A DNA stretch of 64,000 bases from Herbiconiux aconitum (GTDB lineage Bacteria > Actinomycetota > Actinomycetes > Actinomycetales > Microbacteriaceae). The position numbers and the translations under genes were made by a program. Within the stretch, counting starts at the first letter, position 1, and every line of letters begins with the position of its first letter. Below the pieces are notes generated by a model. The model was not told the DNA's origin. It searched no databases and saw nothing but the letters and a program-made list of their open reading frames with translations. The stretch covers positions 2,232,001 through 2,296,000 of the forward strand of contig NZ_JANLCM010000001.1 in the NCBI RefSeq assembly GCF_024979235.1. The letters run 5' to 3'. Shown piece by piece: positions 1 through 64,000 of the stretch.

Positions 1-165
1 CGATTCGGCCCCTCGGGCGCGGATCATGTCGTGCGCGATCCGGTCGAGCGACAGGAGATTCATGCCGACGGCGACGCGAGACGCCAGCTCCGTCAGCACT
101 TCGGCGACGAAGGCGCCCGCCGGACGCATCTGCTCGATCTCGGCCGGTGTCTTGAGCTCGATCAT
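1..165 (-). CDS. map: Methionine aminopeptidase type I, N-terminal part (runs off the window)
   Basis: Fifty-five codons are visible on the minus strand, starting from the ATG at 165. They read MIELKTPAEIEQMRPAGAFV and continue with a segment like NLLSLDRIAHDMIRARGAES. This is the conserved N-terminal region of type I methionyl aminopeptidases, cytosolic metalloenzymes that remove the initiator methionine. The metal-binding residues lie beyond the window edge and cannot be checked. A GGAGAGG ribosome site precedes the start. It is divergent from the membrane protein gene at 260. Confidence 0.85.
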   Translation of the reverse strand, partial: MIELKTPAEIEQMRPAGAFVAEVLTELASRVAVGMNLLSLDRIAHDMIRARGAES

Positions 166-259
166 CGTGTTCCTCTCCCAGGGCATTTCATGGCGCCCAT
201 GAAGACCCTACCGACCGAAGTCTCAGCGAACATCCGGAGTCGCTGCATACTCTTGTCTG

Positions 260-766
260 GTGATCATCCGTCGGGCCTTCTTCTACTGGCAGTTCCCTGC
301 CGCGGTGATCCTGCCCGCGTGGATACTGGTGGGCTGGGGAGTGTTCGCTGCCACCGGCTGGCAGATCATCGGACTGATCGTCGGCGTCATGTTGCTCACG
401 GTCGCCATGCTGGCCACCGCGGGCCTGATCTTCGCCCGAAAAGATGTGCGCTCCGAACGCGCCGTCTCGTGGCTCGACGTGGGGCTGCTGACCGTGCTGC
501 ACGGGCTGATCGTGGCCGTGGGGTTCTTCACCCCGGTCACTGCCCTGCTCGGAACGCTGTCCGCAGTCGCGGTCATCGCGCTGTTCTGGTCGGGAATCAT
601 CCAACTGGTCGTCGAGACCCGGCGCCGAGTGCGCGCCACGCTGGCCGCCTTCGAGGCGCAGGCGCAGCAGGCCTCGCGCCTGCAGAGCCCGCCGCAGAAG
701 CCGCGGATGGATGGCGAGTACATCGTGATCGAGACGAGCGACCGCCCGATGCCGCCCCGGGTCTGA
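260..766 (+). CDS. Small integral membrane protein, unknown function
   Basis: A 168-residue protein beginning at a GTG (MIIRRAFFYWQF). Residues about 9-60 form two hydrophobic helices, and two more lie at about 72-115, so four membrane segments are likely. A charged tail with EAQAQQASRLQ follows in the cytoplasm. No catalytic motif is visible. It sits between map and rplS, divergent from the former. No clear ribosome site precedes the GTG, which suggests a near-leaderless transcript. The function is not recognised. Confidence 0.65.
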   Translation: MIIRRAFFYWQFPAAVILPAWILVGWGVFAATGWQIIGLIVGVMLLTVAMLATAGLIFARKDVRSERAVSWLDVGLLTVLHGLIVAVGFFTPVTALLGTLSAVAVIALFWSGIIQLVVETRRRVRATLAAFEAQAQQASRLQSPPQKPRMDGEYIVIETSDRPMPPRV

Positions 767-792
767 CCGGAATTCCGCAGATCTGCACCGCT

Positions 793-822
793 TTGCGCGG
801 CCCGCGTCATCTATGGCACAAT
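793..822 (+). promoter_or_regulatory. Candidate rplS promoter
   Basis: TTGCGC at 793-798 and CACAAT at 817-822 are separated by 18 bp and would give a leader of about 110 nt before rplS. Inference from spacing only; the -35 is weak. Confidence 0.35.
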
Positions 823-939
823 TGACCCTTGTGCCGCGGCCAGGCTCTGCCACAGGGGAGCCAGCATTTCTCAGGCACATCTTCTACTGAAACCGAAGCC
901 GTAGTCGACCTGTGGCGGGTACAGATTGCGAACACACTC

Positions 940-1287
940 ATGCATATCCTCGATTCCGTCGATGCGGCCTCGCTCCGCACCGACATCCCCGACTTCCGTG
1001 CCGGCGACACCGTCAAGGTGCACGTGAACATCATCGAAGGTACGCGTTCGCGTATCCAGATCTTCCAGGGCGTCGTGATCGCCCGTAAGAACGAGGGCGT
1101 GCGCGAGAGCTTCACCGTGCGCAAGGTCAGCTTCCAGGTCGGCGTCGAGCGTACCTTCCCGGTGCACTCCCCGGTCATCGACCACATCGAGGTCGTCACC
1201 CGCGGTGACGTCCGTCGCGCGAAGCTCTACTACCTCCGCAACCTCCGCGGCAAGAAGGCCAAGATCAAAGAGAAGCGCGACGCGTAG
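940..1287 (+). CDS. rplS: 50S ribosomal protein L19
   Basis: A 115-residue protein starting [19 protein letters not shown]. It has the typical L19 features [28 protein letters not shown] and the basic C-terminus [20 protein letters not shown]19 lies at the 30S-50S interface. The open frame extends upstream to 829, but those residues do not resemble L19, so the ATG at 940 is chosen although its ribosome site is weak. The length fits the family. Confidence 0.96.
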
Positions 1288-1328
1288 TCTCCGAATTCGC
1301 TGCATGCCTCGCGCATGACGTCGATTAT

Positions 1329-1367
1329 CCTGAGCTCCCGACCACTACAGTGGTTCGGGAGCTCAGG
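1329..1367 (+). terminator. Long hairpin between rplS and lepB
   Basis: CCTGAGCTCCCGACCACT (1329-1346) pairs with 1349-1367, leaving one bulged T and a 2-nt loop. No T-run follows; instead GGCGGTTAA leads straight into the lepB ATG at 1375. It may end rplS transcripts or modulate lepB translation. Confidence 0.6.
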
Positions 1368-1374
1368 CGGTTAA

Positions 1375-2175
1375 ATGACAGAAACATCCCTGCCCTCGCG
1401 GGAAGAAGAAGCGGACGACCAGCGTCCGAGGCGATCCCGGAGCGCGTGGCTCTTCGTTCGCGACCTGCTGATCATCTTCTTGATCGCACTGCTCGCGTCC
1501 GTTCTCATCAAGACGTTCTTGGTGCGGTCGTTCTACATCCCCTCGGGGTCGATGGAGAACACTCTGCAGATCGACGATCGCATCCTGGTGAACCAGCTGG
1601 AGCCGAACGTGATGCCGCTCTCGCGCGGCGACGTCGTGGTGTTCAAAGACCCGGGCGGCTGGCTGCCGCCCACGGCCGAGCCCGACAAGAATCCCTTGGC
1701 CGCCGGCATCGACTGGGTGCTCGAAGGCGTGGGCCTCGCAGCCGACGACGCGAACGACCACCTGATCAAGCGCGTCATCGGCTTGCCGGGCGATCACGTC
1801 GTCTGCTGCAACGCGTTGGGGCAGATGTCGGTGAACGGCATTCCGCTCGACGAGACGGCCTATCTGAAGCTCCCGGATGGGGTCTCCGCCGTCTCGCAGG
1901 AGCCCTTCGACATCACAGTGCCCCCGGATTCGCTCTGGGTGATGGGCGACAACCGCTACAACTCGGCCGATTCCCGGTTCAATCAAGACAAACCGGGCAA
2001 CGGCTTCGTGCCTGAGGGCAATGTGGTGGGTCGCGCCATCCTCGTGACCTGGCCGGCCGATCACTGGACCTGGCTCGACAACTACGGCAACGTCTTCAGC
2101 GGAATTCCGGATGGGGCACCCGCCGAGGTGGGGGCTCCGACGTCCACGAGTGTGGGTGCGGGGCCCGACGAATGA
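1375..2175 (+). CDS. lepB: Signal peptidase I
   Basis: 266 residues. A charged cytoplasmic N-terminus precedes a single membrane helix (about 29-50), followed by the catalytic-serine box FYIPSGSMENTL with Ser59. The general-base lysine is Lys132 in HLIKRVIGLPGD, and the MGDNRYNSADSR box follows. These mark an S26A peptidase that cleaves secretory signal peptides outside the membrane. The stop overlaps the rnhB start (ATGA), so the two genes are translationally coupled. The start lies 8 nt after a strong hairpin. Confidence 0.96.
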   Translation: MTETSLPSREEEADDQRPRRSRSAWLFVRDLLIIFLIALLASVLIKTFLVRSFYIPSGSMENTLQIDDRILVNQLEPNVMPLSRGDVVVFKDPGGWLPPTAEPDKNPLAAGIDWVLEGVGLAADDANDHLIKRVIGLPGDHVVCCNALGQMSVNGIPLDETAYLKLPDGVSAVSQEPFDITVPPDSLWVMGDNRYNSADSRFNQDKPGNGFVPEGNVVGRAILVTWPADHWTWLDNYGNVFSGIPDGAPAEVGAPTSTSVGAGPDE

Positions 2176-3074
2176 CCCCCGTCGCCGACCCCACGCTGAA
2201 GTTCGAGCGAGAGATCGTCGGACTCGGTCGGCGGCGCAGGGCGGCACCGCGAGTCGTTGACGGTGGCCTCCCGATCGAGGTCGGGGGCGGGGTCGGGGTC
2301 GCCGATGTTGCGGATGTCGCTGCCGGGCCGCCGCACAGCGGACTCGTGATCGGCTGCGACGAGGTCGGCCGGGGTGCTCTCGCCGGACCGGTGGCCGTCG
2401 GACTGTGCCTCATCGACGTTCGGGCAACCCGGTCGGTGCCCAAGGGTCTGCGGGACTCGAAGATGCTGGCCGAGCCCCGCCGCGAAGAACTGGCACCGGT
2501 CGCCCGCGCCTGGGGTCTGGCGCACGCCGTGGGCTATGCCTCAGCGCTCGAGATCGACCGGATCGGCATCAGCGCGTGCCTCGGACTCGCCGGCGCTCGA
2601 GCACTCGAGGAGCTCGCCGCTGCGGGCATCGACGTGTCGTCGGCCACGATCATCCTGGACGGCCAGTGGGACTGGCTCACGCCGGCCGTGTCTCGACCGC
2701 TGACGGTCCGCACCAGGATCAAGGCCGACCGTGACTGCGCATCCGTCGCCGCCGCATCCGTCATCTCGAAGGTGGCGCGGGATCGCCTGATGATCGAGCA
2801 CGACGGCTCGTTCCCGCAGTACGGCTGGGTGCGCAACAAGGGGTATGCGAGCGAGGAGCACCGCGACGCGATCCTTTCGCACGGCCCGTCGGAGTTGCAT
2901 CGGCACACCTGGCTCAGCAAGATGATGGCCGCGCCGACGGAGGAGGCTTCGATCGCACTCGACGGTCTGGAAGGCGTCGAGGGTCTGGAGGCCGTCGATG
3001 GTCTCGGGCTCGAGGACCGTGTGCAGCTCGCTCGGGAGTCGCTCGGGGCGACGGCCGACGGATCCGCGGCCTAG
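2172..3074 (+). CDS. rnhB: Ribonuclease HII
   Basis: 300 residues. The hallmark GCDEVGRGALAGPV starts at residue 61, with the Asp63-Glu64 metal ligands; later elements include DSKMLAEPRREEL, KADRDCASVAAASVISKVARD and YGWVRNKGYAS. The enzyme cleaves the RNA strand of RNA-DNA hybrids. Between the N-terminal DPTLKFERE segment and the catalytic domain lies a Gly/Val-rich linker (about 24-57), and the C-terminus carries LDGLEGVEGLEAVDGLGLED. Both extensions look low-complexity. The start overlaps the lepB stop. Confidence 0.95.
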   Translation: MTPVADPTLKFEREIVGLGRRRRAAPRVVDGGLPIEVGGGVGVADVADVAAGPPHSGLVIGCDEVGRGALAGPVAVGLCLIDVRATRSVPKGLRDSKMLAEPRREELAPVARAWGLAHAVGYASALEIDRIGISACLGLAGARALEELAAAGIDVSSATIILDGQWDWLTPAVSRPLTVRTRIKADRDCASVAAASVISKVARDRLMIEHDGSFPQYGWVRNKGYASEEHRDAILSHGPSELHRHTWLSKMMAAPTEEASIALDGLEGVEGLEAVDGLGLEDRVQLARESLGATADGSAA

Positions 3075-3086
3075 ACTGGAGCCACG

Positions 3087-3410
3087 ATGGACGACGACGA
3101 ATTCGAAGACTACGACCGAGAGGTCGAGTTGGCGCTCTACCGCGAGTATCGCGACGTGGTTTCGCAGTTCAAGTACGTGATCGAGACGGAGCGCCGGTTC
3201 TACCTCGCCAATGAGGTCGAACTGGCTCGCCGCGACACCGAGCACGACTTCTACTTCGAGCTCACCATGAACGACGTCTGGGTGTGGGACGTCTATCGTT
3301 CCGACCGCTTCGTGAAGTCGGTGCGCGTGCTGACCTTCAAAGACGTCAATGTCGAAGAGCTCTCGAGCAAAGACTTCGAACTGCCCAAGGAACTCGCGCT
3401 CGACGAGTAG
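3087..3410 (+). CDS. DUF2469 family acidic protein
   Basis: 107 residues beginning MDDDEFEDYDREVELALYRE. It is rich in acidic and aromatic residues (FYFELTMNDVWVWDVYRSDRF) and has no membrane segment. It matches the short actinobacterial DUF2469 family, which is typically found between rnhB and yraN as here. Biochemical function is unknown. The gene follows rnhB by 12 bp, probably in the same transcript. Confidence 0.9.
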   Translation: MDDDEFEDYDREVELALYREYRDVVSQFKYVIETERRFYLANEVELARRDTEHDFYFELTMNDVWVWDVYRSDRFVKSVRVLTFKDVNVEELSSKDFELPKELALDE

Positions 3411-3530
3411 GGATCTCCCTTCGCCCCTCCACTCCTGCACATCTTCGGGGTGAGTGGGTAGCCGTCCCCAGTTTTCGTCCACTCGATCTTCCGCTCCTCC
3501 TGCCTCGGCACTCTTGTCGCGGAGGTAGTG

Positions 3531-3890
3531 ATGAAGGCGAAAGATGAATTGGGCCGGCGCGGCGAGGAGTTCGCGGCGAGCACCCTGGAGAAGTCGGGGT
3601 TCCGGCTGGTGGCGCGCAATTGGCGCTGCCCGGTGGGCGAGATCGACATCGTGGCCTACGACGGGCCGGTGCTCGTGGTCGTCGAGGTGAAGACGCGAAC
3701 ATCGGATGCGTTCGGTCATCCATTCGAGGCCATCACACCCGCGAAGCTCCGACGCCTTCACCTGCTCGCCTCGGCTTGGCTGGCCGAACACCCGGGGAGG
3801 CGACATCCGGAGTGCCGGGTCGACGTGGTGGGAATCCTGTGGCCCGGGTACGGCGAGCCGAGCATCCAGCATCTGCGGGGTGTGTCCTGA
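3531..3890 (+). CDS. yraN: YraN / UPF0102 family putative nuclease
   Basis: 119 residues. The motif run GRRGEEFAASTLEKSGF, GEIDIVAYDG and VVVEVKTR places the Glu, Asp and Glu-x-Lys residues of the restriction-endonuclease-like fold shared with Holliday junction resolvases. The cellular role is not established. A GTG at 3528 lies too near the GGAGG ribosome site, so the ATG at 3531 is chosen. The stop overlaps the comM start as TGATG. Confidence 0.9.
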   Translation: MKAKDELGRRGEEFAASTLEKSGFRLVARNWRCPVGEIDIVAYDGPVLVVVEVKTRTSDAFGHPFEAITPAKLRRLHLLASAWLAEHPGRRHPECRVDVVGILWPGYGEPSIQHLRGVS

Positions 3891-5422
3891 TGGTGGCGCG
3901 CACACTCTCGGTGGCGCTGCTCGGAATGACGGGCGCCGTGGTCGAAGTCGAAGCGCACATCGCCAACCAGATCCCGGGTTTCCAGTTGATCGGGCTGCCC
4001 GATGCGGCGCTCTCCGACGCGAAAGACCGCGTGCGCGCGGCGGCGGCGAACAACGGATGCCCATTGCCGGCCAAGAAGATCGTCGTGAACCTCTCCCCGG
4101 CCTCCTTGCCGAAACAAGGCTCCACCTACGACCTGGCCATCGCTGTCGCCGTATTGGCGGCAGAGGGCGGTATCGCGGTCGACGCGATCTCCTCCGTGGT
4201 GCACCTGGGGGAGCTGAGCCTCGATGGGCGGGTGCGGCCGATGCAGGGTCTTCTGCCCGCCATGGTCGCGGCTCGGGCAGCCGGCTTTCGGCGATTCGTC
4301 GTGCCGAGGGGCAACGAAGACGAGGCCATGCTCGTGCCCGACGTCGAGGTGATGACGGTGGCGTCGCTGCGCGAGGCGCTGATCCGCCATGGGGCCGACC
4401 TCGAACCGAACCCGGTGGAGACGATCCGGCAGATCGCGCTGTCGCCACCTGCTCCTTCCGCAGGCGACCTGGCCGACGTGGTGGGCAATCCCGATGCGGT
4501 CGAGGCGCTGGTGGTCGCGGCGGCCGGCGGCCATCACCTGATGATGCTCGGGCCGCCCGGAGCCGGCAAGACGATGCTGGCGGAGCGCCTGCCGGGTCTT
4601 CTGCCCGACCTCGACGCCGAGCAATCGCTCGTCGTCACCTCGTTGTCGTCACTCTCGGGCCGCCCGGTCAACGGTCTGCTGACGCGGCCGCCGCTCGAGA
4701 GCCCGCACCACACGTCGTCGGCAGCGGCGCTGGTGGGTGGTGGATCGAAGGTCATCCGTCCCGGTGCCGCCGCGCGGGCTGCGCACGGGATCCTCTTTCT
4801 CGACGAAGCGCCGGAGTTCCCGACCGCCGTGCTCGACGCGCTGCGTCAGCCGCTGGAGTCCGGAAGCATCACCATCCATCGCGCGGCGGCCGTCGCCCAC
4901 TTTCCTGGAAGGTTTCAGCTCGTGCTCGCTGCAAACCCGTGCCCGTGCGGTCAGTTCGGAACGTCAGACATCCCGTGCACCTGCACACCCATCATGCGCC
5001 GGCGCTACCTGTCGCGGATGTCGGGCCCTCTCCTCGACCGGGTCGACCTGCAGCTGCGGGTGAAGCGCGTCACGACCTCGGCGGTCCGGCTGATGAGCGA
5101 CGAAGGATCGCGCGTGTCCACTCGCACCGCACGGTTGCGGGTGGAACAGGCCAGGGCCGTCGCGCGGGAGCGCCTCGCCGGCACTGTTTGGAAGACGAAC
5201 GCCGAGGTGCCGGGCTCGTGGTTCCGTTCGGGGGAGCGGCGGCTCCCCATCGGTGCCACAGCCGCGATCGATCGCGCGCTCGAGCGCGGAAGCCTGACGA
5301 TGCGCGGGTACGACCGCGTGCTCCGGGTCGCGTGGACCATCGCGGATCTCGAGGGGGCATCAACGCCCACGAGCGACCACGTGGGCTGGGCTCTCTTTCT
5401 GCGGAAGTCGGTGGCGTCGTGA
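3890..5422 (+). CDS. comM: ComM-like Mg-chelatase-related AAA+ ATPase
   Basis: 510 residues. The N-terminal half (MVARTLSVALLGMTG) contains a Lon-protease-like S5/S9 fold. The Walker A motif is GPPGAGKTMLAERLPG (near residue 222), the Walker B motif is GILFLDEAPEF, and a cysteine cluster ANPCPCGQFGT...CTCTP follows. ComM is a hexameric branch-migration helicase that extends integration of transforming DNA in well-studied competent bacteria. The ATG overlaps the yraN stop and the stop overlaps the dprA GTG, making a tight recombination operon. Confidence 0.93.
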   Translation: MVARTLSVALLGMTGAVVEVEAHIANQIPGFQLIGLPDAALSDAKDRVRAAAANNGCPLPAKKIVVNLSPASLPKQGSTYDLAIAVAVLAAEGGIAVDAISSVVHLGELSLDGRVRPMQGLLPAMVAARAAGFRRFVVPRGNEDEAMLVPDVEVMTVASLREALIRHGADLEPNPVETIRQIALSPPAPSAGDLADVVGNPDAVEALVVAAAGGHHLMMLGPPGAGKTMLAERLPGLLPDLDAEQSLVVTSLSSLSGRPVNGLLTRPPLESPHHTSSAAALVGGGSKVIRPGAAARAAHGILFLDEAPEFPTAVLDALRQPLESGSITIHRAAAVAHFPGRFQLVLAANPCPCGQFGTSDIPCTCTPIMRRRYLSRMSGPLLDRVDLQLRVKRVTTSAVRLMSDEGSRVSTRTARLRVEQARAVARERLAGTVWKTNAEVPGSWFRSGERRLPIGATAAIDRALERGSLTMRGYDRVLRVAWTIADLEGASTPTSDHVGWALFLRKSVAS

Positions 5423-6285
5423 GGGTGCATCACCTGGAACGGCCGCTCGTGCGGTCGCTCGTCGAAGCGGTGAGCCGAGGGTCCGCGGATCTGCCCGGTC
5501 GCGCTGCGGCCCGTGAGGCGCCGACTCACGCCGCTTCGGAAGAGCGGGGGATCCCTGAGCTCGACGACGCAACGGTCGCGCGCATCTTCGCCACCGCCAC
5601 GTGGTCGGCGCTCGTCGAGCCCGGAGATGCCGTGGCCGGTCTCCTTGTGGGTTCGATCGGCGCCGACCGGGCGCTGTCGATGCTCATCGAAGGGCGCTCG
5701 CCGCAGGACTGGCTCGCCGCCTGCGCGGAAGTGGACTCATCGTTCGAGCTCGGTGTCGGCGACGTCGTCGCAGCCTGTGAGCGTTGGCGACCGAGACTGT
5801 CGTCGAAGCTGGTGGTCGCGGCTCTGCGATCGGCGATCCAGTGCCGAACCCGCTTCGTCACGCCGGCCGATCCCGCCTGGCCCGGGTCGCTCGAGGTGCT
5901 GGGAGAGCACGCCCCGATCGGTCTCTGGGTGCGCGGCGATGTCGCGGCACTCGATCGCCCTGGTGGTGCGATCGCGATCGTCGGGTCCCGCGACGCCACG
6001 AACTACGGCGAACATGTGGCGATGGACCTGGCCTCCGGTCTGAGTGATCGCGGTTTCGCCATCGTCTCCGGCGCCGCGTATGGAATCGACGGCATGGCGC
6101 ATCGCGCCTGCCTCGCGAGTCGCGGCACCACGATCGCGTTCCTCGCCGGTGGTGTCGACCGCTTGTACCCGGCGGCGCACCACGACCTGCTGCTGCGTGT
6201 CGCATCCTCCGGGGCGATCGTGTCCGAGCTCCCGTGCGGGTCGTCGCCCACGAAGTGGCGCTTTCTGCAGCGCAATTGCAAATAA
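5419..6285 (+). pseudogene. dprA: dprA 5' part, interrupted by the integrated element
   Basis: From the GTG at 5419 the frame encodes a DprA/Smf N-terminal helical region and most of the Rossmann domain (AIVGSRDATNYGEHVA, VSGAAYGIDGMAH, AFLAGGVDRLYPAAH, SELPCGSSPTKWRFLQRN). After LQRN, at 6276, the frame leaves dprA and stops within three codons (CK then TAA). The product is 288 residues and lacks the rest of the Rossmann domain and the C-terminal winged helix. DprA loads RecA onto incoming single-stranded DNA in transformation. The missing half is intact at 16706-17188. A truncated protein may be made, but normal function is unlikely. Confidence 0.95.
6265..6276 (+). other. attL core of the element
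   Basis: CTGCAGCGCAAT, identical to the copy at 16694-16705. It encodes LQRN of the DprA motif FLQRNRLIAA. Flanking bases differ on either side (T before and T after here; A before and C after at attR), so 12 bp is the full identity. Confidence 0.9.
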
Positions 6286-6321
6286 GTGCGTGAGAGTCGC
6301 TCGCTTGGCGAGTCGCGTAGT

Positions 6322-6337
6322 TCGAAGATATGTTCGA
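6322..6337 (+). promoter_or_regulatory. Candidate LexA (SOS) box
   Basis: TCGAAGATATGTTCGA matches the actinobacterial SOS operator TCGAAC-N4-GTTCGA except for one base (G for C at position 6). It ends 3 bp before the ATG at 6341, where bound LexA would block initiation. Confidence 0.75.
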
Positions 6338-6340
6338 ATC

Positions 6341-6649
6341 ATGGGGCAGAATCGCCGCTACGGATCGGATCTCACCGACGCCGCCGTCACCGAGGCGGTC
6401 ACGCGGCCGATGCCCATCTCGCTCTCAGAGGCGGAGCGTGGCGCCGGCGCGGTGCGCGAGGCGGAGGAGCCGCCCGAGGTCGAGGCGTGGGTGCGGTTCC
6501 CGGAGACGCCGGTGCGGGTGCGTGGCCGTGCCGTGGCGTGGACCGACCGAGCCTTCTGGGTCGAGTTCGAGATGCGCAGCGGTGCGACCCATCGGGTCTG
6601 GGTGTGGGCGTCGGCGGTGACGGGCGTGCCGACCGGGCGAAGTCAGTGA
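6341..6649 (+). CDS. Small protein directly behind an SOS box, unknown function
   Basis: 102 residues starting MGQNRRYGSDLTDAAVTEAV, continuing with MPISLSEAERGAG and a C-terminal half WVRFPETPVRVRGRAVAWTDRAFWVEFEM that looks like a small beta barrel. Composition is GC-rich. It is the first gene inside the left end. The start is chosen because the SOS box abuts it and no ribosome site is seen, consistent with a near-leaderless transcript. In the excised circle it would be divergent from the integrase. It could act in the DNA-damage response or in excision; the family is not identified. Confidence 0.7.
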   Translation: MGQNRRYGSDLTDAAVTEAVTRPMPISLSEAERGAGAVREAEEPPEVEAWVRFPETPVRVRGRAVAWTDRAFWVEFEMRSGATHRVWVWASAVTGVPTGRSQ

Positions 6650-6695
6650 GGCATGGCGTGCCGGAGTGGGCGAAGGGGCTTGGTAGGTTGGCGCC

Positions 6696-7325
6696 ATGTA
6701 CGCTGACATCGTCGCTTCTTTGGCCTTCGCGCTCGCCTTATTCTCCCTAGGGTGGCAGTTGGTCAGGGTGGCTCGGTGGGATAGGCCAGTTCTCTCGGTC
6801 TCGGGTCTCATGCGGGACACAGGCGAAATAAACGTCAGCACAGGGCGGGTGACCTCTACGGGTTGGGAACTCGAGATGATCGTCACGAACGTCGGGGATG
6901 CGTCAACCCAGATCGTCGACGCCTACTGGGAACTCGCCCAGCCTGACGGTAGCGAGCTGCGCGTGCGCCGCTCGGACGCGCCGGGCGGAATCATCGAGGT
7001 GGCAACCGAACCGGGATACCTCGTCCTGGACGGCGTCCGTGATCCGGCGGTGCCGTACTCGATAGGGCGAAATGGTCATGTGCAGTGGGTCTTCACTCGC
7101 GGGGTCGACACCAGCCCGGCGATCGCGCACTTTGACCGTGGACGCCCGGTCGTCGAATATGTGACACGGGTCAGGCGGCGAAAAGGAAAGAGCAGCACTG
7201 TAACGGCGGTCGGAGATTGGCAGACGCGCTCGCTGGTGCCCAGTTGGAGCGCAGCCGAGGGTCGTTCCGGCGCCGATGAACCTAGGCGAGCGTCAGTTCC
7301 CGGCGCCGATGCCTCCATCGATTAG
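6696..7325 (+). CDS. Membrane-anchored protein with beta-rich exposed domain, unknown
   Basis: 209 residues. One N-terminal hydrophobic helix (about 3-25, YADIVASLAFALALFSLGW) is followed by a soluble domain with many beta-prone stretches (WELEMIVTNVGDASTQIVDAYWEL) and a basic run RRRKGKSS near residue 163. No catalytic motif is seen. GC content drops compared with the flanking chromosome. The last 33 bp overlap the convergent 47-codon gene at 7293-7436. It could be a cell-surface or exclusion-type factor, but nothing specific supports that. Confidence 0.55.
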   Translation: MYADIVASLAFALALFSLGWQLVRVARWDRPVLSVSGLMRDTGEINVSTGRVTSTGWELEMIVTNVGDASTQIVDAYWELAQPDGSELRVRRSDAPGGIIEVATEPGYLVLDGVRDPAVPYSIGRNGHVQWVFTRGVDTSPAIAHFDRGRPVVEYVTRVRRRKGKSSTVTAVGDWQTRSLVPSWSAAEGRSGADEPRRASVPGADASID

Positions 7326-7436
7326 CAGTCTGTGCGCGGCGACTGTGTCGACGAGGCGTGCAAACTCGACCTCGTCGATGGCGTCGCCCACCACGGCATA
7401 AAGGTCGCTGGCGATGGACTGCAATACGTCACTCAT
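7293..7436 (-). CDS. 47-residue acidic protein, divergent from the RHH gene
   Basis: MSDVLQSIASDLYAVVGDAIDEVEF followed by ARLVDTVAAHRLLIDGG, 47 residues. The peptide is predicted helical and acidic. A GGGGG run lies 7 nt upstream of the ATG. It shares the intergenic region holding the 28-bp palindrome with the ribbon-helix-helix gene at 7507. A small partner of a toxin-antitoxin-like or regulatory pair is possible; no homology is claimed. Confidence 0.5.
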   Translation of the reverse strand: MSDVLQSIASDLYAVVGDAIDEVEFARLVDTVAAHRLLIDGGIGAGN

Positions 7437-7463
7437 TCTTGCCCCCTGGTAGTTGAGGAAACT

Positions 7464-7491
7464 GTAACACGGAAACTAGTTTTCGTGTTAC
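7464..7491. promoter_or_regulatory. 28-bp near-perfect palindromic operator
   Basis: GTAACACGGAAACT at 7464-7477 is followed by its inverted copy at 7478-7491 with one mismatched pair. It lies centrally between the divergent starts at 7436 and 7507, the usual position of a self-regulating repressor operator. Confidence 0.75.
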
Positions 7492-7506
7492 GGATATACT
7501 GAGGCT

Positions 7507-7764
7507 GTGAAGCACGCAGGAGGGCGCCCCAAGTCTGTCGACCCGACGTTGACGCGAACGCGAAGTGTGCGCTTCACGCCCGAGGAGGATGCTCTCGTCG
7601 AGGCTGCCGCAGATCGCGACGAGATGGCGCCGTCGACCTGGATACGCGAGCAGGCGCTCACCGCTGCCCGTCTGGGTGCCCAAACGCAGAAAAGCCCGGC
7701 GCGTCCTCTCGACACCGAGTTTGGCCACGGCGCCGCGGAAAACAGACAATCCTGTCACAGCTGA
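7507..7764 (+). CDS. Ribbon-helix-helix (Arc/MetJ-type) DNA-binding protein
   Basis: 85 residues. GRPKSVDPTLTRTRSVRFTP gives the N-terminal strand and EEDALVEAAADRDEMAPSTW plus IREQALTAA the two helices of a ribbon-helix-helix fold, as in antitoxins, MobC-type relaxosome proteins and small repressors. The C-terminal 30 residues are polar and may be disordered. The palindrome immediately upstream is its probable operator. No toxin or relaxase gene adjoins it, so a repressor role on the element is the simplest reading. Confidence 0.7.
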   Translation: MKHAGGRPKSVDPTLTRTRSVRFTPEEDALVEAAADRDEMAPSTWIREQALTAARLGAQTQKSPARPLDTEFGHGAAENRQSCHS

Positions 7765-7999
7765 GTCACACAGATTTGCATTGACTCACGGCGTGTCGCG
7801 ACCCAGAGGCCCCAGTTGACTGGGAGGCTGATTGCAGGAACACAGAAAGCCCGAAGTGCGGGCTCTCGCCGTGACTCGGGCTTCCTGATGAATCGCTTTA
7901 GACGGAGATTCACCATCAGGATAGGCCGCGCGTGCGCAAGATGCGAATGACACGCGGGGCCGTACGGGGAAGCGGCGGGACGTTCCGAGGAGAACAAGA
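7765..7999 (+). terminator. Intergenic region with two consecutive hairpins
   Basis: No gene is seen in these 235 bp. AAGCCCGA (7847-7854) pairs with TCGGGCTT (7876-7883). A second stem, CCTGATGAATC from 7884, pairs with sequence ending ATCAGG at about 7921. They probably end the RHH gene transcript; a small structured RNA is also possible. Confidence 0.45.
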
Positions 8000-8272
8000 A
8001 TGACCGCTGTACTGCTCACTTACGACCTCAAGACACCGGGTCAGAAGTACGAGAAGCTCTACGAGAAGCTGAAGTCGATGGGCGCGTGGGCGCATGTGAT
8101 GGACTCCACCTGGATCATCACCGGGGCGTCGATCACGTCGCAAACGGTGTTCGATGCTGCACGGGAGATCGTCGACGACAACGATCTCGTGCTCGCGACG
8201 GACTTCGACCTTCGCGGCATGAAGGGTTGGCTTCGGGAGCAGACCTGGACGTGGGTCCGCGACGTGGCGTAA
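8000..8272 (+). CDS. Orphan Cas2/SinR-like ferredoxin-fold protein
   Basis: 90 residues. MTAVLLTYDLKTPGQKYEKL opens with the hydrophobic strand ending in YDL typical of Cas2-related and SinR-family proteins; MDSTWIITG and DNDLVLATDFD follow the expected strand order. Cas2 relatives include CRISPR adaptation subunits and VapD-type RNases. No Cas1 gene or CRISPR array is in the window, so a stand-alone function is implied. The aspartate in YDL is the likely metal-binding residue if the fold is right. GAGGAG lies just before the ATG. Confidence 0.6.
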   Translation: MTAVLLTYDLKTPGQKYEKLYEKLKSMGAWAHVMDSTWIITGASITSQTVFDAAREIVDDNDLVLATDFDLRGMKGWLREQTWTWVRDVA

Positions 8273-8286
8273 AGCCAAGCACGAAG

Positions 8287-8330
8287 AGCCCCCGCTCGAC
8301 GACCCGTGAGGGTTGCCGGCGGGGGCTGTT
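8287..8330. terminator. Bidirectional terminator, first of two related copies
   Basis: AGCCCCCGC (8287-8295) pairs with GCGGGGGCT (8319-8327). It lies between the convergent genes ending at 8272 and 8367. The loop and one arm recur at 10219-10258. Confidence 0.7.
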
Positions 8331-8366
8331 CCTTCAGAAGCCTCGGAGTGAACGCGCGTAGGCTGC

Positions 8367-9302
8367 TCAGTACTCGGTGGGTGGTAGGAGCTCGAGTCCG
8401 TCCACCTGGAACAGCGGCACCGTGGTGTTGCCGCCGATCTGGGTGTCGTAGGAGTAGCTACCCATGACCGTCACGTACATCTTGACGATATCGCCCTGCA
8501 CCGTGGCGTCGAGGAGCGGGCAGCTTGTCTCGCTGTCGCCTGCATAGATCAGCGTGTTCTGGTCGTACTCGTAGGAGTACTCCTTCTGCGTACCGGAGGT
8601 GCTGGCTCGGAACTGGCACGGGCCGGTCGCGGAGTCGAACTGGATGATCTCACCGTACGAGACGATCTTGTCTCCGACATGGTCGTCAGGTGTCTTCACC
8701 AGCAGCGCATAGTCGCGGTCAGCAGCCTCGAGGTACTGGGCCGGATCAAACGGTGCGGCGACTGGTTCCGGAATCGGCTCCGGAGTTGGTGTCGGTGTCG
8801 GTGTCGGTGTCGACGTTGGCTCTGGTGCCTCCGTTGGCGTCGGTGCCGGTTCGGCGGGAGCCGTTTGCGACGTCTCGGATGTGACTGCTGCGTTGATGGC
8901 CCCCGCGCCAATGACCCCGTACACGATTGTCATGACGATTGCGACGATGAACGCTGCGCCGCCAAGAATGGAGCCGATGGCGGCCCGCTGACGGCCGGGT
9001 GTCTTGCGCATCAGGGCGACGCCGCCCAAGATCGCTGCGAGCAGCCCTAGGACGATAGCTAGGCCGGTGACCCCAGGAATGAATGCGAACACGGCGCCGA
9101 TGATGCCGAGCACGAGAGCTGCCGTGGCGAGGCCCTGGCCGGGAGCCTTGACAGGCGGCGCTGCCGGAACATAGGGCGGCGGTGCGGTAAGGACGGGTCT
9201 GCGGGTGTCGGTCCACTGGGTGCCATCCCAGTAGCGTTCGTTTCCGGGCTGGTCGGTGTCTGGGTACCAACCTGCGGGCGGTGGCGGTGCTGCGTGACTC
9301 AT
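8367..9302 (-). CDS. DUF2510 / DUF4190-type membrane protein
   Basis: 311 residues. The N-terminal DUF2510 signature is AGWYPDTDQPGNERYWDGTQ with WTD after it. Two or three hydrophobic helices (about 50-125, ALVLGIIGAVFAFIPG onward) with DUF4190-like spacing follow. A Pro/Thr/Glu-rich linker comes next, then an exterior domain with paired cysteines (GPCQFRAS, SETSCPLLD). The start at 9302 (MSHAAPPPP) is preferred over the upstream one because GGGGGAAG lies directly before it. Probable envelope protein; function unknown. Confidence 0.7.
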   Translation of the reverse strand: MSHAAPPPPAGWYPDTDQPGNERYWDGTQWTDTRRPVLTAPPPYVPAAPPVKAPGQGLATAALVLGIIGAVFAFIPGVTGLAIVLGLLAAILGGVALMRKTPGRQRAAIGSILGGAAFIVAIVMTIVYGVIGAGAINAAVTSETSQTAPAEPAPTPTEAPEPTSTPTPTPTPTPEPIPEPVAAPFDPAQYLEAADRDYALLVKTPDDHVGDKIVSYGEIIQFDSATGPCQFRASTSGTQKEYSYEYDQNTLIYAGDSETSCPLLDATVQGDIVKMYVTVMGSYSYDTQIGGNTTVPLFQVDGLELLPPTEY

Positions 9303-9431
9303 GGTGCTTCCCCCTGTTGCTGTGAGAAGGATCACGCTAGCGGACTCCATGCATTTGCATTGGCCCCCAAATGGGGTCCTCTCGACATTTGTCGATCCCG
9401 CTAGGCTTCAGGCACAGCACCGGGGGTCACC

Positions 9432-9542
9432 ATGATCAGCAACTTCGACGACAGCCATTGCGGAAGAGAAGCGCCCTCGGTCGCAGGCGCAACCCAGATG
9501 CGTTCTCGTATCACCCTTATCGCGGAATGGATTCGGTGCTGA
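9432..9542 (+). CDS. Possible 36-codon peptide
   Basis: The 290-bp gap between 9303 and 9592 contains one short frame, MISNFDDSHCGREAPSVAGA and onward to TGA at 9542, with GGGGGTCACC before the ATG and a TAGGCT hexamer about 30 bp upstream. No homology is recognised; it may be spurious. Nothing else is seen in the gap. Confidence 0.3.
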   Translation: MISNFDDSHCGREAPSVAGATQMRSRITLIAEWIRC

Positions 9543-9592
9543 CTATTGACTAGAGGACTGCTCGGCTCAGGATTACCGCGGAGGACTACCAA

Positions 9593-9925
9593 ATGGTGAC
9601 GCTCAAGAAGTACGAACCCGCCTACTGGATCGACAAACTGCTCGATGCGTTGCAGAACCCGGCCCAACGATTCCTCGCCTTCGGGGGCGCTGCATTGGTT
9701 GTGATCGGGGGCGTGATTGCGGCTGTTGCGAACAACGCCGCTCAAGACGCAAGAAACGCTAACGACCTGCTAACGATGCTCGGTGGGCTCGAGTACCTGG
9801 ATTTCGATGCAGGCTCAGAGTTTCAAGGGTGGATCATATTTGGAATCGCGCTAGCGGTCCTCGGCGTAGTCATGATCGTCGCCCTGATCGTCGTTAAGGC
9901 CGGTCAGAAATCACAGCAGGCTTGA
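9593..9925 (+). CDS. Small two-helix membrane protein, unknown
   Basis: 110 residues. A charged amphipathic N-terminus (VTLKKYEPAYWIDKLLDAL) precedes a first membrane helix at about 28-48 (FLAFGGAALVVIGGVIAAV). A hydrophilic segment and a second helix at about 81-101 (IIFGIALAVLGVVMIVALIV) follow. The base composition is less GC-rich than the chromosome. A GCGGAGGA ribosome site precedes it. Two-helix proteins on satellites can act in superinfection exclusion or abortive infection, but nothing here proves that. Confidence 0.55.
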   Translation: MVTLKKYEPAYWIDKLLDALQNPAQRFLAFGGAALVVIGGVIAAVANNAAQDARNANDLLTMLGGLEYLDFDAGSEFQGWIIFGIALAVLGVVMIVALIVVKAGQKSQQA

Positions 9926-9964
9926 TCAGCATCATGGAATAAGCAACGGCGTACGATCGGCGGC

Positions 9965-10180
9965 ATGTTCTTCCTGGCTCGCGGCATCGAAGACGATCAC
10001 TACTGGGTCGTTCAGGAGATCGACGGCGCCCTCATCGAGACTCCGTGGCGGGTCGAGCACGAGGCCGATGGATACCGACTCAGCCACGCCGACGACAGTG
10101 ACCAGACCGAATTCGGCTACTCGTTGGGCGCGTTCATGACTGCCGAGGACGCCGTGACGAGACTGCGCGAGATCCTCTAG
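9965..10180 (+). CDS. 71-residue acidic protein, unknown
   Basis: MFFLARGIEDDHYWVVQEID begins a compact acidic protein with alternating hydrophobic residues, ending FMTAEDAVTRLREIL, a likely C-terminal helix. No motif is recognised. It is the last rightward gene of the element's left half and is followed by a bidirectional terminator at 10219. The start may be leaderless. Confidence 0.5.
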   Translation: MFFLARGIEDDHYWVVQEIDGALIETPWRVEHEADGYRLSHADDSDQTEFGYSLGAFMTAEDAVTRLREIL

Positions 10181-10218
10181 ACCGATGGCCGGGACGTGGC
10201 GCCGGTCCAAACGCGAAA

Positions 10219-10258
10219 AGCCCCCGCTCGACGACCCGTGAGGGTTGCCAGCGAGGGC
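10219..10258. terminator. Bidirectional terminator, second related copy
   Basis: GCCCCCGCT pairs with AGCGAGGGC (one mismatch), and TTTT follows on the minus strand. It separates the rightward gene ending at 10180 from the leftward cluster ending at 10383. The sequence CGACGACCCGTGAGGGTTGC is shared with 8287-8330. The remaining sequence up to 10382 holds no gene I can support. Confidence 0.65.
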
Positions 10259-10382
10259 GGGGAAGTCGCAAGTCGGGGGGTTCTCCAGTGCTGACGACGC
10301 GCCGTTGACAAATCACAGGCGGATTGTTCAGCGCCTTTCAGTAACGTTGCGAGGGTCTGGGACACGGAGCGGCTTGAGGAGC

Positions 10383-10676
10383 TCAGACGGGCGCTCCGCG
10401 GAAGGGGGCGGGATCGTCGTGCGCGCGCTGCGCGGTGCGGGCGGCAAGCGCGCCAGTGAGGTTGAAGATGGCCATGTCACGCGGCCGTGTCTGACGGGCG
10501 TACGCCTGGGCATCGAGCACAACAGGATGCAGGGCGACGGCGTCCACAGCTGCACGGAGCGCGCCGACCTCGGCGACGCGCGCCGGGTCGAGTGGCAGGG
10601 GCGGCAGCGCCGCGACGGGGTGCCGGCCGTTGGCGTCGACCTGGGGCGCCGGTGTGCGGGGCCTGCGGGTCGCCAT
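10383..10676 (-). CDS. 97-residue protein downstream of the small terminase gene
   Basis: The protein starts MATRRPRTPAPQVDANGRHP, rich in Pro, Ala and Arg, and has a helical middle section (ARVAEVGALRAAVDAVALHP). It begins 2 nt after the stop of the terminase gene, so it belongs to the same transcript and probably the same module. No family is recognised. It is the last gene of the leftward cluster. Confidence 0.55.
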   Translation of the reverse strand: MATRRPRTPAPQVDANGRHPVAALPPLPLDPARVAEVGALRAAVDAVALHPVVLDAQAYARQTRPRDMAIFNLTGALAARTAQRAHDDPAPFRGAPV

Positions 10677-10678
10677 GG

Positions 10679-11014
10679 TCAGACCTTCCGGGAGTAGCTG
10701 CCCCGGGCGGCGCCGCGACGCTGCGGGCGGACGTCGTCTTCGTCCGGGATGCGGAGCGAGGCGAGGAGTCGCGCGAGCGTGAGCTGCTGGTTACGGGCTT
10801 CGACGACGGCGGGGTGTGCCTTCACGCCCTGGGGCGATGTGACAGTGACCCCTTCGGCGCGGATGATGACGTCCAGCGCGTCGAGTCGGTCTTTGATGCG
10901 GCACGCCTCGGTGAGTAGGGAGGTCTCGTGGACGTCGAAGTCGACGAGCTCGGTGAGGGCGGTCCAGAGCGCGGAGCCGGAGTCTCCGAGGTCAAGCGAT
11001 TCAGGGGTCGTCAT
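10679..11014 (-). CDS. Phage small terminase subunit, P27 type
   Basis: 111 residues. The pattern ALWTALTELVDFDVHETSLL, TEACRIKDRLDALDVIIRAEG, VTSPQGVKAHPAVVEARNQQ and LTLARLLASLRIPDED matches the C-terminal helical region of P27-type small terminases of actinophages, ending in a basic tail QRRGAARGSYSRK. Small terminases recognise the packaging site and hand DNA to the large subunit. No large subunit is present in the element, so this protein would need a helper phage's motor. The N-terminal DNA-binding region is short compared with the family. Confidence 0.78.
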   Translation of the reverse strand: MTTPESLDLGDSGSALWTALTELVDFDVHETSLLTEACRIKDRLDALDVIIRAEGVTVTSPQGVKAHPAVVEARNQQLTLARLLASLRIPDEDDVRPQRRGAARGSYSRKV

Positions 11015-11158
11015 AATTTGAGGGCCTTTCGATTGCGTGCGGAGTCGCCTCCGGCGAGATAGGTCGATTCGGTTTAGGCCCCGCTCTGCCAGCGCCTATA
11101 TGCCGAAACGGCGATGCGTCGTTACCCCTTAGAGACCCTCCCCAGGTCCGAGGATCAC
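11015..11158. other. Noncoding gap between HNH and small terminase genes, possible cos/pac region
   Basis: 144 bp without a convincing gene. It contains GTCGCCTCCGGCGA and several short inverted repeats. In many actinophages with HNH and small terminase genes side by side, the cohesive-end site is here; assigning that role is inference from position only. Confidence 0.35.
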
Positions 11159-11458
11159 TCAGATCGCTCCGGGGTGAGGCTCGGGGTCACGTGCGCGACG
11201 AAGCCGGGGCCGCTGTGCGGCATGGCCTTCGGCGGAGGACTTGCGGGCGTGGTGCCATCGGCATAGAGACTGGAGGTTGCCGAGACTGTGGTCGTCGCCG
11301 TGCTCGATGTGGTCGACCTGGTTGGCGCGCTCGGTGCACTGGTTCTCCTGTGAGTCACGAGCCTGGCAGCGGTAGCCGTCGCGTCCTAGGACGACCAGGC
11401 GCCGACGCTGCCAGTCGGGAGGGAGTCGGTCGCGTCGGGTCGAGGTCTCCCATCCCAT
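11159..11458 (-). CDS. HNH endonuclease of phage packaging type
   Basis: 99 residues starting MGWETSTRRDRLPPDWQRRR. The nuclease core is VLGRDGYRCQ, then NQVDHIEHGDDHSLGNLQSL and CRWHHARKS, with the expected His, Asn and His positions. In long-tailed phages, HNH proteins next to terminase genes assist cleavage at cos. The ATG overlaps the preceding stop as TGATG, so it is coupled to the zinc-finger gene upstream. Confidence 0.85.
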   Translation of the reverse strand: MGWETSTRRDRLPPDWQRRRLVVLGRDGYRCQARDSQENQCTERANQVDHIEHGDDHSLGNLQSLCRWHHARKSSAEGHAAQRPRLRRARDPEPHPGAI

Positions 11459-11865
11459 CAGCGCTTGGCCTTTGCCGGGCAGTGCGGGGCGCAGTAGGTG
11501 ACGGTGGGGCGGCCAGAGCGGGCGGGCAGCATCCGCCCGCACCCGCCGGAGCAGGGGGAGTAATAGCGCCCGGGGACGAACTGAGTCTCGGGTGCAGCCG
11601 CTGGCCGCCGCAGTGGTGCGGGGCTGGCGGGGGCTGTGACCTTGGCGGGCTTGCGGTGGGCGGCCGCCGCCTCGAGCTGCTCTTTGACGCGGAGCTCCAG
11701 GTGCGCGACACGTTCGGCGACAGGCAGGCTCATCCACGCGGCCACGTTGTGGGGCTCGCTCAGTCCGTAGGGCACGAGGTGTGCGTCGCTGTCGGTGAAG
11801 CGCAGGAGGCGCGTCATGCGGCGGGTGTAGCTCTCGGCGAGCAGGGCGGGTGCTGGGTTAGGCAT
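11458..11865 (-). CDS. Protein with C-terminal zinc-finger-like cysteines, unknown
   Basis: 135 residues. The N-terminal part is helical (LLAESYTRRMTRLLRFTDSD). The end carries CSGGCGRMLPARSGRPTVTY then CAPHC, a CxxxC...CxxC arrangement likely to bind zinc. The ATG at 11865 is preferred over a GTG 27 nt upstream because AGAGAG lies 9 nt before it. It is coupled to the HNH gene. A DNA-binding role in the packaging or regulation module is plausible. Confidence 0.6.
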   Translation of the reverse strand: MPNPAPALLAESYTRRMTRLLRFTDSDAHLVPYGLSEPHNVAAWMSLPVAERVAHLELRVKEQLEAAAAHRKPAKVTAPASPAPLRRPAAAPETQFVPGRYYSPCSGGCGRMLPARSGRPTVTYCAPHCPAKAKR

Positions 11866-11925
11866 GGGTGTTCGCTCTCTGGGTATCGGCACGCTGGGCG
11901 GGGAGGAGGTGGGTTGTGGCTATGG

Positions 11926-12234
11926 CTACTCGCCGTTCCAGCTCGCGAGGGCGCGATCAACGCGGCGGCGCGTGACGATCAGGGCACGGACAGCGGATTC
12001 GAGGAGGACCTCACCGGCGACCACCTGGGCGCGCAGAGCGAGGCGGCGCGGGTCTGCGACCGTGTCGCCGACGGGATCACCATGCCCACCACGGGAGCGC
12101 TCGGAGGTGTCCTCGCGTGGCTTCGGGGTCAGCGCCGGTTGAAACTGCGCCTCCGAGGCTTCGTGCAACGTGCGTGCGAGCAGGAGCGCCTCCTCGGCGA
12201 GGGTGCGGACCAAGGCGGGCAGGGGCTCTGGCAT
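11926..12234 (-). CDS. 102-residue helical phage-type protein, unknown
   Basis: MPEPLPALVRTLAEEALLLA starts an alpha-helical protein with a polar middle (PREDTSERSRGGHGDPVGDT) and a second helical block ADPRRLALRAQVVAGEVLLE. The ribosome site AGGAG is 5 nt before the ATG. Short helical proteins like this are common near packaging genes of actinophages, but no function is assigned. The 178 bp upstream to 12413 hold no supported gene. Confidence 0.55.
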   Translation of the reverse strand: MPEPLPALVRTLAEEALLLARTLHEASEAQFQPALTPKPREDTSERSRGGHGDPVGDTVADPRRLALRAQVVAGEVLLESAVRALIVTRRRVDRALASWNGE

Positions 12235-12412
12235 GGGTCTCCTAGGTGGCGCCGCCGGTGCGGGTGGCGCGTCGTGGGGTGGTCCCGCTGACCGGGCGCG
12301 GAAAGGGACACGTCCGGACAGCGGGGGTGCGCGGGGCTCGCAGGCTCGAGCCGCCGCGCGTGCGGGGCGAGGATGCCGGACGACAGTGGCCGGGCATCTG
12401 CGGGGCCCGCGG

Positions 12413-12550
12413 TTAGTCCCGCTCGAGGTCCCTGAAATCCAGGAGCGGGAAGTAGTCGGCGAGACCGTCGGGGTTGTCGCCGATGGGGACGTAGACGGTC
12501 TCGTTGATGATGATCGGCTTGGCGTTGGCCGGTGGTTGCGGGTCGGTCAT
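12413..12550 (-). CDS. 45-residue protein, unknown
   Basis: MTDPQPPANAKPIIINETVY continues to PIGDNPDGLADYFPLLDFRD and ends at TAA (12413). The start overlaps the stop of the 73-residue gene upstream (ATGA), which supports real translation. No motif is visible. Confidence 0.5.
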   Translation of the reverse strand: MTDPQPPANAKPIIINETVYVPIGDNPDGLADYFPLLDFRDLERD

Positions 12551-12768
12551 CGGCGGCGGGCCTCTCGTGCGATGGCAGCGGCGTCGAACGGGTCGAGCGA
12601 CTCGGCGACGGCCGCCGCGTAGACGGCTTCCGCGGTCGTGCCGTCGCGCTCGGCTCGGCGCTGGGCAGTGAGCTGAGTCTGCTCGTCGGTGTCAGCGAGG
12701 CGCGCGGGCTGCGGGTGCCGGAGGATGACCTCGGCGGCGATGGCTCGGATTTCTTCGGCGGACATCAT
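12547..12768 (-). CDS. 73-residue charged helical protein, unknown
   Basis: MMSAEEIRAIAAEVILRHPQ opens a highly charged, Ala-rich helical protein (LTAQRRAERDGTTAEAVYAA, DPFDAAAIAREARRR). Both ends overlap neighbouring genes by 4 bp, so the three genes 13439-12413 are translationally coupled. No family is recognised. Confidence 0.5.
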   Translation of the reverse strand: MMSAEEIRAIAAEVILRHPQPARLADTDEQTQLTAQRRAERDGTTAEAVYAAAVAESLDPFDAAAIAREARRR

Positions 12769-13439
12769 TTGAAGCCCATGACCCTGCGCTCAGAGGCGTT
12801 GAGGCTTTCGAACTCTTGCGGGGCTGGGCGCAGCGCTACGGCGGTGCCATCTCGAACCTCGCCCACCGCATCGACCGGGAAACCGAACACGAAGGCGTTC
12901 AGCACCTCGAAGGCGTACCGCTTACCGCCGTCCGCGTTGTCGCCCTTCGCGCCGAGCGCTGCTCGCTCGGTCCAGGGCACTCCCGGGGCGCCGGCGGCGC
13001 GGTAGGCCTCGTCGCGAGCGTCCGCAGCTTCGACGAGCTGCGCCCAGGCGGCTTCGACCCTGGCGTGCTGCTCGAGCGCGAACGTCGAGGCGACCTTCTG
13101 AACGTTGCCGACGTCGGTGCTGGTGACCTTCGCGTCGAAGGCTCGCAGCTTCGCGAGCGACGTGCGGGTCGCCTCGTTCAGCCGGTCGATGGTGTCCTGG
13201 TGCGCACGTTCGGCCTTCTCGAGATCCACCGCGAGCGGGTTGGTCGCTCGGAAGGCAGCGAGAGCGACGGTCGAGACGCGACGATCGCGGCGCGCTTGGA
13301 CGCCAGCAGCGTTGGCGGCCTGCCACGAGCGCTGCGCGGCCGGTGCGCCGGGCACGGCGGCGACGAGCCACGCTGGCGGCCGTTCGTGGCTGAAGAGATA
13401 CTCCGCTACTCCGTCGTGGGATTGAAACTTCGTGGTCAT
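12765..13439 (-). CDS. 224-residue protein with coiled-coil centre, unknown
   Basis: MTTKFQSHDGVAEYLFSHER starts a basic N-terminus, followed by a long helical heptad-like centre (about 70-150, LEKAERAHQDTIDRLNEATR ... LEQHARVEAAWAQLVEAADA) and a compact end (YAFEVLNAFVFGFPVDAVGE). No enzyme motif is seen. The shape would suit a scaffold, a capsid-size or packaging modifier, or a structural adaptor, but this is only a suggestion. Confidence 0.55.
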   Translation of the reverse strand: MTTKFQSHDGVAEYLFSHERPPAWLVAAVPGAPAAQRSWQAANAAGVQARRDRRVSTVALAAFRATNPLAVDLEKAERAHQDTIDRLNEATRTSLAKLRAFDAKVTSTDVGNVQKVASTFALEQHARVEAAWAQLVEAADARDEAYRAAGAPGVPWTERAALGAKGDNADGGKRYAFEVLNAFVFGFPVDAVGEVRDGTAVALRPAPQEFESLNASERRVMGFK

Positions 13440-13456
13440 AGGGTGTCCTTTCGTGG

Positions 13457-13678
13457 TCAGCCGAGCAGTGTGCGCTCGGCCTCTTGGATGGTGTCGACGA
13501 CGGCGTCGGTGTCGCCGGCGTGGATGGCTTCGATCTGGCGGTGCCAGAGCTCCTCGGCGGTCGCGAGGCGAAGGTCGCGGCGTGCTGCACGCGCCTTCGC
13601 CCGGCAGTTGTCGCTACAGAACCGTGCTTCGGGTCGCCGGTCGATGAGGTCGGCGCCGCATCTCTCGCAGGTGGGCAT
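13457..13678 (-). CDS. Small zinc-finger protein
   Basis: 73 residues starting MPTCERCGADLIDRRPEARF and continuing CSDNCRAKARAARRDLR: a CxxC...CxxxC zinc site followed by a basic helix, as in small phage DNA-binding or ribosome-associated fingers. The ATG at 13678 is chosen because the zinc-finger begins there and GGGAG precedes it. It follows a terminator and heads the downstream half of the cluster. Confidence 0.6.
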   Translation of the reverse strand: MPTCERCGADLIDRRPEARFCSDNCRAKARAARRDLRLATAEELWHRQIEAIHAGDTDAVVDTIQEAERTLLG

Positions 13679-13709
13679 GTGGGTACTCCCGGAATTTCGG
13701 CAGATCGGC

Positions 13710-13737
13710 AAAAAATAAGCGACCGCGCGAGGCGGTC
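13710..13737 (-). terminator. Rho-independent terminator inside the leftward cluster
   Basis: On the minus strand GACCGC (13737-13732) pairs with GCGGTC (13726-13721), followed by GCTTATTTTTTG. It separates the pair at 13775-14865 from the genes ending at 10383. Confidence 0.7.
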
Positions 13738-13774
13738 ACGGCTCTCTTCTGGGTCATAAGAGGAGAGGGCCGCC

Positions 13775-14020
13775 CTAGCGGGACAGGGCACGGATGCGCC
13801 GCCGGCGCGCTGCTTCGCAGGCCTTGCACCTGTCCTCGAGACCGTCGCGTTTGCGAACGTCGCGGCCGAACTCGGTCATTGCCAGTGCTCGTCCGCAGTT
13901 GGCGCAGTCCTTTCCCGAGTGGCGCAGCCGCCAGGCGAGTTGTCGGAGCACGCTGGCGGCGAGCTCGCCGTCGGGGTCGTAGCCGTTGGCGATCTCGACG
14001 AGTCGCTCTTCGGGCGTCAT
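13775..14020 (-). CDS. Zinc-ribbon protein, 81 residues
   Basis: MTPEERLVEIANGYDPDGEL is a helical start. CANCGRALAMTEFGRDVRKR then DGLEDRCKACEAARRRRIRA gives two CxxC knuckles and a basic tail. Similar short zinc-ribbon proteins occur beside HNH or replication genes in actinophages. The start overlaps the stop of the 14017 gene by 4 bp. Confidence 0.6.
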   Translation of the reverse strand: MTPEERLVEIANGYDPDGELAASVLRQLAWRLRHSGKDCANCGRALAMTEFGRDVRKRDGLEDRCKACEAARRRRIRALSR

Positions 14021-14865
14021 CGTGCGCGCTGGAGCCGGAGCGCGGCGACGAGTTGGCGACGCCGAAGGAGCGAGCGCACTCGCAACTCGTACGGGATCTC
14101 GAGCACGCGGCGCCGAGCGCCAACAGAGCGCACGTCCGCCAGCTCGGCGGCGATCCGATAGAACGCGTTCCGACCGATCAGGAGCGCTCCGGGATACGCG
14201 TCGAGGCCGCCTTTCGACTGCTGACGCGCGGCGTCGAACGCCTCCCAGACTTCGGGCAGCGGATGCGGTCCGTCAGGCAGCGTTGGAAGCCAGCGCGAGA
14301 GCACGACACGAGCGTCGTCTTCGGCGGACGCGCGCTCCAACGCACGTTGGATAGCGACATCCTCGCGCCGCGGAGGGCGAGCTGGAACAGTCGAGCGAAC
14401 GGGCGCCGGGATGCGTGCCTCTTCCTCGGCGGAGAGGTCCGGGATCTGGTCGCGGGCCACCTCCACAGCGCGCCGCAGCCATGACCGCGCACCGCGTTCG
14501 TCCCGCACGAGTGCCGTGCGTGTCGCGGTGATGCGGCGCTGGGCGTTGCCCTCGGCGCGAGGGGCTGCCTCGTCAAGGATGCTGATCACGACTTGCTTCG
14601 TCTCGGCGGAGAAGTCCGAGTAGCTGACGCGGCTGCACGCATCGCCAACACGGAAGGTGCGGGTCGTCTCCCAGTAGTCCTGGCGACGGTAGCCAGCATC
14701 CGCGAGAAGTGGTGCGGCGACTGCGCCGAGTGCCTGCGGTGCTACCACGTCGACGGAGCCGTCGAGCACGTCGGCCGACCTGTAGGTGCAGAGGAGTGTG
14801 AGGATTTCAGGGTTCATGGTGGCGATCCATTCGGGCGGCGATCCAGTGAGCAGAGGCGTGCCCAT
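14017..14865 (-). CDS. Largest unknown protein of the element, possible DNA-binding or replication role
   Basis: About 282 residues from the ATG at 14865 (MGTPLLTGSPPEWIATMNPE); a start at 14817 is possible, and the frame is open up to 14976. The first half has beta-rich features (GYRRQDYWETTRTFRVGDAC). The end (ALLIGRNAFYRIAAELADVR, ARRRVLEIPYELRVRSLLRR) looks like a winged-helix and basic DNA-binding tail. It lies where satellites often carry a primase-replication or regulator gene. I do not recognise the family. Confidence 0.5.
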   Translation of the reverse strand: MGTPLLTGSPPEWIATMNPEILTLLCTYRSADVLDGSVDVVAPQALGAVAAPLLADAGYRRQDYWETTRTFRVGDACSRVSYSDFSAETKQVVISILDEAAPRAEGNAQRRITATRTALVRDERGARSWLRRAVEVARDQIPDLSAEEEARIPAPVRSTVPARPPRREDVAIQRALERASAEDDARVVLSRWLPTLPDGPHPLPEVWEAFDAARQQSKGGLDAYPGALLIGRNAFYRIAAELADVRSVGARRRVLEIPYELRVRSLLRRRQLVAALRLQRAR

Positions 14866-14943
14866 CCCGTTCTCGCCGGGGCGCGCGAGCGCCGGCCTCC
14901 CGGATCGCCAGAAGAGGAGGAGCGCAGACCGAGCAGCGGTGAA

Positions 14944-15065
14944 GGTGAAACTTCGTGTGTATGTGTCGCTTCCCATCCATATCTCTTCTGTGCTTAGAGA
15001 GATGAAGCTCTAGAACACTCATTAGAGACAGCGTGGGAAGCGTCACTTACACACAGAACTTCACC
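14944..15065. repeat. Imperfect inverted repeat with ~43-bp arms
   Basis: The arm at 14944-14986 and its inverted counterpart at 15022-15065 share GGGAAGCG, TACACAC and TTCACC blocks, around 80 percent alike, with a 35-bp spacer. They lie in the 365-bp gap between the unknown gene and the integrase. The rest of the gap (15066-15230) shows no gene. Candidate binding sites or replication origin. Confidence 0.6.
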
Positions 15066-15230
15066 CGAACGGGGTCCGCTCCCGGCGTCTCGCCGGCGTG
15101 GTCATGCCAGAGGAGAGGGCCAGCGGCCCCGGGCCTGCTCAGAGAGTGGACACCAAGTTTCGCCGGCGCGATATTCGCAGCACGGCGGCGGGTGGGCGTT
15201 CGCGTAGTCAGCCTGGTCGGCAGGGTTTGC

Positions 15231-16676
15231 TCAGTCCGCCTCGGCCAGGATCACATCAGGGTTCAGGTGGGTCGCGAGGCGGTGCCAGACGCGCACCCGC
15301 CGACGCGCGTTGCGCCCATGATCGACCTGAACATCGAGCAGAGCACGGACGAGGTCTCTCTGCCGGTCTAAGTCGAGCTGGTCGAAACGAGCTAGCACCT
15401 CCGCCTCGAGGTCGGCGTAGTCGGCACCAGCCCCCGGTAGGTCGTCGATGATGTCGTGCACAGCACCGAGGAGGACGGCGCCAGCGCTCTTCGATGTGCG
15501 GGCGCGCTCGAGCTGCTCCTCCAGTGTCACGCGCTCATCGCGCAGCTCGAGCAAACGGCGACGGGCTAGCGGGGCCGGGACCAGTCCTTCGTCGCGGTCG
15601 GCGATGATCACCTCCACTGTCTCCACGTTGCGCTCGTGCGCCGCCACGAGATCGACGATTTCCCTGCCCCCCGCTGTGCGGGGGAACAATTCAGCCGAGG
15701 ACGTGATGAATGCGCGAGCGACGGCCTCTCGGACGAGGTCTTCGAGCAGATCCTTCTTGATGAAAGGGTGAGTCAGATTCGCGGTGCACAGATAGCCACG
15801 ACGGTAGGTGAGCGGCCCGCCGCAGTCCCCGCACACGGCGATCCCGCTCAGTAGATGCCGTGGAGTCGGGCCGGGGCTTGTGCGGCGCGAGGGATCGGCA
15901 AGGAGCGCTCGGACGGCCTCTGATAACGCTGGTTCGACGATGGGCTGGACGAAGGCGGACGGGAGGGTTTCGCCGCGTCGCACGATGTTGCCGGCGTAGA
16001 CGGGGCTGTCGAGGATGTATCGCACGCGCCGGGGGGTCCACGAGGCGCCGGGCGCAGGGTCGACACCCTCGGCCGTTAGCGCGCTTGCGAGCGACCGCAG
16101 CGAACCCCCGTCGGCGACATGCTCGTACATCCGGCGCACCACGATTGCCTCGGCCTCGCGAAGAGTGACGCCGTCGATCTCGTAGCCGTAGCGGCGCCGA
16201 CCGGGCGTTGGGCGCCCCGTCTCGATGCGCTGCTCGTTCGCTCGTCGTTGCCGTGCGCTTTTCCGCTCAACCTCGGAACGGGCGACGGAGGCTTTGACGC
16301 GGGCGAACAGCCGACCGTTGTCAGTTCCAAGGTCGGCTTCGCCGTTGGCTGTGAGGATCACGAGCCCACGCTCCTCCGAGCGGTCGATCCAGTCCTCGAG
16401 CTGCCGCGGTTGCCGCGTGAGCCGGTCAAGATCCCAGCACACCAGGGCGTCGAATCGACCGCGCTCGTAGTCCTCGACCATACGGTCGTACTCGGGTCGC
16501 TTCTTTCGCCGATTGCTGGCGCTCACGGTATCGCTGTACTCGCCGACCACCTCCCAGCCGCGGCTCTGCGCGATGTGTACGCAGTCGGCCCGCTGGCGCT
16601 CCACCGCCAGGCCCTCGCCGGTGGCGTCCTGAGAGATGCGAAGGTAGATAGCGGCGCGCAATCGGCTGTGGGTCAC
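15231..16676 (-). CDS. Large serine recombinase (integrase)
   Basis: 481 residues starting at a GTG. Catalytic domain: AAIYLRISQDATGEGLAVER with Ser15, then CWDLDRLTRQPRQLEDWI and ARSEVERKSARQRRANEQRI. The recombinase domain has GYEIDGVTLREAEAIVVRRM and WTPRRVRYILDSPVYAGNIV. The zinc ribbon is GIAVCGDCGGPLTYRRGYLC. A coiled coil follows at about 365-400 (LLELRDERVTLEEQLERA). The length suits the large serine integrase family, which joins attP and attB and needs a directionality factor to excise. The start lies 18 bp from the attR core. A TAATCT -10-like hexamer (minus strand, 16693-16688) touches the core. Confidence 0.95.
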   Translation of the reverse strand: MTHSRLRAAIYLRISQDATGEGLAVERQRADCVHIAQSRGWEVVGEYSDTVSASNRRKKRPEYDRMVEDYERGRFDALVCWDLDRLTRQPRQLEDWIDRSEERGLVILTANGEADLGTDNGRLFARVKASVARSEVERKSARQRRANEQRIETGRPTPGRRRYGYEIDGVTLREAEAIVVRRMYEHVADGGSLRSLASALTAEGVDPAPGASWTPRRVRYILDSPVYAGNIVRRGETLPSAFVQPIVEPALSEAVRALLADPSRRTSPGPTPRHLLSGIAVCGDCGGPLTYRRGYLCTANLTHPFIKKDLLEDLVREAVARAFITSSAELFPRTAGGREIVDLVAAHERNVETVEVIIADRDEGLVPAPLARRRLLELRDERVTLEEQLERARTSKSAGAVLLGAVHDIIDDLPGAGADYADLEAEVLARFDQLDLDRQRDLVRALLDVQVDHGRNARRRVRVWHRLATHLNPDVILAEAD

Positions 16677-16693
16677 ACGCTCATCGTAGATTA

Positions 16694-16705
16694 CTGCAGC
16701 GCAAT
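16694..16705 (+). other. attR core of the element
   Basis: CTGCAGCGCAAT, second copy of the core; it restores the LQRN codons in frame with RLIAAASHATVVVEAG of the dprA 3' part. Confidence 0.9.
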
Positions 16706-17188
16706 CGGTTGATCGCCGCAGCGAGTCACGCGACGGTCGTGGTCGAGGCGGGTCAACGGTCAGGATCGCTCAACACGGCGGGCCATGCCGCAGCATTGGG
16801 GCGTCCGCTCGGAGCAGTCCCCGGACCGGTGACGAGCGTCACTTCGGCGGGTTGTCACCGTCTCCTCCGCGAATACGACGCGGTGTGTGTGACGTCGACG
16901 GCCGACGTCGTCGAGATGGTGCTGGGGTCACCGGACGCCCGTTCGGTCGGGTCATCCTCCCCTGCAGGGGCGACAGCGACGGCCACCGGAGATTCGGCGA
17001 GTGCCCGGACGGCTTCCGGTCCGGATGCGACCAGGGTGCTGGACGCCCTGAGCGCACGATCCGCCCGCGGGGTCTCTGACCTGGCTCGGCGCACCGGAAT
17101 GGCTCCGCGGGCCGTGGCCGTGACGCTCGGAGGGCTCGCGCTCGACGGAGCAGCCTACGAGAACGAGAACGGCTGGTTAAGGCTGTGA
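16706..17188 (+). pseudogene. dprA: dprA 3' part, separated from its start by the element
   Basis: The frame reads RLIAAASHATVVVEAGQRSG and SLNTAGHAAALGRPLGAVPG, the end of the DprA Rossmann domain. It finishes with a C-terminal winged helix (RVLDALSARSARGVSDLARR, TGMAPRAVAVTLGGLALDGA). No start or ribosome site of its own is seen; the first in-frame codons come from attR. Joined at the core to 5419-6276 it gives a 446-residue protein without frameshift or stop, so the gene is interrupted rather than decayed. Confidence 0.93.
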
Positions 17189-17231
17189 GCGCCGACGAGT
17201 CCGGGCTCCTGGATCTGCAAGACTGGAAATC

Positions 17232-18122
17232 ATGGCCCAGTACGGCGAGCCCCTGCACACGATCGTCCACCTCAGCGACACCCACTTCCTGGCGGAAGAA
17301 CAGCCGCTCTACGGCAAGGTCGACACCGATGCCACCCTGACGCAAGCGCTGCGCCAGCTGGAGGGCTCGGGCATCCGGCCCGAAGCGCTGGTGTTCACGG
17401 GCGACATCGCCGACCTCGGAGAAGACGATGCCTACCGCCGCATCCGCGGGATCGTGGGCCCGGCAGCCGAAAGACTCGGGTCGCGAGTGCTGTGGGTGAT
17501 GGGCAACCACGACAACCGGGCCCGGATGCGCGTCGAACTGCTCGACGAGGAGCCTCTGGCCGATCCGGTGGTCACGAGCATCCTTCTCGGCGGGCTCCGC
17601 CTGATTGCGCTCGACACGAGCGTGCCGGGCTACCACCACGGCGAACTCTCGGCCGAGCAGCTCGAGTGGCTGCGGGGCGAGCTCGCCAGCACGGCGCCCG
17701 AGGGCACGATCATCGCGTTGCACCACCCGCCGATCCCGACGACGATCCCGCTCATGCCCATTCTCGAGCTGCAGCGGCAGAACGAGCTGGCCGAGGTCAT
17801 CCGGGGCACAGACGTGCGGGCCATTCTCGGAGGTCATCTGCACTACTCGACGCACAGCCTGTTCGCGGGGGTGCCCGTGTCGGTCGCTGCGGCCACCTGC
17901 TACACGATGGACGTGGCGGCGCCGCGGGGGCGGCTCTCCGGCCTCGGAGGCGGCCAGTCGTTCTCGATCGTGCACGTCTACGACGACCGCATCGTGCATT
18001 CGACGGTTCCGATCGGCGACTTCCCGGTGGTCTCGGGCTTCGACAACGCCTTCGTCGATCGCCTCGACGCCCTCTCCGAGGACGACCGCCTCGAGGCCTT
18101 CTCCCGTCAGCGAAAGCCCTGA
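17232..18122 (+). CDS. Class III cyclic-nucleotide-phosphodiesterase-like metallophosphoesterase
   Basis: 296 residues. Metal-binding blocks occur in the order expected for the calcineurin-like fold: LSDTHFL (Asp16, His18), FTGDIADLG, VMGNHDNR, LHHPPIP and GGHLHYSTH. This resembles CpdA/Rv0805-type enzymes acting on cyclic nucleotides or phospholipid headgroups; the true substrate is not evident. There is no signal peptide, so it is cytosolic. The gene lies 43 bp after dprA and may have shared its transcript before the insertion. Confidence 0.88.
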   Translation: MAQYGEPLHTIVHLSDTHFLAEEQPLYGKVDTDATLTQALRQLEGSGIRPEALVFTGDIADLGEDDAYRRIRGIVGPAAERLGSRVLWVMGNHDNRARMRVELLDEEPLADPVVTSILLGGLRLIALDTSVPGYHHGELSAEQLEWLRGELASTAPEGTIIALHHPPIPTTIPLMPILELQRQNELAEVIRGTDVRAILGGHLHYSTHSLFAGVPVSVAAATCYTMDVAAPRGRLSGLGGGQSFSIVHVYDDRIVHSTVPIGDFPVVSGFDNAFVDRLDALSEDDRLEAFSRQRKP

Positions 18123-18170
18123 CCCTCGGTCAGGCGCAACCCTCGGGCAGGCGCACGGCCCACTACCGAC

Positions 18171-18385
18171 GCGCGGCCGCACGGTAGCCTGACCCACTCG
18201 CGCGGGCGCAAGCCTCAACCACTGTGCGCGGCCGCACGGTGACCTGAGCCACTCGGGCGGGCGTAAGGCTCAACCACTGCGCGCGCCCGCACGATCTGAG
18301 CCGGTCGGGCCACGGCAACCCCTCAACTGCCGCGCGCCCGCATAGCCACCGAGCTTCCCGGGCGGGGGCGCGCCCTCACACTGCG
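18171..18385 (+). repeat. Degenerate tandem repeats with 55-bp period
   Basis: The 413 bp between 18123 and 18535 carry no gene. GCGCGGCCGCACGGT at 18171 and 18226, and GCGCGCCCGCACGAT at 18281, are 55 bp apart, with CTCAACCACTG also repeating; a decayed fourth unit starts at 18332. Repeat units diverge rightward. Confidence 0.7.
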
Positions 18386-18535
18386 TACCTGCACGCCACT
18401 GCCAATCCGCACGCCGACCTCAGCCATCGGAGTCGGCGCACGCCCTCCGCGCTCGCACGGCGCCCGGGCTCAACGCGCGGGGAACACACGTGCGCGGGTG
18501 AGCACATTCGGCCGAGCGCAGGGGATGCTTGTGGG

Positions 18536-19462
18536 GTGGAGATCTCCGAGGCACGCGGCGAGTACGACCGCTATCTGCGGCTGGAACGCGGCTACTCCGC
18601 GCACACCGTGCGCTCCTATGGCGCCGATCTGACCGATCTCGAAGCGTTCGCCCGAGCGCGCGGCATCATCCATGTCGCCGACCTCGACCTGTCGTTCTAC
18701 CGGGACTGGCTCTGGGCCGCGGCGCAGCGCGAACTCGCCAAGTCGACCCTCGCCCGGCGCGCTGCCACGGCCAAGACGTTCTCGGCGTGGCTGCGGCGCA
18801 CCGGGCGGATCGAGATCGATGCGGCGATCCGCCTGCGCGCACCCAAACCCGACCGCACGCTGCCTCGGGTTCTGTCGGGCGACTCCATGAAGGGCGTGCT
18901 CGAGGTGCTCCACTCACGGGCCGCGGAAGCCGATCCCGTCGCTGTGCGAGACGTCGCCGTCGTCGAACTGCTGTATGCGTCGGCGTTGCGCGTCTCCGAA
19001 CTCGTCGGCATCGACATCGACGACCTCGACCTCGATCGACGGACGGTTCGGGTGGTCGGCAAAGGCTCGAAGGAACGCATCGTTCCCTTCGGAGTGCCCG
19101 CCCACTTCGCGCTCGTCGACTACCTCGGCCGCTCCCGCCGGAGTCTGCTCGAGCGCCGGTCGACGACCGCCGCCGCCCGGCCCAGCGCGGCACTGTTCCT
19201 CGGTGTTCGAGGAGGGCGGCTCGGCACCCGCTCGGTGTACGAACTGGTATCCGGGCTCCTGGAGGCCGTTCCTGGCGGGGGGCCGGCCGGCCCGCACGCA
19301 TTGCGGCACACCGCAGCGACCCACCTGCTCGATGGTGGCGCCGACCTGCGGGCCGTGCAGGAGATGCTCGGACACGCCAGCCTCGGCACCACCCAGATCT
19401 ACACCCACGTCACGGTCGAGCGCCTCCGCGCCTCTTACCAGGCGGCCCACCCCCGCGCCTGA
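18536..19462 (+). CDS. xerC: Tyrosine recombinase XerC
   Basis: 308 residues from a GTG. N-terminal SAM-like core-binding domain (YDRYLRLERGYSAHTVRSYG), then the catalytic domain with Arg in ASALRVSELVGID, the Lys segment VVGKGSKERIVPF, the box HALRHTAATHLLDGG, His in LGHASLGTTQ and Tyr in IYTHV. XerC with XerD resolves chromosome dimers at dif. Its position near dprA and rpsB is the usual actinobacterial one. The M23 frame on the other strand overlaps its 3' half. Confidence 0.93.
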   Translation: MEISEARGEYDRYLRLERGYSAHTVRSYGADLTDLEAFARARGIIHVADLDLSFYRDWLWAAAQRELAKSTLARRAATAKTFSAWLRRTGRIEIDAAIRLRAPKPDRTLPRVLSGDSMKGVLEVLHSRAAEADPVAVRDVAVVELLYASALRVSELVGIDIDDLDLDRRTVRVVGKGSKERIVPFGVPAHFALVDYLGRSRRSLLERRSTTAAARPSAALFLGVRGGRLGTRSVYELVSGLLEAVPGGGPAGPHALRHTAATHLLDGGADLRAVQEMLGHASLGTTQIYTHVTVERLRASYQAAHPRA

Positions 19463-20056
19463 GATGCGGGGCAGCAGGATCGCGCGAGGGATCGTGCCGA
19501 CAAGACCCCGCGGGTTCACGTACTCGCCATGCAGACGCACGCCGAAATGCAGGCACTCCGCGCCGCAGTGCCCACCGGACCCCACTGTGCCGATCACCTG
19601 CCCCCGCTGCACTGCGTCACCCACGGCGACCGTCGCGACGACGGGTTCGACGCTCGAGCGATAGTCGCCCGAGTGATCGATCGAGACGACCGGTCGGCCG
19701 GCGACCTGCCCGGCGAATGCCACCACGCCGTCTCGGGCGGCCAGTACCGGCGAATCGGCCGACGACGCGAGATCGACGCCCCGGTGTCCGGCACTGTACT
19801 TCGTCGCTGGAGCCAGGAACTCCGCAGTCACCATCGCGGGTTCGTGGACCGGCCACTGCCACGAGCGAACGGCCATCGCTCGAACGAAGCTCGCCGGCCG
19901 AACCCATCCCGAAGCAGCACCGCCCGACGAAGCCACACCCACACCCACACCCTCACCCACGCCCACGCCCGGAACGCCCCCACCTCCGACAACCGCCCCA
20001 ACCGCCAGCAGAACCACCACTCCGCGCCGAACCCCGCGCACTGCACCACGTCTCAT
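18914..20056 (-). CDS. Secreted M23 family peptidase, frame runs on antisense to xerC
   Basis: Start MRRGAVRGVRRGVVVLLAVG at 20056 gives a signal sequence. The LytM/M23 domain has HRGVDLASS (metal His and Asp), VSIDHSGDYRSSVEP and CLHFGVRLHGEYVNP with the C-terminal metal/catalytic His. Such proteins cut peptidoglycan peptides or regulate amidases. The domain ends at about 19475 (PRAILLP), 12 bp from the xerC stop, but no stop codon occurs there. The frame continues for roughly 185 codons as the antisense of xerC. The functional end may lie near 19470; a lost stop is likely. Confidence 0.75.
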   Translation of the reverse strand: MRRGAVRGVRRGVVVLLAVGAVVGGGGVPGVGVGEGVGVGVASSGGAASGWVRPASFVRAMAVRSWQWPVHEPAMVTAEFLAPATKYSAGHRGVDLASSADSPVLAARDGVVAFAGQVAGRPVVSIDHSGDYRSSVEPVVATVAVGDAVQRGQVIGTVGSGGHCGAECLHFGVRLHGEYVNPRGLVGTIPRAILLPRISGAGVGRLVRGAEALDRDVGVDLGGAEAGVSEHLLHGPQVGATIEQVGRCGVPQCVRAGRPPARNGLQEPGYQFVHRAGAEPPSSNTEEQCRAGPGGGGRRPALEQTPAGAAEVVDEREVGGHSEGNDAFLRAFADHPNRPSIEVEVVDVDADEFGDAQRRRIQQFDDGDVSHSDGIGFRGP

Positions 20057-20193
20057 CCCGACACGTTCGCCGAATTCCGACTCCGCCGATATTCGATGAC
20101 GACTTTGGTGCATGAACCGTGCCAAAATCGGAGATGTGGGGGAGTGGACGAGAAAGCCCGCACCCCGATCCGGCCGGAACGAAGGAGTTCGTC

Positions 20194-21687
20194 ATGAGTT
20201 CGAGTGAACCTGCCACCCGCGGAGCGGTTGACGACCATGCCAGCGCACGACGTCTTCGTCGCAAAGTCATTGCCCTCTCCATCGCCGCGGCGCTCGGCGG
20301 CTTCCTCTTCGGATTCGACTCCTCCGTCATCAACGGCGCGGTGAAGGCGATCGAAGAGGACTTCAACCTCGGAGACCTGCCGCTGCTCAGCGGCTTCACC
20401 GTTGCATCGGCGCTCCTCGGTAGTGTGATCGGCGCCTACTTCGCCGGCCGCATCGCCGACCGCATCGGCCGCATCCCGGTGATGCTGATCGGGGCCGCCC
20501 TCTTCCTCGTCAGCTCCATCGGCTCCGGCTTCGCCTTCGCCGTCTGGGACTTGATCCTGTGGCGCGTCATCGGTGGTCTCGGCATCGGCATCGCGTCCGT
20601 CATCGCCCCGGCCTACATCGCCGAGATCGCCCCGAAGGCGGTGCGCGGTGGCCTCGCCAGCCTGCAGCAGCTCGCCATCACCCTCGGTATTTTCGCGGCC
20701 CTGCTCTCCGACACCCTGCTGCAGGGTGCAGCCGGTGGCGCGAATGAACCGCTCTGGTTCGGCGCCGATGCCTGGCGTTGGATGTTCGTGGCCTGCGTGA
20801 TCCCCGCGCTCGTGTATGGCCTGCTGGCCTGGCGACTCCCAGAATCGCCCCGCTATCTCGCCGGCAAGAACCGTCAGGAAGACGCTCGAAAAGTGCTCGA
20901 GACCGTCATGCCGAAATCTGAAGTCGACGACGCCCTCTCCGAGATCGAGCAGTCGCTCAAGCAAGACAAGGAGAATGCCCGCACCGGATCTCTCCGCGGC
21001 AAGATGTTCGGTCTGCTGCCGGTGGTCTGGGTGGGCATCCTGCTCTCGATGTTCCAGCAGCTGGTGGGCATCAACGTCATCTTCTACTACTCCACCAGTC
21101 TCTGGAGCTCCGTCGGCTTCGACACCACGAACGCATCCACCAGCTTCACGATCTCGGTCGTCACCAGCATCGTCAACGTGGCCGTCACCTTCGTCGCCAT
21201 CTTCTTCGTCGACAAGATCGGTCGCCGTCCGCTGCTGCTCACCGGTTCCGCCGGCATGGCGCTCTCGCTCGGCCTGATGGCGGTCGCCTTCTCGCAGTCC
21301 GTCCTGGTCGACGGCGCTCCGCAGCTGCCCGGCGCTTGGGGTCCCCTGGCCTTGGTGGGCGCGAACCTGTTCGTCATCTTCTTCGGCGCCACCTGGGGTC
21401 CGATCGTCTGGGTGCTGCTCGGCGAGATCTTCCCCAACCGCATCCGTGCCCGTGCTCTCGGCATCGCGGCAGCGGCCCAGTGGCTCACGAACTTCGCCAT
21501 CACCGTGTCCTTCCCGGCGCTGTCGAGCTTCTCGCTGGCGTTCACCTACGGGCTCTACACGTTCTTCGCTCTGGTCTCGTTCTTCTTCGTATTCTTCGCC
21601 GTTCCCGAGACGAAGGGCCGGTCGCTCGAGAGCATGGACAGTCTGAAGGTCGTGCGCAGGCGCGACCGCGTGGTCGCCCCGCAATAG
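20194..21687 (+). CDS. Sugar porter family MFS transporter
   Basis: 497 residues starting MSSSEPATRG after GAAGGAG; an upstream in-frame ATG at 20119 lacks such a site. Twelve membrane helices are expected. Family signatures are GFLFGFDSSVINGAV, GRIADRIGRIPVM, PESPRYLAGK, QQLVGINVIFYYS, DKIGRRPLL and PETKGRSLESM at the end. These mark a proton- or facilitated sugar transporter like XylE or the GLUT proteins, probably for a hexose or pentose. It stands alone, divergent from the M23 gene. Confidence 0.92.
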   Translation: MSSSEPATRGAVDDHASARRLRRKVIALSIAAALGGFLFGFDSSVINGAVKAIEEDFNLGDLPLLSGFTVASALLGSVIGAYFAGRIADRIGRIPVMLIGAALFLVSSIGSGFAFAVWDLILWRVIGGLGIGIASVIAPAYIAEIAPKAVRGGLASLQQLAITLGIFAALLSDTLLQGAAGGANEPLWFGADAWRWMFVACVIPALVYGLLAWRLPESPRYLAGKNRQEDARKVLETVMPKSEVDDALSEIEQSLKQDKENARTGSLRGKMFGLLPVVWVGILLSMFQQLVGINVIFYYSTSLWSSVGFDTTNASTSFTISVVTSIVNVAVTFVAIFFVDKIGRRPLLLTGSAGMALSLGLMAVAFSQSVLVDGAPQLPGAWGPLALVGANLFVIFFGATWGPIVWVLLGEIFPNRIRARALGIAAAAQWLTNFAITVSFPALSSFSLAFTYGLYTFFALVSFFFVFFAVPETKGRSLESMDSLKVVRRRDRVVAPQ

Positions 21688-21712
21688 CCGCAGTAGCCGT
21701 CGCCCGAAGTGT

Positions 21713-21882
21713 TATAGTTCTCGGAGCACCCCGCCTGTCGGGGTGACTTCGCGTGCCCGCGAGGCAGCAGCATCCATTCGGTCCCGCTTTCGAGATATCT
21801 CGAGACCGGGCGGGATGCGCGCCGGGCACCAGGATTCGCGGCCATCGTCGCGGAGCAAACCGAGAACAGAAGGAGTACGGCA
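21713..21882 (+). promoter_or_regulatory. rpsB promoter element and structured 5' leader
   Basis: TATAGT at 21713-21718 is a good -10. The leader of about 160 nt contains CACCCCG-CCTGT-CGGGGTG (21727-21745) and further inverted repeats such as the CTCGAGACC area. A ribosomal protein autoregulatory leader is possible. Confidence 0.45.
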
Positions 21883-22932
21883 ATGGCCGTCGTCACAATC
21901 CGCCAGCTGCTCGACAGCGGCGTTCACTTCGGGCACCAGACCCGCCGTTGGAACCCGAAGATGAAGCGATTCATCTTCACCGAGCGCTCCGGCATCTACA
22001 TCATCGACCTGCAGCAGTCGCTGGGCTACATCGACAAGGCCTACGACTTCGTCAAGGAGACGGTCGCCCACGGTGGCACCATCCTCTTCGTCGGCACGAA
22101 GAAGCAGGCTCAGGAGTCCATCGCCGAGCAGGCGACCCGCGTCGGCCAGCCCTACGTGAACCAGCGCTGGCTCGGTGGCCTCCTCACCAACTTCCAGACG
22201 GTCTCCAAGCGTCTTGCGCGCATGAAGGAACTCGAGGAGCTCGACTTCGAAGACACCGCGAAGAGCGGTTTCACGAAGAAGGAGCTGCTCATCAAGAAGC
22301 GCGAGCTCGACAAGCTGCACAAGTCGCTCGGCGGTATCCGCAACCTCACCAAGACGCCGTCGGCGCTGTGGGTCGTGGACACCAAGAAGGAGCACCTCGC
22401 GATCGACGAGGCCAAGAAGCTGGGCATCCCGGTCATCGGCATCCTCGACACCAACTGCGACCCCGACGAGGTCACCTACCCGATCCCGGGCAACGACGAC
22501 GCGATCCGCTCCGTCGCCCTGCTGACCCGCATCGTGGCCGACGCCGCCGCCGAGGGCCTCATCCAGCGTCACCAGAAGCCCGAAGAGGGCGACGCCCCCG
22601 CCGAGCCGCTGGCCGAGTGGGAGCGCGAGCTGCTCCAGGCATCCGAGAACCCGCAGTCGGAGGCCGAGAAGATCGAGGCCGTCGACGGTGAGATCACGGG
22701 CGAGGTGAACACCGAGGCCGTGGCCGAGGTCGTCGCGGCCGAGACGCCCACCGAGGAGAACGACGCCGACGCCGCAGCTCAGGCCGATCTGGCCGAGATC
22801 ACCGACCCCGAGCTGGTCGTCGAGCACCACGTCGAGTCCGACGCCGAGACCGAGGCCAAGATCGAGGCCGAGGCGACCGACGCCGAGAAGGCTCCCGCGG
22901 CCGACGCCGAGAAGGCTCCGGCGGCCGAGTAA
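21883..22932 (+). CDS. rpsB: 30S ribosomal protein S2 with long acidic tail
   Basis: 349 residues, about 100 more than typical S2. The core ([71 protein letters not shown]) is normal. From about residue 245 the tail is rich in Glu, Ala and Asp and ends with [17 protein letters not shown]. Acidic S2 extensions occur in some actinobacteria. GAAGGAG precedes the ATG, and tsf follows. Confidence 0.96.
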
Positions 22933-22983
22933 CTCTGCCCCGCTCCGTCCAACAGACAATTCTTTCAAGGAGTCAGTAGCAAC

Positions 22984-23811
22984 ATGGCAAATATCAGCCT
23001 GGCCGATGTGAAGGCGCTGCGCGAGCAGCTCGGCACCGGCATGGTCGACACCAAGAACGCGCTCGTCGAGGCCGATGGCGACATGGAGAAGGCCGTCGAG
23101 ATCTTGCGCCTCAAGGGTGCGAAAGGCAACGCGAAGCGTGCCGACCGCTCCACGAGCGAGGGCCTCGTCGCCGCGAAGCAGGGCGACGGCGCTGCGACGC
23201 TGATCGAGCTCGCCTGCGAGACCGACTTCGTCGCCAAGGGCGACAAGTTCATCGCTCTCGCCGACGCCGTGCTGAACGCGACGTTCGCCGCGGATGCCAC
23301 GACCGTCGAGGAGGCGCTCGCCGCCCCCGCCGGCGACAAGACCGTGGCCGACCTCATCAACGATGAGGCCGCCATCCTGGGCGAGAAGATCGAGCTCCGT
23401 CGCATCGTGCGCCTCACCGGCGACGCGTTCGAGGTCTACCTTCACAAGACCAGCAAAGACCTGCCTCCGCAGGTCGGCGTGGTCGTGGCCTACACGGGTT
23501 CGGATGCCGAGACCGCTCGCTCCATCGCGCAGCACATCTCGTTCGCCGATCCGCAGTACCTCTCCCGCGACGACGTCCCCGCCGACGCCGTCGAGAAGGA
23601 GCGCGCCATCGTGACCGAGATCTCGAAGAACGAGGGCAAGCCCGAAGCGGCTCTGCCCAAGATCGTCGAGGGTCGCGTGCAGGCCTACTTCAAGCAGGTC
23701 GCCCTGCTCGAGCAGGACTACGCGAAGGACAACAAGCTCTCCGTCTCCAAGGTGCTGGCGGATGCCGGCATCACGGTCACCGGTTTCGCCCGCTTCAAGG
23801 TCGGTGCGTAA
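22984..23811 (+). CDS. tsf: Elongation factor Ts
   Basis: 275 residues. The N-terminal UBA-like domain is ISLADVKALREQLGTGMVDT and KNALVEADGDMEKAVEILR. The EF-Tu contact motif is CETDFVAKGDKF. The core subdomains continue to DAGITVTGFARFKVG. EF-Ts exchanges GDP for GTP on EF-Tu. AAGGAG precedes the start, 51 bp after rpsB, and a strong terminator ends the pair. Confidence 0.97.
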   Translation: MANISLADVKALREQLGTGMVDTKNALVEADGDMEKAVEILRLKGAKGNAKRADRSTSEGLVAAKQGDGAATLIELACETDFVAKGDKFIALADAVLNATFAADATTVEEALAAPAGDKTVADLINDEAAILGEKIELRRIVRLTGDAFEVYLHKTSKDLPPQVGVVVAYTGSDAETARSIAQHISFADPQYLSRDDVPADAVEKERAIVTEISKNEGKPEAALPKIVEGRVQAYFKQVALLEQDYAKDNKLSVSKVLADAGITVTGFARFKVGA

Positions 23812-23830
23812 CCGAGTGTGAGAACTCAGG

Positions 23831-23868
23831 AAAGGCCCGGGTCGGTCATCGACTCGGGCCTTTTCTCT
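23831..23868 (+). terminator. Rho-independent terminator of rpsB-tsf
   Basis: AAAGGCCCGGGTCG pairs with CGACTCGGGCCTTTT around a GTCAT loop; a T-run and TCTCT follow. Confidence 0.85.
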
Positions 23869-23937
23869 GCCCGGACCCCGGGCACTCGACAGGTAACGGT
23901 AGCCTGAACACGGGCACGACGAAGGGATGCATGACGG

Positions 23938-24660
23938 ATGTCAGAGCCGGAAACCAAACGCAGGGTACTACTCAAACTTTCCGGTGAGGCGTTCGGGGGC
24001 GGGGCCCTCGGGGTCAATCCCGACGTCGTCAGCGGCCTGGCCCGGGAGATCGCCGAAGCGGCCAAGGATGTGGAGGTCGCGATCGTCGTCGGCGGAGGCA
24101 ACTTCTTCCGTGGCGCCGAGCTCTCCCAGCGCGGCATGGACCGCGGGCGGGCCGACTACATGGGCATGCTCGGCACGGTGATGAACGCTCTCGCCTTGCA
24201 GGACTTCCTCGAGCAGGCCGGCGCCGAGACCCGCGTGCAGTCGGCGATCTCGATGACCCAGGTCGCCGAGCCGTACATCCCGCGTCGCGCCATCCGTCAC
24301 CTCGAGAAGGGCCGCGTGGTCATCTTCGGCGCCGGCGCCGGGCTGCCGTACTTCTCGACCGACACAGTGTCGGCACAGCGGGCACTCGAGATCCATGCCG
24401 ATGAGGTGCTCGTGGCCAAGAACGGTGTCGACGGCGTCTACTCGGCCGATCCGCGCGTCGATCCGGCTGCGGTGAAGCTCGAGTTCCTCACCTACAACGA
24501 GGCCTTGGTGAAGGGCCTGAAGGTCGTCGACTCCACGGCCTTCAGCCTCTGCATGGACAACGGGATGCCGATGCACGTCTTCGGCATGGAGCCGGCGGGC
24601 AACGTCGCGAAGGCGATCCGGGGCGAACGCATCGGCACGCTGGTGGCCACCAGCCACTGA
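23938..24660 (+). CDS. pyrH: Uridylate kinase
   Basis: 240 residues. [20 protein letters not shown] is the glycine-rich start. [35 protein letters not shown] and [20 protein letters not shown] complete the bacterial UMP kinase pattern of the amino acid kinase fold. It phosphorylates UMP to UDP. It follows the tsf terminator, so it has its own promoter, and is succeeded by frr. Confidence 0.96.
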
Positions 24661-24749
24661 ACCCGGCCCTGAGTTCCCGGCACCGAGTTCCGGGTCACCC
24701 ACGGCACCACTGACTACACTTGTGACGACTGATCCACGAAGGAGTTCCC

Positions 24750-25304
24750 GTGATTGCGGATGTACTGGCCGATGCGACCGAACGCATGAACAAAGCCGTC
24801 GAGGTGACCAAGGACGACTTCTCGAACGTCCGCACCGGGCGCGCGAATCCGGCTCTGTTCCAGAAGATCATGGTGCCCTACTACGGCACACCGACGCCGC
24901 TCGCCCAGTTGGCGTCTCTGCAGAACCCCGAGGCGCGCACCCTCATCGTCACGCCGTACGACAAGGGGGCGCTCCGCGACATCGAGCAGTCCATCCGCGA
25001 CGTGCCCAACCTGGGCGCCAACCCCACCAACGACGGCAACATCATCCGCATCACCCTGCCCGACCTCACCGAGGAGCGGCGCAAGGAATACGTGAAGATC
25101 GTGCGCACCAAGGCCGAAGACGGCAAGGTGGCGATCCGCAACATCCGGCGCAAGGCGAAAGACGATCTCGACGCGCAGAAGAGCGAGGTCGGCGACGACG
25201 AGGTGTCGCGCGGTGAGAAGGAGCTCGAGTCGATCACCAAGAAGGCGGTCGACGCCATCGATGACGCCTTGAAGCGCAAGGAAGCCGAACTCCTCGAGGT
25301 CTGA
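24750..25304 (+). CDS. frr: Ribosome recycling factor
   Basis: 184 residues from a GTG with AAGGAG 7 nt ahead. Features are the helical arm start [58 protein letters not shown] and [15 protein letters not shown]. It splits post-termination ribosomes with EF-G. The gene lies between pyrH and cdsA, as usual. Confidence 0.96.
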
Positions 25305-25320
25305 CCTCGATCGGCCGCTC

Positions 25321-26283
25321 ATGAGCCACGCCTCCGACCCCGACCCCACCCGGACGCCGCCGTCGCGGCGTGGGCGGTCGTTGTCGCGCGCCGACATCCA
25401 GGCCCAGGTGAGGGCGCGCAAAGAGCAGTTCGACGAGGCGAACGAGAAGATAACGGAACGCTCCGGCCGCAATCTCCTCTCGGCCATCGCGATCGGCCTC
25501 GTGCTCGCAGCCGTCATGGTGTTCAGCCTGGTGGTGGTCAAAGAGATCTTCATGGCCCTGGCCGCCGTGCTGGTGGCCTTCGCCACGCTCGAGCTCGCGA
25601 CGGCTCTGAAGCACGCGGGAATCCATGTGCCGCGCATCCCGACGGTCATCGCCGGTGTGGCGCTGGTGCCCGCGGCCTACTACTGGGGCGCCGAGGGGCA
25701 GTGGCTGGTCTTCCTCGGAGGCGTCGTGCTCGTGGCGCTCTGGCGGGTGCTCGAGGTGGCGTTCATTCCGCCGCGGCCGGGATTCGCCGGCACGGTGCGG
25801 GATGTCGCGGCCGCGACCTTCGTGCAGGTCTACGTCTCCTTCCTCGCCAGCGTCTCGGTTCTGCTGCTCTCCAAAGACGGCGGGCAGTGGTGGGTGCTGG
25901 CCTTCATCGTCGTGGTGGTGCTGGTGGACGTCGGGGCGTATGCCAGCGGACTGAACTTCGGCAAGCATCCGATGGCCCCGACGATCAGCCCGAAGAAGAC
26001 CTGGGAGGGCCTGGCGGGGGCCGTCGTGGTGGCCCTGATCGGCGGAGTGCTGCTGGCGATCTTCATGCTGCAGCAGCCGTGGTGGTTCGGTCTCATCTTC
26101 GGTGCGGTGATCGTCATCACGGCGACGGTGGGCGATCTCTGCGAGTCGCTGCTGAAGCGCGACATCGGCATCAAAGACATGAGCAGCTGGCTTCCGGGCC
26201 ACGGCGGAATCCTCGATCGACTCGACTCGATCCTGCCCTCGGCGGCCGCCGCCTACGTGCTCTGGGTGATCTTCGCGAGCTAG
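25321..26283 (+). CDS. cdsA: Phosphatidate cytidylyltransferase
   Basis: 320 residues. A charged cytoplasmic N-terminus (about 1-50) is followed by roughly eight membrane helices. The signature region includes SPKKTWEGLAGAVV and, near the C-terminus, LLKRDIGIKDMSSWLPGHGG and ILDRLDSILPSA. The enzyme forms CDP-diacylglycerol from phosphatidic acid and CTP for phospholipid synthesis. It starts 16 bp after frr and is probably co-transcribed. Confidence 0.95.
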   Translation: MSHASDPDPTRTPPSRRGRSLSRADIQAQVRARKEQFDEANEKITERSGRNLLSAIAIGLVLAAVMVFSLVVVKEIFMALAAVLVAFATLELATALKHAGIHVPRIPTVIAGVALVPAAYYWGAEGQWLVFLGGVVLVALWRVLEVAFIPPRPGFAGTVRDVAAATFVQVYVSFLASVSVLLLSKDGGQWWVLAFIVVVVLVDVGAYASGLNFGKHPMAPTISPKKTWEGLAGAVVVALIGGVLLAIFMLQQPWWFGLIFGAVIVITATVGDLCESLLKRDIGIKDMSSWLPGHGGILDRLDSILPSAAAAYVLWVIFAS

Positions 26284-26331
26284 CGGCACCGCGGTGCGGA
26301 GTTGCCAGCAAATCGTTGGCACAATAGAGCC

Positions 26332-26889
26332 GTGAGCGTACCGTTTCCCCGCACCCGCAACTCGACCCTCGGCTACGACGTCAATGAGGTCGACGACTTC
26401 CTCGCGCAGGCGCGGATGGCCTACGACGAGCGAACCGCGGGCTCCGGCCCGTCTCCGCTCACGAGCGACACGGTTCGGCACACCGCCTTCACGATGCAGA
26501 AGGGCGGCTACTACGCCCCCGCCGTCGACGCGGCCCTCGAGCGGCTCGAAGACGCCTTCGCCCTGCGGGAGCGCGACCGTGCCTACCAGGCTGCCGGCGA
26601 CGAGGCCTGGTTCGCGAGCGCCCGCGGCCGGGCCGCCGAGATACTGGCGCGCTTGGAGCGGCCTGACGGCCAGAAGTTCCGGCGCGCGGGATTCCTCCGA
26701 GTGGGTTACCACCCGAAAGACGTCGACGCCTTCGCCGACTACCTCGTCGAGTACTTCCGGTCGGGTGCCGACGTGACCGTGACCGATGTGCGCACCGTCG
26801 TCTTCCGGTCGCGACGCGGGGGCTACAACGAAGCGCAGGTCGATGCCGTGCTCGACGCCGTCGTCGATGTGATGCTCGCCGTTCGGTAA
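26332..26889 (+). CDS. DivIVA-domain repeat protein
   Basis: 185 residues from the GTG at 26332. Four repeats of the DivIVA-type pattern GY..x..VD.f are visible: LGYDVNEVDDFLAQA, KGGYYAPAVDAALERLED, RVGYHPKDVDAFADYL and GGYNEAQVDAVLDAVVD. There is no long coiled coil, unlike true Wag31/DivIVA, so this is a compact relative. CACAAT lies 11 bp before the GTG, implying a leaderless transcript. Role probably in cell envelope or polarity; not proven. Confidence 0.8.
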   Translation: MSVPFPRTRNSTLGYDVNEVDDFLAQARMAYDERTAGSGPSPLTSDTVRHTAFTMQKGGYYAPAVDAALERLEDAFALRERDRAYQAAGDEAWFASARGRAAEILARLERPDGQKFRRAGFLRVGYHPKDVDAFADYLVEYFRSGADVTVTDVRTVVFRSRRGGYNEAQVDAVLDAVVDVMLAVR

Positions 26890-26899
26890 CGAAGAAGGA

Positions 26900-26932
26900 A
26901 TCCTGCATCGCGTGCCCGGAGCATCGCAGGAT
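26900..26932 (+). terminator. Weak hairpin after the DivIVA-repeat gene
   Basis: ATCCTGC pairs with GCAGGAT across a 19-nt loop, without a T-run. The rest of the 221-bp gap to 27110 probably holds the promoter of the ABC operon, and a GTGCGG/CCGCAC-type repeat cluster lies near 27055-27090. Confidence 0.35.
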
Positions 26933-27110
26933 CGTGCGTGCGCATCCGAATTCCTGCGCCGTACATTTCGATCGCGTAAAGAAATACCGCTCTGAGCGTC
27001 CCCCGGTTGGGTCACGGCTCCGGAGTGTGTTAACCATGTCTCACAGCAATTGCGTGCGGTGCGCCCTTCGGTGCGCCCGGTGCGCACCGCAACATGATCA
27101 GGAAGAGGTA

Positions 27111-28742
27111 ATGACGGATATGACATCCGCATCCACATTCGCCCGACGCGCGCTCGTCGTGGCTGCCGGAGGTGCCGCCTTCGCGCTGGTGCTCACCGGC
27201 TGCGCCGGCAACTCCGGCAGCACCGCCTCCGCCGGAGACGCCATCATCGTCGGCACGACCGACAAGGTCACCACGCTCGACCCGGCCGGTTCGTACGACA
27301 ACGGCTCCTTCGCCGTGATGAACCAGGTCTTCCCGTTCCTCATGAACACGCCGTACGGCAGCCCGGACGTCGAGCCCGACATCGCGGAGAGCGCCGAGTT
27401 CACGAGCCCCACCGCCTACACCGTGAAGCTGAAGGAGGGTCTGACCTTCGCCAACGGCAACGAGCTGACCTCCTCCGACGTCAAGTTCACCTTCGACCGC
27501 GACATCGCGATCGCCGATCCGAACGGCCCCTCGTCGCTGCTCTACAACCTCGACAGCGTCGACACGCCCGATGACCTCACCGTGGTCTTCAACCTGAAGA
27601 ACCCCGACGACCAGGTCTTCCCGCAGATCTTGTCGAGCCCCGCCGGCCCGATCGTCGACGAAGAGGTCTTCTCCGCCGACTCGGTCACCCCCGACGAAGA
27701 CATCGTCAAGGGCGAGGCGTTCGCCGGTCAGTACAAGATCACGAGCTACGACTTCAACAACCTGATCTCCTACGAGCCGTTCGACGGCTACAAGGGCGTT
27801 CTGCCGGCCGCGGTCTCGCCGATCAACGCGAAGTACTACGCCGACTCGTCGAACCTCAAGCTCGACGTGCAGGAGGGCAACATCGATGTGGCCTTCCGTA
27901 GCCTCTCGGCCACTGACGTCGATGACCTCTCGAAGAACGACAAGGTGAAGGTGTGGGACGGCCCGGGTGGCGAGATCCGCTACATCACGTTCAACTTCGA
28001 CACGCAGCCCTTCGGTGTGACCTCGTCGGAGCCCGACGCAGTCAAGGCCCTGGCCGTGCGCCAGGCCGTCGCCGACCTCATCGACCGTGACGAGATCGCC
28101 TCACAGGTCTACAAGGGCACCTACACGCCGCTGTACTCCTTCGTTCCCGCCGGTCTGACCGGTGCCACCGAGGTGCTGAAGGACCTCTACGGCGACGGCC
28201 AGGGCGGCCCCTCGGCCGACAAGGCGAAGTCGACGCTTGCGGCCGCAGGCGTGACCACGCCGGTCGAGCTGAACCTGCAGTACAGCCCCGACCACTACGG
28301 CCCCTCCTCGGGCGACGAGTACGCGCTCATCAAGGACCAGCTGGAAGCCGATGGACTCTTCACGGTCAACCTGCAGTCCACCGAATGGGTGCAGTACGCG
28401 AAAGACCGTACGGCAGACCTCTACCCCGCCTACCAGCTGGGTTGGTTCCCCGACTACTCCGACGCCGACAACTACCTGACGCCGTTCTTCCTCACCGAGA
28501 ACTTCCTCGGCAACCACTACGACAACCAGGAAGTCAACGACCTCATCCTGCAGCAGTCGTCGACGACCGACCCGGCCGCTCGTCAGGCGATCATCGAGGA
28601 CATCCAGGCCAAGGTGGGTGCGGATCTGTCGACCGTGCCCTACCTGCAGGGTGCTCAGGTTGCCGTGGCGGGAACGGATGTCGACGGGGTCACCCTCGAC
28701 GCATCGTTCAAGTTCCGCTACGCTCCGCTGACAAAGGGCTAA
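27111..28742 (+). CDS. Peptide-type ABC transporter substrate-binding lipoprotein
   Basis: 543 residues. The signal ends in the lipobox VLTGC with Cys31. The SBP_bac_5 fold shows DKVTTLDPAGSYDNGS, YTVKLKEGLTFANGNELTSS, DVKFTFDR and the C-terminal YQLGWFPDYSDADNYLTPFF. It captures oligopeptides or a similar solute outside the membrane and delivers it to the permeases encoded downstream. GGAAGAGG precedes the ATG. A hairpin after the stop separates it from the permease genes. Confidence 0.92.
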   Translation: MTDMTSASTFARRALVVAAGGAAFALVLTGCAGNSGSTASAGDAIIVGTTDKVTTLDPAGSYDNGSFAVMNQVFPFLMNTPYGSPDVEPDIAESAEFTSPTAYTVKLKEGLTFANGNELTSSDVKFTFDRDIAIADPNGPSSLLYNLDSVDTPDDLTVVFNLKNPDDQVFPQILSSPAGPIVDEEVFSADSVTPDEDIVKGEAFAGQYKITSYDFNNLISYEPFDGYKGVLPAAVSPINAKYYADSSNLKLDVQEGNIDVAFRSLSATDVDDLSKNDKVKVWDGPGGEIRYITFNFDTQPFGVTSSEPDAVKALAVRQAVADLIDRDEIASQVYKGTYTPLYSFVPAGLTGATEVLKDLYGDGQGGPSADKAKSTLAAAGVTTPVELNLQYSPDHYGPSSGDEYALIKDQLEADGLFTVNLQSTEWVQYAKDRTADLYPAYQLGWFPDYSDADNYLTPFFLTENFLGNHYDNQEVNDLILQQSSTTDPAARQAIIEDIQAKVGADLSTVPYLQGAQVAVAGTDVDGVTLDASFKFRYAPLTKG

Positions 28743-28761
28743 TACACACATCCGCAATGGG

Positions 28762-28787
28762 GGGCGGCCGGTTCACACCGGCCGCCC
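28762..28787 (+). terminator. Intra-operon hairpin after the binding-protein gene
   Basis: GGGCGGCCGG pairs perfectly with CCGGCCGCCC around TTCACA, followed by TTCGTT. Such hairpins raise the level of the binding protein over the permeases by partial termination or transcript protection. Confidence 0.7.
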
Positions 28788-28816
28788 TTCGTTCGGTCCC
28801 CGACTGATAGGCAACG

Positions 28817-29902
28817 ATGACGACAAGTCTGCTTCCGACCGACGCCCCGTCGGTGATCGCTCCGAAACCCAAGAGCTCGGGTGGCGGCTTCGGGCGTTAC
28901 CTGCTGATCAGGTTCCTCCTGATCTTCCCGACCATCTTCATCCTGGTCACTCTCGTCTTCCTTCTGCTGCGCACGGTCGGCGACCCGATCACGGCGGCGC
29001 AGGGCGGTCGGCTCACGGCCGAGCAGTTGCAGGAGCGCATCCACGCCGCCGGTTACGACCGCCCGGTGATCGTGCAGTATTTCGAGTACCTCGGGCAGGT
29101 GTTCACCGGCAACTTCGGCAACACCATCAGCGACAACCGCCCGATCACCGAGGTGCTGCTCACCTTCGGCGGCGCGACTCTGGAGCTGGCCTTCTACGCC
29201 CTCGTCGTGGCGTTCATCGTGGGCATCCCGCTCGGCATGCTCGCCGCCTACTATCGCGACCGGTTCCCCGACGCGGTTCTGCGCATCATCGCCATCCTCT
29301 GGTACGCGACCCCCGTGTTCTTCGCGGGCATGCTGCTGAAGCTCGTGTTCTCCGTCTACCTGCAGTGGCTACCGGTGGCCGGGCGAGCGACGACGCGCAC
29401 CGAGCTCGCGATGCAGACCCTGCCCAACCGCACCGGCATCTACCTCATCGACGCGATCCAACTCGGCAGCCCGGCAGCCGTCGGCGATGTGCTCCTGCAC
29501 GCCGTGCTGCCCGGCATCACCCTGGGCCTGCTGACAGCCGGGGTGTTCCTACGTCTGGTGCGCACCAACGTCATCGGCACTCTCGGCACCGACTACGTGG
29601 ATGCGGCGAGGTCGCGCGGTGTCGGAGAGGGGCGGCTCGTGCGCAAGCACGCCTTCAAGCCGGCCCTCATCCCGATCATCACCGTGATCGGACTGCAGAT
29701 CGCCCTTCTGCTGGGCGGCGCGGTGCTGACCGAGACCACCTTCGAATGGAAGGGTCTCGGGTTCCAGCTCGCCGCCTATCTCGCGGCCCGCGACTTCGTC
29801 GCGGTGCAGGGGATCGTGGCACTTCTGGCCGTGATCGTCGCCCTCACCAACTTCGTCGTCGACATCATCGCGGCGCTCATTGATCCGCGAGTGAGGTACT
29901 AG
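28817..29902 (+). CDS. ABC transporter permease, DppB/OppB type
   Basis: 361 residues. The first helix (LLIRFLLIFPTIFILVTLVF) and an extracytoplasmic loop (TAAQGGRLTAEQLQERIHAA) precede five further helices. The EAA-loop for ATPase contact is YVDAARSRGVGEGRLVRKHA. It ends near LTNFVVDIIAALIDPRVRY, which is typical for OppB-like subunits. It is the first of the two permeases and the next gene starts within 3 bp. Confidence 0.92.
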   Translation: MTTSLLPTDAPSVIAPKPKSSGGGFGRYLLIRFLLIFPTIFILVTLVFLLLRTVGDPITAAQGGRLTAEQLQERIHAAGYDRPVIVQYFEYLGQVFTGNFGNTISDNRPITEVLLTFGGATLELAFYALVVAFIVGIPLGMLAAYYRDRFPDAVLRIIAILWYATPVFFAGMLLKLVFSVYLQWLPVAGRATTRTELAMQTLPNRTGIYLIDAIQLGSPAAVGDVLLHAVLPGITLGLLTAGVFLRLVRTNVIGTLGTDYVDAARSRGVGEGRLVRKHAFKPALIPIITVIGLQIALLLGGAVLTETTFEWKGLGFQLAAYLAARDFVAVQGIVALLAVIVALTNFVVDIIAALIDPRVRY

Positions 29903-29904
29903 TG

Positions 29905-30945
29905 ATGACCACCACCGCCGAACCCGTCACCGCGCTGCCACCGACCGAGCCCGGCTTCTTCAGCCGGCTCCCGGTGCTGAAGCAACTGCGTCAGAGCGTC
30001 GGCCTGCAACGCGGGATGCTCATCGCCGGCCTCGTGATGACGGCCATCTTCGTTCTCGTCGCGATCTTCGCACCGCTGATCGCCCCCTACGGCTTCGCCC
30101 AGCTGCGCGACGCCGCAGGGCCCTTCGGCGCTCAGCAGCCACCGAGTGCCGCCCACATCATGGGCACGACGGTCGGCGGCTACGACGTCTTCTCCCGCGT
30201 GATCTGGGGGGCACAGACCGCCATCCTGGTGATCGTCATCGCGGTGCTCTGCTCGATCTTCCTGGGCATCCTGCTCGGTCTGATTTCCGGCTATCTCGGC
30301 GGCTGGCTCGATCGAGTGCTCGTGGTGATCGCCGACGCGATCTACGCGTTCCCGTCGCTGCTGCTCGCGATCGTGCTGTCGATCGCGATCTCGGGAGGCC
30401 AGTCCAGTCTTTGGGGCGGCATCCTGGCGGCGGCGTTGTCGATCACGGTCGTGTTCATCCCGCAGTATTTCCGCGTCATCCGGGCCGAGACGATCCGCAT
30501 CAAGGCGGAGCCCTACGTCGAGTCGGCGAAGATGCTCGGAGCCTCCACACCGCGCATCATGTTCCGGCACATTCTGCGCAACGCCACGCGCACGCTGCCG
30601 ATCATCTTCACCTTGAACTCCTCTGAGGCCCTGTTGACGCTGGCAGGCTTGGGCTTCCTGGGGTTCGGCATCGAGCCGACCGCTGCCGCCGAGTGGGGCT
30701 ACGACCTCAACAAGGCGCTCTCGGACGTGACCAGCGGCATCTGGTGGACCGCGCTCTACCCGGGCCTCGCGATCGTTCTCGCCGTGCTCGGCATCACCCT
30801 GGTCGGTGAGAGCCTCAACGACCTGGCCGATCCGCGCCTGCGCGGCCGCAAGCGTGTGAAGGCGAAGTCCGGTGCTGTGTCGGCCACCTCGGTCGACCAG
30901 ACACTGCCCTCCGACGTCGACATCCTCGAGGAGAACGCATCATGA
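29905..30945 (+). CDS. ABC transporter permease, DppC/OppC type
   Basis: 346 residues from the ATG at 29905; a GTG one codon earlier overlaps the previous stop. An N-terminal helix (MLIAGLVMTAIFVLVAIFAP), the motif HIMGTTVGGYDVFSRVIWGA typical of DppC/OppC, and the EAA-loop YVESAKMLGASTPRIMFRHI are present. It ends with LNDLADPRLRGRKR and an acidic tail. It pairs with the preceding permease. The stop overlaps the ATPase start. Confidence 0.92.
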   Translation: MTTTAEPVTALPPTEPGFFSRLPVLKQLRQSVGLQRGMLIAGLVMTAIFVLVAIFAPLIAPYGFAQLRDAAGPFGAQQPPSAAHIMGTTVGGYDVFSRVIWGAQTAILVIVIAVLCSIFLGILLGLISGYLGGWLDRVLVVIADAIYAFPSLLLAIVLSIAISGGQSSLWGGILAAALSITVVFIPQYFRVIRAETIRIKAEPYVESAKMLGASTPRIMFRHILRNATRTLPIIFTLNSSEALLTLAGLGFLGFGIEPTAAAEWGYDLNKALSDVTSGIWWTALYPGLAIVLAVLGITLVGESLNDLADPRLRGRKRVKAKSGAVSATSVDQTLPSDVDILEENAS

Positions 30946-32660
30946 GTCACGTCGTGGACATCAAAGACCTGACCATCTCCTTCGCCACCGATGCCGGCGC
31001 GGTCAACGCGGTCGACGGGGTCAGCCTGTCGGTCAACCGCGGCGAAGTGCTGGCCATCGTGGGGGAGTCCGGGAGCGGCAAGACCGTGACCGCGAAGACG
31101 ATCCTCGGTCTGCTGCCTGAGACGGCGACGACCGGCGGCGCCGTGCTGCTCTCCAATCGGGCGGGCACCTCGGTCTCCGACGTCGTGTCGCTCAACAAGA
31201 AGCAGTTGCGCGCGGTGCGTGGGGCGGATGTCTCGATGGTGTTCCAGGAGCCCTCGACGGCGCTGAACCCGGTGTACACGGTGGGCTGGCAGATCGCGGA
31301 GGGGCTGCGCGCCCACGGCAAGTTCTCGAAAGCCGAAGCGAAGCGCGAAGCGGTCGAGATCCTCCGCAAGGTCGGCATCCCCGAGCCCGAGCTGCGCGTC
31401 AACTACTACCCGCACCAGTTCTCAGGCGGTCAGAAGCAGCGTGTGGTCATCGCATCGGCGTTGGTGCTCAACCCGGGACTGATCGTGGCCGACGAGCCGA
31501 CGACGGCGCTCGACGTGACGGTGCAGGCCGAGATCCTCGACCTGCTGCGCCGGCTCCGCGACGAGTTCGACACCGCGATCGTGCTCATCACCCACAACAT
31601 GGGCGTGGTCGCCGATCTCGCCGATCGTGTCGCGGTGATGTACCAGGGCAAGGTCGTGGAGGAGGCGGATGCGAAGACGCTGTTCGCGCATCCGCGGGCC
31701 GACTACACCAAACGGCTGCTCGACTCCGTTCCGCGCATCGGTCAGGGCCGCATGCGCACCGAGGAGCGGCAGCAGGTGCGAGCAGAGCGCGCATCCGCTG
31801 GCGTCGTCGACGTGCCGGTGGTGGAGGCGACGAATCTCACCATCGAATATCCGGGCCGATTCGGCAGCAAGGGCTTCCGGGCCGTCGACGACGTGTCGTT
31901 CCGGATCGGTCCGGGCGAAGTGCTGGGCCTGGTGGGGGAGAGCGGATCGGGCAAGACCACGATCGGTCGTGCCATCGGCGGTCTGACGCGGATCACCGGT
32001 GGTTCGCTGAAGGTGCTCGGCTTCGAGATGCTCGATTTCGCCGAGCGCCGCTTCAAGCCCCTGCGGGCCGACATCGGATTCGTGTTCCAAGACCCGGCGG
32101 CGAGCTTCAACCCGCTGCTCACGATCGCCGATGCGGTGGCCGAGCCGCTCGTGATCCAGGGGCGGGCGTCCAACCCGCGGCAGGCGCGTGCGCGCGTCGA
32201 CGAACTGCTCGAGGCGGTGCAGCTACCGAAGAGCTATGGCGACCGCTTCCCGCATGAGCTGAGTGGCGGGCAGCGTCAGCGCGCGAGTCTGGCCCGCGGC
32301 CTGGCGCTGCAGCCGAAACTGCTGATCGCCGACGAGCCGACCTCGGCCCTCGACGTCTCGGTGCAGGCGCGTGTGCTCGAGCTCTTCGCCGAGCTGCAAC
32401 TCGAGTTCGGCTTCGCCGCCCTGTTCATCAGTCACGACCTCGCCGTGGTGGATCTCCTGGCCGACCGGATCGCGGTGCTCTACCACGGCCGACTCGTCGA
32501 GGAGGGCACGGGCGCCGAGGTTCTCGGCGACCCGAAAGACCCGTACACGCGTCGACTGCTCGCCTCGCTGCCGGTTCCCGATCCGGTCGAGCAGGCGGCC
32601 CGGCGGACCGTTCTGGCCCGTATTCAGGCCGAAGCCGAGGCGAAGAGTGCGCAGATCTAG
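30942..32660 (+). CDS. Fused double ATPase of the peptide ABC transporter (DppD-DppF type)
   Basis: 572 residues with two full ATPase units. First: Walker A GESGSGKTVTAKTILGLLP, signature FSGGQKQRVVIASAL, Walker B LIVADEPTTALD. Second (from about residue 290): GESGSGKTTIGRAIGG, LSGGQRQRASLARGL, LIADEPTSALD. It powers import through the two permeases, and the fusion removes the need for two genes. Each half ends with the oligopeptide-transporter C-terminal element (PRADYTKRLLDSVP; PKDPYTRRLLASLP). Confidence 0.94.
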   Translation: MSHVVDIKDLTISFATDAGAVNAVDGVSLSVNRGEVLAIVGESGSGKTVTAKTILGLLPETATTGGAVLLSNRAGTSVSDVVSLNKKQLRAVRGADVSMVFQEPSTALNPVYTVGWQIAEGLRAHGKFSKAEAKREAVEILRKVGIPEPELRVNYYPHQFSGGQKQRVVIASALVLNPGLIVADEPTTALDVTVQAEILDLLRRLRDEFDTAIVLITHNMGVVADLADRVAVMYQGKVVEEADAKTLFAHPRADYTKRLLDSVPRIGQGRMRTEERQQVRAERASAGVVDVPVVEATNLTIEYPGRFGSKGFRAVDDVSFRIGPGEVLGLVGESGSGKTTIGRAIGGLTRITGGSLKVLGFEMLDFAERRFKPLRADIGFVFQDPAASFNPLLTIADAVAEPLVIQGRASNPRQARARVDELLEAVQLPKSYGDRFPHELSGGQRQRASLARGLALQPKLLIADEPTSALDVSVQARVLELFAELQLEFGFAALFISHDLAVVDLLADRIAVLYHGRLVEEGTGAEVLGDPKDPYTRRLLASLPVPDPVEQAARRTVLARIQAEAEAKSAQI

Positions 32661-32732
32661 GGGGCTGGTGCCGCCTTCCCCGAAAAGAGTCACCGACGGA
32701 ACACAGCCTGATGGGCTAAAATCGGTCGAATC

Positions 32733-33419
32733 GTGGCCAAGCACTCCCTGATCGAAGCGCGCACGCAGACCTCAACCCAGGTTCGTGGCGTCGGTCGGCG
32801 AACCACGAACCTCGGCCGGTTCTCGTTGCAGATGCTCGGACTGGCGGCGGTGACGGCCTGCGCCTTCGTCACCGTGGTGGCTCCGAATGTCGGGGCCACA
32901 GCCACCGCGTCATCGTCGTTCGACGGCGACTTCTCGGAGGGCCAAGCCACGGCGCAGACGCTCAGCGTGAACGGCACGGTCTCGGCGAGCGTCTTCCGAG
33001 ACGCCTACGGCGTGACCGAGGCGCCGAAGCCCGTGCCCGTCGTCATCGAGGCGAAAGCCGACACCGGCACGAGCGCCGACACGGGGTGCCCCGACCCCGA
33101 TCTGGCGGTCGCCGACCCCGCCGGAGCCCAAGTCGTCGCCGCCGCGCTCGCCGCCGAACGCGGTTGGACCGGCGCACAGTTCGACGCGCTCGTCGCACTG
33201 TGGAGCCGCGAATCCGGATGGCGCGTCAATGCGCTGAACAGCTCGAGCTGCGCCTATGGCATTCCGCAGGCCCTTCCCGGCAAGAAGATGGGCGACGTGG
33301 CACCGGATTGGCAGACCAATCCCGCCACGCAGATCACCTGGGGCCTCAATTACATCCAAGGCAGGTACGGCGATCCCATCGCAGCACTTGCGCATTCCGA
33401 CGCAGAGCACTGGTATTGA
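32733..33419 (+). CDS. Secreted lytic-transglycosylase-like protein, copy 1
   Basis: 228 residues from a GTG; TAAAAT lies 10 bp upstream, suggesting a short leader. One membrane/signal helix (about 29-55, LQMLGLAAVTACAFVTVVAP) precedes a variable linker. The SLT-like domain is LVALWSRESGWRVNALNSSS with the catalytic Glu in RESGW, then CAYGIPQALPGKKM and WGLNYIQGRYGDP. It probably cleaves or remodels peptidoglycan. A paralogue starts 5 bp after its stop. Confidence 0.85.
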   Translation: MAKHSLIEARTQTSTQVRGVGRRTTNLGRFSLQMLGLAAVTACAFVTVVAPNVGATATASSSFDGDFSEGQATAQTLSVNGTVSASVFRDAYGVTEAPKPVPVVIEAKADTGTSADTGCPDPDLAVADPAGAQVVAAALAAERGWTGAQFDALVALWSRESGWRVNALNSSSCAYGIPQALPGKKMGDVAPDWQTNPATQITWGLNYIQGRYGDPIAALAHSDAEHWY

Positions 33420-33424
33420 TACCG

Positions 33425-34075
33425 ATGCATTCCACACGCACCTCCACGAACCCCGTCATCCGCACGGGCATTCAGGTGATGGCATTCGGCGTCGCGGCCG
33501 CATTCGTGCTGCTCTTCGCGGTCGATCCTCATTCCGTCGGCGCCAACGCGTCGCAGAACTTCGAGCCGACCGTCGTCGCCGCGGCGGGCGGCGAGCAGTC
33601 GCTCGATGTGGCGGCCGGATCGGCCCAATCGGTGACGCGCGACGGCTACACGGTGAAAGATCCGCCCGCTCCGGAGCCCGTGGTGGTGCCGGTCGCGGTG
33701 AAGGCTGAGCCCTCGACCGACGCTCCCGCTGCCGCAGGAGCCGGCTGCGAGGCGAACGTGGTTCCGACGCCGGGCCCGCCCGCGCCCGGGTCGTTGCAGG
33801 ACATCGCCTACCAAGCCGTCATGGGCTATGGGTGGGGCGAGCAGAACTACTACTACCTGCTGGCGCTCTGGAACCGGGAGTCGGGCTGGAACCCGACCGC
33901 ATCGAACCCGTCCGGCGCCTACGGAATCCCCCAAGCCCTTCCCGGCAGCAAGATGGGCCCGGGCTGGGAGTCCGACCCCAATGTGCAGATCAACTGGGGT
34001 CTGCAATACATCGCTGGCTCCTACGGCACGCCCTGCGAGGCCTGGGCCACGTCGGAGAACCAAGGCTGGTACTAG
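33425..34075 (+). CDS. Secreted lytic-transglycosylase-like protein, copy 2
   Basis: 216 residues from the ATG at 33425. A signal helix (about 17-33, QVMAFGVAAAFVLLFAV) is followed by a Pro/Ala linker. The domain LLALWNRESGWNPTASNPSG, AYGIPQALPGSKMGPG and INWGLQYIAGSYGTPCEAW closely parallels the preceding gene, but here a C-terminal Cys pairs with one in GAGCEANV. It arose by tandem duplication with divergence of the linker. Confidence 0.85.
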   Translation: MHSTRTSTNPVIRTGIQVMAFGVAAAFVLLFAVDPHSVGANASQNFEPTVVAAAGGEQSLDVAAGSAQSVTRDGYTVKDPPAPEPVVVPVAVKAEPSTDAPAAAGAGCEANVVPTPGPPAPGSLQDIAYQAVMGYGWGEQNYYYLLALWNRESGWNPTASNPSGAYGIPQALPGSKMGPGWESDPNVQINWGLQYIAGSYGTPCEAWATSENQGWY

Positions 34076-34151
34076 GACTCACGCGGTGACCCTTCCAGGC
34101 GCATCCGTCATCCGACCGCGGCGTGCCCGGGGCGTTCAGTAGGCTGAGCGC

Positions 34152-35789
34152 ATGAGGCCCGAGATCGTCGCAGTGATCTGCCTGATCATCATCGTCGGTG
34201 TCTCCGTCCTCTCCCCGAGGCTGCGGCTGGCGACGCCGATCGTGCTCGTGGTGATCGGCATCCTGATCTCGCTGATTCCCGGCGTACCCCCCGTGCACAT
34301 TCCCTCGGAGATCATCCTCGCCGGCGTGCTTCCGCCCCTGCTGTACTCGTCGGCGATCAACCTGCCGCTGGTCGACTTCCGCAAGAACTTCGGCGCCATC
34401 TCGATGCTGTCGGTGCTGCTCGTGATCGTCAGTGCCCTCATCACCGGCTTCCTGCTGTTCATGATCCTGCCCGACCTGAACCTGGCAGCAGCGATCGCGC
34501 TGGGCGCCGTGATCAGCCCCACGGATGCGGTGGCCGCGACGTCCATCGGCAAACGCCTCGGAATGCCGCCGCGACTGATCGCAGTGCTCGAAGGCGAGAG
34601 CCTCGTGAACGACGCGTCGGCGCTGGTGCTGCTGCGCACGGCGATCGGCGCGACGTCCGGCACACTGGCGTTCGCCGGCGCCGGCGGGGTGGCGCTCGAC
34701 TTCGCCTACTCGTCCGTCGTGGCCGTCGCAGTGGGCCTGGCCGTCGGGTTCGTGACCGTGTTCCTGCGATCCAAGTTGAGCGACTCGGTGCTCACGACCG
34801 CGGTCTCGTTCGTCATCCCCTTCATCGCCTACATCCCCGCCGAGACGATCGGCGCATCCGGAGTGCTTGCCGTCGTGGTGGCCGGTCTCTACACCGGGCA
34901 CATGGGGGCGAGGTATTTCTCCGCATCGACCCGCATCAGTGAGCGGCTGAACTGGCGCACGATCCAGTTCCTGCTGGAGAACGGCGTGTTCTTGTTGATG
35001 GGCCTCGAGTTGAAGGACATCTTCATCGCCGCCATTCAGGAGAGCGACGAGAACGACAATCTCAATGCCGTCGGAGCGGTGGTGCTCGGCCTCGGCGCGG
35101 CGCTGGTGCTGTTGCTCGTCCGCTTCGCCTTCGTGACACCGCTGCTGTCGGTGCAGAGAGCCCGGGCACGGCGACGAGACCCCACGGGCGCCGAAGCCCT
35201 CGAGGCGACCGGCTGGAAGGGCGGTGTGGTGCTCTCGTGGGCCGGGATGCGAGGGGTCGTCACCGTTGCGGCCGCCCAGTCGCTGCCGGAGGCGACCCCC
35301 TACCGCAACCAGCTCGTGCTCATCGCCTTCACGGTCTCGATCGTCACCCTCGTCTTGCAGGGCGGAACTCTGCCGTGGATCCTCCGGATCACGAAGCTGA
35401 AGGGCGTCGACGAGCTCGCCGATCACACCGAGTTCGCCACCCTCGTCGACGAACTGCGGGCCGCGGGGCTGCAGGTGCTCGAGAGTCCGGAGATCAGTCT
35501 GCCGAGCGGTGAGCGGGTCGACGAGAGCGTGGTCGACCGGGTGCGGAGCGACGCCGATCTGCGCAGCGAATCGGCGTGGGAACGCGCCCACTCCGAGAAC
35601 GAGTCGGTGGGTGCGCCGCATCGGCAGTACCGGGTGCTGCGGCTCGAGGTGCTGAAGGCCGAGCGATCGGCGCTGCTCGATGCGCGCCGGCGAGGAGAGT
35701 ACGCCTCGCGCATCCTGGTGCGGGCGCAGCTCATGCTCGATCAGGAGGAGTCGCGGCTGCAGCAGACCGACGGCTCCGACATGCGCTGA
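34152..35789 (+). CDS. CPA1-family Na+/H+ antiporter
   Basis: 545 residues. About twelve membrane helices come first. The ion-binding region has GAVISPTDAVAATSIGKRLG and LIAVLEGESLVNDASALV, both typical of NhaP-type exchangers. GWKGGVVLSWAGMRGVVTVA is the later conserved helix. A cytoplasmic tail of about 130 residues (RSALLDARRRGEYASRILVR) is helical and may be regulatory. It exports Na+ (or K+) for protons across the cytoplasmic membrane. Confidence 0.92.
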   Translation: MRPEIVAVICLIIIVGVSVLSPRLRLATPIVLVVIGILISLIPGVPPVHIPSEIILAGVLPPLLYSSAINLPLVDFRKNFGAISMLSVLLVIVSALITGFLLFMILPDLNLAAAIALGAVISPTDAVAATSIGKRLGMPPRLIAVLEGESLVNDASALVLLRTAIGATSGTLAFAGAGGVALDFAYSSVVAVAVGLAVGFVTVFLRSKLSDSVLTTAVSFVIPFIAYIPAETIGASGVLAVVVAGLYTGHMGARYFSASTRISERLNWRTIQFLLENGVFLLMGLELKDIFIAAIQESDENDNLNAVGAVVLGLGAALVLLLVRFAFVTPLLSVQRARARRRDPTGAEALEATGWKGGVVLSWAGMRGVVTVAAAQSLPEATPYRNQLVLIAFTVSIVTLVLQGGTLPWILRITKLKGVDELADHTEFATLVDELRAAGLQVLESPEISLPSGERVDESVVDRVRSDADLRSESAWERAHSENESVGAPHRQYRVLRLEVLKAERSALLDARRRGEYASRILVRAQLMLDQEESRLQQTDGSDMR

Positions 35790-35807
35790 CGCTCTCACCA
35801 TCAGCCG

Positions 35808-35828
35808 GGGAGGCCTCGGCGGCCTCCC
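35808..35828 (+). terminator. Hairpin after the antiporter gene
   Basis: GGGAGGCC pairs with GGCCTCCC around TCGGC; no T-run. Confidence 0.45.
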
Positions 35829-35874
35829 AGCCGTCGGCCGACATGGGAACCACGGGCGCTCCTAGAATGGGTGC

Positions 35875-36171
35875 ATGCCTCGCAACAACCGTCCGCGCCG
35901 ACGCGCGGGTGACGGCGACGAGGAATCCGATCTGACGCACCTGATGACCGGATGGCGCCGCGTCGAGCATCGTCGCGACGGCGACTGGAACGTACAGCCC
36001 GTCTCTGGTGCTTCTGCCGTGAAGGAATACCTCTGCCCGGGCTGCGGCCTGGTGGTGTCACCCGGCGTCGCCCACCTGGTTACCTGGCGTGCCGACGGCG
36101 TGCTCGGCGATGCGAGCGACCTGGCCGCCCGACGGCACTGGCACAGCCACTGCTGGAGAATCGGGGCCTGA
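35875..36171 (+). CDS. Zinc-ribbon protein of actinobacterial type, unknown
   Basis: 98 residues. A basic N-terminus (MPRNNRPRRRAGDGDEESDL) precedes YLCPGCGLVVSPGVAHLVTW and RRHWHSHCWRIGA; the CxxC and HWHxxCW cluster would bind zinc. Such small proteins are widespread in Actinobacteria, often annotated only as hypothetical or ATP/GTP-binding. It ends 28 bp before a hydrolase gene and may be co-transcribed. Confidence 0.8.
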   Translation: MPRNNRPRRRAGDGDEESDLTHLMTGWRRVEHRRDGDWNVQPVSGASAVKEYLCPGCGLVVSPGVAHLVTWRADGVLGDASDLAARRHWHSHCWRIGA

Positions 36172-36199
36172 CCGTGACCGACATGAGGAGTCCGACGCC

Positions 36200-36931
36200 G
36201 TGACCGAGATCGAGATCCGCAGCGCCACCGAGCTGCCCGCGCGCCGCGAGGAGATCGAGCTGCACACCGACGACGGGCACATCCTGGTCGGCGAACTCGC
36301 CCTGCCGCTCTCGGGCGACCCGGTCGCGACGCTGGTGACGCTGCATCCGCTGCCCACCCACGGCGGATTCATGGACTCGCACATCTTCCGCAAGGCTGCC
36401 GCCCGCCTTCCCGCCCTCGCCGACCTCGCGGTGCTGCGGTTCAACCTGCGGGGCGTCAGCTCACCACGGGGCACGAGCGGTGGCGCCTTCGACGGAGGCG
36501 ACAGCGAACGATTCGACGTGAAGGCCGCGATGGACTTCGTCGCCGATCGCGGCCTGCCGCACCCGTGGCTCGTCGGATGGTCGTTCGGCACCGAACTGGT
36601 GCTGCGCTACGGAGCCCAGTACCCGATCGACGGCGCCATCCTGCTCTCCCCGCCGCTGCACCGCGCGAGCGCTGAGGATGTCGCCGCGTGGGAGGGCAAC
36701 GGCAAACGCCTCGTGGCGGTCATTCCCGAGTTCGACGACTATCTGCGGCCCGCCGAGGCGCGGGAGCGCTTCGCATCCGTGCCGAGCGTCGAGCTCGTGG
36801 AGGTCGAGGGCGGCAAGCATCTCTGGGTGGGGGAACTGCAGACCCGGCGGGTGCTCGACGAGATCGTCGCGCGCGTCAACGCCGCCGCCTACCCCTTGCC
36901 GACCACGTACGCGTCGTCGTCGACCGACTGA
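36200..36931 (+). CDS. Alpha/beta hydrolase (COG2945-like)
   Basis: 243 residues from a GTG with GAGGAG 9 nt upstream. The oxyanion segment is LHPLPTHGGFMDSH, the Arg-containing strand LRFNLRGVSSPRGTSGG, and the nucleophile elbow VGWSFGTE holds the Ser. The Asp is in VIPEFDDYLRP and His in VEGGKHLWVG. No signal peptide is present. It is likely a cytosolic esterase or peptidase-like hydrolase; the substrate is unknown. Confidence 0.82.
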   Translation: MTEIEIRSATELPARREEIELHTDDGHILVGELALPLSGDPVATLVTLHPLPTHGGFMDSHIFRKAAARLPALADLAVLRFNLRGVSSPRGTSGGAFDGGDSERFDVKAAMDFVADRGLPHPWLVGWSFGTELVLRYGAQYPIDGAILLSPPLHRASAEDVAAWEGNGKRLVAVIPEFDDYLRPAEARERFASVPSVELVEVEGGKHLWVGELQTRRVLDEIVARVNAAAYPLPTTYASSSTD

Positions 36932-36938
36932 GCGCGGC

Positions 36939-37994
36939 TCAGCGTTCGTTCTGGATCGGGATGACGACCTGCTTGATGATGAGCAGGAACGACGCCGCGA
37001 TCGGGATGGCGATGAGCGCCCCGAGCACGCCGAGCAAGGTGCCGCCGGCTAGAGCCGCGATGACGACGATCGATCCCGGCACCGACACGGCGCGGTTCAT
37101 GATCTTGGGACTCAGCAGGTAGGCCTCCACCTGCATGTACACGATGTAGTAGATGGCGGCCACGAGCGCGGTGAGCGGCGATCCGAGGCCGGGGATGAGG
37201 CAGACCAGAACGATGATCACCGAGCCGGAGAGCGTGCCGACCAGCGGGATCAGTGAGAGCATGCCGGCGAGGAAGGCCAGCACGGCCGAGAACGGTGCGT
37301 TGATGATGGACAGGAAGATGAAGCTCAGCACGCCGTTGATGAGGCCGAGACTGATCTGACCGACCACGTAACGGCCGACCGCCCCCGTGACCTGCTCGCT
37401 GAGGTCGGCGAAGCGCTCGCGCTTCGAGGCCGGCACCAGGCGGTAGACCGCGCGCTTCATGCCGTTCAGCGACGCCGTGAAATAGAGGGTGAGGATCAGC
37501 ACGATGATGGCGCCGAACACGCCGCTCGCGATACCGATGCCCACTTCGAGCGCGCCACCGGCGAGAGCGGTGACGTTTCCGGCGTCTTTGAAATAGTCGA
37601 CGACGGCGTTGTAGACCTCGTTGACGTCGATGAAACCGCCGAGCTGCTCTGTGACCGTGTCGCGCCAATTCTGGTCGAGGATCTGGTTGATGAGGTTCGG
37701 CACCAGCGTGATCAATTGGGAGGTCTGCTCGACGATGATGGGCACCACGGCGAACACCAGGCCTGTGAAGACGCCCAGAACTGCTACGAGAACGGTGAGG
37801 ATCGCGAGCCAGCGCGGCCAGTGCTTCCGCTCGAGCCAGGAGACGATCGGATCGAGGCCCAGAGCGATGAAGATCGCCACGCCGATGTAAGTGAGGATGG
37901 TGGCCAAACTCGCCACGGCACCAAGGATCAGAAGGCCGACACCCACCCCGAGCGTTGCGACGAGTCCGAGGGTGAACGCGTTCTGGATCTTCAC
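36939..37994 (-). CDS. AI-2E family transporter
   Basis: 351 residues. Eight or so membrane helices (GLLILGAVASLATILTYIGV at the N-terminus; LAFLAGMLSLIPLVGTLSGS and IVVIAALAGGTLLGVLGALI near the end) with the conserved stretch PLVGTLSGSVIIVLVCLIPG. Members export autoinducer-2 or act as Na+/H+ exchangers. It is convergent with the hydrolase gene, 7 bp between stops. The ribosome site GAGGGAGC lies before the ATG. Confidence 0.85.
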   Translation of the reverse strand: MKIQNAFTLGLVATLGVGVGLLILGAVASLATILTYIGVAIFIALGLDPIVSWLERKHWPRWLAILTVLVAVLGVFTGLVFAVVPIIVEQTSQLITLVPNLINQILDQNWRDTVTEQLGGFIDVNEVYNAVVDYFKDAGNVTALAGGALEVGIGIASGVFGAIIVLILTLYFTASLNGMKRAVYRLVPASKRERFADLSEQVTGAVGRYVVGQISLGLINGVLSFIFLSIINAPFSAVLAFLAGMLSLIPLVGTLSGSVIIVLVCLIPGLGSPLTALVAAIYYIVYMQVEAYLLSPKIMNRAVSVPGSIVVIAALAGGTLLGVLGALIAIPIAASFLLIIKQVVIPIQNER

Positions 37995-38175
37995 TCAGTT
38001 GCTCCCTCGAAGGCGTCGTCCGGGTGGGCGTTGCTCAATACTACGGGGCCGTGGAGGTCACGATCCGGTATCTCCGCGCACCCCGATCGTGTCGTAGTGA
38101 ACGCCCCCTGAACGTTCGCTGTGGGAGACTGTCGGCGGCATCGGCTATCTTTTAATGTCTTTGTCAGGAGTCTTC

Positions 38176-39990
38176 GTGCGCTTTATCTTCGCCATCTTCG
38201 CCTTCATCATCGCGACCGCGCTGATCGGCGCCGGTGTCGCGCAGCGAACCGTGTTCCTTCCCCCGAGCACGGTCGTCTCGTCGGTGACCCTCGACGGCGA
38301 CGAGTCCTACGCTCTCATCGACTCGTCGGCTCTCACCGCGCACGCCGGTAAGCAGACGGTCGTGCTGAGCGGGAGCGACACGGTCTTCGCGGCCTACGGG
38401 CGCACGGCCGACGTGGAGGCATGGCTCGACGGCTCCGAATACGCGTCGATCGGTTACGACGCCGACAGCGGCGAGCTGACGTCGACGACCGTCGCGGCAA
38501 ATCCGGATGCGGCCGACAACGTGGCCAGCGGCTCGGCGAACCCGGCCGACAGCGATCTGTGGCTCGAACAGTTCACCTCCGACGACGCGATGTACCGCAC
38601 TCTCGCCCTGCCCGCCGGGTATTCGATGATCGTCGCCTCCGACGGCACGCAGCCCGCGCCCACGCAGATCCGCCTGTCGTGGCCCATCCCGAACGCAACG
38701 CCCTGGGTCGGCCCACTGATCGTGGCGGGCATCGCCTTCCTGCTGGCCGGCCTCGTGCTTCTGGTGCTCGGTCTCCTGCACATGCGGCGCTCGCAGCGTC
38801 CGCGCCGGAAGCCCCCGGCACTACCGAAGGGCAAGCGCTTCTCTTCTTCACGTACGAACGCCATCGAATCCGGTGTCAAGCGAAGCCGGCGGTCGATCGC
38901 TCCGGCCATCGCCGTGCCGATCGCCCTCGCATCGCTCGTGGCCCTCGGCGGCTGCTCCGCTGACTACTGGCCCCAGGCTGCAGGTCCGGCGACCGGTTCG
39001 TCGACTGCTCCGGCCACGCCCGCCGCCTCCGATGCGGCCGCGACACCCGACCCCGACGCGCCGGTTGCGGTCGACGACGCCGACGACACGCCGACGCCCG
39101 CCGTCACCGAAGCTCAGCTCGAGGGCATCGTCGCGAACATCTCCTCGGTGACCGCCGCAGCCGACGCGGCCAGCAGCAAAGACGAGTTGGCCGACCGGTT
39201 CACCGGGCCCGCCCTCGACCTGCGGTCAGCGACCTACGCGATCCGTGCCGGCTACCCGGAGTACCCGGCCCCCCAGGCCATTCCAGCGGGGCCACTGCAG
39301 GTCGTGCTCCCGCAGGCCACCGACTCCTGGCCGAAGACGGTGTTCACCATCGTGCAGGGCACGGACACCACGGTTCCGCCCGTGGCACTGATGCTCGTGC
39401 AGGAGACGCCGCGCTCGAACTACAAGGTGTACTACGAGATCACCCTCGAGCCCGACACGAGCCTTCCCCCGGTGGCGGCCGCGAGCGTCGGTACGACCCG
39501 CCTCCCGCTCGACACGAAGCTGCTCACGATGACGCCCGACGAGTTGAAGACGGCATACGCCGACATCCTGTCTGTCGGTGACGCGAGCCAGTACATCGAC
39601 AAGATCGATGCAACCGGCGACACCCTGCGCACCCAGGTGGGCGTCGACTACAAGAACGCCAAGAAGGCCGGCATCGGGTCGTCGGCCACGATCGACTTCG
39701 CTCAAGTGCCCGGCACGGGGGAGAGCATCCCCTTGGCCACGAGCGACTCCGGGGCCCTGGTGGCCGTCGACCTCCGCGAGTCGGAGACGGCGAAGCCGAT
39801 CGAGTCGGGTGCCACCGTGAGCGCGGAGGGCGCCGTGAAGGCGCTGTCGGGCATCACGGAGACGGCGAAGGGCGTCGAGGCGACCTACGGCTATCAGCTG
39901 CTGTTCTACATCCCTCCGTTCGGAGACCCAGGTAAGGCAGAGCTCCTCGGCTTCTCGCAGGGGCTCGTGCAAGCGAAGGAGTTGCCGTGA
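38176..39990 (+). CDS. Membrane protein with internal lipobox-like segment, unknown
   Basis: 604 residues from the GTG at 38176 (VRFIFAIFAFIIATALIGAG), chosen for AGGAG 5 nt upstream; an ATG at 38155 also fits. There is an N-terminal helix, an exported domain and a second helix at about 178-204 (LIVAGIAFLLAGLVLLVLGL). A basic stretch and a third hydrophobic segment ending SLVALGGCSADYW, like a lipoprotein signal, follow at about residue 260. A large exterior domain comes last. It looks like two envelope genes joined. The stop overlaps the next gene. Confidence 0.75.
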   Translation: MRFIFAIFAFIIATALIGAGVAQRTVFLPPSTVVSSVTLDGDESYALIDSSALTAHAGKQTVVLSGSDTVFAAYGRTADVEAWLDGSEYASIGYDADSGELTSTTVAANPDAADNVASGSANPADSDLWLEQFTSDDAMYRTLALPAGYSMIVASDGTQPAPTQIRLSWPIPNATPWVGPLIVAGIAFLLAGLVLLVLGLLHMRRSQRPRRKPPALPKGKRFSSSRTNAIESGVKRSRRSIAPAIAVPIALASLVALGGCSADYWPQAAGPATGSSTAPATPAASDAAATPDPDAPVAVDDADDTPTPAVTEAQLEGIVANISSVTAAADAASSKDELADRFTGPALDLRSATYAIRAGYPEYPAPQAIPAGPLQVVLPQATDSWPKTVFTIVQGTDTTVPPVALMLVQETPRSNYKVYYEITLEPDTSLPPVAAASVGTTRLPLDTKLLTMTPDELKTAYADILSVGDASQYIDKIDATGDTLRTQVGVDYKNAKKAGIGSSATIDFAQVPGTGESIPLATSDSGALVAVDLRESETAKPIESGATVSAEGAVKALSGITETAKGVEATYGYQLLFYIPPFGDPGKAELLGFSQGLVQAKELP

Positions 39991-40976
39991 GCATGCCCCC
40001 GCCCCCCGCAGGAAATCTGCGCGGAGCCGTCGACCTGTCGTCGCTCGTGAACCGACCTGCACCCGGAGCCCCGGGTGCGCCGGGAGTCGCGGGCGGTCCG
40101 AACGGAGCGGGTGCTGCCGGAGCTCCCGGTGCCGTCGCCGGTGTGGTGCCCTCGCTGATTCTCGAGGGCGACGACGCGAACTTCACCCAGTTCATCGAGC
40201 TGTCGAACTCGGTTCCCGTCATCGTCGACCTTCGCGCCGAGTGGGCCGAGCAGAGCAAGGAGCTCAGCGCCGTGCTCACGAGCGTGGTCACGAGCTACGC
40301 GGGCCGCGTGGTGCTCGTCGGCGTCGATGTCGAAGCGAACCCGCAACTCGCGCAGGCTTTCCAGGCTCAGTCGGTGCCCACGGTCGCCGCCCTCGTCGGC
40401 GGTCGGCCGGTGTCGCTGTTCCAAGGCAACTACCCCGAGCAGGAAGTGCGCGCCGTCGTCGAGCAGGTGCTGCAGCTCGCCGCCCAGAACGGTGTCACCG
40501 GCACGGTGACGGTGGAGGGCGCCGACCCGGATGCCGAACCGGCCGAGCCCGTCGAAGAGCCTCTGCCCCCGCATCACGCGGAGGCCTACGAGGCAATCTC
40601 GCAGGGCGATTACGCGACTGCGATCACCGAGTACCAGACCGCCATCGCCCAGAACCCACGCGACGCCCTCGCGGTCGCAGGCCTGGCGCAGGTGAAGCTG
40701 CTCGCACGCCTGCAGGACAAGTCGCTCGACGACATCCGCAACGCGGCAGCCGCGAACCCGGCCGACCTGGATGCCCAACTCCTGGTCGCAGACCTCGACC
40801 TCTCCGGCGGTCACGTCGACGATGCGTTCGACCGGTTGCTCACGCTCTTCCCGAAGCAGGACCAGGCGGGCAAGGATGCGATCCGCACGCGTCTCCTGGA
40901 ACTCTTCGAGGTCGTCGGGGTGGAGGACCCCAGGGTTGCCGCGGCACGCAGGCGACTGGCTGGATTGCTGTACTAG
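39987..40976 (+). CDS. YbbN-like thioredoxin-fold TPR protein
   Basis: 329 residues. A Gly/Pro/Ala-rich leader (about 1-50) is followed by a thioredoxin fold (VPVIVDLRAEWAEQSKELSA, VLVGVDVEANPQLAQAFQAQ, SVPTVAALVGGRP). The usual CxxC is replaced by AEQS, so no disulfide redox is possible. TPR-like repeats follow (AYEAISQGDYATAITEYQTA, LDAQLLVADLDLSGGHVDDA). YbbN/CnoX-type proteins are holdases that pass clients to chaperones. The GTG overlaps the upstream stop. Confidence 0.88.
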   Translation: MSMPPPPAGNLRGAVDLSSLVNRPAPGAPGAPGVAGGPNGAGAAGAPGAVAGVVPSLILEGDDANFTQFIELSNSVPVIVDLRAEWAEQSKELSAVLTSVVTSYAGRVVLVGVDVEANPQLAQAFQAQSVPTVAALVGGRPVSLFQGNYPEQEVRAVVEQVLQLAAQNGVTGTVTVEGADPDAEPAEPVEEPLPPHHAEAYEAISQGDYATAITEYQTAIAQNPRDALAVAGLAQVKLLARLQDKSLDDIRNAAAANPADLDAQLLVADLDLSGGHVDDAFDRLLTLFPKQDQAGKDAIRTRLLELFEVVGVEDPRVAAARRRLAGLLY

Positions 40977-41003
40977 GCGCTTCGTCGCTGGGCTGGGGGC
41001 GTA

Positions 41004-41133
41004 GGTACCGCCCCGCCACTCTTCGGGCTCGCCCGGCCTTCGGCTGGGCGGGCCCTTATTGCTCGCGCCGCCGCTTCTGCGGCGCGAGGCGACATGTTCG
41101 CGTGAGGTCGCTTCGCGGCCTCGCGCTCACCCT
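41004..41133 (+). repeat. Intergenic repeat, copy 1 (inverted relative to copy 2)
   Basis: The 311-bp gap between 40977 and 41287 holds this repeat and a terminator. GGTACCGCCCCGCCACT (41004-41020) and a 41-bp block at 41060-41100 recur exactly, inverted, at 50708-50724 and 50627-50667. The 41-bp block contains the hairpin CTCGCGCCGC/GCGGCGCGAG. Confidence 0.88.
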
Positions 41134-41198
41134 GGGTCGTTCGGGAGCGGCCTGTTGCCTGCGATGCCGTTCCGTTCCCTCTTCGGACCGAACGCGCA

Positions 41199-41283
41199 GC
41201 GGAGGGCGGCGGGTTTTTGCCTCCCGCCGCCTTTGAGCTCCGCTCAACCCCTAGGCGGGAGGTGAAAACCCGCCGCCCTCCGC
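41199..41283. terminator. Large bidirectional hairpin between the thioredoxin-TPR and glgB genes
   Basis: Two 30-nt arms (41199-41228 and 41254-41283) pair with two mismatches. GGGTTTTT lies in one arm and AAAACCC in the other. It sits 5 bp from the glgB stop. Confidence 0.75.
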
Positions 41284-41287
41284 GTCA

Positions 41288-43507
41288 CTACCCTTTGTGA
41301 GGCTTGAGATACAGGGCCGCAAGAGGTGGCAGCGTCAACTCCACCGACGCCGGACGCCCCGACCACGGCACGTACTCGGCCTCGACGGTGCCGTAGTTGC
41401 CGACGCCCGACCCGCCGTACTCCACGGCATCCGTGTTGACCAGCTCGTCCCACCGGCCACCGAACGGCAGGCCGACGCGATACGGCCCCACCGGGTTGCC
41501 CGAGAAGTTCATCAGGATGGCGATCGGGTTGCCCTCGGAGTCCCAGCGCAGGAACGACACGAGGTTCTGTGACGACGACCCGCCGTCGATCCACTCGAAA
41601 CCGGCCGGCTCGTTGTCGAGCGCCCACAGTGCAGGATTCTCGCGGTAGACGGTGTTCAGACGTGACACGAGCCCCAGCAGCTGCTGGTGAACCGGCTGGT
41701 CGAGAATCCACCAGTCGAGTCCGCGCTCTTCGCTCCACTCCGACGGCTGCCCGAACTCCTGCCCCATGAACAACAACTGCTTGCCCGGGTGCGCCCACAT
41801 GAAGCCGAGGTAGGCCCGCAGGTTGGCGAGTTTCTGCCAGTGGTCGCCCGGCATCTTCTGCAGCAGCGAGCCCTTGCCGTGCACGACCTCGTCGTGCGAG
41901 ATCGGCAGCATGAAGTTCTCGCTGAAGGCGTAGAGGAACGAGAAGGTGATCTCGCCGTGGTGGTAGCTGCGATACATCGGATCCTGCTCGATGTAGCCGA
42001 GCGAGTCGTGCATCCAGCCCATGTTCCACTTCATGCCGAAGCCGAGGCCGCCCCGATCGGTGGGGTGGGTGACGCCGGGCCACGAGGTCGACTCCTCGGC
42101 GATCATCACGATGCCCGGGTTCGTCTTGTAGGCCGTGGCGGTGACCTCCTGCAGCAGGCTGATCGCTTCGAGGTTCTCGCGCCCGCCGTACTGGTTCGGC
42201 AGCCACTCGCCCTCCTTGCGGGAGTAGTCGAGGTAGAGCATGCTCGCCACGGCGTCGACGCGCAGTCCGTCGATGTGGAACTCCTCGAGCCAGTAGAGCG
42301 CGTTGGCCACCAGGAAGTTGCGCACCTGGCTGTTGCCGAAGTTGAACACGAGAGTGCCCCAGTCGGGCTGTTCGCCGCGACGCGGGTCCGGATGCTCGTA
42401 CAGCGCCTCGCCGTCGAACCGGGCGAGCGCCCACTCGTCTTTCGGGAAGTGTCCAGGCACCCAGTCCATGAGCACGCCGAAGCCCGCCTGGTGCAGCCGG
42501 TCGATCAGGTAGCGCAGGTCGTCGGGGTGGCCGAATCGCGAGGTGGGCGCGTAGTACGAGGTGACCTGGTAGCCCCACGAGCCGCCGAACGGATGCTCGG
42601 CCAGCGGCATGAACTCCACGTGCGTGAACCCGAGATGCTGCAGGTAGGGGATGAGTTCGTCGGCGACCGAGCGGTAGTCGAGCCCCTTCTTCCACGAACC
42701 GAGGTGCATCTCGTAGACGCTCATCGGGCTGGTGTGGGGGTTCGTGGCGGCCCGTGTGCGCATCCACTCGCCGTCATCCCACGCGTAGGAGCTGGTGCCG
42801 ATCACCGATGCGGTGAGCGGCGGCACCTCGGTGTACCGGGCCATCGGGTCGGCCCGGCGCACCCACTGGTCGCCTTGGGTGAGGATCTCGAACTTGTAGT
42901 TGCCACCGGTCGTGAGGTCGGGGATGAACAGCTCCCAGACCCCGGTGCCGCCGAGGCTGCGCATGGCGTGGCGCACGCCGTCCCAGCCGTTGAAGTCGCC
43001 GATCACGCGCACGGCCTTGGCATGCGGCGCCCAGACCGCGAAGGCGGTTCCGGCCGAAGCCGCATCGACGCCCTGCTTCTCTTCGACGCGCGAGCCGAGC
43101 ACGTCCCAGAGCTTCTCGTGCCGGCCCTCGCCGATGAGGTGCAGGTCGAGGTCGCCGAGCGTGGGCGAGAAGCGGTAGGGGTCGTCGGCCGTCCAGACGC
43201 TGCCGTCGTCGTAGCGCGCCTCGATCACGTAGTCGTTCAGGCCCGTGATGGTGATGCCCTGCCAGATGCCGTCGAAGAGGTGGGTGAGCTGCGTGCGAGC
43301 CCCGTTCTCCAGCACCGCCGACACCTCGCTGGCGAGCGGGCGGAGGGTGCGGATGACCGTGACCGGGTCGGAGACGCCCGCCGCGTTCACGAGGTGCTGA
43401 CCGAGCACCTCGTGCGGGTTGTAATACGACCCGGTGGCGACCCGCTGGAGCACCTCTTCGGGAATGGTGGGGAGGGTCAGGGCGATGGAGCCGTCGGGTG
43501 AGGCCAT
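41288..43507 (-). CDS. glgB: 1,4-alpha-glucan branching enzyme
   Basis: 739 residues from the ATG at 43507. An N-terminal carbohydrate-binding module ([33 protein letters not shown]) is followed by the GH13 barrel with [20 protein letters not shown] (Asp nucleophile), [12 protein letters not shown] (Glu acid) and [19 protein letters not shown]. It moves alpha-1,4 segments to make alpha-1,6 branches in glycogen. Its ATG overlaps the glgE stop as TGATG. A much longer open frame continues upstream through glgE, but only in a wrong frame. Confidence 0.96.
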
Positions 43508-45564
43508 CAGGATGCGCCGCCTTCGTTGTGCCGACCGGAGCCGGGGGTGAGGTGCAGGATGTGCGCGGGCTGCGTGAACGCATCCAGTCGCACGTAATTG
43601 TCGGCCGACCATTCCCAGACGTTTCCGGAGAGCAGGTCGGTGACCTCGAAGCTCGCCCCGGCCGGGAGGCCGAGCAGCTCGAGATCGAGCCGCACGGTGG
43701 TCTCGCGCACGGAATGCGGGTCGACGTTGACGACCACGATGAGGGTGTCGGAGACCCCGTCGGGGGTGAACTCGCCGTCGAGGTGCTTGGAGTAGACCAC
43801 GATCGAGTCGTCGTCGCTGCCGTGGAAGCGCAGGTTGCGCAGCTGGCCGAGTGCGGGGTGGGCGCGGCGGATCTCGTTCAGCAGCGTGATGTCGGGCACG
43901 ATCGAACGCCCGTCTTGCGCGGCTCCGGCGAAGTCGCGCGCCTTGTACTCGTACTTCTCGTTGTCGATGTTCTCCTCGGCGCCCGGCCGAGCGACGTTCT
44001 CGATCAGCTCGAACCCCGAGTAGACACCCCAGGTGGGGGCGCCGGTCGCTGCGAGCACCGCACGGATGCGGTAGGCCGGCATCCCGCCGAACTGCAGGAA
44101 CTCGGTGAGGATGTCGGGCGTGTTCACGAAGAGATTGGGGCGGAAGAAGGCATCCGTCTCCTGGGCGAGCCCGGTGAAGAACTCTTCGATCTCCGTCTTC
44201 GTGTTGCGCCAGGTGAAGTACGTGTACGACTGCTGGAAGCCGACCTTCGCGAGCCCTTGCATCGGCGCCGGGCGGGTGAAGGCCTCCGCGAGGAAGACGA
44301 CCTCCGGATGCGCGGTGTTGACCTCGTGGATGATCCACTCCCAGAAATCGAGCGGCTTCGTGTGCGGGTTGTCGACCCGGAAGATCTTCACGCCGAGCCC
44401 GATCCAGTACTCCAGGATGCGCAGCGCTTCGGCGCGGATGCCCGACGAGTCGTTGTCGAAGTTGATCGGGTAGATGTCCTGATACTTCTTCGGCGGGTTC
44501 TCGGCGTACGCGATCGTGCCGTCGGGAAGCGTGGTGAACCACTCGGGGTGCGCTTTCACCCAGGGGTGGTCGGGGGAGGCCTGCAGGGCGAAGTCGAGGG
44601 CGATCTCGAGCCCCACCTTCTTCGCCGCCTTCACGAAGTACGTGAAGTCGGCGACCGTGCCGAGATCGGGGTGGATGGCGTCGTGGCCGCCGGCGGCACC
44701 GCCGATCGCCCAGGGCGAGCCCGGGTCGCCGGGCTGCGGGTCGAGGGTGTTGTTGCGGCCCTTGCGGTAGGCCTCGCCGATCGGGTGGATGGGCGGAAGG
44801 TAGAGCACGTCGAAACCCATGGCCGCGACATCCGGAAGCCGCTTGGCCGCACTCCGGAAGGTGCCGCTCTTCCAGCTGCCGTTCGCGGCCTGCTTGGCGC
44901 CGACCGAGCGAGGGAAGAACTCGTACCAGGCACCGGAGCCCGCCCGTGTGCGCTCGACGCGCAGGGGCATCCAGTCGGAGTGGGTGACGAGGCTCTGCGC
45001 GGGCCGGCGCTGCAGGGCCTCCGCCACCTCGGGGCCGTAAGCCAGGCCCAGACGCTCGGCGGCGGGGCCTGCGGTCTCGGTGAGCTGGGCGGAGACCCGG
45101 GCGAACAGCTGGCGGTCGGTGGCCGAGCGCTCGGCCTCGCCCGCCAGCCGCGTGAACAGCTGGGCTCCGATGGCGAACATCAACTCGGTGTCGATGCCGG
45201 CCGCGATCTTGATGGTGGCGTTGTGCTCCCAGGTGGCGTAGTCATCCGAATAACCACGGATGCGGAAGCGCCAGTCGCCGACGCTCGTGACCTGCGCGAG
45301 ACCGCGCCACTCGTCGTCCCAGCTGTGCGTACGGGTGAGGGGACGGTCGGTCAGGGTGCCGTCAGGGGCTTCGAGTTCGAGGTGCGCGCCGACGGCGTCG
45401 TGGCCCTCGCGGAACACCAGTGCGCCGAAGGGCATGACCTCCCCGACGTAGCCTTTCGCCGGCCAGCGCCCGCCTTCGACCTGGGGAAAGACCTCCAGGA
45501 TCGGAATCCGCCCTACCGCGGGCTCGAAGGGTGCCGCTGCCGTGTCGTTTCGAGTTGCTGCCAC
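43507..45564 (-). CDS. glgE: Alpha-1,4-glucan:maltose-1-phosphate maltosyltransferase
   Basis: 685 residues from a [23 protein letters not shown] at the N-terminus is typical of GlgE. The GH13_3 catalytic region has [19 protein letters not shown] (Asp nucleophile), [14 protein letters not shown] (Glu) and [18 protein letters not shown]. GlgE extends linear glucan from maltose-1-phosphate. The trehalose-to-maltose-phosphate enzymes TreS and Pep2 are not in the window. It is coupled to glgB and divergent from glgP, 215 bp away; that gap shows nothing else clear. Confidence 0.96.
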
Positions 45565-45779
45565 AGTCCGACCCTACCGACAAAGCACTCTCACGCAACG
45601 GTGCGCTGCTCCCGGGCCGGGGCGAGTATCGGAGATGTTCACGCGCTCGTCAGGTGCGTGCCTGCTGCCGGCGAGGGGCAGTTCTCCTGCGCACGCCCTA
45701 GGCTAGCGAGGGCCGTCTCCCTGCAACCCGGCGGTGATCGTTCGACCGGCGCTGCTGCGCCGATGAAGGAGATTCTCGC

Positions 45780-48362
45780 GTGAAGGCGATCCGCAGGTTC
45801 ACCGTCCGATCCGTGCTGCCGGAGTCGCTCCAGGCGCTGGGGGAGCTCGCCGCGAATCTGCGCTGGGCCTGGCACGAGCAGACCCGGCAGATCTTCGCCC
45901 ACATCTCGCCCGACGACTGGCGCGCCACCCAGGGGGATCCGGTCGCTCTGCTGGGCGCCGTGGGCCCGGAGCGGCTCGAACAGCTCGCGGCCGACCCGGG
46001 GTTCGTCGCCTGGGCGAACAGCCTGCGTGACGACTTGAACGCCTACCTCCGCGAACCGCGGTGGTATCAGGGGCTCGAAGGGCCGCGCCCGGCCTCGATC
46101 GGCTACTTCTCGCCGGAGTTCGGCATCGCGGCCGCCCTTCCCCAGTATTCGGGTGGGCTCGGCATCCTGGCCGGCGACCACCTGAAGGCCGCCTCCGACC
46201 TCGGAGTGCCGATCATCGGCGTCGGCCTGTTCTACCGCTCGGGCTACTTCACCCAGGCGATCTCGCGCGACGGTTGGCAGGAGGAGAGCTATCCCGTGCT
46301 CGACCCCGACGGCCTGCCGCTCTCGGTGCTGCGACTCGCCGACGGCACCCCCGCCCAGATCGTGCTGGCCCTGCCCGGCGATCGCGCGCTGTACGCCCGC
46401 ATCTGGCAGGCCCAGGTCGGCCGGGTGCGCCTGCTCATGCTGGACACCGACATCCCCGACAACGACGACGACCTGCGCAGCGTCACCGACCGCCTCTACG
46501 GCGGCGGGGGAGAGCATCGCCTGCTGCAGGAGCTGCTGCTCGGCATCGGCGGAGTGCGCGCCCTCGAGGTGGTGTCGGAACTCACCGATTCGCCGATGCC
46601 GGAGGTCTATCACACCAACGAAGGGCACGCCGGATTCCAGGGTCTCGAGCGCATCTCGAGCCTCATCGGTGGCGGACTGAGCTTCGATGCGGCGCTGCAG
46701 GTCGTGCGGGCCGGCACGGTCTTCACCACGCACACGCCGGTTCCGGCCGGCATCGACCGGTTCGAGCGCTCGCTCGTCGAGCGGTACTTCTCGACCGACA
46801 TGCTGCCGGGCCTCGACGTCGAGTCGGTACTGGCGATCGGCGCGGAGGACTACGACGGTGGTTCGCCCGACGTCTTCAACATGGCCGTGATGGGCCTGCG
46901 ACTCGGACAGCGGGCCAATGGCGTCTCCCAGCTGCACGGCGCCGTGAGCCGAGGCATGTTCGCCGGCCTCTGGCCGGGATTCGACCGCGCCGATGTGCCG
47001 ATCACCTCGGTGACGAACGGCGTGCACGCTCCCACCTGGACCGACCCTCTGTTGCAGGAGCTCGCGCGCACGAAGCTCGGCACCGGCGACACGACCGCGG
47101 CGGACTGGTCGTCCGACGCGGTGACGGATGCGGAGATCTGGGCCGTGCGCGGAGACATGCGGCGCCAGCTGGTGCAGGACGCCCGCCGCCGGGTCACGGA
47201 AGCCTGGCGCGACCAGAACCCCGACTCCATCCCGCCCGCCTGGTTCCAGAGCCTCCTCGACCCCTCGGTTCTGACCATCGGATTCGCCCGCCGCGTGCCC
47301 ACCTACAAGCGACTCACGCTGATGCTGCACGACCCCGCACGGTTGAAGTCGATTCTGTTGAACCCCGAGCGGCCGATCCAGCTCGTGGTGGCCGGCAAGT
47401 CGCATCCGGCCGACGAGGAGGGCAAGCGGCTCATTCAGAAGTTCGTGCAGTTCGCCTCCGACCCCGAGGTGCGGCACCGGATCGTCTTTCTGCCGAACTA
47501 CGACATCGGCATGGCCCAGGTGCTCTATCCGGGAACCGACGTCTGGCTGAACAACCCGCTGCGGCCGCTCGAGGCCTGTGGAACCTCCGGCATGAAGGCG
47601 GCGCTGAACGGAGGCCTCAACCTCTCGATTCTCGACGGCTGGTGGAACGAGTACTACGACGGCGAGAACGGGTGGGCGATCCCCACCGCCGACTCGGCGG
47701 GCGATGCCGAGGAACGCGACACCCTCGAGGCCGAGGCGCTCTACGACCTGATGGAGAATCAGGTCGCTCCGCGCTTCTACGATCGGGATTCGGACGGTGT
47801 GCCCGGGCACTGGATGCAGTCGATCCGGCACACCCTCTCCACCCTGTCGCCCGAACTCAGCGCCGATCGCATGGTGCGCGAGTACGTGCAGCGGCTCTAC
47901 ATCCCGGCCGCTGCGGCCGAACGCGTGATGTCCGCCGACGACCACGAGGCGGCGCGGGAGCTGTCGGAGTGGAAGGAGCGGGTTCGCGCGGCCTGGCCGG
48001 GCATCTCGGTGGTGCACGTGGAGTCGGGTGGACTCGACGACACGCCCCAGGTGGGCGACGTGCTGCACGTGCGGGCGCACATCCAGCTCGGCGGGCTCAC
48101 GCCGCGCGACGTCGCCGTGGAGGTCGTCTACGGGCACGCGGTGCACGGTGACGACCTGAGCGATGCGGCGACGGTGGAGCTGTCGACGCCGCACCTCGGC
48201 GACGCGCACCCCTCCGCGCAGTCCGACGACTCGCCGCTCGTCTACTCGGGAACGGTGGAGCTCGCGCGAGCCGGCTCATTCGGGTACACCGTGCGGGTGG
48301 TGCCGAAGCACGCGAATCTGGCGTCAGCGGCCGAGTTGGGGCTCATCGCGGTCGCGCACTGA
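45780..48362 (+). CDS. glgP: Alpha-glucan phosphorylase (maltodextrin/glycogen phosphorylase type)
   Basis: 860 residues from a GTG with GAAGGAG ahead. An N-terminal DUF3417 region (LRWAWHEQTRQIFAHISPDD) is followed by the GT35 fold: IGYFSPEFGIAAALPQYSGG, VYHTNEGHAGFQGLERISSL, PNYDIGMAQVLYPGTDVWLN and EACGTSGMKAALNGGLNLSI, where the Lys should hold PLP. It releases glucose-1-phosphate from glucan ends, and in GlgE organisms may also act on short maltodextrins. It is convergent with tetR across a perfect hairpin. Confidence 0.94.
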   Translation: MKAIRRFTVRSVLPESLQALGELAANLRWAWHEQTRQIFAHISPDDWRATQGDPVALLGAVGPERLEQLAADPGFVAWANSLRDDLNAYLREPRWYQGLEGPRPASIGYFSPEFGIAAALPQYSGGLGILAGDHLKAASDLGVPIIGVGLFYRSGYFTQAISRDGWQEESYPVLDPDGLPLSVLRLADGTPAQIVLALPGDRALYARIWQAQVGRVRLLMLDTDIPDNDDDLRSVTDRLYGGGGEHRLLQELLLGIGGVRALEVVSELTDSPMPEVYHTNEGHAGFQGLERISSLIGGGLSFDAALQVVRAGTVFTTHTPVPAGIDRFERSLVERYFSTDMLPGLDVESVLAIGAEDYDGGSPDVFNMAVMGLRLGQRANGVSQLHGAVSRGMFAGLWPGFDRADVPITSVTNGVHAPTWTDPLLQELARTKLGTGDTTAADWSSDAVTDAEIWAVRGDMRRQLVQDARRRVTEAWRDQNPDSIPPAWFQSLLDPSVLTIGFARRVPTYKRLTLMLHDPARLKSILLNPERPIQLVVAGKSHPADEEGKRLIQKFVQFASDPEVRHRIVFLPNYDIGMAQVLYPGTDVWLNNPLRPLEACGTSGMKAALNGGLNLSILDGWWNEYYDGENGWAIPTADSAGDAEERDTLEAEALYDLMENQVAPRFYDRDSDGVPGHWMQSIRHTLSTLSPELSADRMVREYVQRLYIPAAAAERVMSADDHEAARELSEWKERVRAAWPGISVVHVESGGLDDTPQVGDVLHVRAHIQLGGLTPRDVAVEVVYGHAVHGDDLSDAATVELSTPHLGDAHPSAQSDDSPLVYSGTVELARAGSFGYTVRVVPKHANLASAAELGLIAVAH

Positions 48363-48364
48363 CG

Positions 48365-48432
48365 AGTTTTTGTGCAAATAGCGATGACCGATGCCCTATA
48401 TGGGGTCGGTCATCGCTATTTGCACAAAAACT
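48365..48432. repeat. Perfect 27-bp inverted repeat, AT-rich
   Basis: Arms at 48365-48391 and 48406-48432 are exact inverted copies, beginning AGTTTTTGTGCAAATAGC, with a 14-nt loop. It is far less GC-rich than its surroundings and lies between the convergent glgP and tetR genes. It acts at least as a bidirectional terminator. Confidence 0.9.
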
Positions 48433-48434
48433 AG

Positions 48435-49061
48435 TCACCCGGAGCGTGGCGGCATGCTCGTGGGCAGCGGCGGGTGGCCCTTGCGGATGAGATCGAGCTT
48501 CTCGGGGAACACCGTGCCCATCAGCTCGCGCACGGCGGGGTCGCCGGCGTAGTCGTCGAACAGCCGCACCGCCAACACGACGTTCGCCATCATGCCGCCC
48601 GCCAGGAACTCGGATGCCTCTTCAGCGCTCATTCCCGCCTCCTCGCGCAGCAGACGATAGACGTCCATGAAGCCGCATCGCGCCCGCGGGCCGATCACCG
48701 GGTCGGCACCGAGCACGAAGCCGTGCATGAGGTTCAGCAGGATGCTGCGATCGGCGGTGAGGGTGAAGTATGCGTTGCCGAGACGCCGGGCGATGGGCAC
48801 CTCGGGGTCGCCGGCGATCGCCTCGCGGAAGGCCGCGATGATTCGGTCGAGCGCGCGATGCAGCACCTCGAGGAAGAGCTGCTCCTTGGTGCCGAACATC
48901 CGCACGACGTAGGGCTGGCTGACGCCGGCCGCGCGCGCCACCATGTCGGTCGTCGCGCCTGCGTAGCCCGCGTTGCCGAACACCGTCGACGCGGCATCCA
49001 GCACGAGCAAGCGGCGCTCGTCGGCCGCCATTCGGGGCTTCTTCTCGGTCACCCTTGACAT
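48435..49061 (-). CDS. TetR-family repressor
   Basis: 208 residues. The N-terminal helix-turn-helix is LVLDAASTVFGNAGYAGATT and DMVARAAGVSQPYVVRMFGT, then KEQLFLEVLHRALDRIIAAF. The C-terminal ligand domain is helical (LLNLMHGFVLGADPVIGPRA). It is divergent from the MFS exporter gene at 49131, with two operator-like palindromes between, so it most likely represses that exporter until a drug or metabolite binds. Confidence 0.9.
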   Translation of the reverse strand: MSRVTEKKPRMAADERRLLVLDAASTVFGNAGYAGATTDMVARAAGVSQPYVVRMFGTKEQLFLEVLHRALDRIIAAFREAIAGDPEVPIARRLGNAYFTLTADRSILLNLMHGFVLGADPVIGPRARCGFMDVYRLLREEAGMSAEEASEFLAGGMMANVVLAVRLFDDYAGDPAVRELMGTVFPEKLDLIRKGHPPLPTSMPPRSG

Positions 49062-49062
49062 G

Positions 49063-49107
49063 GTATCAGTTGATTACTTAGGGTGACACTTGTAATCATC
49101 CGATTAC
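49063..49107. promoter_or_regulatory. Two candidate TetR operators
   Basis: GTATCAGTTGATTAC (49063-49077) and GTAATCATCCGATTAC (49092-49107) are related palindromes built from GATTAC half-sites, placed between the divergent tetR and MFS starts. Confidence 0.7.
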
Positions 49108-49130
49108 CTACTTCTTGAAAGGATTGCTCC

Positions 49131-50585
49131 TTGGCAATCACACAATCAGCGACCGGCCCGGTCGCTCAGGCATCGTCGGCGGGCGCGGCTCGGCGGCGCC
49201 GCATCCCCGTCTGGCTCGCCATCGTGGCGGCGTCGCTGCCCATGTTCATGGCCACCCTCGACAACCTCGTGGTGACGAGCGCGCTGCCGGTTCTCGGCGA
49301 GGAGCTCTCGGCCTCGGTCGAACAGCTGCAGTGGTTCGTCAACGCCTACACCCTCAGCTTCGCCAGCCTCATGCTCTTCGCGGTAGCGCTGGGCGACAGG
49401 CTCGGCCGCCGCACCGTCTTTCTCTGGGGAATCGGCATCTTCACGGTCGCGTCGGCTCTCTGCGCCGTGAGCACGGAGCCCTGGATGCTCATCGCCGCCC
49501 GTGCCGTGCAAGGAGCGGGTGCCGCGGCGCTCATGCCGCTGTCGCTCACGCTGCTCGTCGGCTCGGTCAGCGCCCGGATGCGTCCGCTGGCCATCGGGAT
49601 CTGGGGTGGCATCTCCGGGCTCGGCGTGGCGCTCGGACCGCTCGTCGGCGGCGCAGTCATCCAAGGGTGGAACTGGGACGCGATCTTCTGGATCAACGTT
49701 CCCGTCGGCATCGTCACCTTCCCGCTCGTGCTGCTCGCGCTGCCGAACTCGTTCGGCGCTCGTCTCCGGGCCGACATCGTGGGCGTGGTGCTCGCCGGTG
49801 TCGGCGTGCTCGGGGTGGTCTACGGCATCATCCGGGGCAACGATGCGGGGTGGGGGAGCCTCGAGGTGCTGGGCTCGATCGTCGGCGGCGCGGCGCTGAT
49901 CGCGGCCTTCGTGGTGTGGGAGTCGCGGGTGTCGAATCCACTGCTGCCGCTGCGGCTGTTCCGCGATCGGAGCTTCTCGGTGGCCAACGTCGTGGGGCTC
50001 GTGTTCAGTTTCGGCATCTTCGGGTCGATCTTCATCCTGATTCAGTTCTTGCAGATCGTGCAGGGCTCGTCGCCGCTGGAGGCCGGTGTGCAGACCATGC
50101 CGTGGACGCTGGCGCCCATGGTCATCGCGCCGCTCGCCGGGTTCATCGCACCGCGGGTCGGCACCCGGTTGCTGATCGTCGTCGGGCTGGCGTTGCAGGC
50201 GATCGGTGTGGGCTGGTTCGCTTCTAGGATGGCTGCGGATGTCTCCTACGGCACCCTGCTGCCGGCCTTCATCTTGGCGGGTGTCGGCATGGGCTTGGTG
50301 TTCGCCCCTTCGTCGACGGCCGTGCTCGCGAACATGACCCCGCAGGACAACGCGAAGGCCTCGGGCACCAACTCGACCTTGCGGGAGATCGGTGTCGCCC
50401 TCGGCATAGCCGCCCTCACGGCTATCTTCACGGGCGCCGGCGGCACGTTCACTCCCACCGGCTACGTGGATGCCGCAACCCCGGCGATCTGGGTGGGAGC
50501 CGCAGCCCTGGCGCTGGCTGCCCTCCTGGCCCTCCTCCTCCCAAGGGGCAGGGGAACGGCGCAGCAAGCCGCGGGCCGCGCTTAG
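49131..50585 (+). CDS. DHA2-family drug/multidrug efflux MFS transporter
   Basis: 484 residues from a TTG with GAAAGGA 7 nt upstream. Fourteen membrane helices are expected. Motifs: FMATLDNLVVTSALPVLGEE in helix 1, GDRLGRRTVFLWGI after helix 2, RAVQGAGAAALMPLSLTLL in helix 4 and GISGLGVALGPLVGGAVI in helix 5. These are drug:H+ antiporter features. Control by the adjacent TetR repressor is likely. The pair is set inside the glycogen gene cluster without a clear metabolic link. Confidence 0.92.
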   Translation: MAITQSATGPVAQASSAGAARRRRIPVWLAIVAASLPMFMATLDNLVVTSALPVLGEELSASVEQLQWFVNAYTLSFASLMLFAVALGDRLGRRTVFLWGIGIFTVASALCAVSTEPWMLIAARAVQGAGAAALMPLSLTLLVGSVSARMRPLAIGIWGGISGLGVALGPLVGGAVIQGWNWDAIFWINVPVGIVTFPLVLLALPNSFGARLRADIVGVVLAGVGVLGVVYGIIRGNDAGWGSLEVLGSIVGGAALIAAFVVWESRVSNPLLPLRLFRDRSFSVANVVGLVFSFGIFGSIFILIQFLQIVQGSSPLEAGVQTMPWTLAPMVIAPLAGFIAPRVGTRLLIVVGLALQAIGVGWFASRMAADVSYGTLLPAFILAGVGMGLVFAPSSTAVLANMTPQDNAKASGTNSTLREIGVALGIAALTAIFTGAGGTFTPTGYVDAATPAIWVGAAALALAALLALLLPRGRGTAQQAAGRA

Positions 50586-50594
50586 CCGGCCTAA

Positions 50595-50724
50595 GGTGAG
50601 GCCGAGGCCGCGTCAGCGACCTCAGCCGAACATGTCGCCTCGCGCCGCAGAAGCGGCGGCGCGAGCACCGAGCGCCGAGCTACCCGGTAGGGCAGCTCAG
50701 CGCGGGCAGTGGCGGGGCGGTACC
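50595..50724 (-). repeat. Intergenic repeat, copy 2 (inverted relative to copy 1)
   Basis: Contains the exact inverted copies of the 41-bp (50627-50667) and 17-bp (50708-50724) blocks from 41004-41133, with a diverged middle. It occupies most of the 192-bp gap between the exporter and glgX genes. Confidence 0.88.
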
Positions 50725-50777
50725 GAGTTCCATCGCCGCGGGCGCGGGGAACCCTCTGAGAACCCCAGTTCCAGCCC

Positions 50778-52844
50778 CTACACCGCGCGATACAACTGCA
50801 TCGAGGTGGGTGCGACGTCCACCACCTGCCCGGGCGCGAAGCGGGGAACAGGCGCCTGGTGGGCCGACGGCACGTCCTGTGCCGAATCCCACAGCAGCTC
50901 GTAAGCAGACACGTCGTCGTGCAAGGGCAGCGTCACCCGCTCGGGCGCTTCGACGCCGTGGATGACGGTGAGGATGCGGTTGAAGTCCTCGTGCTCGGGC
51001 GTCGAGGCCGCGACGTAGATCAGGGTGCGGTTCTCGGGTGAGTTCCAATCGGAGACCGACATCGATTCGCCGGCTGCGTCGTACCAGTCCATCTGGCTGG
51101 CGCTCGGTGTGCGCTCGCCGAACACCCCGTACCGCACGGGTCGCAGTGCGGGATTCTCGCGGCGCATCCGGAGCAGGTGCTGGGTGGTGCGCCAGAGATC
51201 CTTCTGCCAGGTGCGCCTGTCCCAGCTGAGCCAGGTCAGTTCGGAGTCGTGGCAGTAGGCGTTGTTGTTGCCTTTCTGGCTGCGCCCGAACTCGTCGCCG
51301 GCGGTGATCATCGGTACTCCGGCCGAGAGCAGCAGGGTGCCCATCAGGTTGCGCATGGCGCGCCGCCGCGTCGACTCGATGGTGCGCGAAGAGGTGTGGC
51401 CCTCGATGCCGTGGTTGTACGACATGTTGTTGTCGCTGCCGTCGCGGTTCGCCTCCCCGTTGCCCACGTTGTGCTTGACGTTGTAGGCGGTGAGGTCGGC
51501 GAGGGTGAACCCGTCGTGGGCGGTGACGAAGTTGACCGACGCCAGCGGGCCGCGGGCTTGTGCGAAGGTGCTCGACGACCCGGCGATGCGCGTGGCGAGC
51601 ATCCCGACCCCGTCTCCCGGCGAACCGTTCTCGCGGATCGACTTGATGTCGCGCAACCAGAATTTGCGCATCCGGTCGCGGAAGCGGTCGTTCCACTCCG
51701 ACCACCCGCGGGGGAAGTTGCCCGTCTGCCAGCCGCCCATGCCCACGTCCCACGGCTCGGCGATCATCTTCACCCCGGCGAGCTCGGGGTCGTCGACGAT
51801 GCCCTTGATGAGCGGATGCTCGTGGTCGAAGTAGTTGTCCTCGTTGCGCCCGAGGGTGGCCGCGAGGTCGAATCGGAAGCCGTCGATCTGCACGTCGTTC
51901 GCCCAGTACTTCAGCGAGTCGAGGATCATCCGCGAGACGGCCGGGGTCGCGGTGTCGATGGAGTTGCCGCATCCGGTCACGTCGATGTAGTCGCCGCGGC
52001 TGGTCTGCCGGTAGTAGCGCGCGTTGTCGATGCCGCGGAAACTCGAGGTGGGTCCGCCCCGACCCTCCTCGGCGGTGTGGTTGTAGACCACGTCGAGGAT
52101 GACCTCGAGTCCCGCCTCGTGCAGCAGCTTCACCATGCCCTTGAACTCGCGGAGCACGGCTCCCGGCCCCTCGGCCTGCGCGGCGCGGCTCGCGTAGAGG
52201 TTGTGCGGGGCGAAGAAGCCGAGGGTGTTGTAGCCCCAGTAATTCGTGAGGCCCTGTTTCTGCAGTCGCTGCTCGGAGACGAAGGCGTGCACGGGCAGCA
52301 GTTCGACGGCCGTGACGCCGAGGCCCTTCAGGTAGCCGATGCTGGTCTCGTGGGCCAGGCCCGCGTAGGTTCCGCGCAAGTGCTCGGGGATGCGGGTGTT
52401 GAGCTTCGACAGCCCCTTCACGTGCGCCTCGTAGATGACGGTGTGGTCGAGCGGGGTCTGCGGTTTGGTGACGCCGTTCCAGTTGAACTCCTCGTCGATC
52501 ACGACGCTCCGCCACTGTTCGCGGCCGGAGCGCACCAATCCGCGGGAGTAGGGATCGAGCAGCGCGATCTCCGGGTCGAAGGCGTTCATCGGCGCATCCG
52601 GGCCCGTCGGGCCGTCGACGCGCAAGGTGTAGCGGCGGCCGGGCGTCAGGCTGCGGGTGCGGGCCGTCCACACGTTCGAAGCCGCGTCGCGGGTGAGCGG
52701 AACGGTCTTCACGATCCAGTTCGGGTCTTTGTCGTCGTAGAGACAGAGGTCGATGGTCGTGGCGTTCTCCGACCACACCCGGATCTCGCCACCGTGAGAA
52801 GTCTGTCGAACGCCCATCCGAGCGAACGGATCGGCCGCAGTCAT
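50778..52844 (-). CDS. glgX: Glycogen debranching enzyme
   Basis: 688 residues from the ATG at 52844 (MTAADPFARMG); a GTG at 52865 is an alternative. The CBM48-like start has GGEIRVWSENATTIDLCLYD. The GH13_11 barrel shows LEVILDVVYNHTAEEGRGGP, IDGFRFDLAATLGRNEDNYF (Asp nucleophile), MIAEPWDVGMGGWQTGNFPR and VNFVTAHDGFTLADLTAYN. It hydrolyses alpha-1,6 branches left after phosphorylase action. It is divergent from the cysteine desulfurase gene. Confidence 0.95.
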   Translation of the reverse strand: MTAADPFARMGVRQTSHGGEIRVWSENATTIDLCLYDDKDPNWIVKTVPLTRDAASNVWTARTRSLTPGRRYTLRVDGPTGPDAPMNAFDPEIALLDPYSRGLVRSGREQWRSVVIDEEFNWNGVTKPQTPLDHTVIYEAHVKGLSKLNTRIPEHLRGTYAGLAHETSIGYLKGLGVTAVELLPVHAFVSEQRLQKQGLTNYWGYNTLGFFAPHNLYASRAAQAEGPGAVLREFKGMVKLLHEAGLEVILDVVYNHTAEEGRGGPTSSFRGIDNARYYRQTSRGDYIDVTGCGNSIDTATPAVSRMILDSLKYWANDVQIDGFRFDLAATLGRNEDNYFDHEHPLIKGIVDDPELAGVKMIAEPWDVGMGGWQTGNFPRGWSEWNDRFRDRMRKFWLRDIKSIRENGSPGDGVGMLATRIAGSSSTFAQARGPLASVNFVTAHDGFTLADLTAYNVKHNVGNGEANRDGSDNNMSYNHGIEGHTSSRTIESTRRRAMRNLMGTLLLSAGVPMITAGDEFGRSQKGNNNAYCHDSELTWLSWDRRTWQKDLWRTTQHLLRMRRENPALRPVRYGVFGERTPSASQMDWYDAAGESMSVSDWNSPENRTLIYVAASTPEHEDFNRILTVIHGVEAPERVTLPLHDDVSAYELLWDSAQDVPSAHQAPVPRFAPGQVVDVAPTSMQLYRAV

Positions 52845-52894
52845 GAGACTTAGAGTAGTTGTCACCGATGATCCGCTGAAATCCGCAGGAATCC

Positions 52895-54238
52895 ATGCCC
52901 GTCTACCTCGACCACGCCGCCACCACGCCGATGATCCCGGCCGCTCGCTCGGCCTACGTCGCCGCGCTCGGTCTCGTGGGCAACCCGTCGTCGATCCACA
53001 GTCAAGGGCAGCAGGCGAAACGGATGCTCGAGGAATCGCGCGAGGTCATCGCCGCGTCGCTCGGGGCCGAGCCGATCGAGGTGATCATCACCTCGGGGGG
53101 AACCGAGTCGATCAACCTGGGTATCAAGGGGCTGTACTGGGCGCGGCAGGGGTCTGAGGCTGGGGGGTCGCGGCCCGTCGTGCTGGTGCCGGGCGGAGAG
53201 CACCACGCCACCGTCGACGCCGTCGAGTGGCTCGCGCGGCACGAGGGGGCGCGCGTCGTGCAGCTGCCGGTGGATTCGCTGGGGCGGCTGTCACCTGAGG
53301 TCTTGGCGTCGGCGCTCGCCGAGCACGGCGCATCCGTCGCCCTGGTGTCACTGCTCTGGGCCAACAACGAGGTGGGCACGATTCAGGATGTCGCGGCGCT
53401 CGCCGCGGTGACGCGCAGTGCCGGGGTGCCGGTGCACGTCGACGCGGTCGCGGCTTACGGGTACCTGCCGATCTCGTTCGCGTCGGTGGGGGCGGATGCG
53501 CTGAGTATATCGGCGCACAAGATCGGTGGTCCGGTGGGGGTCGGGGCGCTCGTGGTGGCGCGGCGGAGTGTCGTTGAGCCGCTGATCCACGGCGGCAACC
53601 AGCAGCGGGTTCGGTCGGGCACGCAGGATGTGGCGGGCGCGGTGGCGTTTGCGGCCGCGGCCGCCCTGGTTCCGCAGGCTGCCCGGGTGCCGCAGGCAGG
53701 CGGTGCTTCGCTCGCTCGCGCGGGCGACGGGTTCGTGGGTGCGGCAGACGCGGGTGCGGGGGACGGGTTCGTGGGGGCGGGCGACGAGTTGGCGGGGGAG
53801 GACGGGTTCGCGGGGGCGGGCGACGGGTTCGTGTCGGAGCTCGCGGCGTTGCGTGATCGGCTGATCGCGGGTGTGCGGGCGGCGGTGCCGGATGCGGTGC
53901 TGCGCGGCGATCCGTCGCCTGCGGGCCGGCTGCCGGGCAACGCGCACTTCACGTTCCCGGGCTGCGAGGGCGATTCGCTGCTGTTCCTCCTCGACATGCA
54001 GGGTTTCTCGGTGTCGACGGGCTCGGCCTGCCAGGCGGGGGTGCCGGAGGTCTCGCACGTGCTGACGGCGATGGGCGTGCCCGACGACGAGGCGCGTGGC
54101 GCCCTCCGCTTCACCCTCGGCCACGGAACCACCCCCGCCGAGATCGACGCCCTGGTCGAGGCCCTCCCGGCGGCCTACGCGGCCGCCCGCAAGGCCGGCT
54201 TCGCCGACCGCCTCGTGTCGCCCGCCCCGCACCCCTGA
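52895..54238 (+). CDS. Cysteine desulfurase (NifS/IscS type) with repeat insertion
   Basis: 447 residues. PVYLDHAATTPMIPAARSAY is the N-terminal signature. ITSGGTESINLGIKG binds the cofactor phosphate, ISAHKIGGPVGVGALV holds the PLP lysine, and the catalytic Cys is in STGSACQAGVPEVSHVL. It removes sulfur from cysteine for MnmA, Fe-S assembly or other carriers. Residues about 276-313 are a low-complexity insertion of AGDGFVGA-like units, absent from the usual roughly 400-residue enzymes. The start directly follows a region shared with divergent glgX. Confidence 0.93.
   Translation: MPVYLDHAATTPMIPAARSAYVAALGLVGNPSSIHSQGQQAKRMLEESREVIAASLGAEPIEVIITSGGTESINLGIKGLYWARQGSEAGGSRPVVLVPGGEHHATVDAVEWLARHEGARVVQLPVDSLGRLSPEVLASALAEHGASVALVSLLWANNEVGTIQDVAALAAVTRSAGVPVHVDAVAAYGYLPISFASVGADALSISAHKIGGPVGVGALVVARRSVVEPLIHGGNQQRVRSGTQDVAGAVAFAAAAALVPQAARVPQAGGASLARAGDGFVGAADAGAGDGFVGAGDELAGEDGFAGAGDGFVSELAALRDRLIAGVRAAVPDAVLRGDPSPAGRLPGNAHFTFPGCEGDSLLFLLDMQGFSVSTGSACQAGVPEVSHVLTAMGVPDDEARGALRFTLGHGTTPAEIDALVEALPAAYAAARKAGFADRLVSPAPHP
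53720..53834 (+). repeat. Minisatellite-like repeat inside the cysteine desulfurase gene
   Basis: Degenerate units around GCGGGCGACGGGTTCGTG repeat four times or more, in frame, encoding GDGFVGA, GDELAGE and DGFAGAGDGFV. GC-rich and strand-biased in G. Confidence 0.8.
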
Positions 54239-54290
54239 CGCCGAACAGGCGCCCTTCGCCGCGGCGTCGCTCGTCGTTTCGACGCTCCCG

Positions 54291-54361
54291 AACCGACGGT
54301 CGGCGCCCGCCAGGAGGTCGGGCGCGAACTGACGGTCGGCGCCCGCCACGAGGTTGGGCGC
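54291..54361. repeat. Two 35-bp direct repeats between convergent genes
   Basis: 54291-54325 and 54327-54361 differ at a few bases. Each contains GCGCCCG...CGGGCGC able to form a hairpin, so the pair may terminate both converging transcripts. The second copy includes the stop of the next gene. Confidence 0.75.
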
Positions 54362-55347
54362 TACAGGTTGAGAGTGGTGAGCACTGCCAGGTGGTCGGAG
54401 GCGCCGGCCCGCAGGGTGCTGTTCGACGTGACCTCCATGCCGCGCTGCAGCACGTGATCGGGGCGCGTGATGGGCATGGCTGCCGGCCAGGTGAAGCCGA
54501 AGCCGCCGCCGGACTGGTTGGCCTCGCTCAGTTGACCGGTGAGCCCCGCGATGTTGCGGTCGGAGGAGCCGGCGTTGAAGTCGCCCACCATCAGGATGCG
54601 GTCGTTCTCGTCACGAGGGATGTAGTCGGCGAGGTTCGCGAGCATCGTGTCGCGATCGGCGTGCTCGCCGGGCCGAGCGGATGCCGCGTGGATGACGTAG
54701 ATGCTCACCAGCCCCGTGGGCGTCTGCAGATCGGCGGCGATGGCACGCTGCCAGCCGAGGCCGAGATCGAGAGCTTGGGCGTTCAGGATGGGGTAGGTGC
54801 TCCATACACCCACCGTGCCGATTCCGTAGGAATAGGGGTACTTGTCGCTCAGCACGGCCTCGACCTGGTCGCGGGCGTCGGAGTCCATCTCCTGCAGAGC
54901 GATCACCTGGGCTCCGGATGCCGCGAGTGCGGTGGCCGAATCGGCGGCGGTTCCTGAATCGGCTTCCACGTTCTGGCTGGCGATGGTGAGGGTGTCACCG
55001 GATGCCGCGGGCGCACTCCAGGAAAGCGGAACGATCGCGGGCACGAACATGACCGACCACACCAGCGCCGGCACCAGTGCCGCGATGACGGCACCCTTGG
55101 CGCGGCTGATGAACGCGAGCACGAACAGCACCGGGATGGCCAGTCCGAACCAGGGGAGCGCCGACTCGACCACGAGACTGAACCCGAACAGCTCGGGGGC
55201 GAGCACGTGCAGAGCCGTTCCGGCGGCGAGAGCGAGGGCCAGAACGCAGACGAAGACAGCAAGGCCCGTTCGGATTCTCGGCCTCCGGCGCGGTTGGGGC
55301 TCTCGGGTCTCGCGCGGTGCCTCGAGAAGTGCTGACATCGCACTCAT
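54361..55347 (-). CDS. Membrane-anchored endonuclease/exonuclease/phosphatase family protein
   Basis: 328 residues from about 55347 ([20 protein letters not shown]). Three hydrophobic helices (about 27-105, [20 protein letters not shown] onward) precede an exterior domain with the EEP-fold motifs [34 protein letters not shown] and the C-terminal [12 protein letters not shown]. The fold covers DNases, sphingomyelinases and inositol phosphatases; the substrate is not evident. The start region adjoins the divergent mnmA promoter. Confidence 0.82.
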
Positions 55348-55435
55348 TCTGCACCGAGACGCTGTGCATTCACCCCATCCACTGATCGACTCGCGGACAG
55401 GCTGCGTGTCAGAGGCCCCCCGTATGCTTGAAGGC

Positions 55436-60143
<4,708 letters not shown>

Positions 60144-60183
60144 AATCAACCCACACCCCTCGCGAATCGAAACACGGAGCACC

Positions 60184-60483
60184 ATGTCCGAAATCACCCA
60201 GGAGCAGGTCGCGCATCTCGCGAACCTCGCCCGGATCGCCCTGACACCTCAGGAGATCGAAAGCCTGACGAGCGAGCTCGGTTCGATCGTCGACAACGTC
60301 GCGAAGGTCTCCGAGGTCGCCACCCCCGATGTGCCGGCCACGAGCCACCCCATCCCGCTGCAGAACGTCTACCGCGACGACGAGCCCGGCGTGACGCTCA
60401 CCACCGAGCAGGCGCTCGCCGGCGCACCCGACCACGACGGATCGCGTTTCCGCGTGACCGCGATCCTCGGAGAGGAGCAGTGA
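60184..60483 (+). CDS. gatC: Asp/Glu-tRNA amidotransferase subunit C
   Basis: 99 residues starting [20 protein letters not shown], with [14 protein letters not shown] and [20 protein letters not shown], the usual GatC pattern that wraps around GatA and touches GatB. It starts the gatCAB operon and its stop overlaps gatA as TGATG. Confidence 0.96.
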
Positions 60484-62024
60484 TGGGCCACCACCACGAA
60501 CTCATCCGCCTGTCGGCGTCGGCGCTCTCCGAGAAACTCGGTTCCGGCGAGGTCAGCTCCGTCGAGGCCACCCAGGCCCACGTCGACCGCATCGCCGCGG
60601 TCGACGGCGAGGTGCACGCCTTCCTTCACACGGCTCCGGATGCGAGTCTCGCCACCGCGGCCGCGATCGACGCACGCCGCGCGGCCGGCGAGGAACTGCA
60701 TCCGCTCGCGGGCGTGCCGATCGCCATCAAAGACGTCATCGTCACGAACGACATGCCCACCACGAGTGGATCGAAGATCCTCGAGGGGTGGATTCCGCCC
60801 TACGACGCCACCGTGATGGTGAAGCTCCGCGCCGCCGGCCTCATCCCCATCGGCAAGACCAACATGGACGAGTTCGCGATGGGCTCCTCCACCGAGCACT
60901 CGGCCTACGGCCCCACCCACAACCCTTGGGACCTCGAGCGCATCCCCGGCGGCTCCGGCGGTGGCTCGGCCGCGGCCGTCGCCAGCTTCGAAGCGCCGCT
61001 CGCGCTCGGCAGCGACACCGGCGGCTCGATCCGCCAGCCCGCCCACGTCACGGGCACGGTCGGCGTCAAGCCCACCTACGGCGGCGTGAGCCGCTACGGC
61101 GCCATCGCCCTCGCGTCGAGCCTCGACCAGATCGGGCCGGTGAGCCGCACGGTGCTCGACTCCGCTCTGCTGCACGACATCATCGCCGGGCACGACCCCT
61201 TCGACTCCACCTCGCTCACGGATGCCTGGCCGAGCATGGCCGAGGCCGTTCGTCGCGCCGATGTGAAGGGGCTGAAGATCGGCGTGATCAAGCAGCTCGA
61301 CGGCGAAGGATTCCAGACCGGCGTGCTCGAGCGCTTCCGCGAGGCCCTCGACGTGCTCGCGGCCGCGGGCGCGGAGATCGTCGACGTGAGCCTGCCGAGC
61401 CTCGAGTACGCGATCGCGGCCTACTACCTGATCATGCCGGCCGAGGCTTCCAGCAACCTCGCGAAGTTCGACTCCGTGCGCTTCGGCCTACGAGTGAACC
61501 CGCCCGGCGGCGGCACGGTCGAAGACGTGATGTCGGCCACCCGCGAGGCCGGTTTCGGCGCCGAGGCCAAGCGCCGCATCATCCTGGGCACCTACGCTCT
61601 CAGCGCCGGCTACTACGACGCCTACTACGGCAGCGCCCAGAAGGTGCGCACCCTGGTGCAGCGAGACTTCGCGGCCGCCTTCGGGCAGGCCGACGTGCTG
61701 GTGTCGCCCACCGCGCCCACCACGGCGTTCAAGCTTGGCCAGAACACCGGCGACCCGATGGCGATGTACCTCAACGACATCGCCACCATCCCGGCGAACC
61801 TCGCCGGCATCCCCGGCATCTCGCTGCCCGTCGGCCTGGCACGCGAAGACGGCCTGCCGGTCGGCATCCAGTTCCTCGCCCCCGCCCGCGAAGACGCCCG
61901 CCTCTACAACGTCGGCGCCGCTCTCGAAGCCCTGCTCGAGCAGAGCTGGGGCCACACACTGATCAGCCTCGCTCCCGATCTCGCCCCCGGCGAGATGGCT
62001 GCGGCACAGGAAGGAGCCGTCTGA
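60483..62024 (+). CDS. gatA: Asp/Glu-tRNA amidotransferase subunit A
   Basis: 513 residues from the ATG at 60483 with GAGGAG upstream. Amidase signature: [20 protein letters not shown] (Lys), [20 protein letters not shown] (cis-Ser) and [20 protein letters not shown] (nucleophile Ser). It releases ammonia from glutamine and sends it to GatB. The stop overlaps gatB as TGATG. Confidence 0.97.
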
Positions 62025-63538
62025 TGGCGAAAGCGAAACTGATGGACTTCGACAAGGCGCTCGAACTCTTCGAGCCCGTGCTCGGCTTCGAGGTGCACGT
62101 CGAACTCAACACCCGCACCAAGATGTTTTCGACCGCGCCCAACTTCTTCGGTGGCGAGCCCAACACGAACATCACGCCGGTCGACCTGGGTCTTCCGGGA
62201 TCGTTGCCCGTGGTGAACGGCCAGGCCGTTCGTTACAGCATCAGTCTCGGGCTCGCTCTCGGCTGCTCCATCGCGCCCTCGAGTCGCTTCGCCCGCAAGA
62301 ACTACTTCTACCCCGACCTGGCGAAGAACTACCAGATCTCGCAATACGACGAGCCGATCGCCTTCGGAGGGTCGGTCGACGTGGAGCTGCCCGACGGGCG
62401 CCTGTTCACGGTGCCGATCGAGCGCGCTCACATGGAAGAGGATGCGGGCAAACTGACGCACGTCGGCGGCTCCACCGGGCGCATCCAGGGCGCCGAGTAC
62501 TCGCTGGTCGACTACAACCGCGCCGGCGTGCCGTTGGTCGAGATCGTGACCGACATCATCTACGGCGCCGAGAAGGATGCTCCGGAACTGGCGAAGGCCT
62601 ATGTCTCCACCATCCGAGACATCGTGGTGGCGCTCGGCATCTCCGACGCGAAGATGGAGCGCGGCAACCTCCGCTGCGACGCCAACATCTCGTTGCGCCC
62701 GCGCACCGCGCCAGGCGAGCCTCCGGCGCCGCTCGGCACCCGCACCGAGACGAAGAACGTCAACTCGCTGCGCTCCGTGGAGCGGGCGATCCGGTACGAG
62801 ATCCAGCGTCAGGCGCAGATCCTCGCCGACGGCGGAACGATCACGCAGGAGACCCGGCACTGGCACGAAGACACCGGCGCCACCTCGGCCGGTCGGCCGA
62901 AGTCCGACGCGGATGACTACCGCTACTTCCCCGAGCCCGACCTGCTGCCCGTGGTGCCCTCGCTCGAGCTGATCGAGGAACTGCGGGCCGCCTTGCCCGA
63001 GCCGCCTGCCGCCCGCCGGCGCCGCCTGAAGCAGGAGTGGGGATTCACCGACCTCGAGTTCCAAGACGTGCAGAACGCCGGACTGCTGGTGGAGGTGACC
63101 GAGACGGTCGCCGCCGGGGCGTCGCCGCAGGCCGCACGCAAGTGGTGGTCGGGCGAGATCTCCCGCCTTGCCAACGCGCGCGATGCCGAGGCGTCGTCGC
63201 TGGTGTCGCCCTCCGACGTCGCCGCCCTCGTGGCCCTCATCGACAGCGGAGCCCTCAACGACCGCCTGGCCCGCCAGGTGCTCGAGGGCGTCATCGACGG
63301 CGAAGGATCACCACAGGAGGTCGTGGATGCGCGCGGACTCGCCGTGGTCTCCGACGACGGTGCTCTGATCGCTGCCATCGACGAGGCCCTCGCTGCCCAG
63401 CCCGACGTGCTCGCCAAGATCAGAGACGGCAAGGTGCAGGCCGCCGGAGCCGTCATCGGTGCGGTGATGAAGGCGATGAAGGGCCAGGCCGACGCGGCGC
63501 GCGTGCGCGAACTCGTGCTGGAGCGCGCGGCTTCGTAG
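62024..63538 (+). CDS. gatB: Asp/Glu-tRNA amidotransferase subunit B
   Basis: 504 residues. [60 protein letters not shown] and [20 protein letters not shown] define the kinase/transamidase domain; the helical and YqeY-like tail ends [20 protein letters not shown]. It activates mischarged Asp- or Glu-tRNA and amidates it to Asn- or Gln-tRNA. No Asn- or Gln-tRNA synthetase is seen nearby. Confidence 0.97.
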
Positions 63539-63547
63539 TACAGAAGA

Positions 63548-63570
63548 CCGCTGCTTCGCGGCGGCTTTCT
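63548..63570 (+). terminator. Possible terminator after gatB
   Basis: CCGC-TGCTTC-GCGG is followed by CGGCTTTCT. Weak stem; position right after the operon supports it. The 138 bp up to 63676 contain nothing else clear. Confidence 0.35.
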
Positions 63571-63676
63571 GCTGCGGGTCGTCGAGCAGGGCCTGTTGCG
63601 TTCGATCTCGTGAGCGTCGCTGGGACGCGCCGACGACAGCCGGAGGGGTGTCGGTGGTCGCTCGTAGAGTGGCGCT

Positions 63677-64000
63677 ATGGACGTTCTCGTAGCCCAGATC
63701 ATCGTGACGACGATCAGTGTCACCGGCGGTGCGCTGCTGGCGCTCCTGATCGACCGCGGCAAGGGGCGACGGGTCGAGCGGATCGCCGAGGTGAACGCTC
63801 TGCGTCTGCTGACGATCGAGATCGGTTCCCGGCGTGCGTTGTCGCCCGAGCAGAGCGCGTCGCCGCTGTCGATCGACCGGGCCGATCCCGATTCCGATCT
63901 GAACCGGGTGATGCGTTCGGTGGTGCTCCTCCGCAAAGAGGTCCGCACGGCGCGGAGGTCGTTGCGTCCGCAATCCACCGCCTGGAATCCGCTCAACTAC
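63677..64000 (+). CDS. Unknown membrane-anchored protein, N-terminal 108 codons (runs off the window)
   Basis: MDVLVAQIIVTTISVTGGAL followed by LALLIDRGKGRRVERIAEVN gives a single N-terminal helix and a basic junction. The following segment (LLTIEIGSRRALSPEQSASP) is soluble and continues past the window edge. There is no homology I can name. Confidence 0.55.
   Translation, partial: MDVLVAQIIVTTISVTGGALLALLIDRGKGRRVERIAEVNALRLLTIEIGSRRALSPEQSASPLSIDRADPDSDLNRVMRSVVLLRKEVRTARRSLRPQSTAWNPLNY

Follow-up and report, generated by a model that had tools for sequence, protein, structure and literature searches.

Structure and gene content of the island

Within the window analysed here (64,000 nt of Herbiconiux aconitum DNA), a mobile island of 10,429 bp was delimited at positions 6265-16705, which extends beyond the leftward gene cluster present at 10383-14865 (Table 1). 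The island interrupts dprA between ..KWRFLQRN and RLIAAAS.., and when its flanks are joined, DprA reads open over 436 codons starting at position 5449. The original prediction of a serine integrase at dprA in an element of about 10 kb was borne out by the PF00239 and PF07508 matches, the 12-bp repeats and the size of the island.

Table 1. Features of the dprA island and its flanks, with positions in the window
Feature	Position	Strand	Basis or remark
dprA N-terminal part, ORF cut by island	3706..6285	+	PF02481
Left att, 12-bp core repeat CTGCAGCGCAAT	6265..6276		within dprA
Accessory gene	6341-6649	+	opposite strand to main operon
Accessory gene	6696-7325	+	opposite strand to main operon
NikA-like accessory gene	7507-7764	+	PF21983 E 3.1e-5, below cut-off
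Cas2-like accessory gene	8000-8272	+	phrog_1090; Cas2 match E 4.5e-4
DUF2510 accessory gene	8367-9350	-	DUF2510
Accessory gene	9593-9925	+	opposite strand to main operon
Accessory gene	9965-10180	+	opposite strand to main operon
97-aa protein following TerS	10383..10676	-	comparison with L086
Terminase small subunit TerS, 111 aa	10679..11014	-	phrog_1496, alignment
cos-like site	11065..11110	-	motif and alignments; between HNH and TerS genes
HNH endonuclease, 99 aa from ATG at 11458	11159..11458	-	phrog_333
144-aa protein, C-terminal cysteine pairs	11458..11892	-	no family in Pfam/PHROGs scans
DUF7169 protein	11926..12234	-	PF23773 E 1.4e-30; phrog_21236
45-aa protein	12413..12550	-	no assigned function
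73-aa protein	12547..12768	-	no assigned function
224-aa helical protein	12765..13439	-	three homologues besides itself
84-aa zinc-finger-like protein	13457..13711	-	partial phrog matches, best E 3e-6
81-aa zinc-finger-like protein	13775..14020	-	partial phrog matches
266-aa protein, longer starts possible	14017..14817	-	weak N-terminal D5_N-like fold
Large serine integrase, 481 aa	15231..16676	-	PF00239, PF07508; phrog_95
Right att, second copy of core repeat CTGCAGCGCAAT	16694..16705		repeat match
dprA C-terminal part	16709..17188	+	end of PF02481, DprA_WH

Cysteine pairs, as expected of the small zinc-finger proteins proposed earlier, were seen by eye in the 84-aa and 81-aa proteins and at the end of the 144-aa protein. 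The best partial phrog match of the 81-aa protein (E 5.1e-8) was to part of an endonuclease VII family, and the 84-aa protein is similar by eye to a 91-aa protein of locus L086. Structure comparison with viral models gave nothing under E 0.001 for the 224-aa protein and weak D5_N-like rows only for the 266-aa protein, which from this modelling is a candidate replication protein; the island contains no firm replication gene. Scans of viral_contigs with the two orphan proteins gave no match.

The ribbon-helix-helix protein at 7507-7764 could be a regulator. Its NikA-like match, which is below the cut-off, would also suit an integrative mobilisable element moved by conjugation, in which the phage genes are incidental. 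Such an element is very improbable here, since Pfam, run on the 19 listed genes, revealed no relaxase or transfer family and a packaging-start cassette lies within the main operon.

Packaging genes and the cos-like site

The TerS protein matched phrog_1496 (E 1.6e-19, 71 bits) over most of its length (residues 5-97 of 111). The matches to PF05119 (E 0.0099, 16.7 bits) and TIGR01558 (E 0.05, 13.6 bits) were under the curated cut-offs of 24.7 and 45.6 bits, respectively, and no solved relative was found by alignment search. The nearest named homologue, from Agromyces allii (73% identity), carries the source label 'P27 family'. Of the P27-type small terminase claimed for this gene, the small terminase thus stood, whereas the P27 label is weak. 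For the neighbouring HNH nuclease, likewise predicted and now supported by phrog_333 (E 1.9e-35), the profile scan used a 192-aa ORF, and the start was corrected to the likely ATG at 11458. The HNH protein and that of Floof are 72% identical across 60% of the query. For staphylococcal islands packaged by cos, the HNH protein is reportedly phage-encoded, going by the title of a 2014 paper by Quiles-Puchalt. The 97-aa protein following TerS and its positional counterpart in L086, the product of the gene next after TerS, share 33% identity across 84 aa.

In the linear records of the phages Hum25, Footloose, SpecialK, Soondubu and Floof, terS comes first and an annotated HNH gene last or next to last; therefore, the order at the joined ends is HNH-cos-terS, and this order is retained in the island. 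A motif was learnt from 56 upstream regions of loci lacking terL, the large terminase gene, with the Herbiconiux element held out. The second TerS of L095, the loci L088, L090 and L095 (upstream sequence too short) and L096 (one sequence with L085, and also omitted from the tree) were left out as well. Motif log-likelihood was a poor test (295.6 in control regions versus 346.9), and therefore the register of the motif was used instead. In all five phages the top match fell at -11/-12 relative to the end of the record, and the same register was obtained in 0 of 25 tests with five control motifs from other offsets, one of which, at -39, overlaps the end. With a clade-removed motif and three half-set motifs, this register or a shifted version (-2, -5, -6) was found in 3, 4, 4 and 5 of the five phages.

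The island site ranked first among 20,792 positions in the element, with the second place equal to one decimal, and eighth among 127,910 in the whole window; the cut is predicted between 11100 and 11099 (after CGTTTCGGCAT and before ATAGGCGC). Its rank in the element fell to 11 when its clade was removed, and to 6, 13 and 126 with the half sets, and two of the three half-set motifs peaked at a shifted place within the HNH-terS gap. When the intergenic stretch was shuffled 5,000 times, 57 of the shuffles reached its score. The summed similarity of the gap to the junctions of relatives exceeded that of all 200 shuffles, and the best single alignment was equalled by 15 of 200. Of the 56 regions used for training, only 29 reached a score of at least 15, and only one of ten further terL-less loci scored high at the expected place, namely L131, which is the A. 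allii island again. Taken alone, the putative cos site is modest evidence.

A packaged mobile element accounts for the cos-like site, the integrase and the att ends better than a chromosomal defence island does, in which TerS and HNH would serve solely as decoys, depriving an infecting phage of packaging, and no island transfer would take place. SaPIs do turn terS and interference proteins against their helpers, as described in the available text of PMC10690885 and PMC6092414, and the Cas2-like gene would agree with a defensive role. However, PADLOC on 10 proteins returned only this weak Cas2 match and three matches of 8367-9350 at E 0.015 or worse, and a defence island appears improbable.

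Missing phage functions

No match to terL, portal, capsid or tape measure was found within the island with custom HMMs, and the predicted lack of capsid, portal and large terminase genes was confirmed by these models together with Pfam (19 listed genes) and PHROGs (13 of those 19). The integrase and the operon are co-directional, and no divergent regulatory pair (rpr/stl or alpA) was found beside int. No repressor and no helix-turn-helix family were detected in the listed genes, the scans covering mostly ORFs of at least 60 aa.

As probes for the large terminase, phrog_2 was dropped because it looked unspecific, and PF03354 misses the relevant TerL type, since the sole Pfam match of the Hum25 TerL is a weak one to PF20441. 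Therefore, a 15-row TerL alignment was used, which matched somewhere in 9 of 40 island-bearing genomes and gave no match in the host genome. A helper prophage was not found in the host's own genome by the models used.

Relatives of the island

In the fetched sequence of 41 terS loci of named genomes terL was found in none, and enough downstream sequence was available for 36 of them, from many actinobacterial families. A serine integrase is present in 9 of the 41, and some terS loci hold a lone capsid or tape-measure gene. Locus L034 has portal and capsid without a TerL match, so the TerL HMM misses some cases, and L029 may be part of a prophage, given the PF03354 match some 17 kb away from terS in G024. 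Among 398 Microbacteriaceae genomes sampled, 21 contain the terS family, at 22 places; of the 21 loci examined (G193 was left out), terL is present in 4 and absent from 17.

Near terS, 160 proteins were unclassified, of which 132 were scanned as alignments and 10 + 1 singly. Among the matches listed for the 132 proteins (25 of 123 and 25 of 48), AAA_25 (15), Prim-Pol (6), DUF3987 (6) and D5_N (3) were seen, and single scans of 10 proteins gave no family for nine.

In the TerS tree the island groups with L045 and L086 (support 100/99). By its TerS clade, the lack of terL nearby and the cos-like site, it falls among the terL-less actinobacterial terS islands as defined here, a grouping in which the site upstream of terS is not clear at every locus. 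The same dprA site is occupied in A. allii by the island with the 73% identical TerS (present in two sets, as L045 and L131). The two integrases share 48% identity, and the cos-like sites align gap-free with 33 of 45 bases. The A. allii island is about 9.1 kb long and differs in its accessory genes, in a capsid-like protein (phrog_283, E 1.8e-28) that the Herbiconiux island lacks, and in giving no HNH match by the custom HMM.

The phage origin of the island genes and the lack of terL in the host genome could also reflect a decayed prophage, that is, an old cos prophage reduced to its integrase end and packaging start. Several observations argue against such a remnant, which we regard as unlikely: the TerS and integrase frames are intact, dN/dS is about 0.19 (one pair, with dS above 1), an island occupies the same dprA site in A. 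allii, and the state of terS without terL recurs in all 36 informative loci.

Comparison with known satellites

Like PICIs (SaPIs and others, of cos- or terS-type) in the available text of PMC6092414, the island has an integrase with a specific attachment site, a small size, no structural or lytic genes by the scans described above, and its own terS, by profile, and cos-like site, of modest weight alone, for drawing helper packaging. It is, however, not a canonical PICI: the integrase is of the serine instead of the tyrosine type, no divergent repressor/AlpA pair was found, and both HNH and terS are carried with the cos-like site between them. Capsid-forming PICIs and the Streptomyces, hence actinobacterial, satellites Mulch and Flayer likewise combine terS with an HNH gene; in the portions available of PMC10690885, they possess their own terL, portal and capsid, none of which was found in the Herbiconiux island. 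Candidate Mycobacterium PICIs (PMC10654092, in its accessible text) are also actinobacterial with some phage genes, and have serine or tyrosine integrases. They are defined there by an integrase plus a major capsid gene, a rule that would not pick the Herbiconiux island because it has no capsid match.

Proposed mode of mobilisation

The phage-satellite reading is partly supported. Judged from its sequence, the dprA island is likely an intact, phage-mobilised, cos-packaged satellite that needs an outside helper. Since it carries a packaging start signal and starter proteins without motor or shell, it most likely rides in the particles of another phage. Upon infection by a cos phage, the island would excise and replicate, its TerS, together with HNH, would bind its own cos and recruit the large terminase of the helper, and the island DNA would be cut and then loaded into helper-made heads. 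The lone capsid or tape-measure genes of relatives probably adjust helper particles; the Herbiconiux island carries neither. A broader proposal, for and against which we are evenly divided, is a phylum-wide actinobacterial satellite lineage with a portable packaging-start block (cos and terS, sometimes HNH) and an optional single capsid or tape-measure gene, which would serve to take over the heads of the helper or to reset the length of its tail. The Herbiconiux island would be the most stripped form, with the block alone.

The Herbiconiux island points to a satellite class recognisable by cos-terS without terL, whereas the actinobacterial satellites in the available text of PMC10690885 and PMC10654092 carry a capsid gene. 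The predicted cos cut sites are testable, and satellites with a tape-measure gene, if real, would be a means of controlling the tail of the helper.

Island boundaries and gene content

Two copies of a 12-bp repeat lie precisely at the interruption of dprA and delimit an island of 10,429 bp; in silico joining of the flanks gave an open DprA frame through ..KWRFLQRNRLIAAAS.. The cluster of the original prediction was present, but the actual unit exceeds the 10383..14865 proposed for it, as the repeat positions show. Profile searches confirmed the predicted small terminase (TerS) and the HNH protein directly preceding terS, while the P27-type label is weak, P27-type models matching the terminase below cut-off only. 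In line with the predicted lack of large terminase (terL) and structural genes, the element gave no match to own-built HMMs of terL, portal, capsid or tape measure.

Positions of island features in the window
Feature	Position	Strand	Observation
Repeat copy	6265-6276		
NikA-like ribbon-helix-helix protein	7507-7764	+	Match below cut-off; no relaxase seen
90-aa protein	8000-8272	+	phrog_1090 (E 1.3e-19); weak Cas2 match
71-aa protein	9965-10180	+	66-72% identical copies at loci L022 (3757-3969) and L024 (18750-18953)
terS	10679-11014	-	phrog_1496 (E 1.6e-19); start at 11014
Candidate cos-like site	11065-11110		Between HNH and terS
HNH	end at 11159	-	phrog_333 (E 1.9e-35); 144 bp before terS
Large serine integrase	right end of island		
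Repeat copy	16694-16705		

The same dprA codons are occupied by an island of about 9.1 kb, its repeat copies 9,076 bp apart, in Agromyces allii (L045 among the fetched terS loci, which carry L-numbers); its integrase is 48% and its TerS 73% identical to those of the element. dprA with its neighbouring region turns up repeatedly near such terS loci, being also seen within the same 20 kb as terS at L021, L032, L033 and L066; island boundaries were determined for L045 only. The two copies of the 71-aa protein lie close to terS loci in two genomes of the same genus.

terS loci with and without large terminase

Relatives of TerS were collected from 41 named-genome loci, 17 viral-contig loci and two sets of 14 loci from further relatives, the A. 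allii island being counted in two of the sets. In the fetched sequence, up to 10 kb either side of terS, terL was detected in 0/41 named-genome loci, 36 of which are informative because five (L057, L061, L064, L072, L083) have less than 1 kb downstream, in 8/17 viral loci, and in three and four of the 14 loci of the first and second further sets. The terL HMM works, since it detected terL in full prophages, and it can miss a gene, as L034 shows. Among 398 sampled Microbacteriaceae genomes, 22 terS places were found, and the 21 examined comprised 4 with and 17 without terL. In a TerS tree of 76 rows (16 with terL), limited by few alignment columns, the terL label changed 5 times against a shuffled mean of 14.8, with 0/500 shuffles as low; one broad group of 60 rows included 55 terL-less ones, and the element's TerS grouped with L045 and L086 (support 100/99). 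The terL-less terS loci most likely represent a family and not relics. Family terS genes also occurred under labels of other phyla, in MAGs labelled Mucilaginibacter (L057) and Dehalococcoidia (L076), possibly on misbinned contigs.

A cos-like site between HNH and terS

terS is the first gene in all five linear phage records compared (Hum25, Footloose, SpecialK, Soondubu, Floof), and an annotated HNH is the last gene, or in Footloose the next to last. With the record ends taken by convention as physical cos ends, the phage order across the joined ends is HNH, cos, terS; in the island, HNH is likewise followed by a 144-bp gap and then terS. A 46-base motif was trained on terS upstream stretches of 56 terL-less loci with the element held out. 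Among 355 places per joined end, the top-scoring one was 11 or 12 bases short of the record end in 5/5 phages; control motifs trained likewise from five other offsets, one of which (-39) overlaps the record end, gave this register in 0/25 tests. Without the closest relatives, and then with three half-set motifs, the register or a shift of it was retained in 3/5, 4/5, 4/5 and 5/5 phages. It is therefore most probable that this motif corresponds to cos.

In the element, the candidate site ranked first of 20,792 positions, a second place tying to one decimal, and eighth of 127,910 in the whole window. Its rank in the element was 11 without the closest clade and 6, 13 and 126 with half-set motifs, and shuffled HNH-terS gaps attained its score in 57/5,000 cases. 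By motif score alone, this is a modest candidate for a cos-like site. Summed over the relatives' junctions, the gap's similarity was higher than that of 200/200 shuffles; its best single alignment was unremarkable (equalled in 15/200), and the A. allii junction aligned gaplessly at 33/45 bases. Motif strength varies across the family, with scores of at least 15 in 29/56 training regions; among 10 further terL-less loci, a high score at the expected place occurred only in the A. allii island, again.

Comparison with known satellites and gene content of relatives

PMC6092414 defines PICIs by their attachment site, a gene order that includes a divergent repressor pair, a replication module, interference and packaging. 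The island putatively works like a cos/terS-type PICI; it is not filed as a canonical one because it has no such repressor pair and no replication gene that is proven. According to PMC10690885, Mulch/Flayer and capsid-forming PICIs encode a terL and a capsid of their own, and PMC10654092 gives integrase and capsid gene as defining features of candidate Mycobacterium PICIs. Given thin literature coverage, no claim is made that the terL-less terS island class is unpublished.

At the 41 named-genome loci, own HMMs matched serine integrases of the element's type at 9, and HNH, capsid and tape measure at 4 each. Among 132 otherwise unclassified proteins near terS, a set including plain host genes, the families listed included AAA_25 (15), Prim-Pol (6), DUF3987 (6) and D5_N (3); primases and helicases were among the commonest phage families of terS neighbours (first 25 of 123). 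Of ten further large proteins from terS loci, nine gave no family.

Lone capsid proteins were found at L045 and L086 (phrog_283) and L068 (phrog_10). Capsid matches, some weak, were seen at terL-less loci L026, L045/L131, L068, L076, L082, L086, L087, L088, L092 and L136, L086 additionally carrying head-tail connector genes. Lone tape-measure proteins were found at L024 and L055, the latter, from Streptomyces, detected by PHROGs in addition to the four HMM matches. The layout of L055 is clearly that of an island: one strand carries a tyrosine integrase plus HTH_3, and the opposite strand HTH_17, AAA_25, a cos-like site, TerS and a tape-measure protein of 1,601 aa. Tape-measure proteins without a terL match in the fetched stretch were seen at L021, L023, L024, L025, L028, L029, L033, L055, L059, L065, L071, L085/L096, L090, L133, L136 and L137. 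Tape-measure genes at terL-less terS loci may point to control of tail length by satellites.
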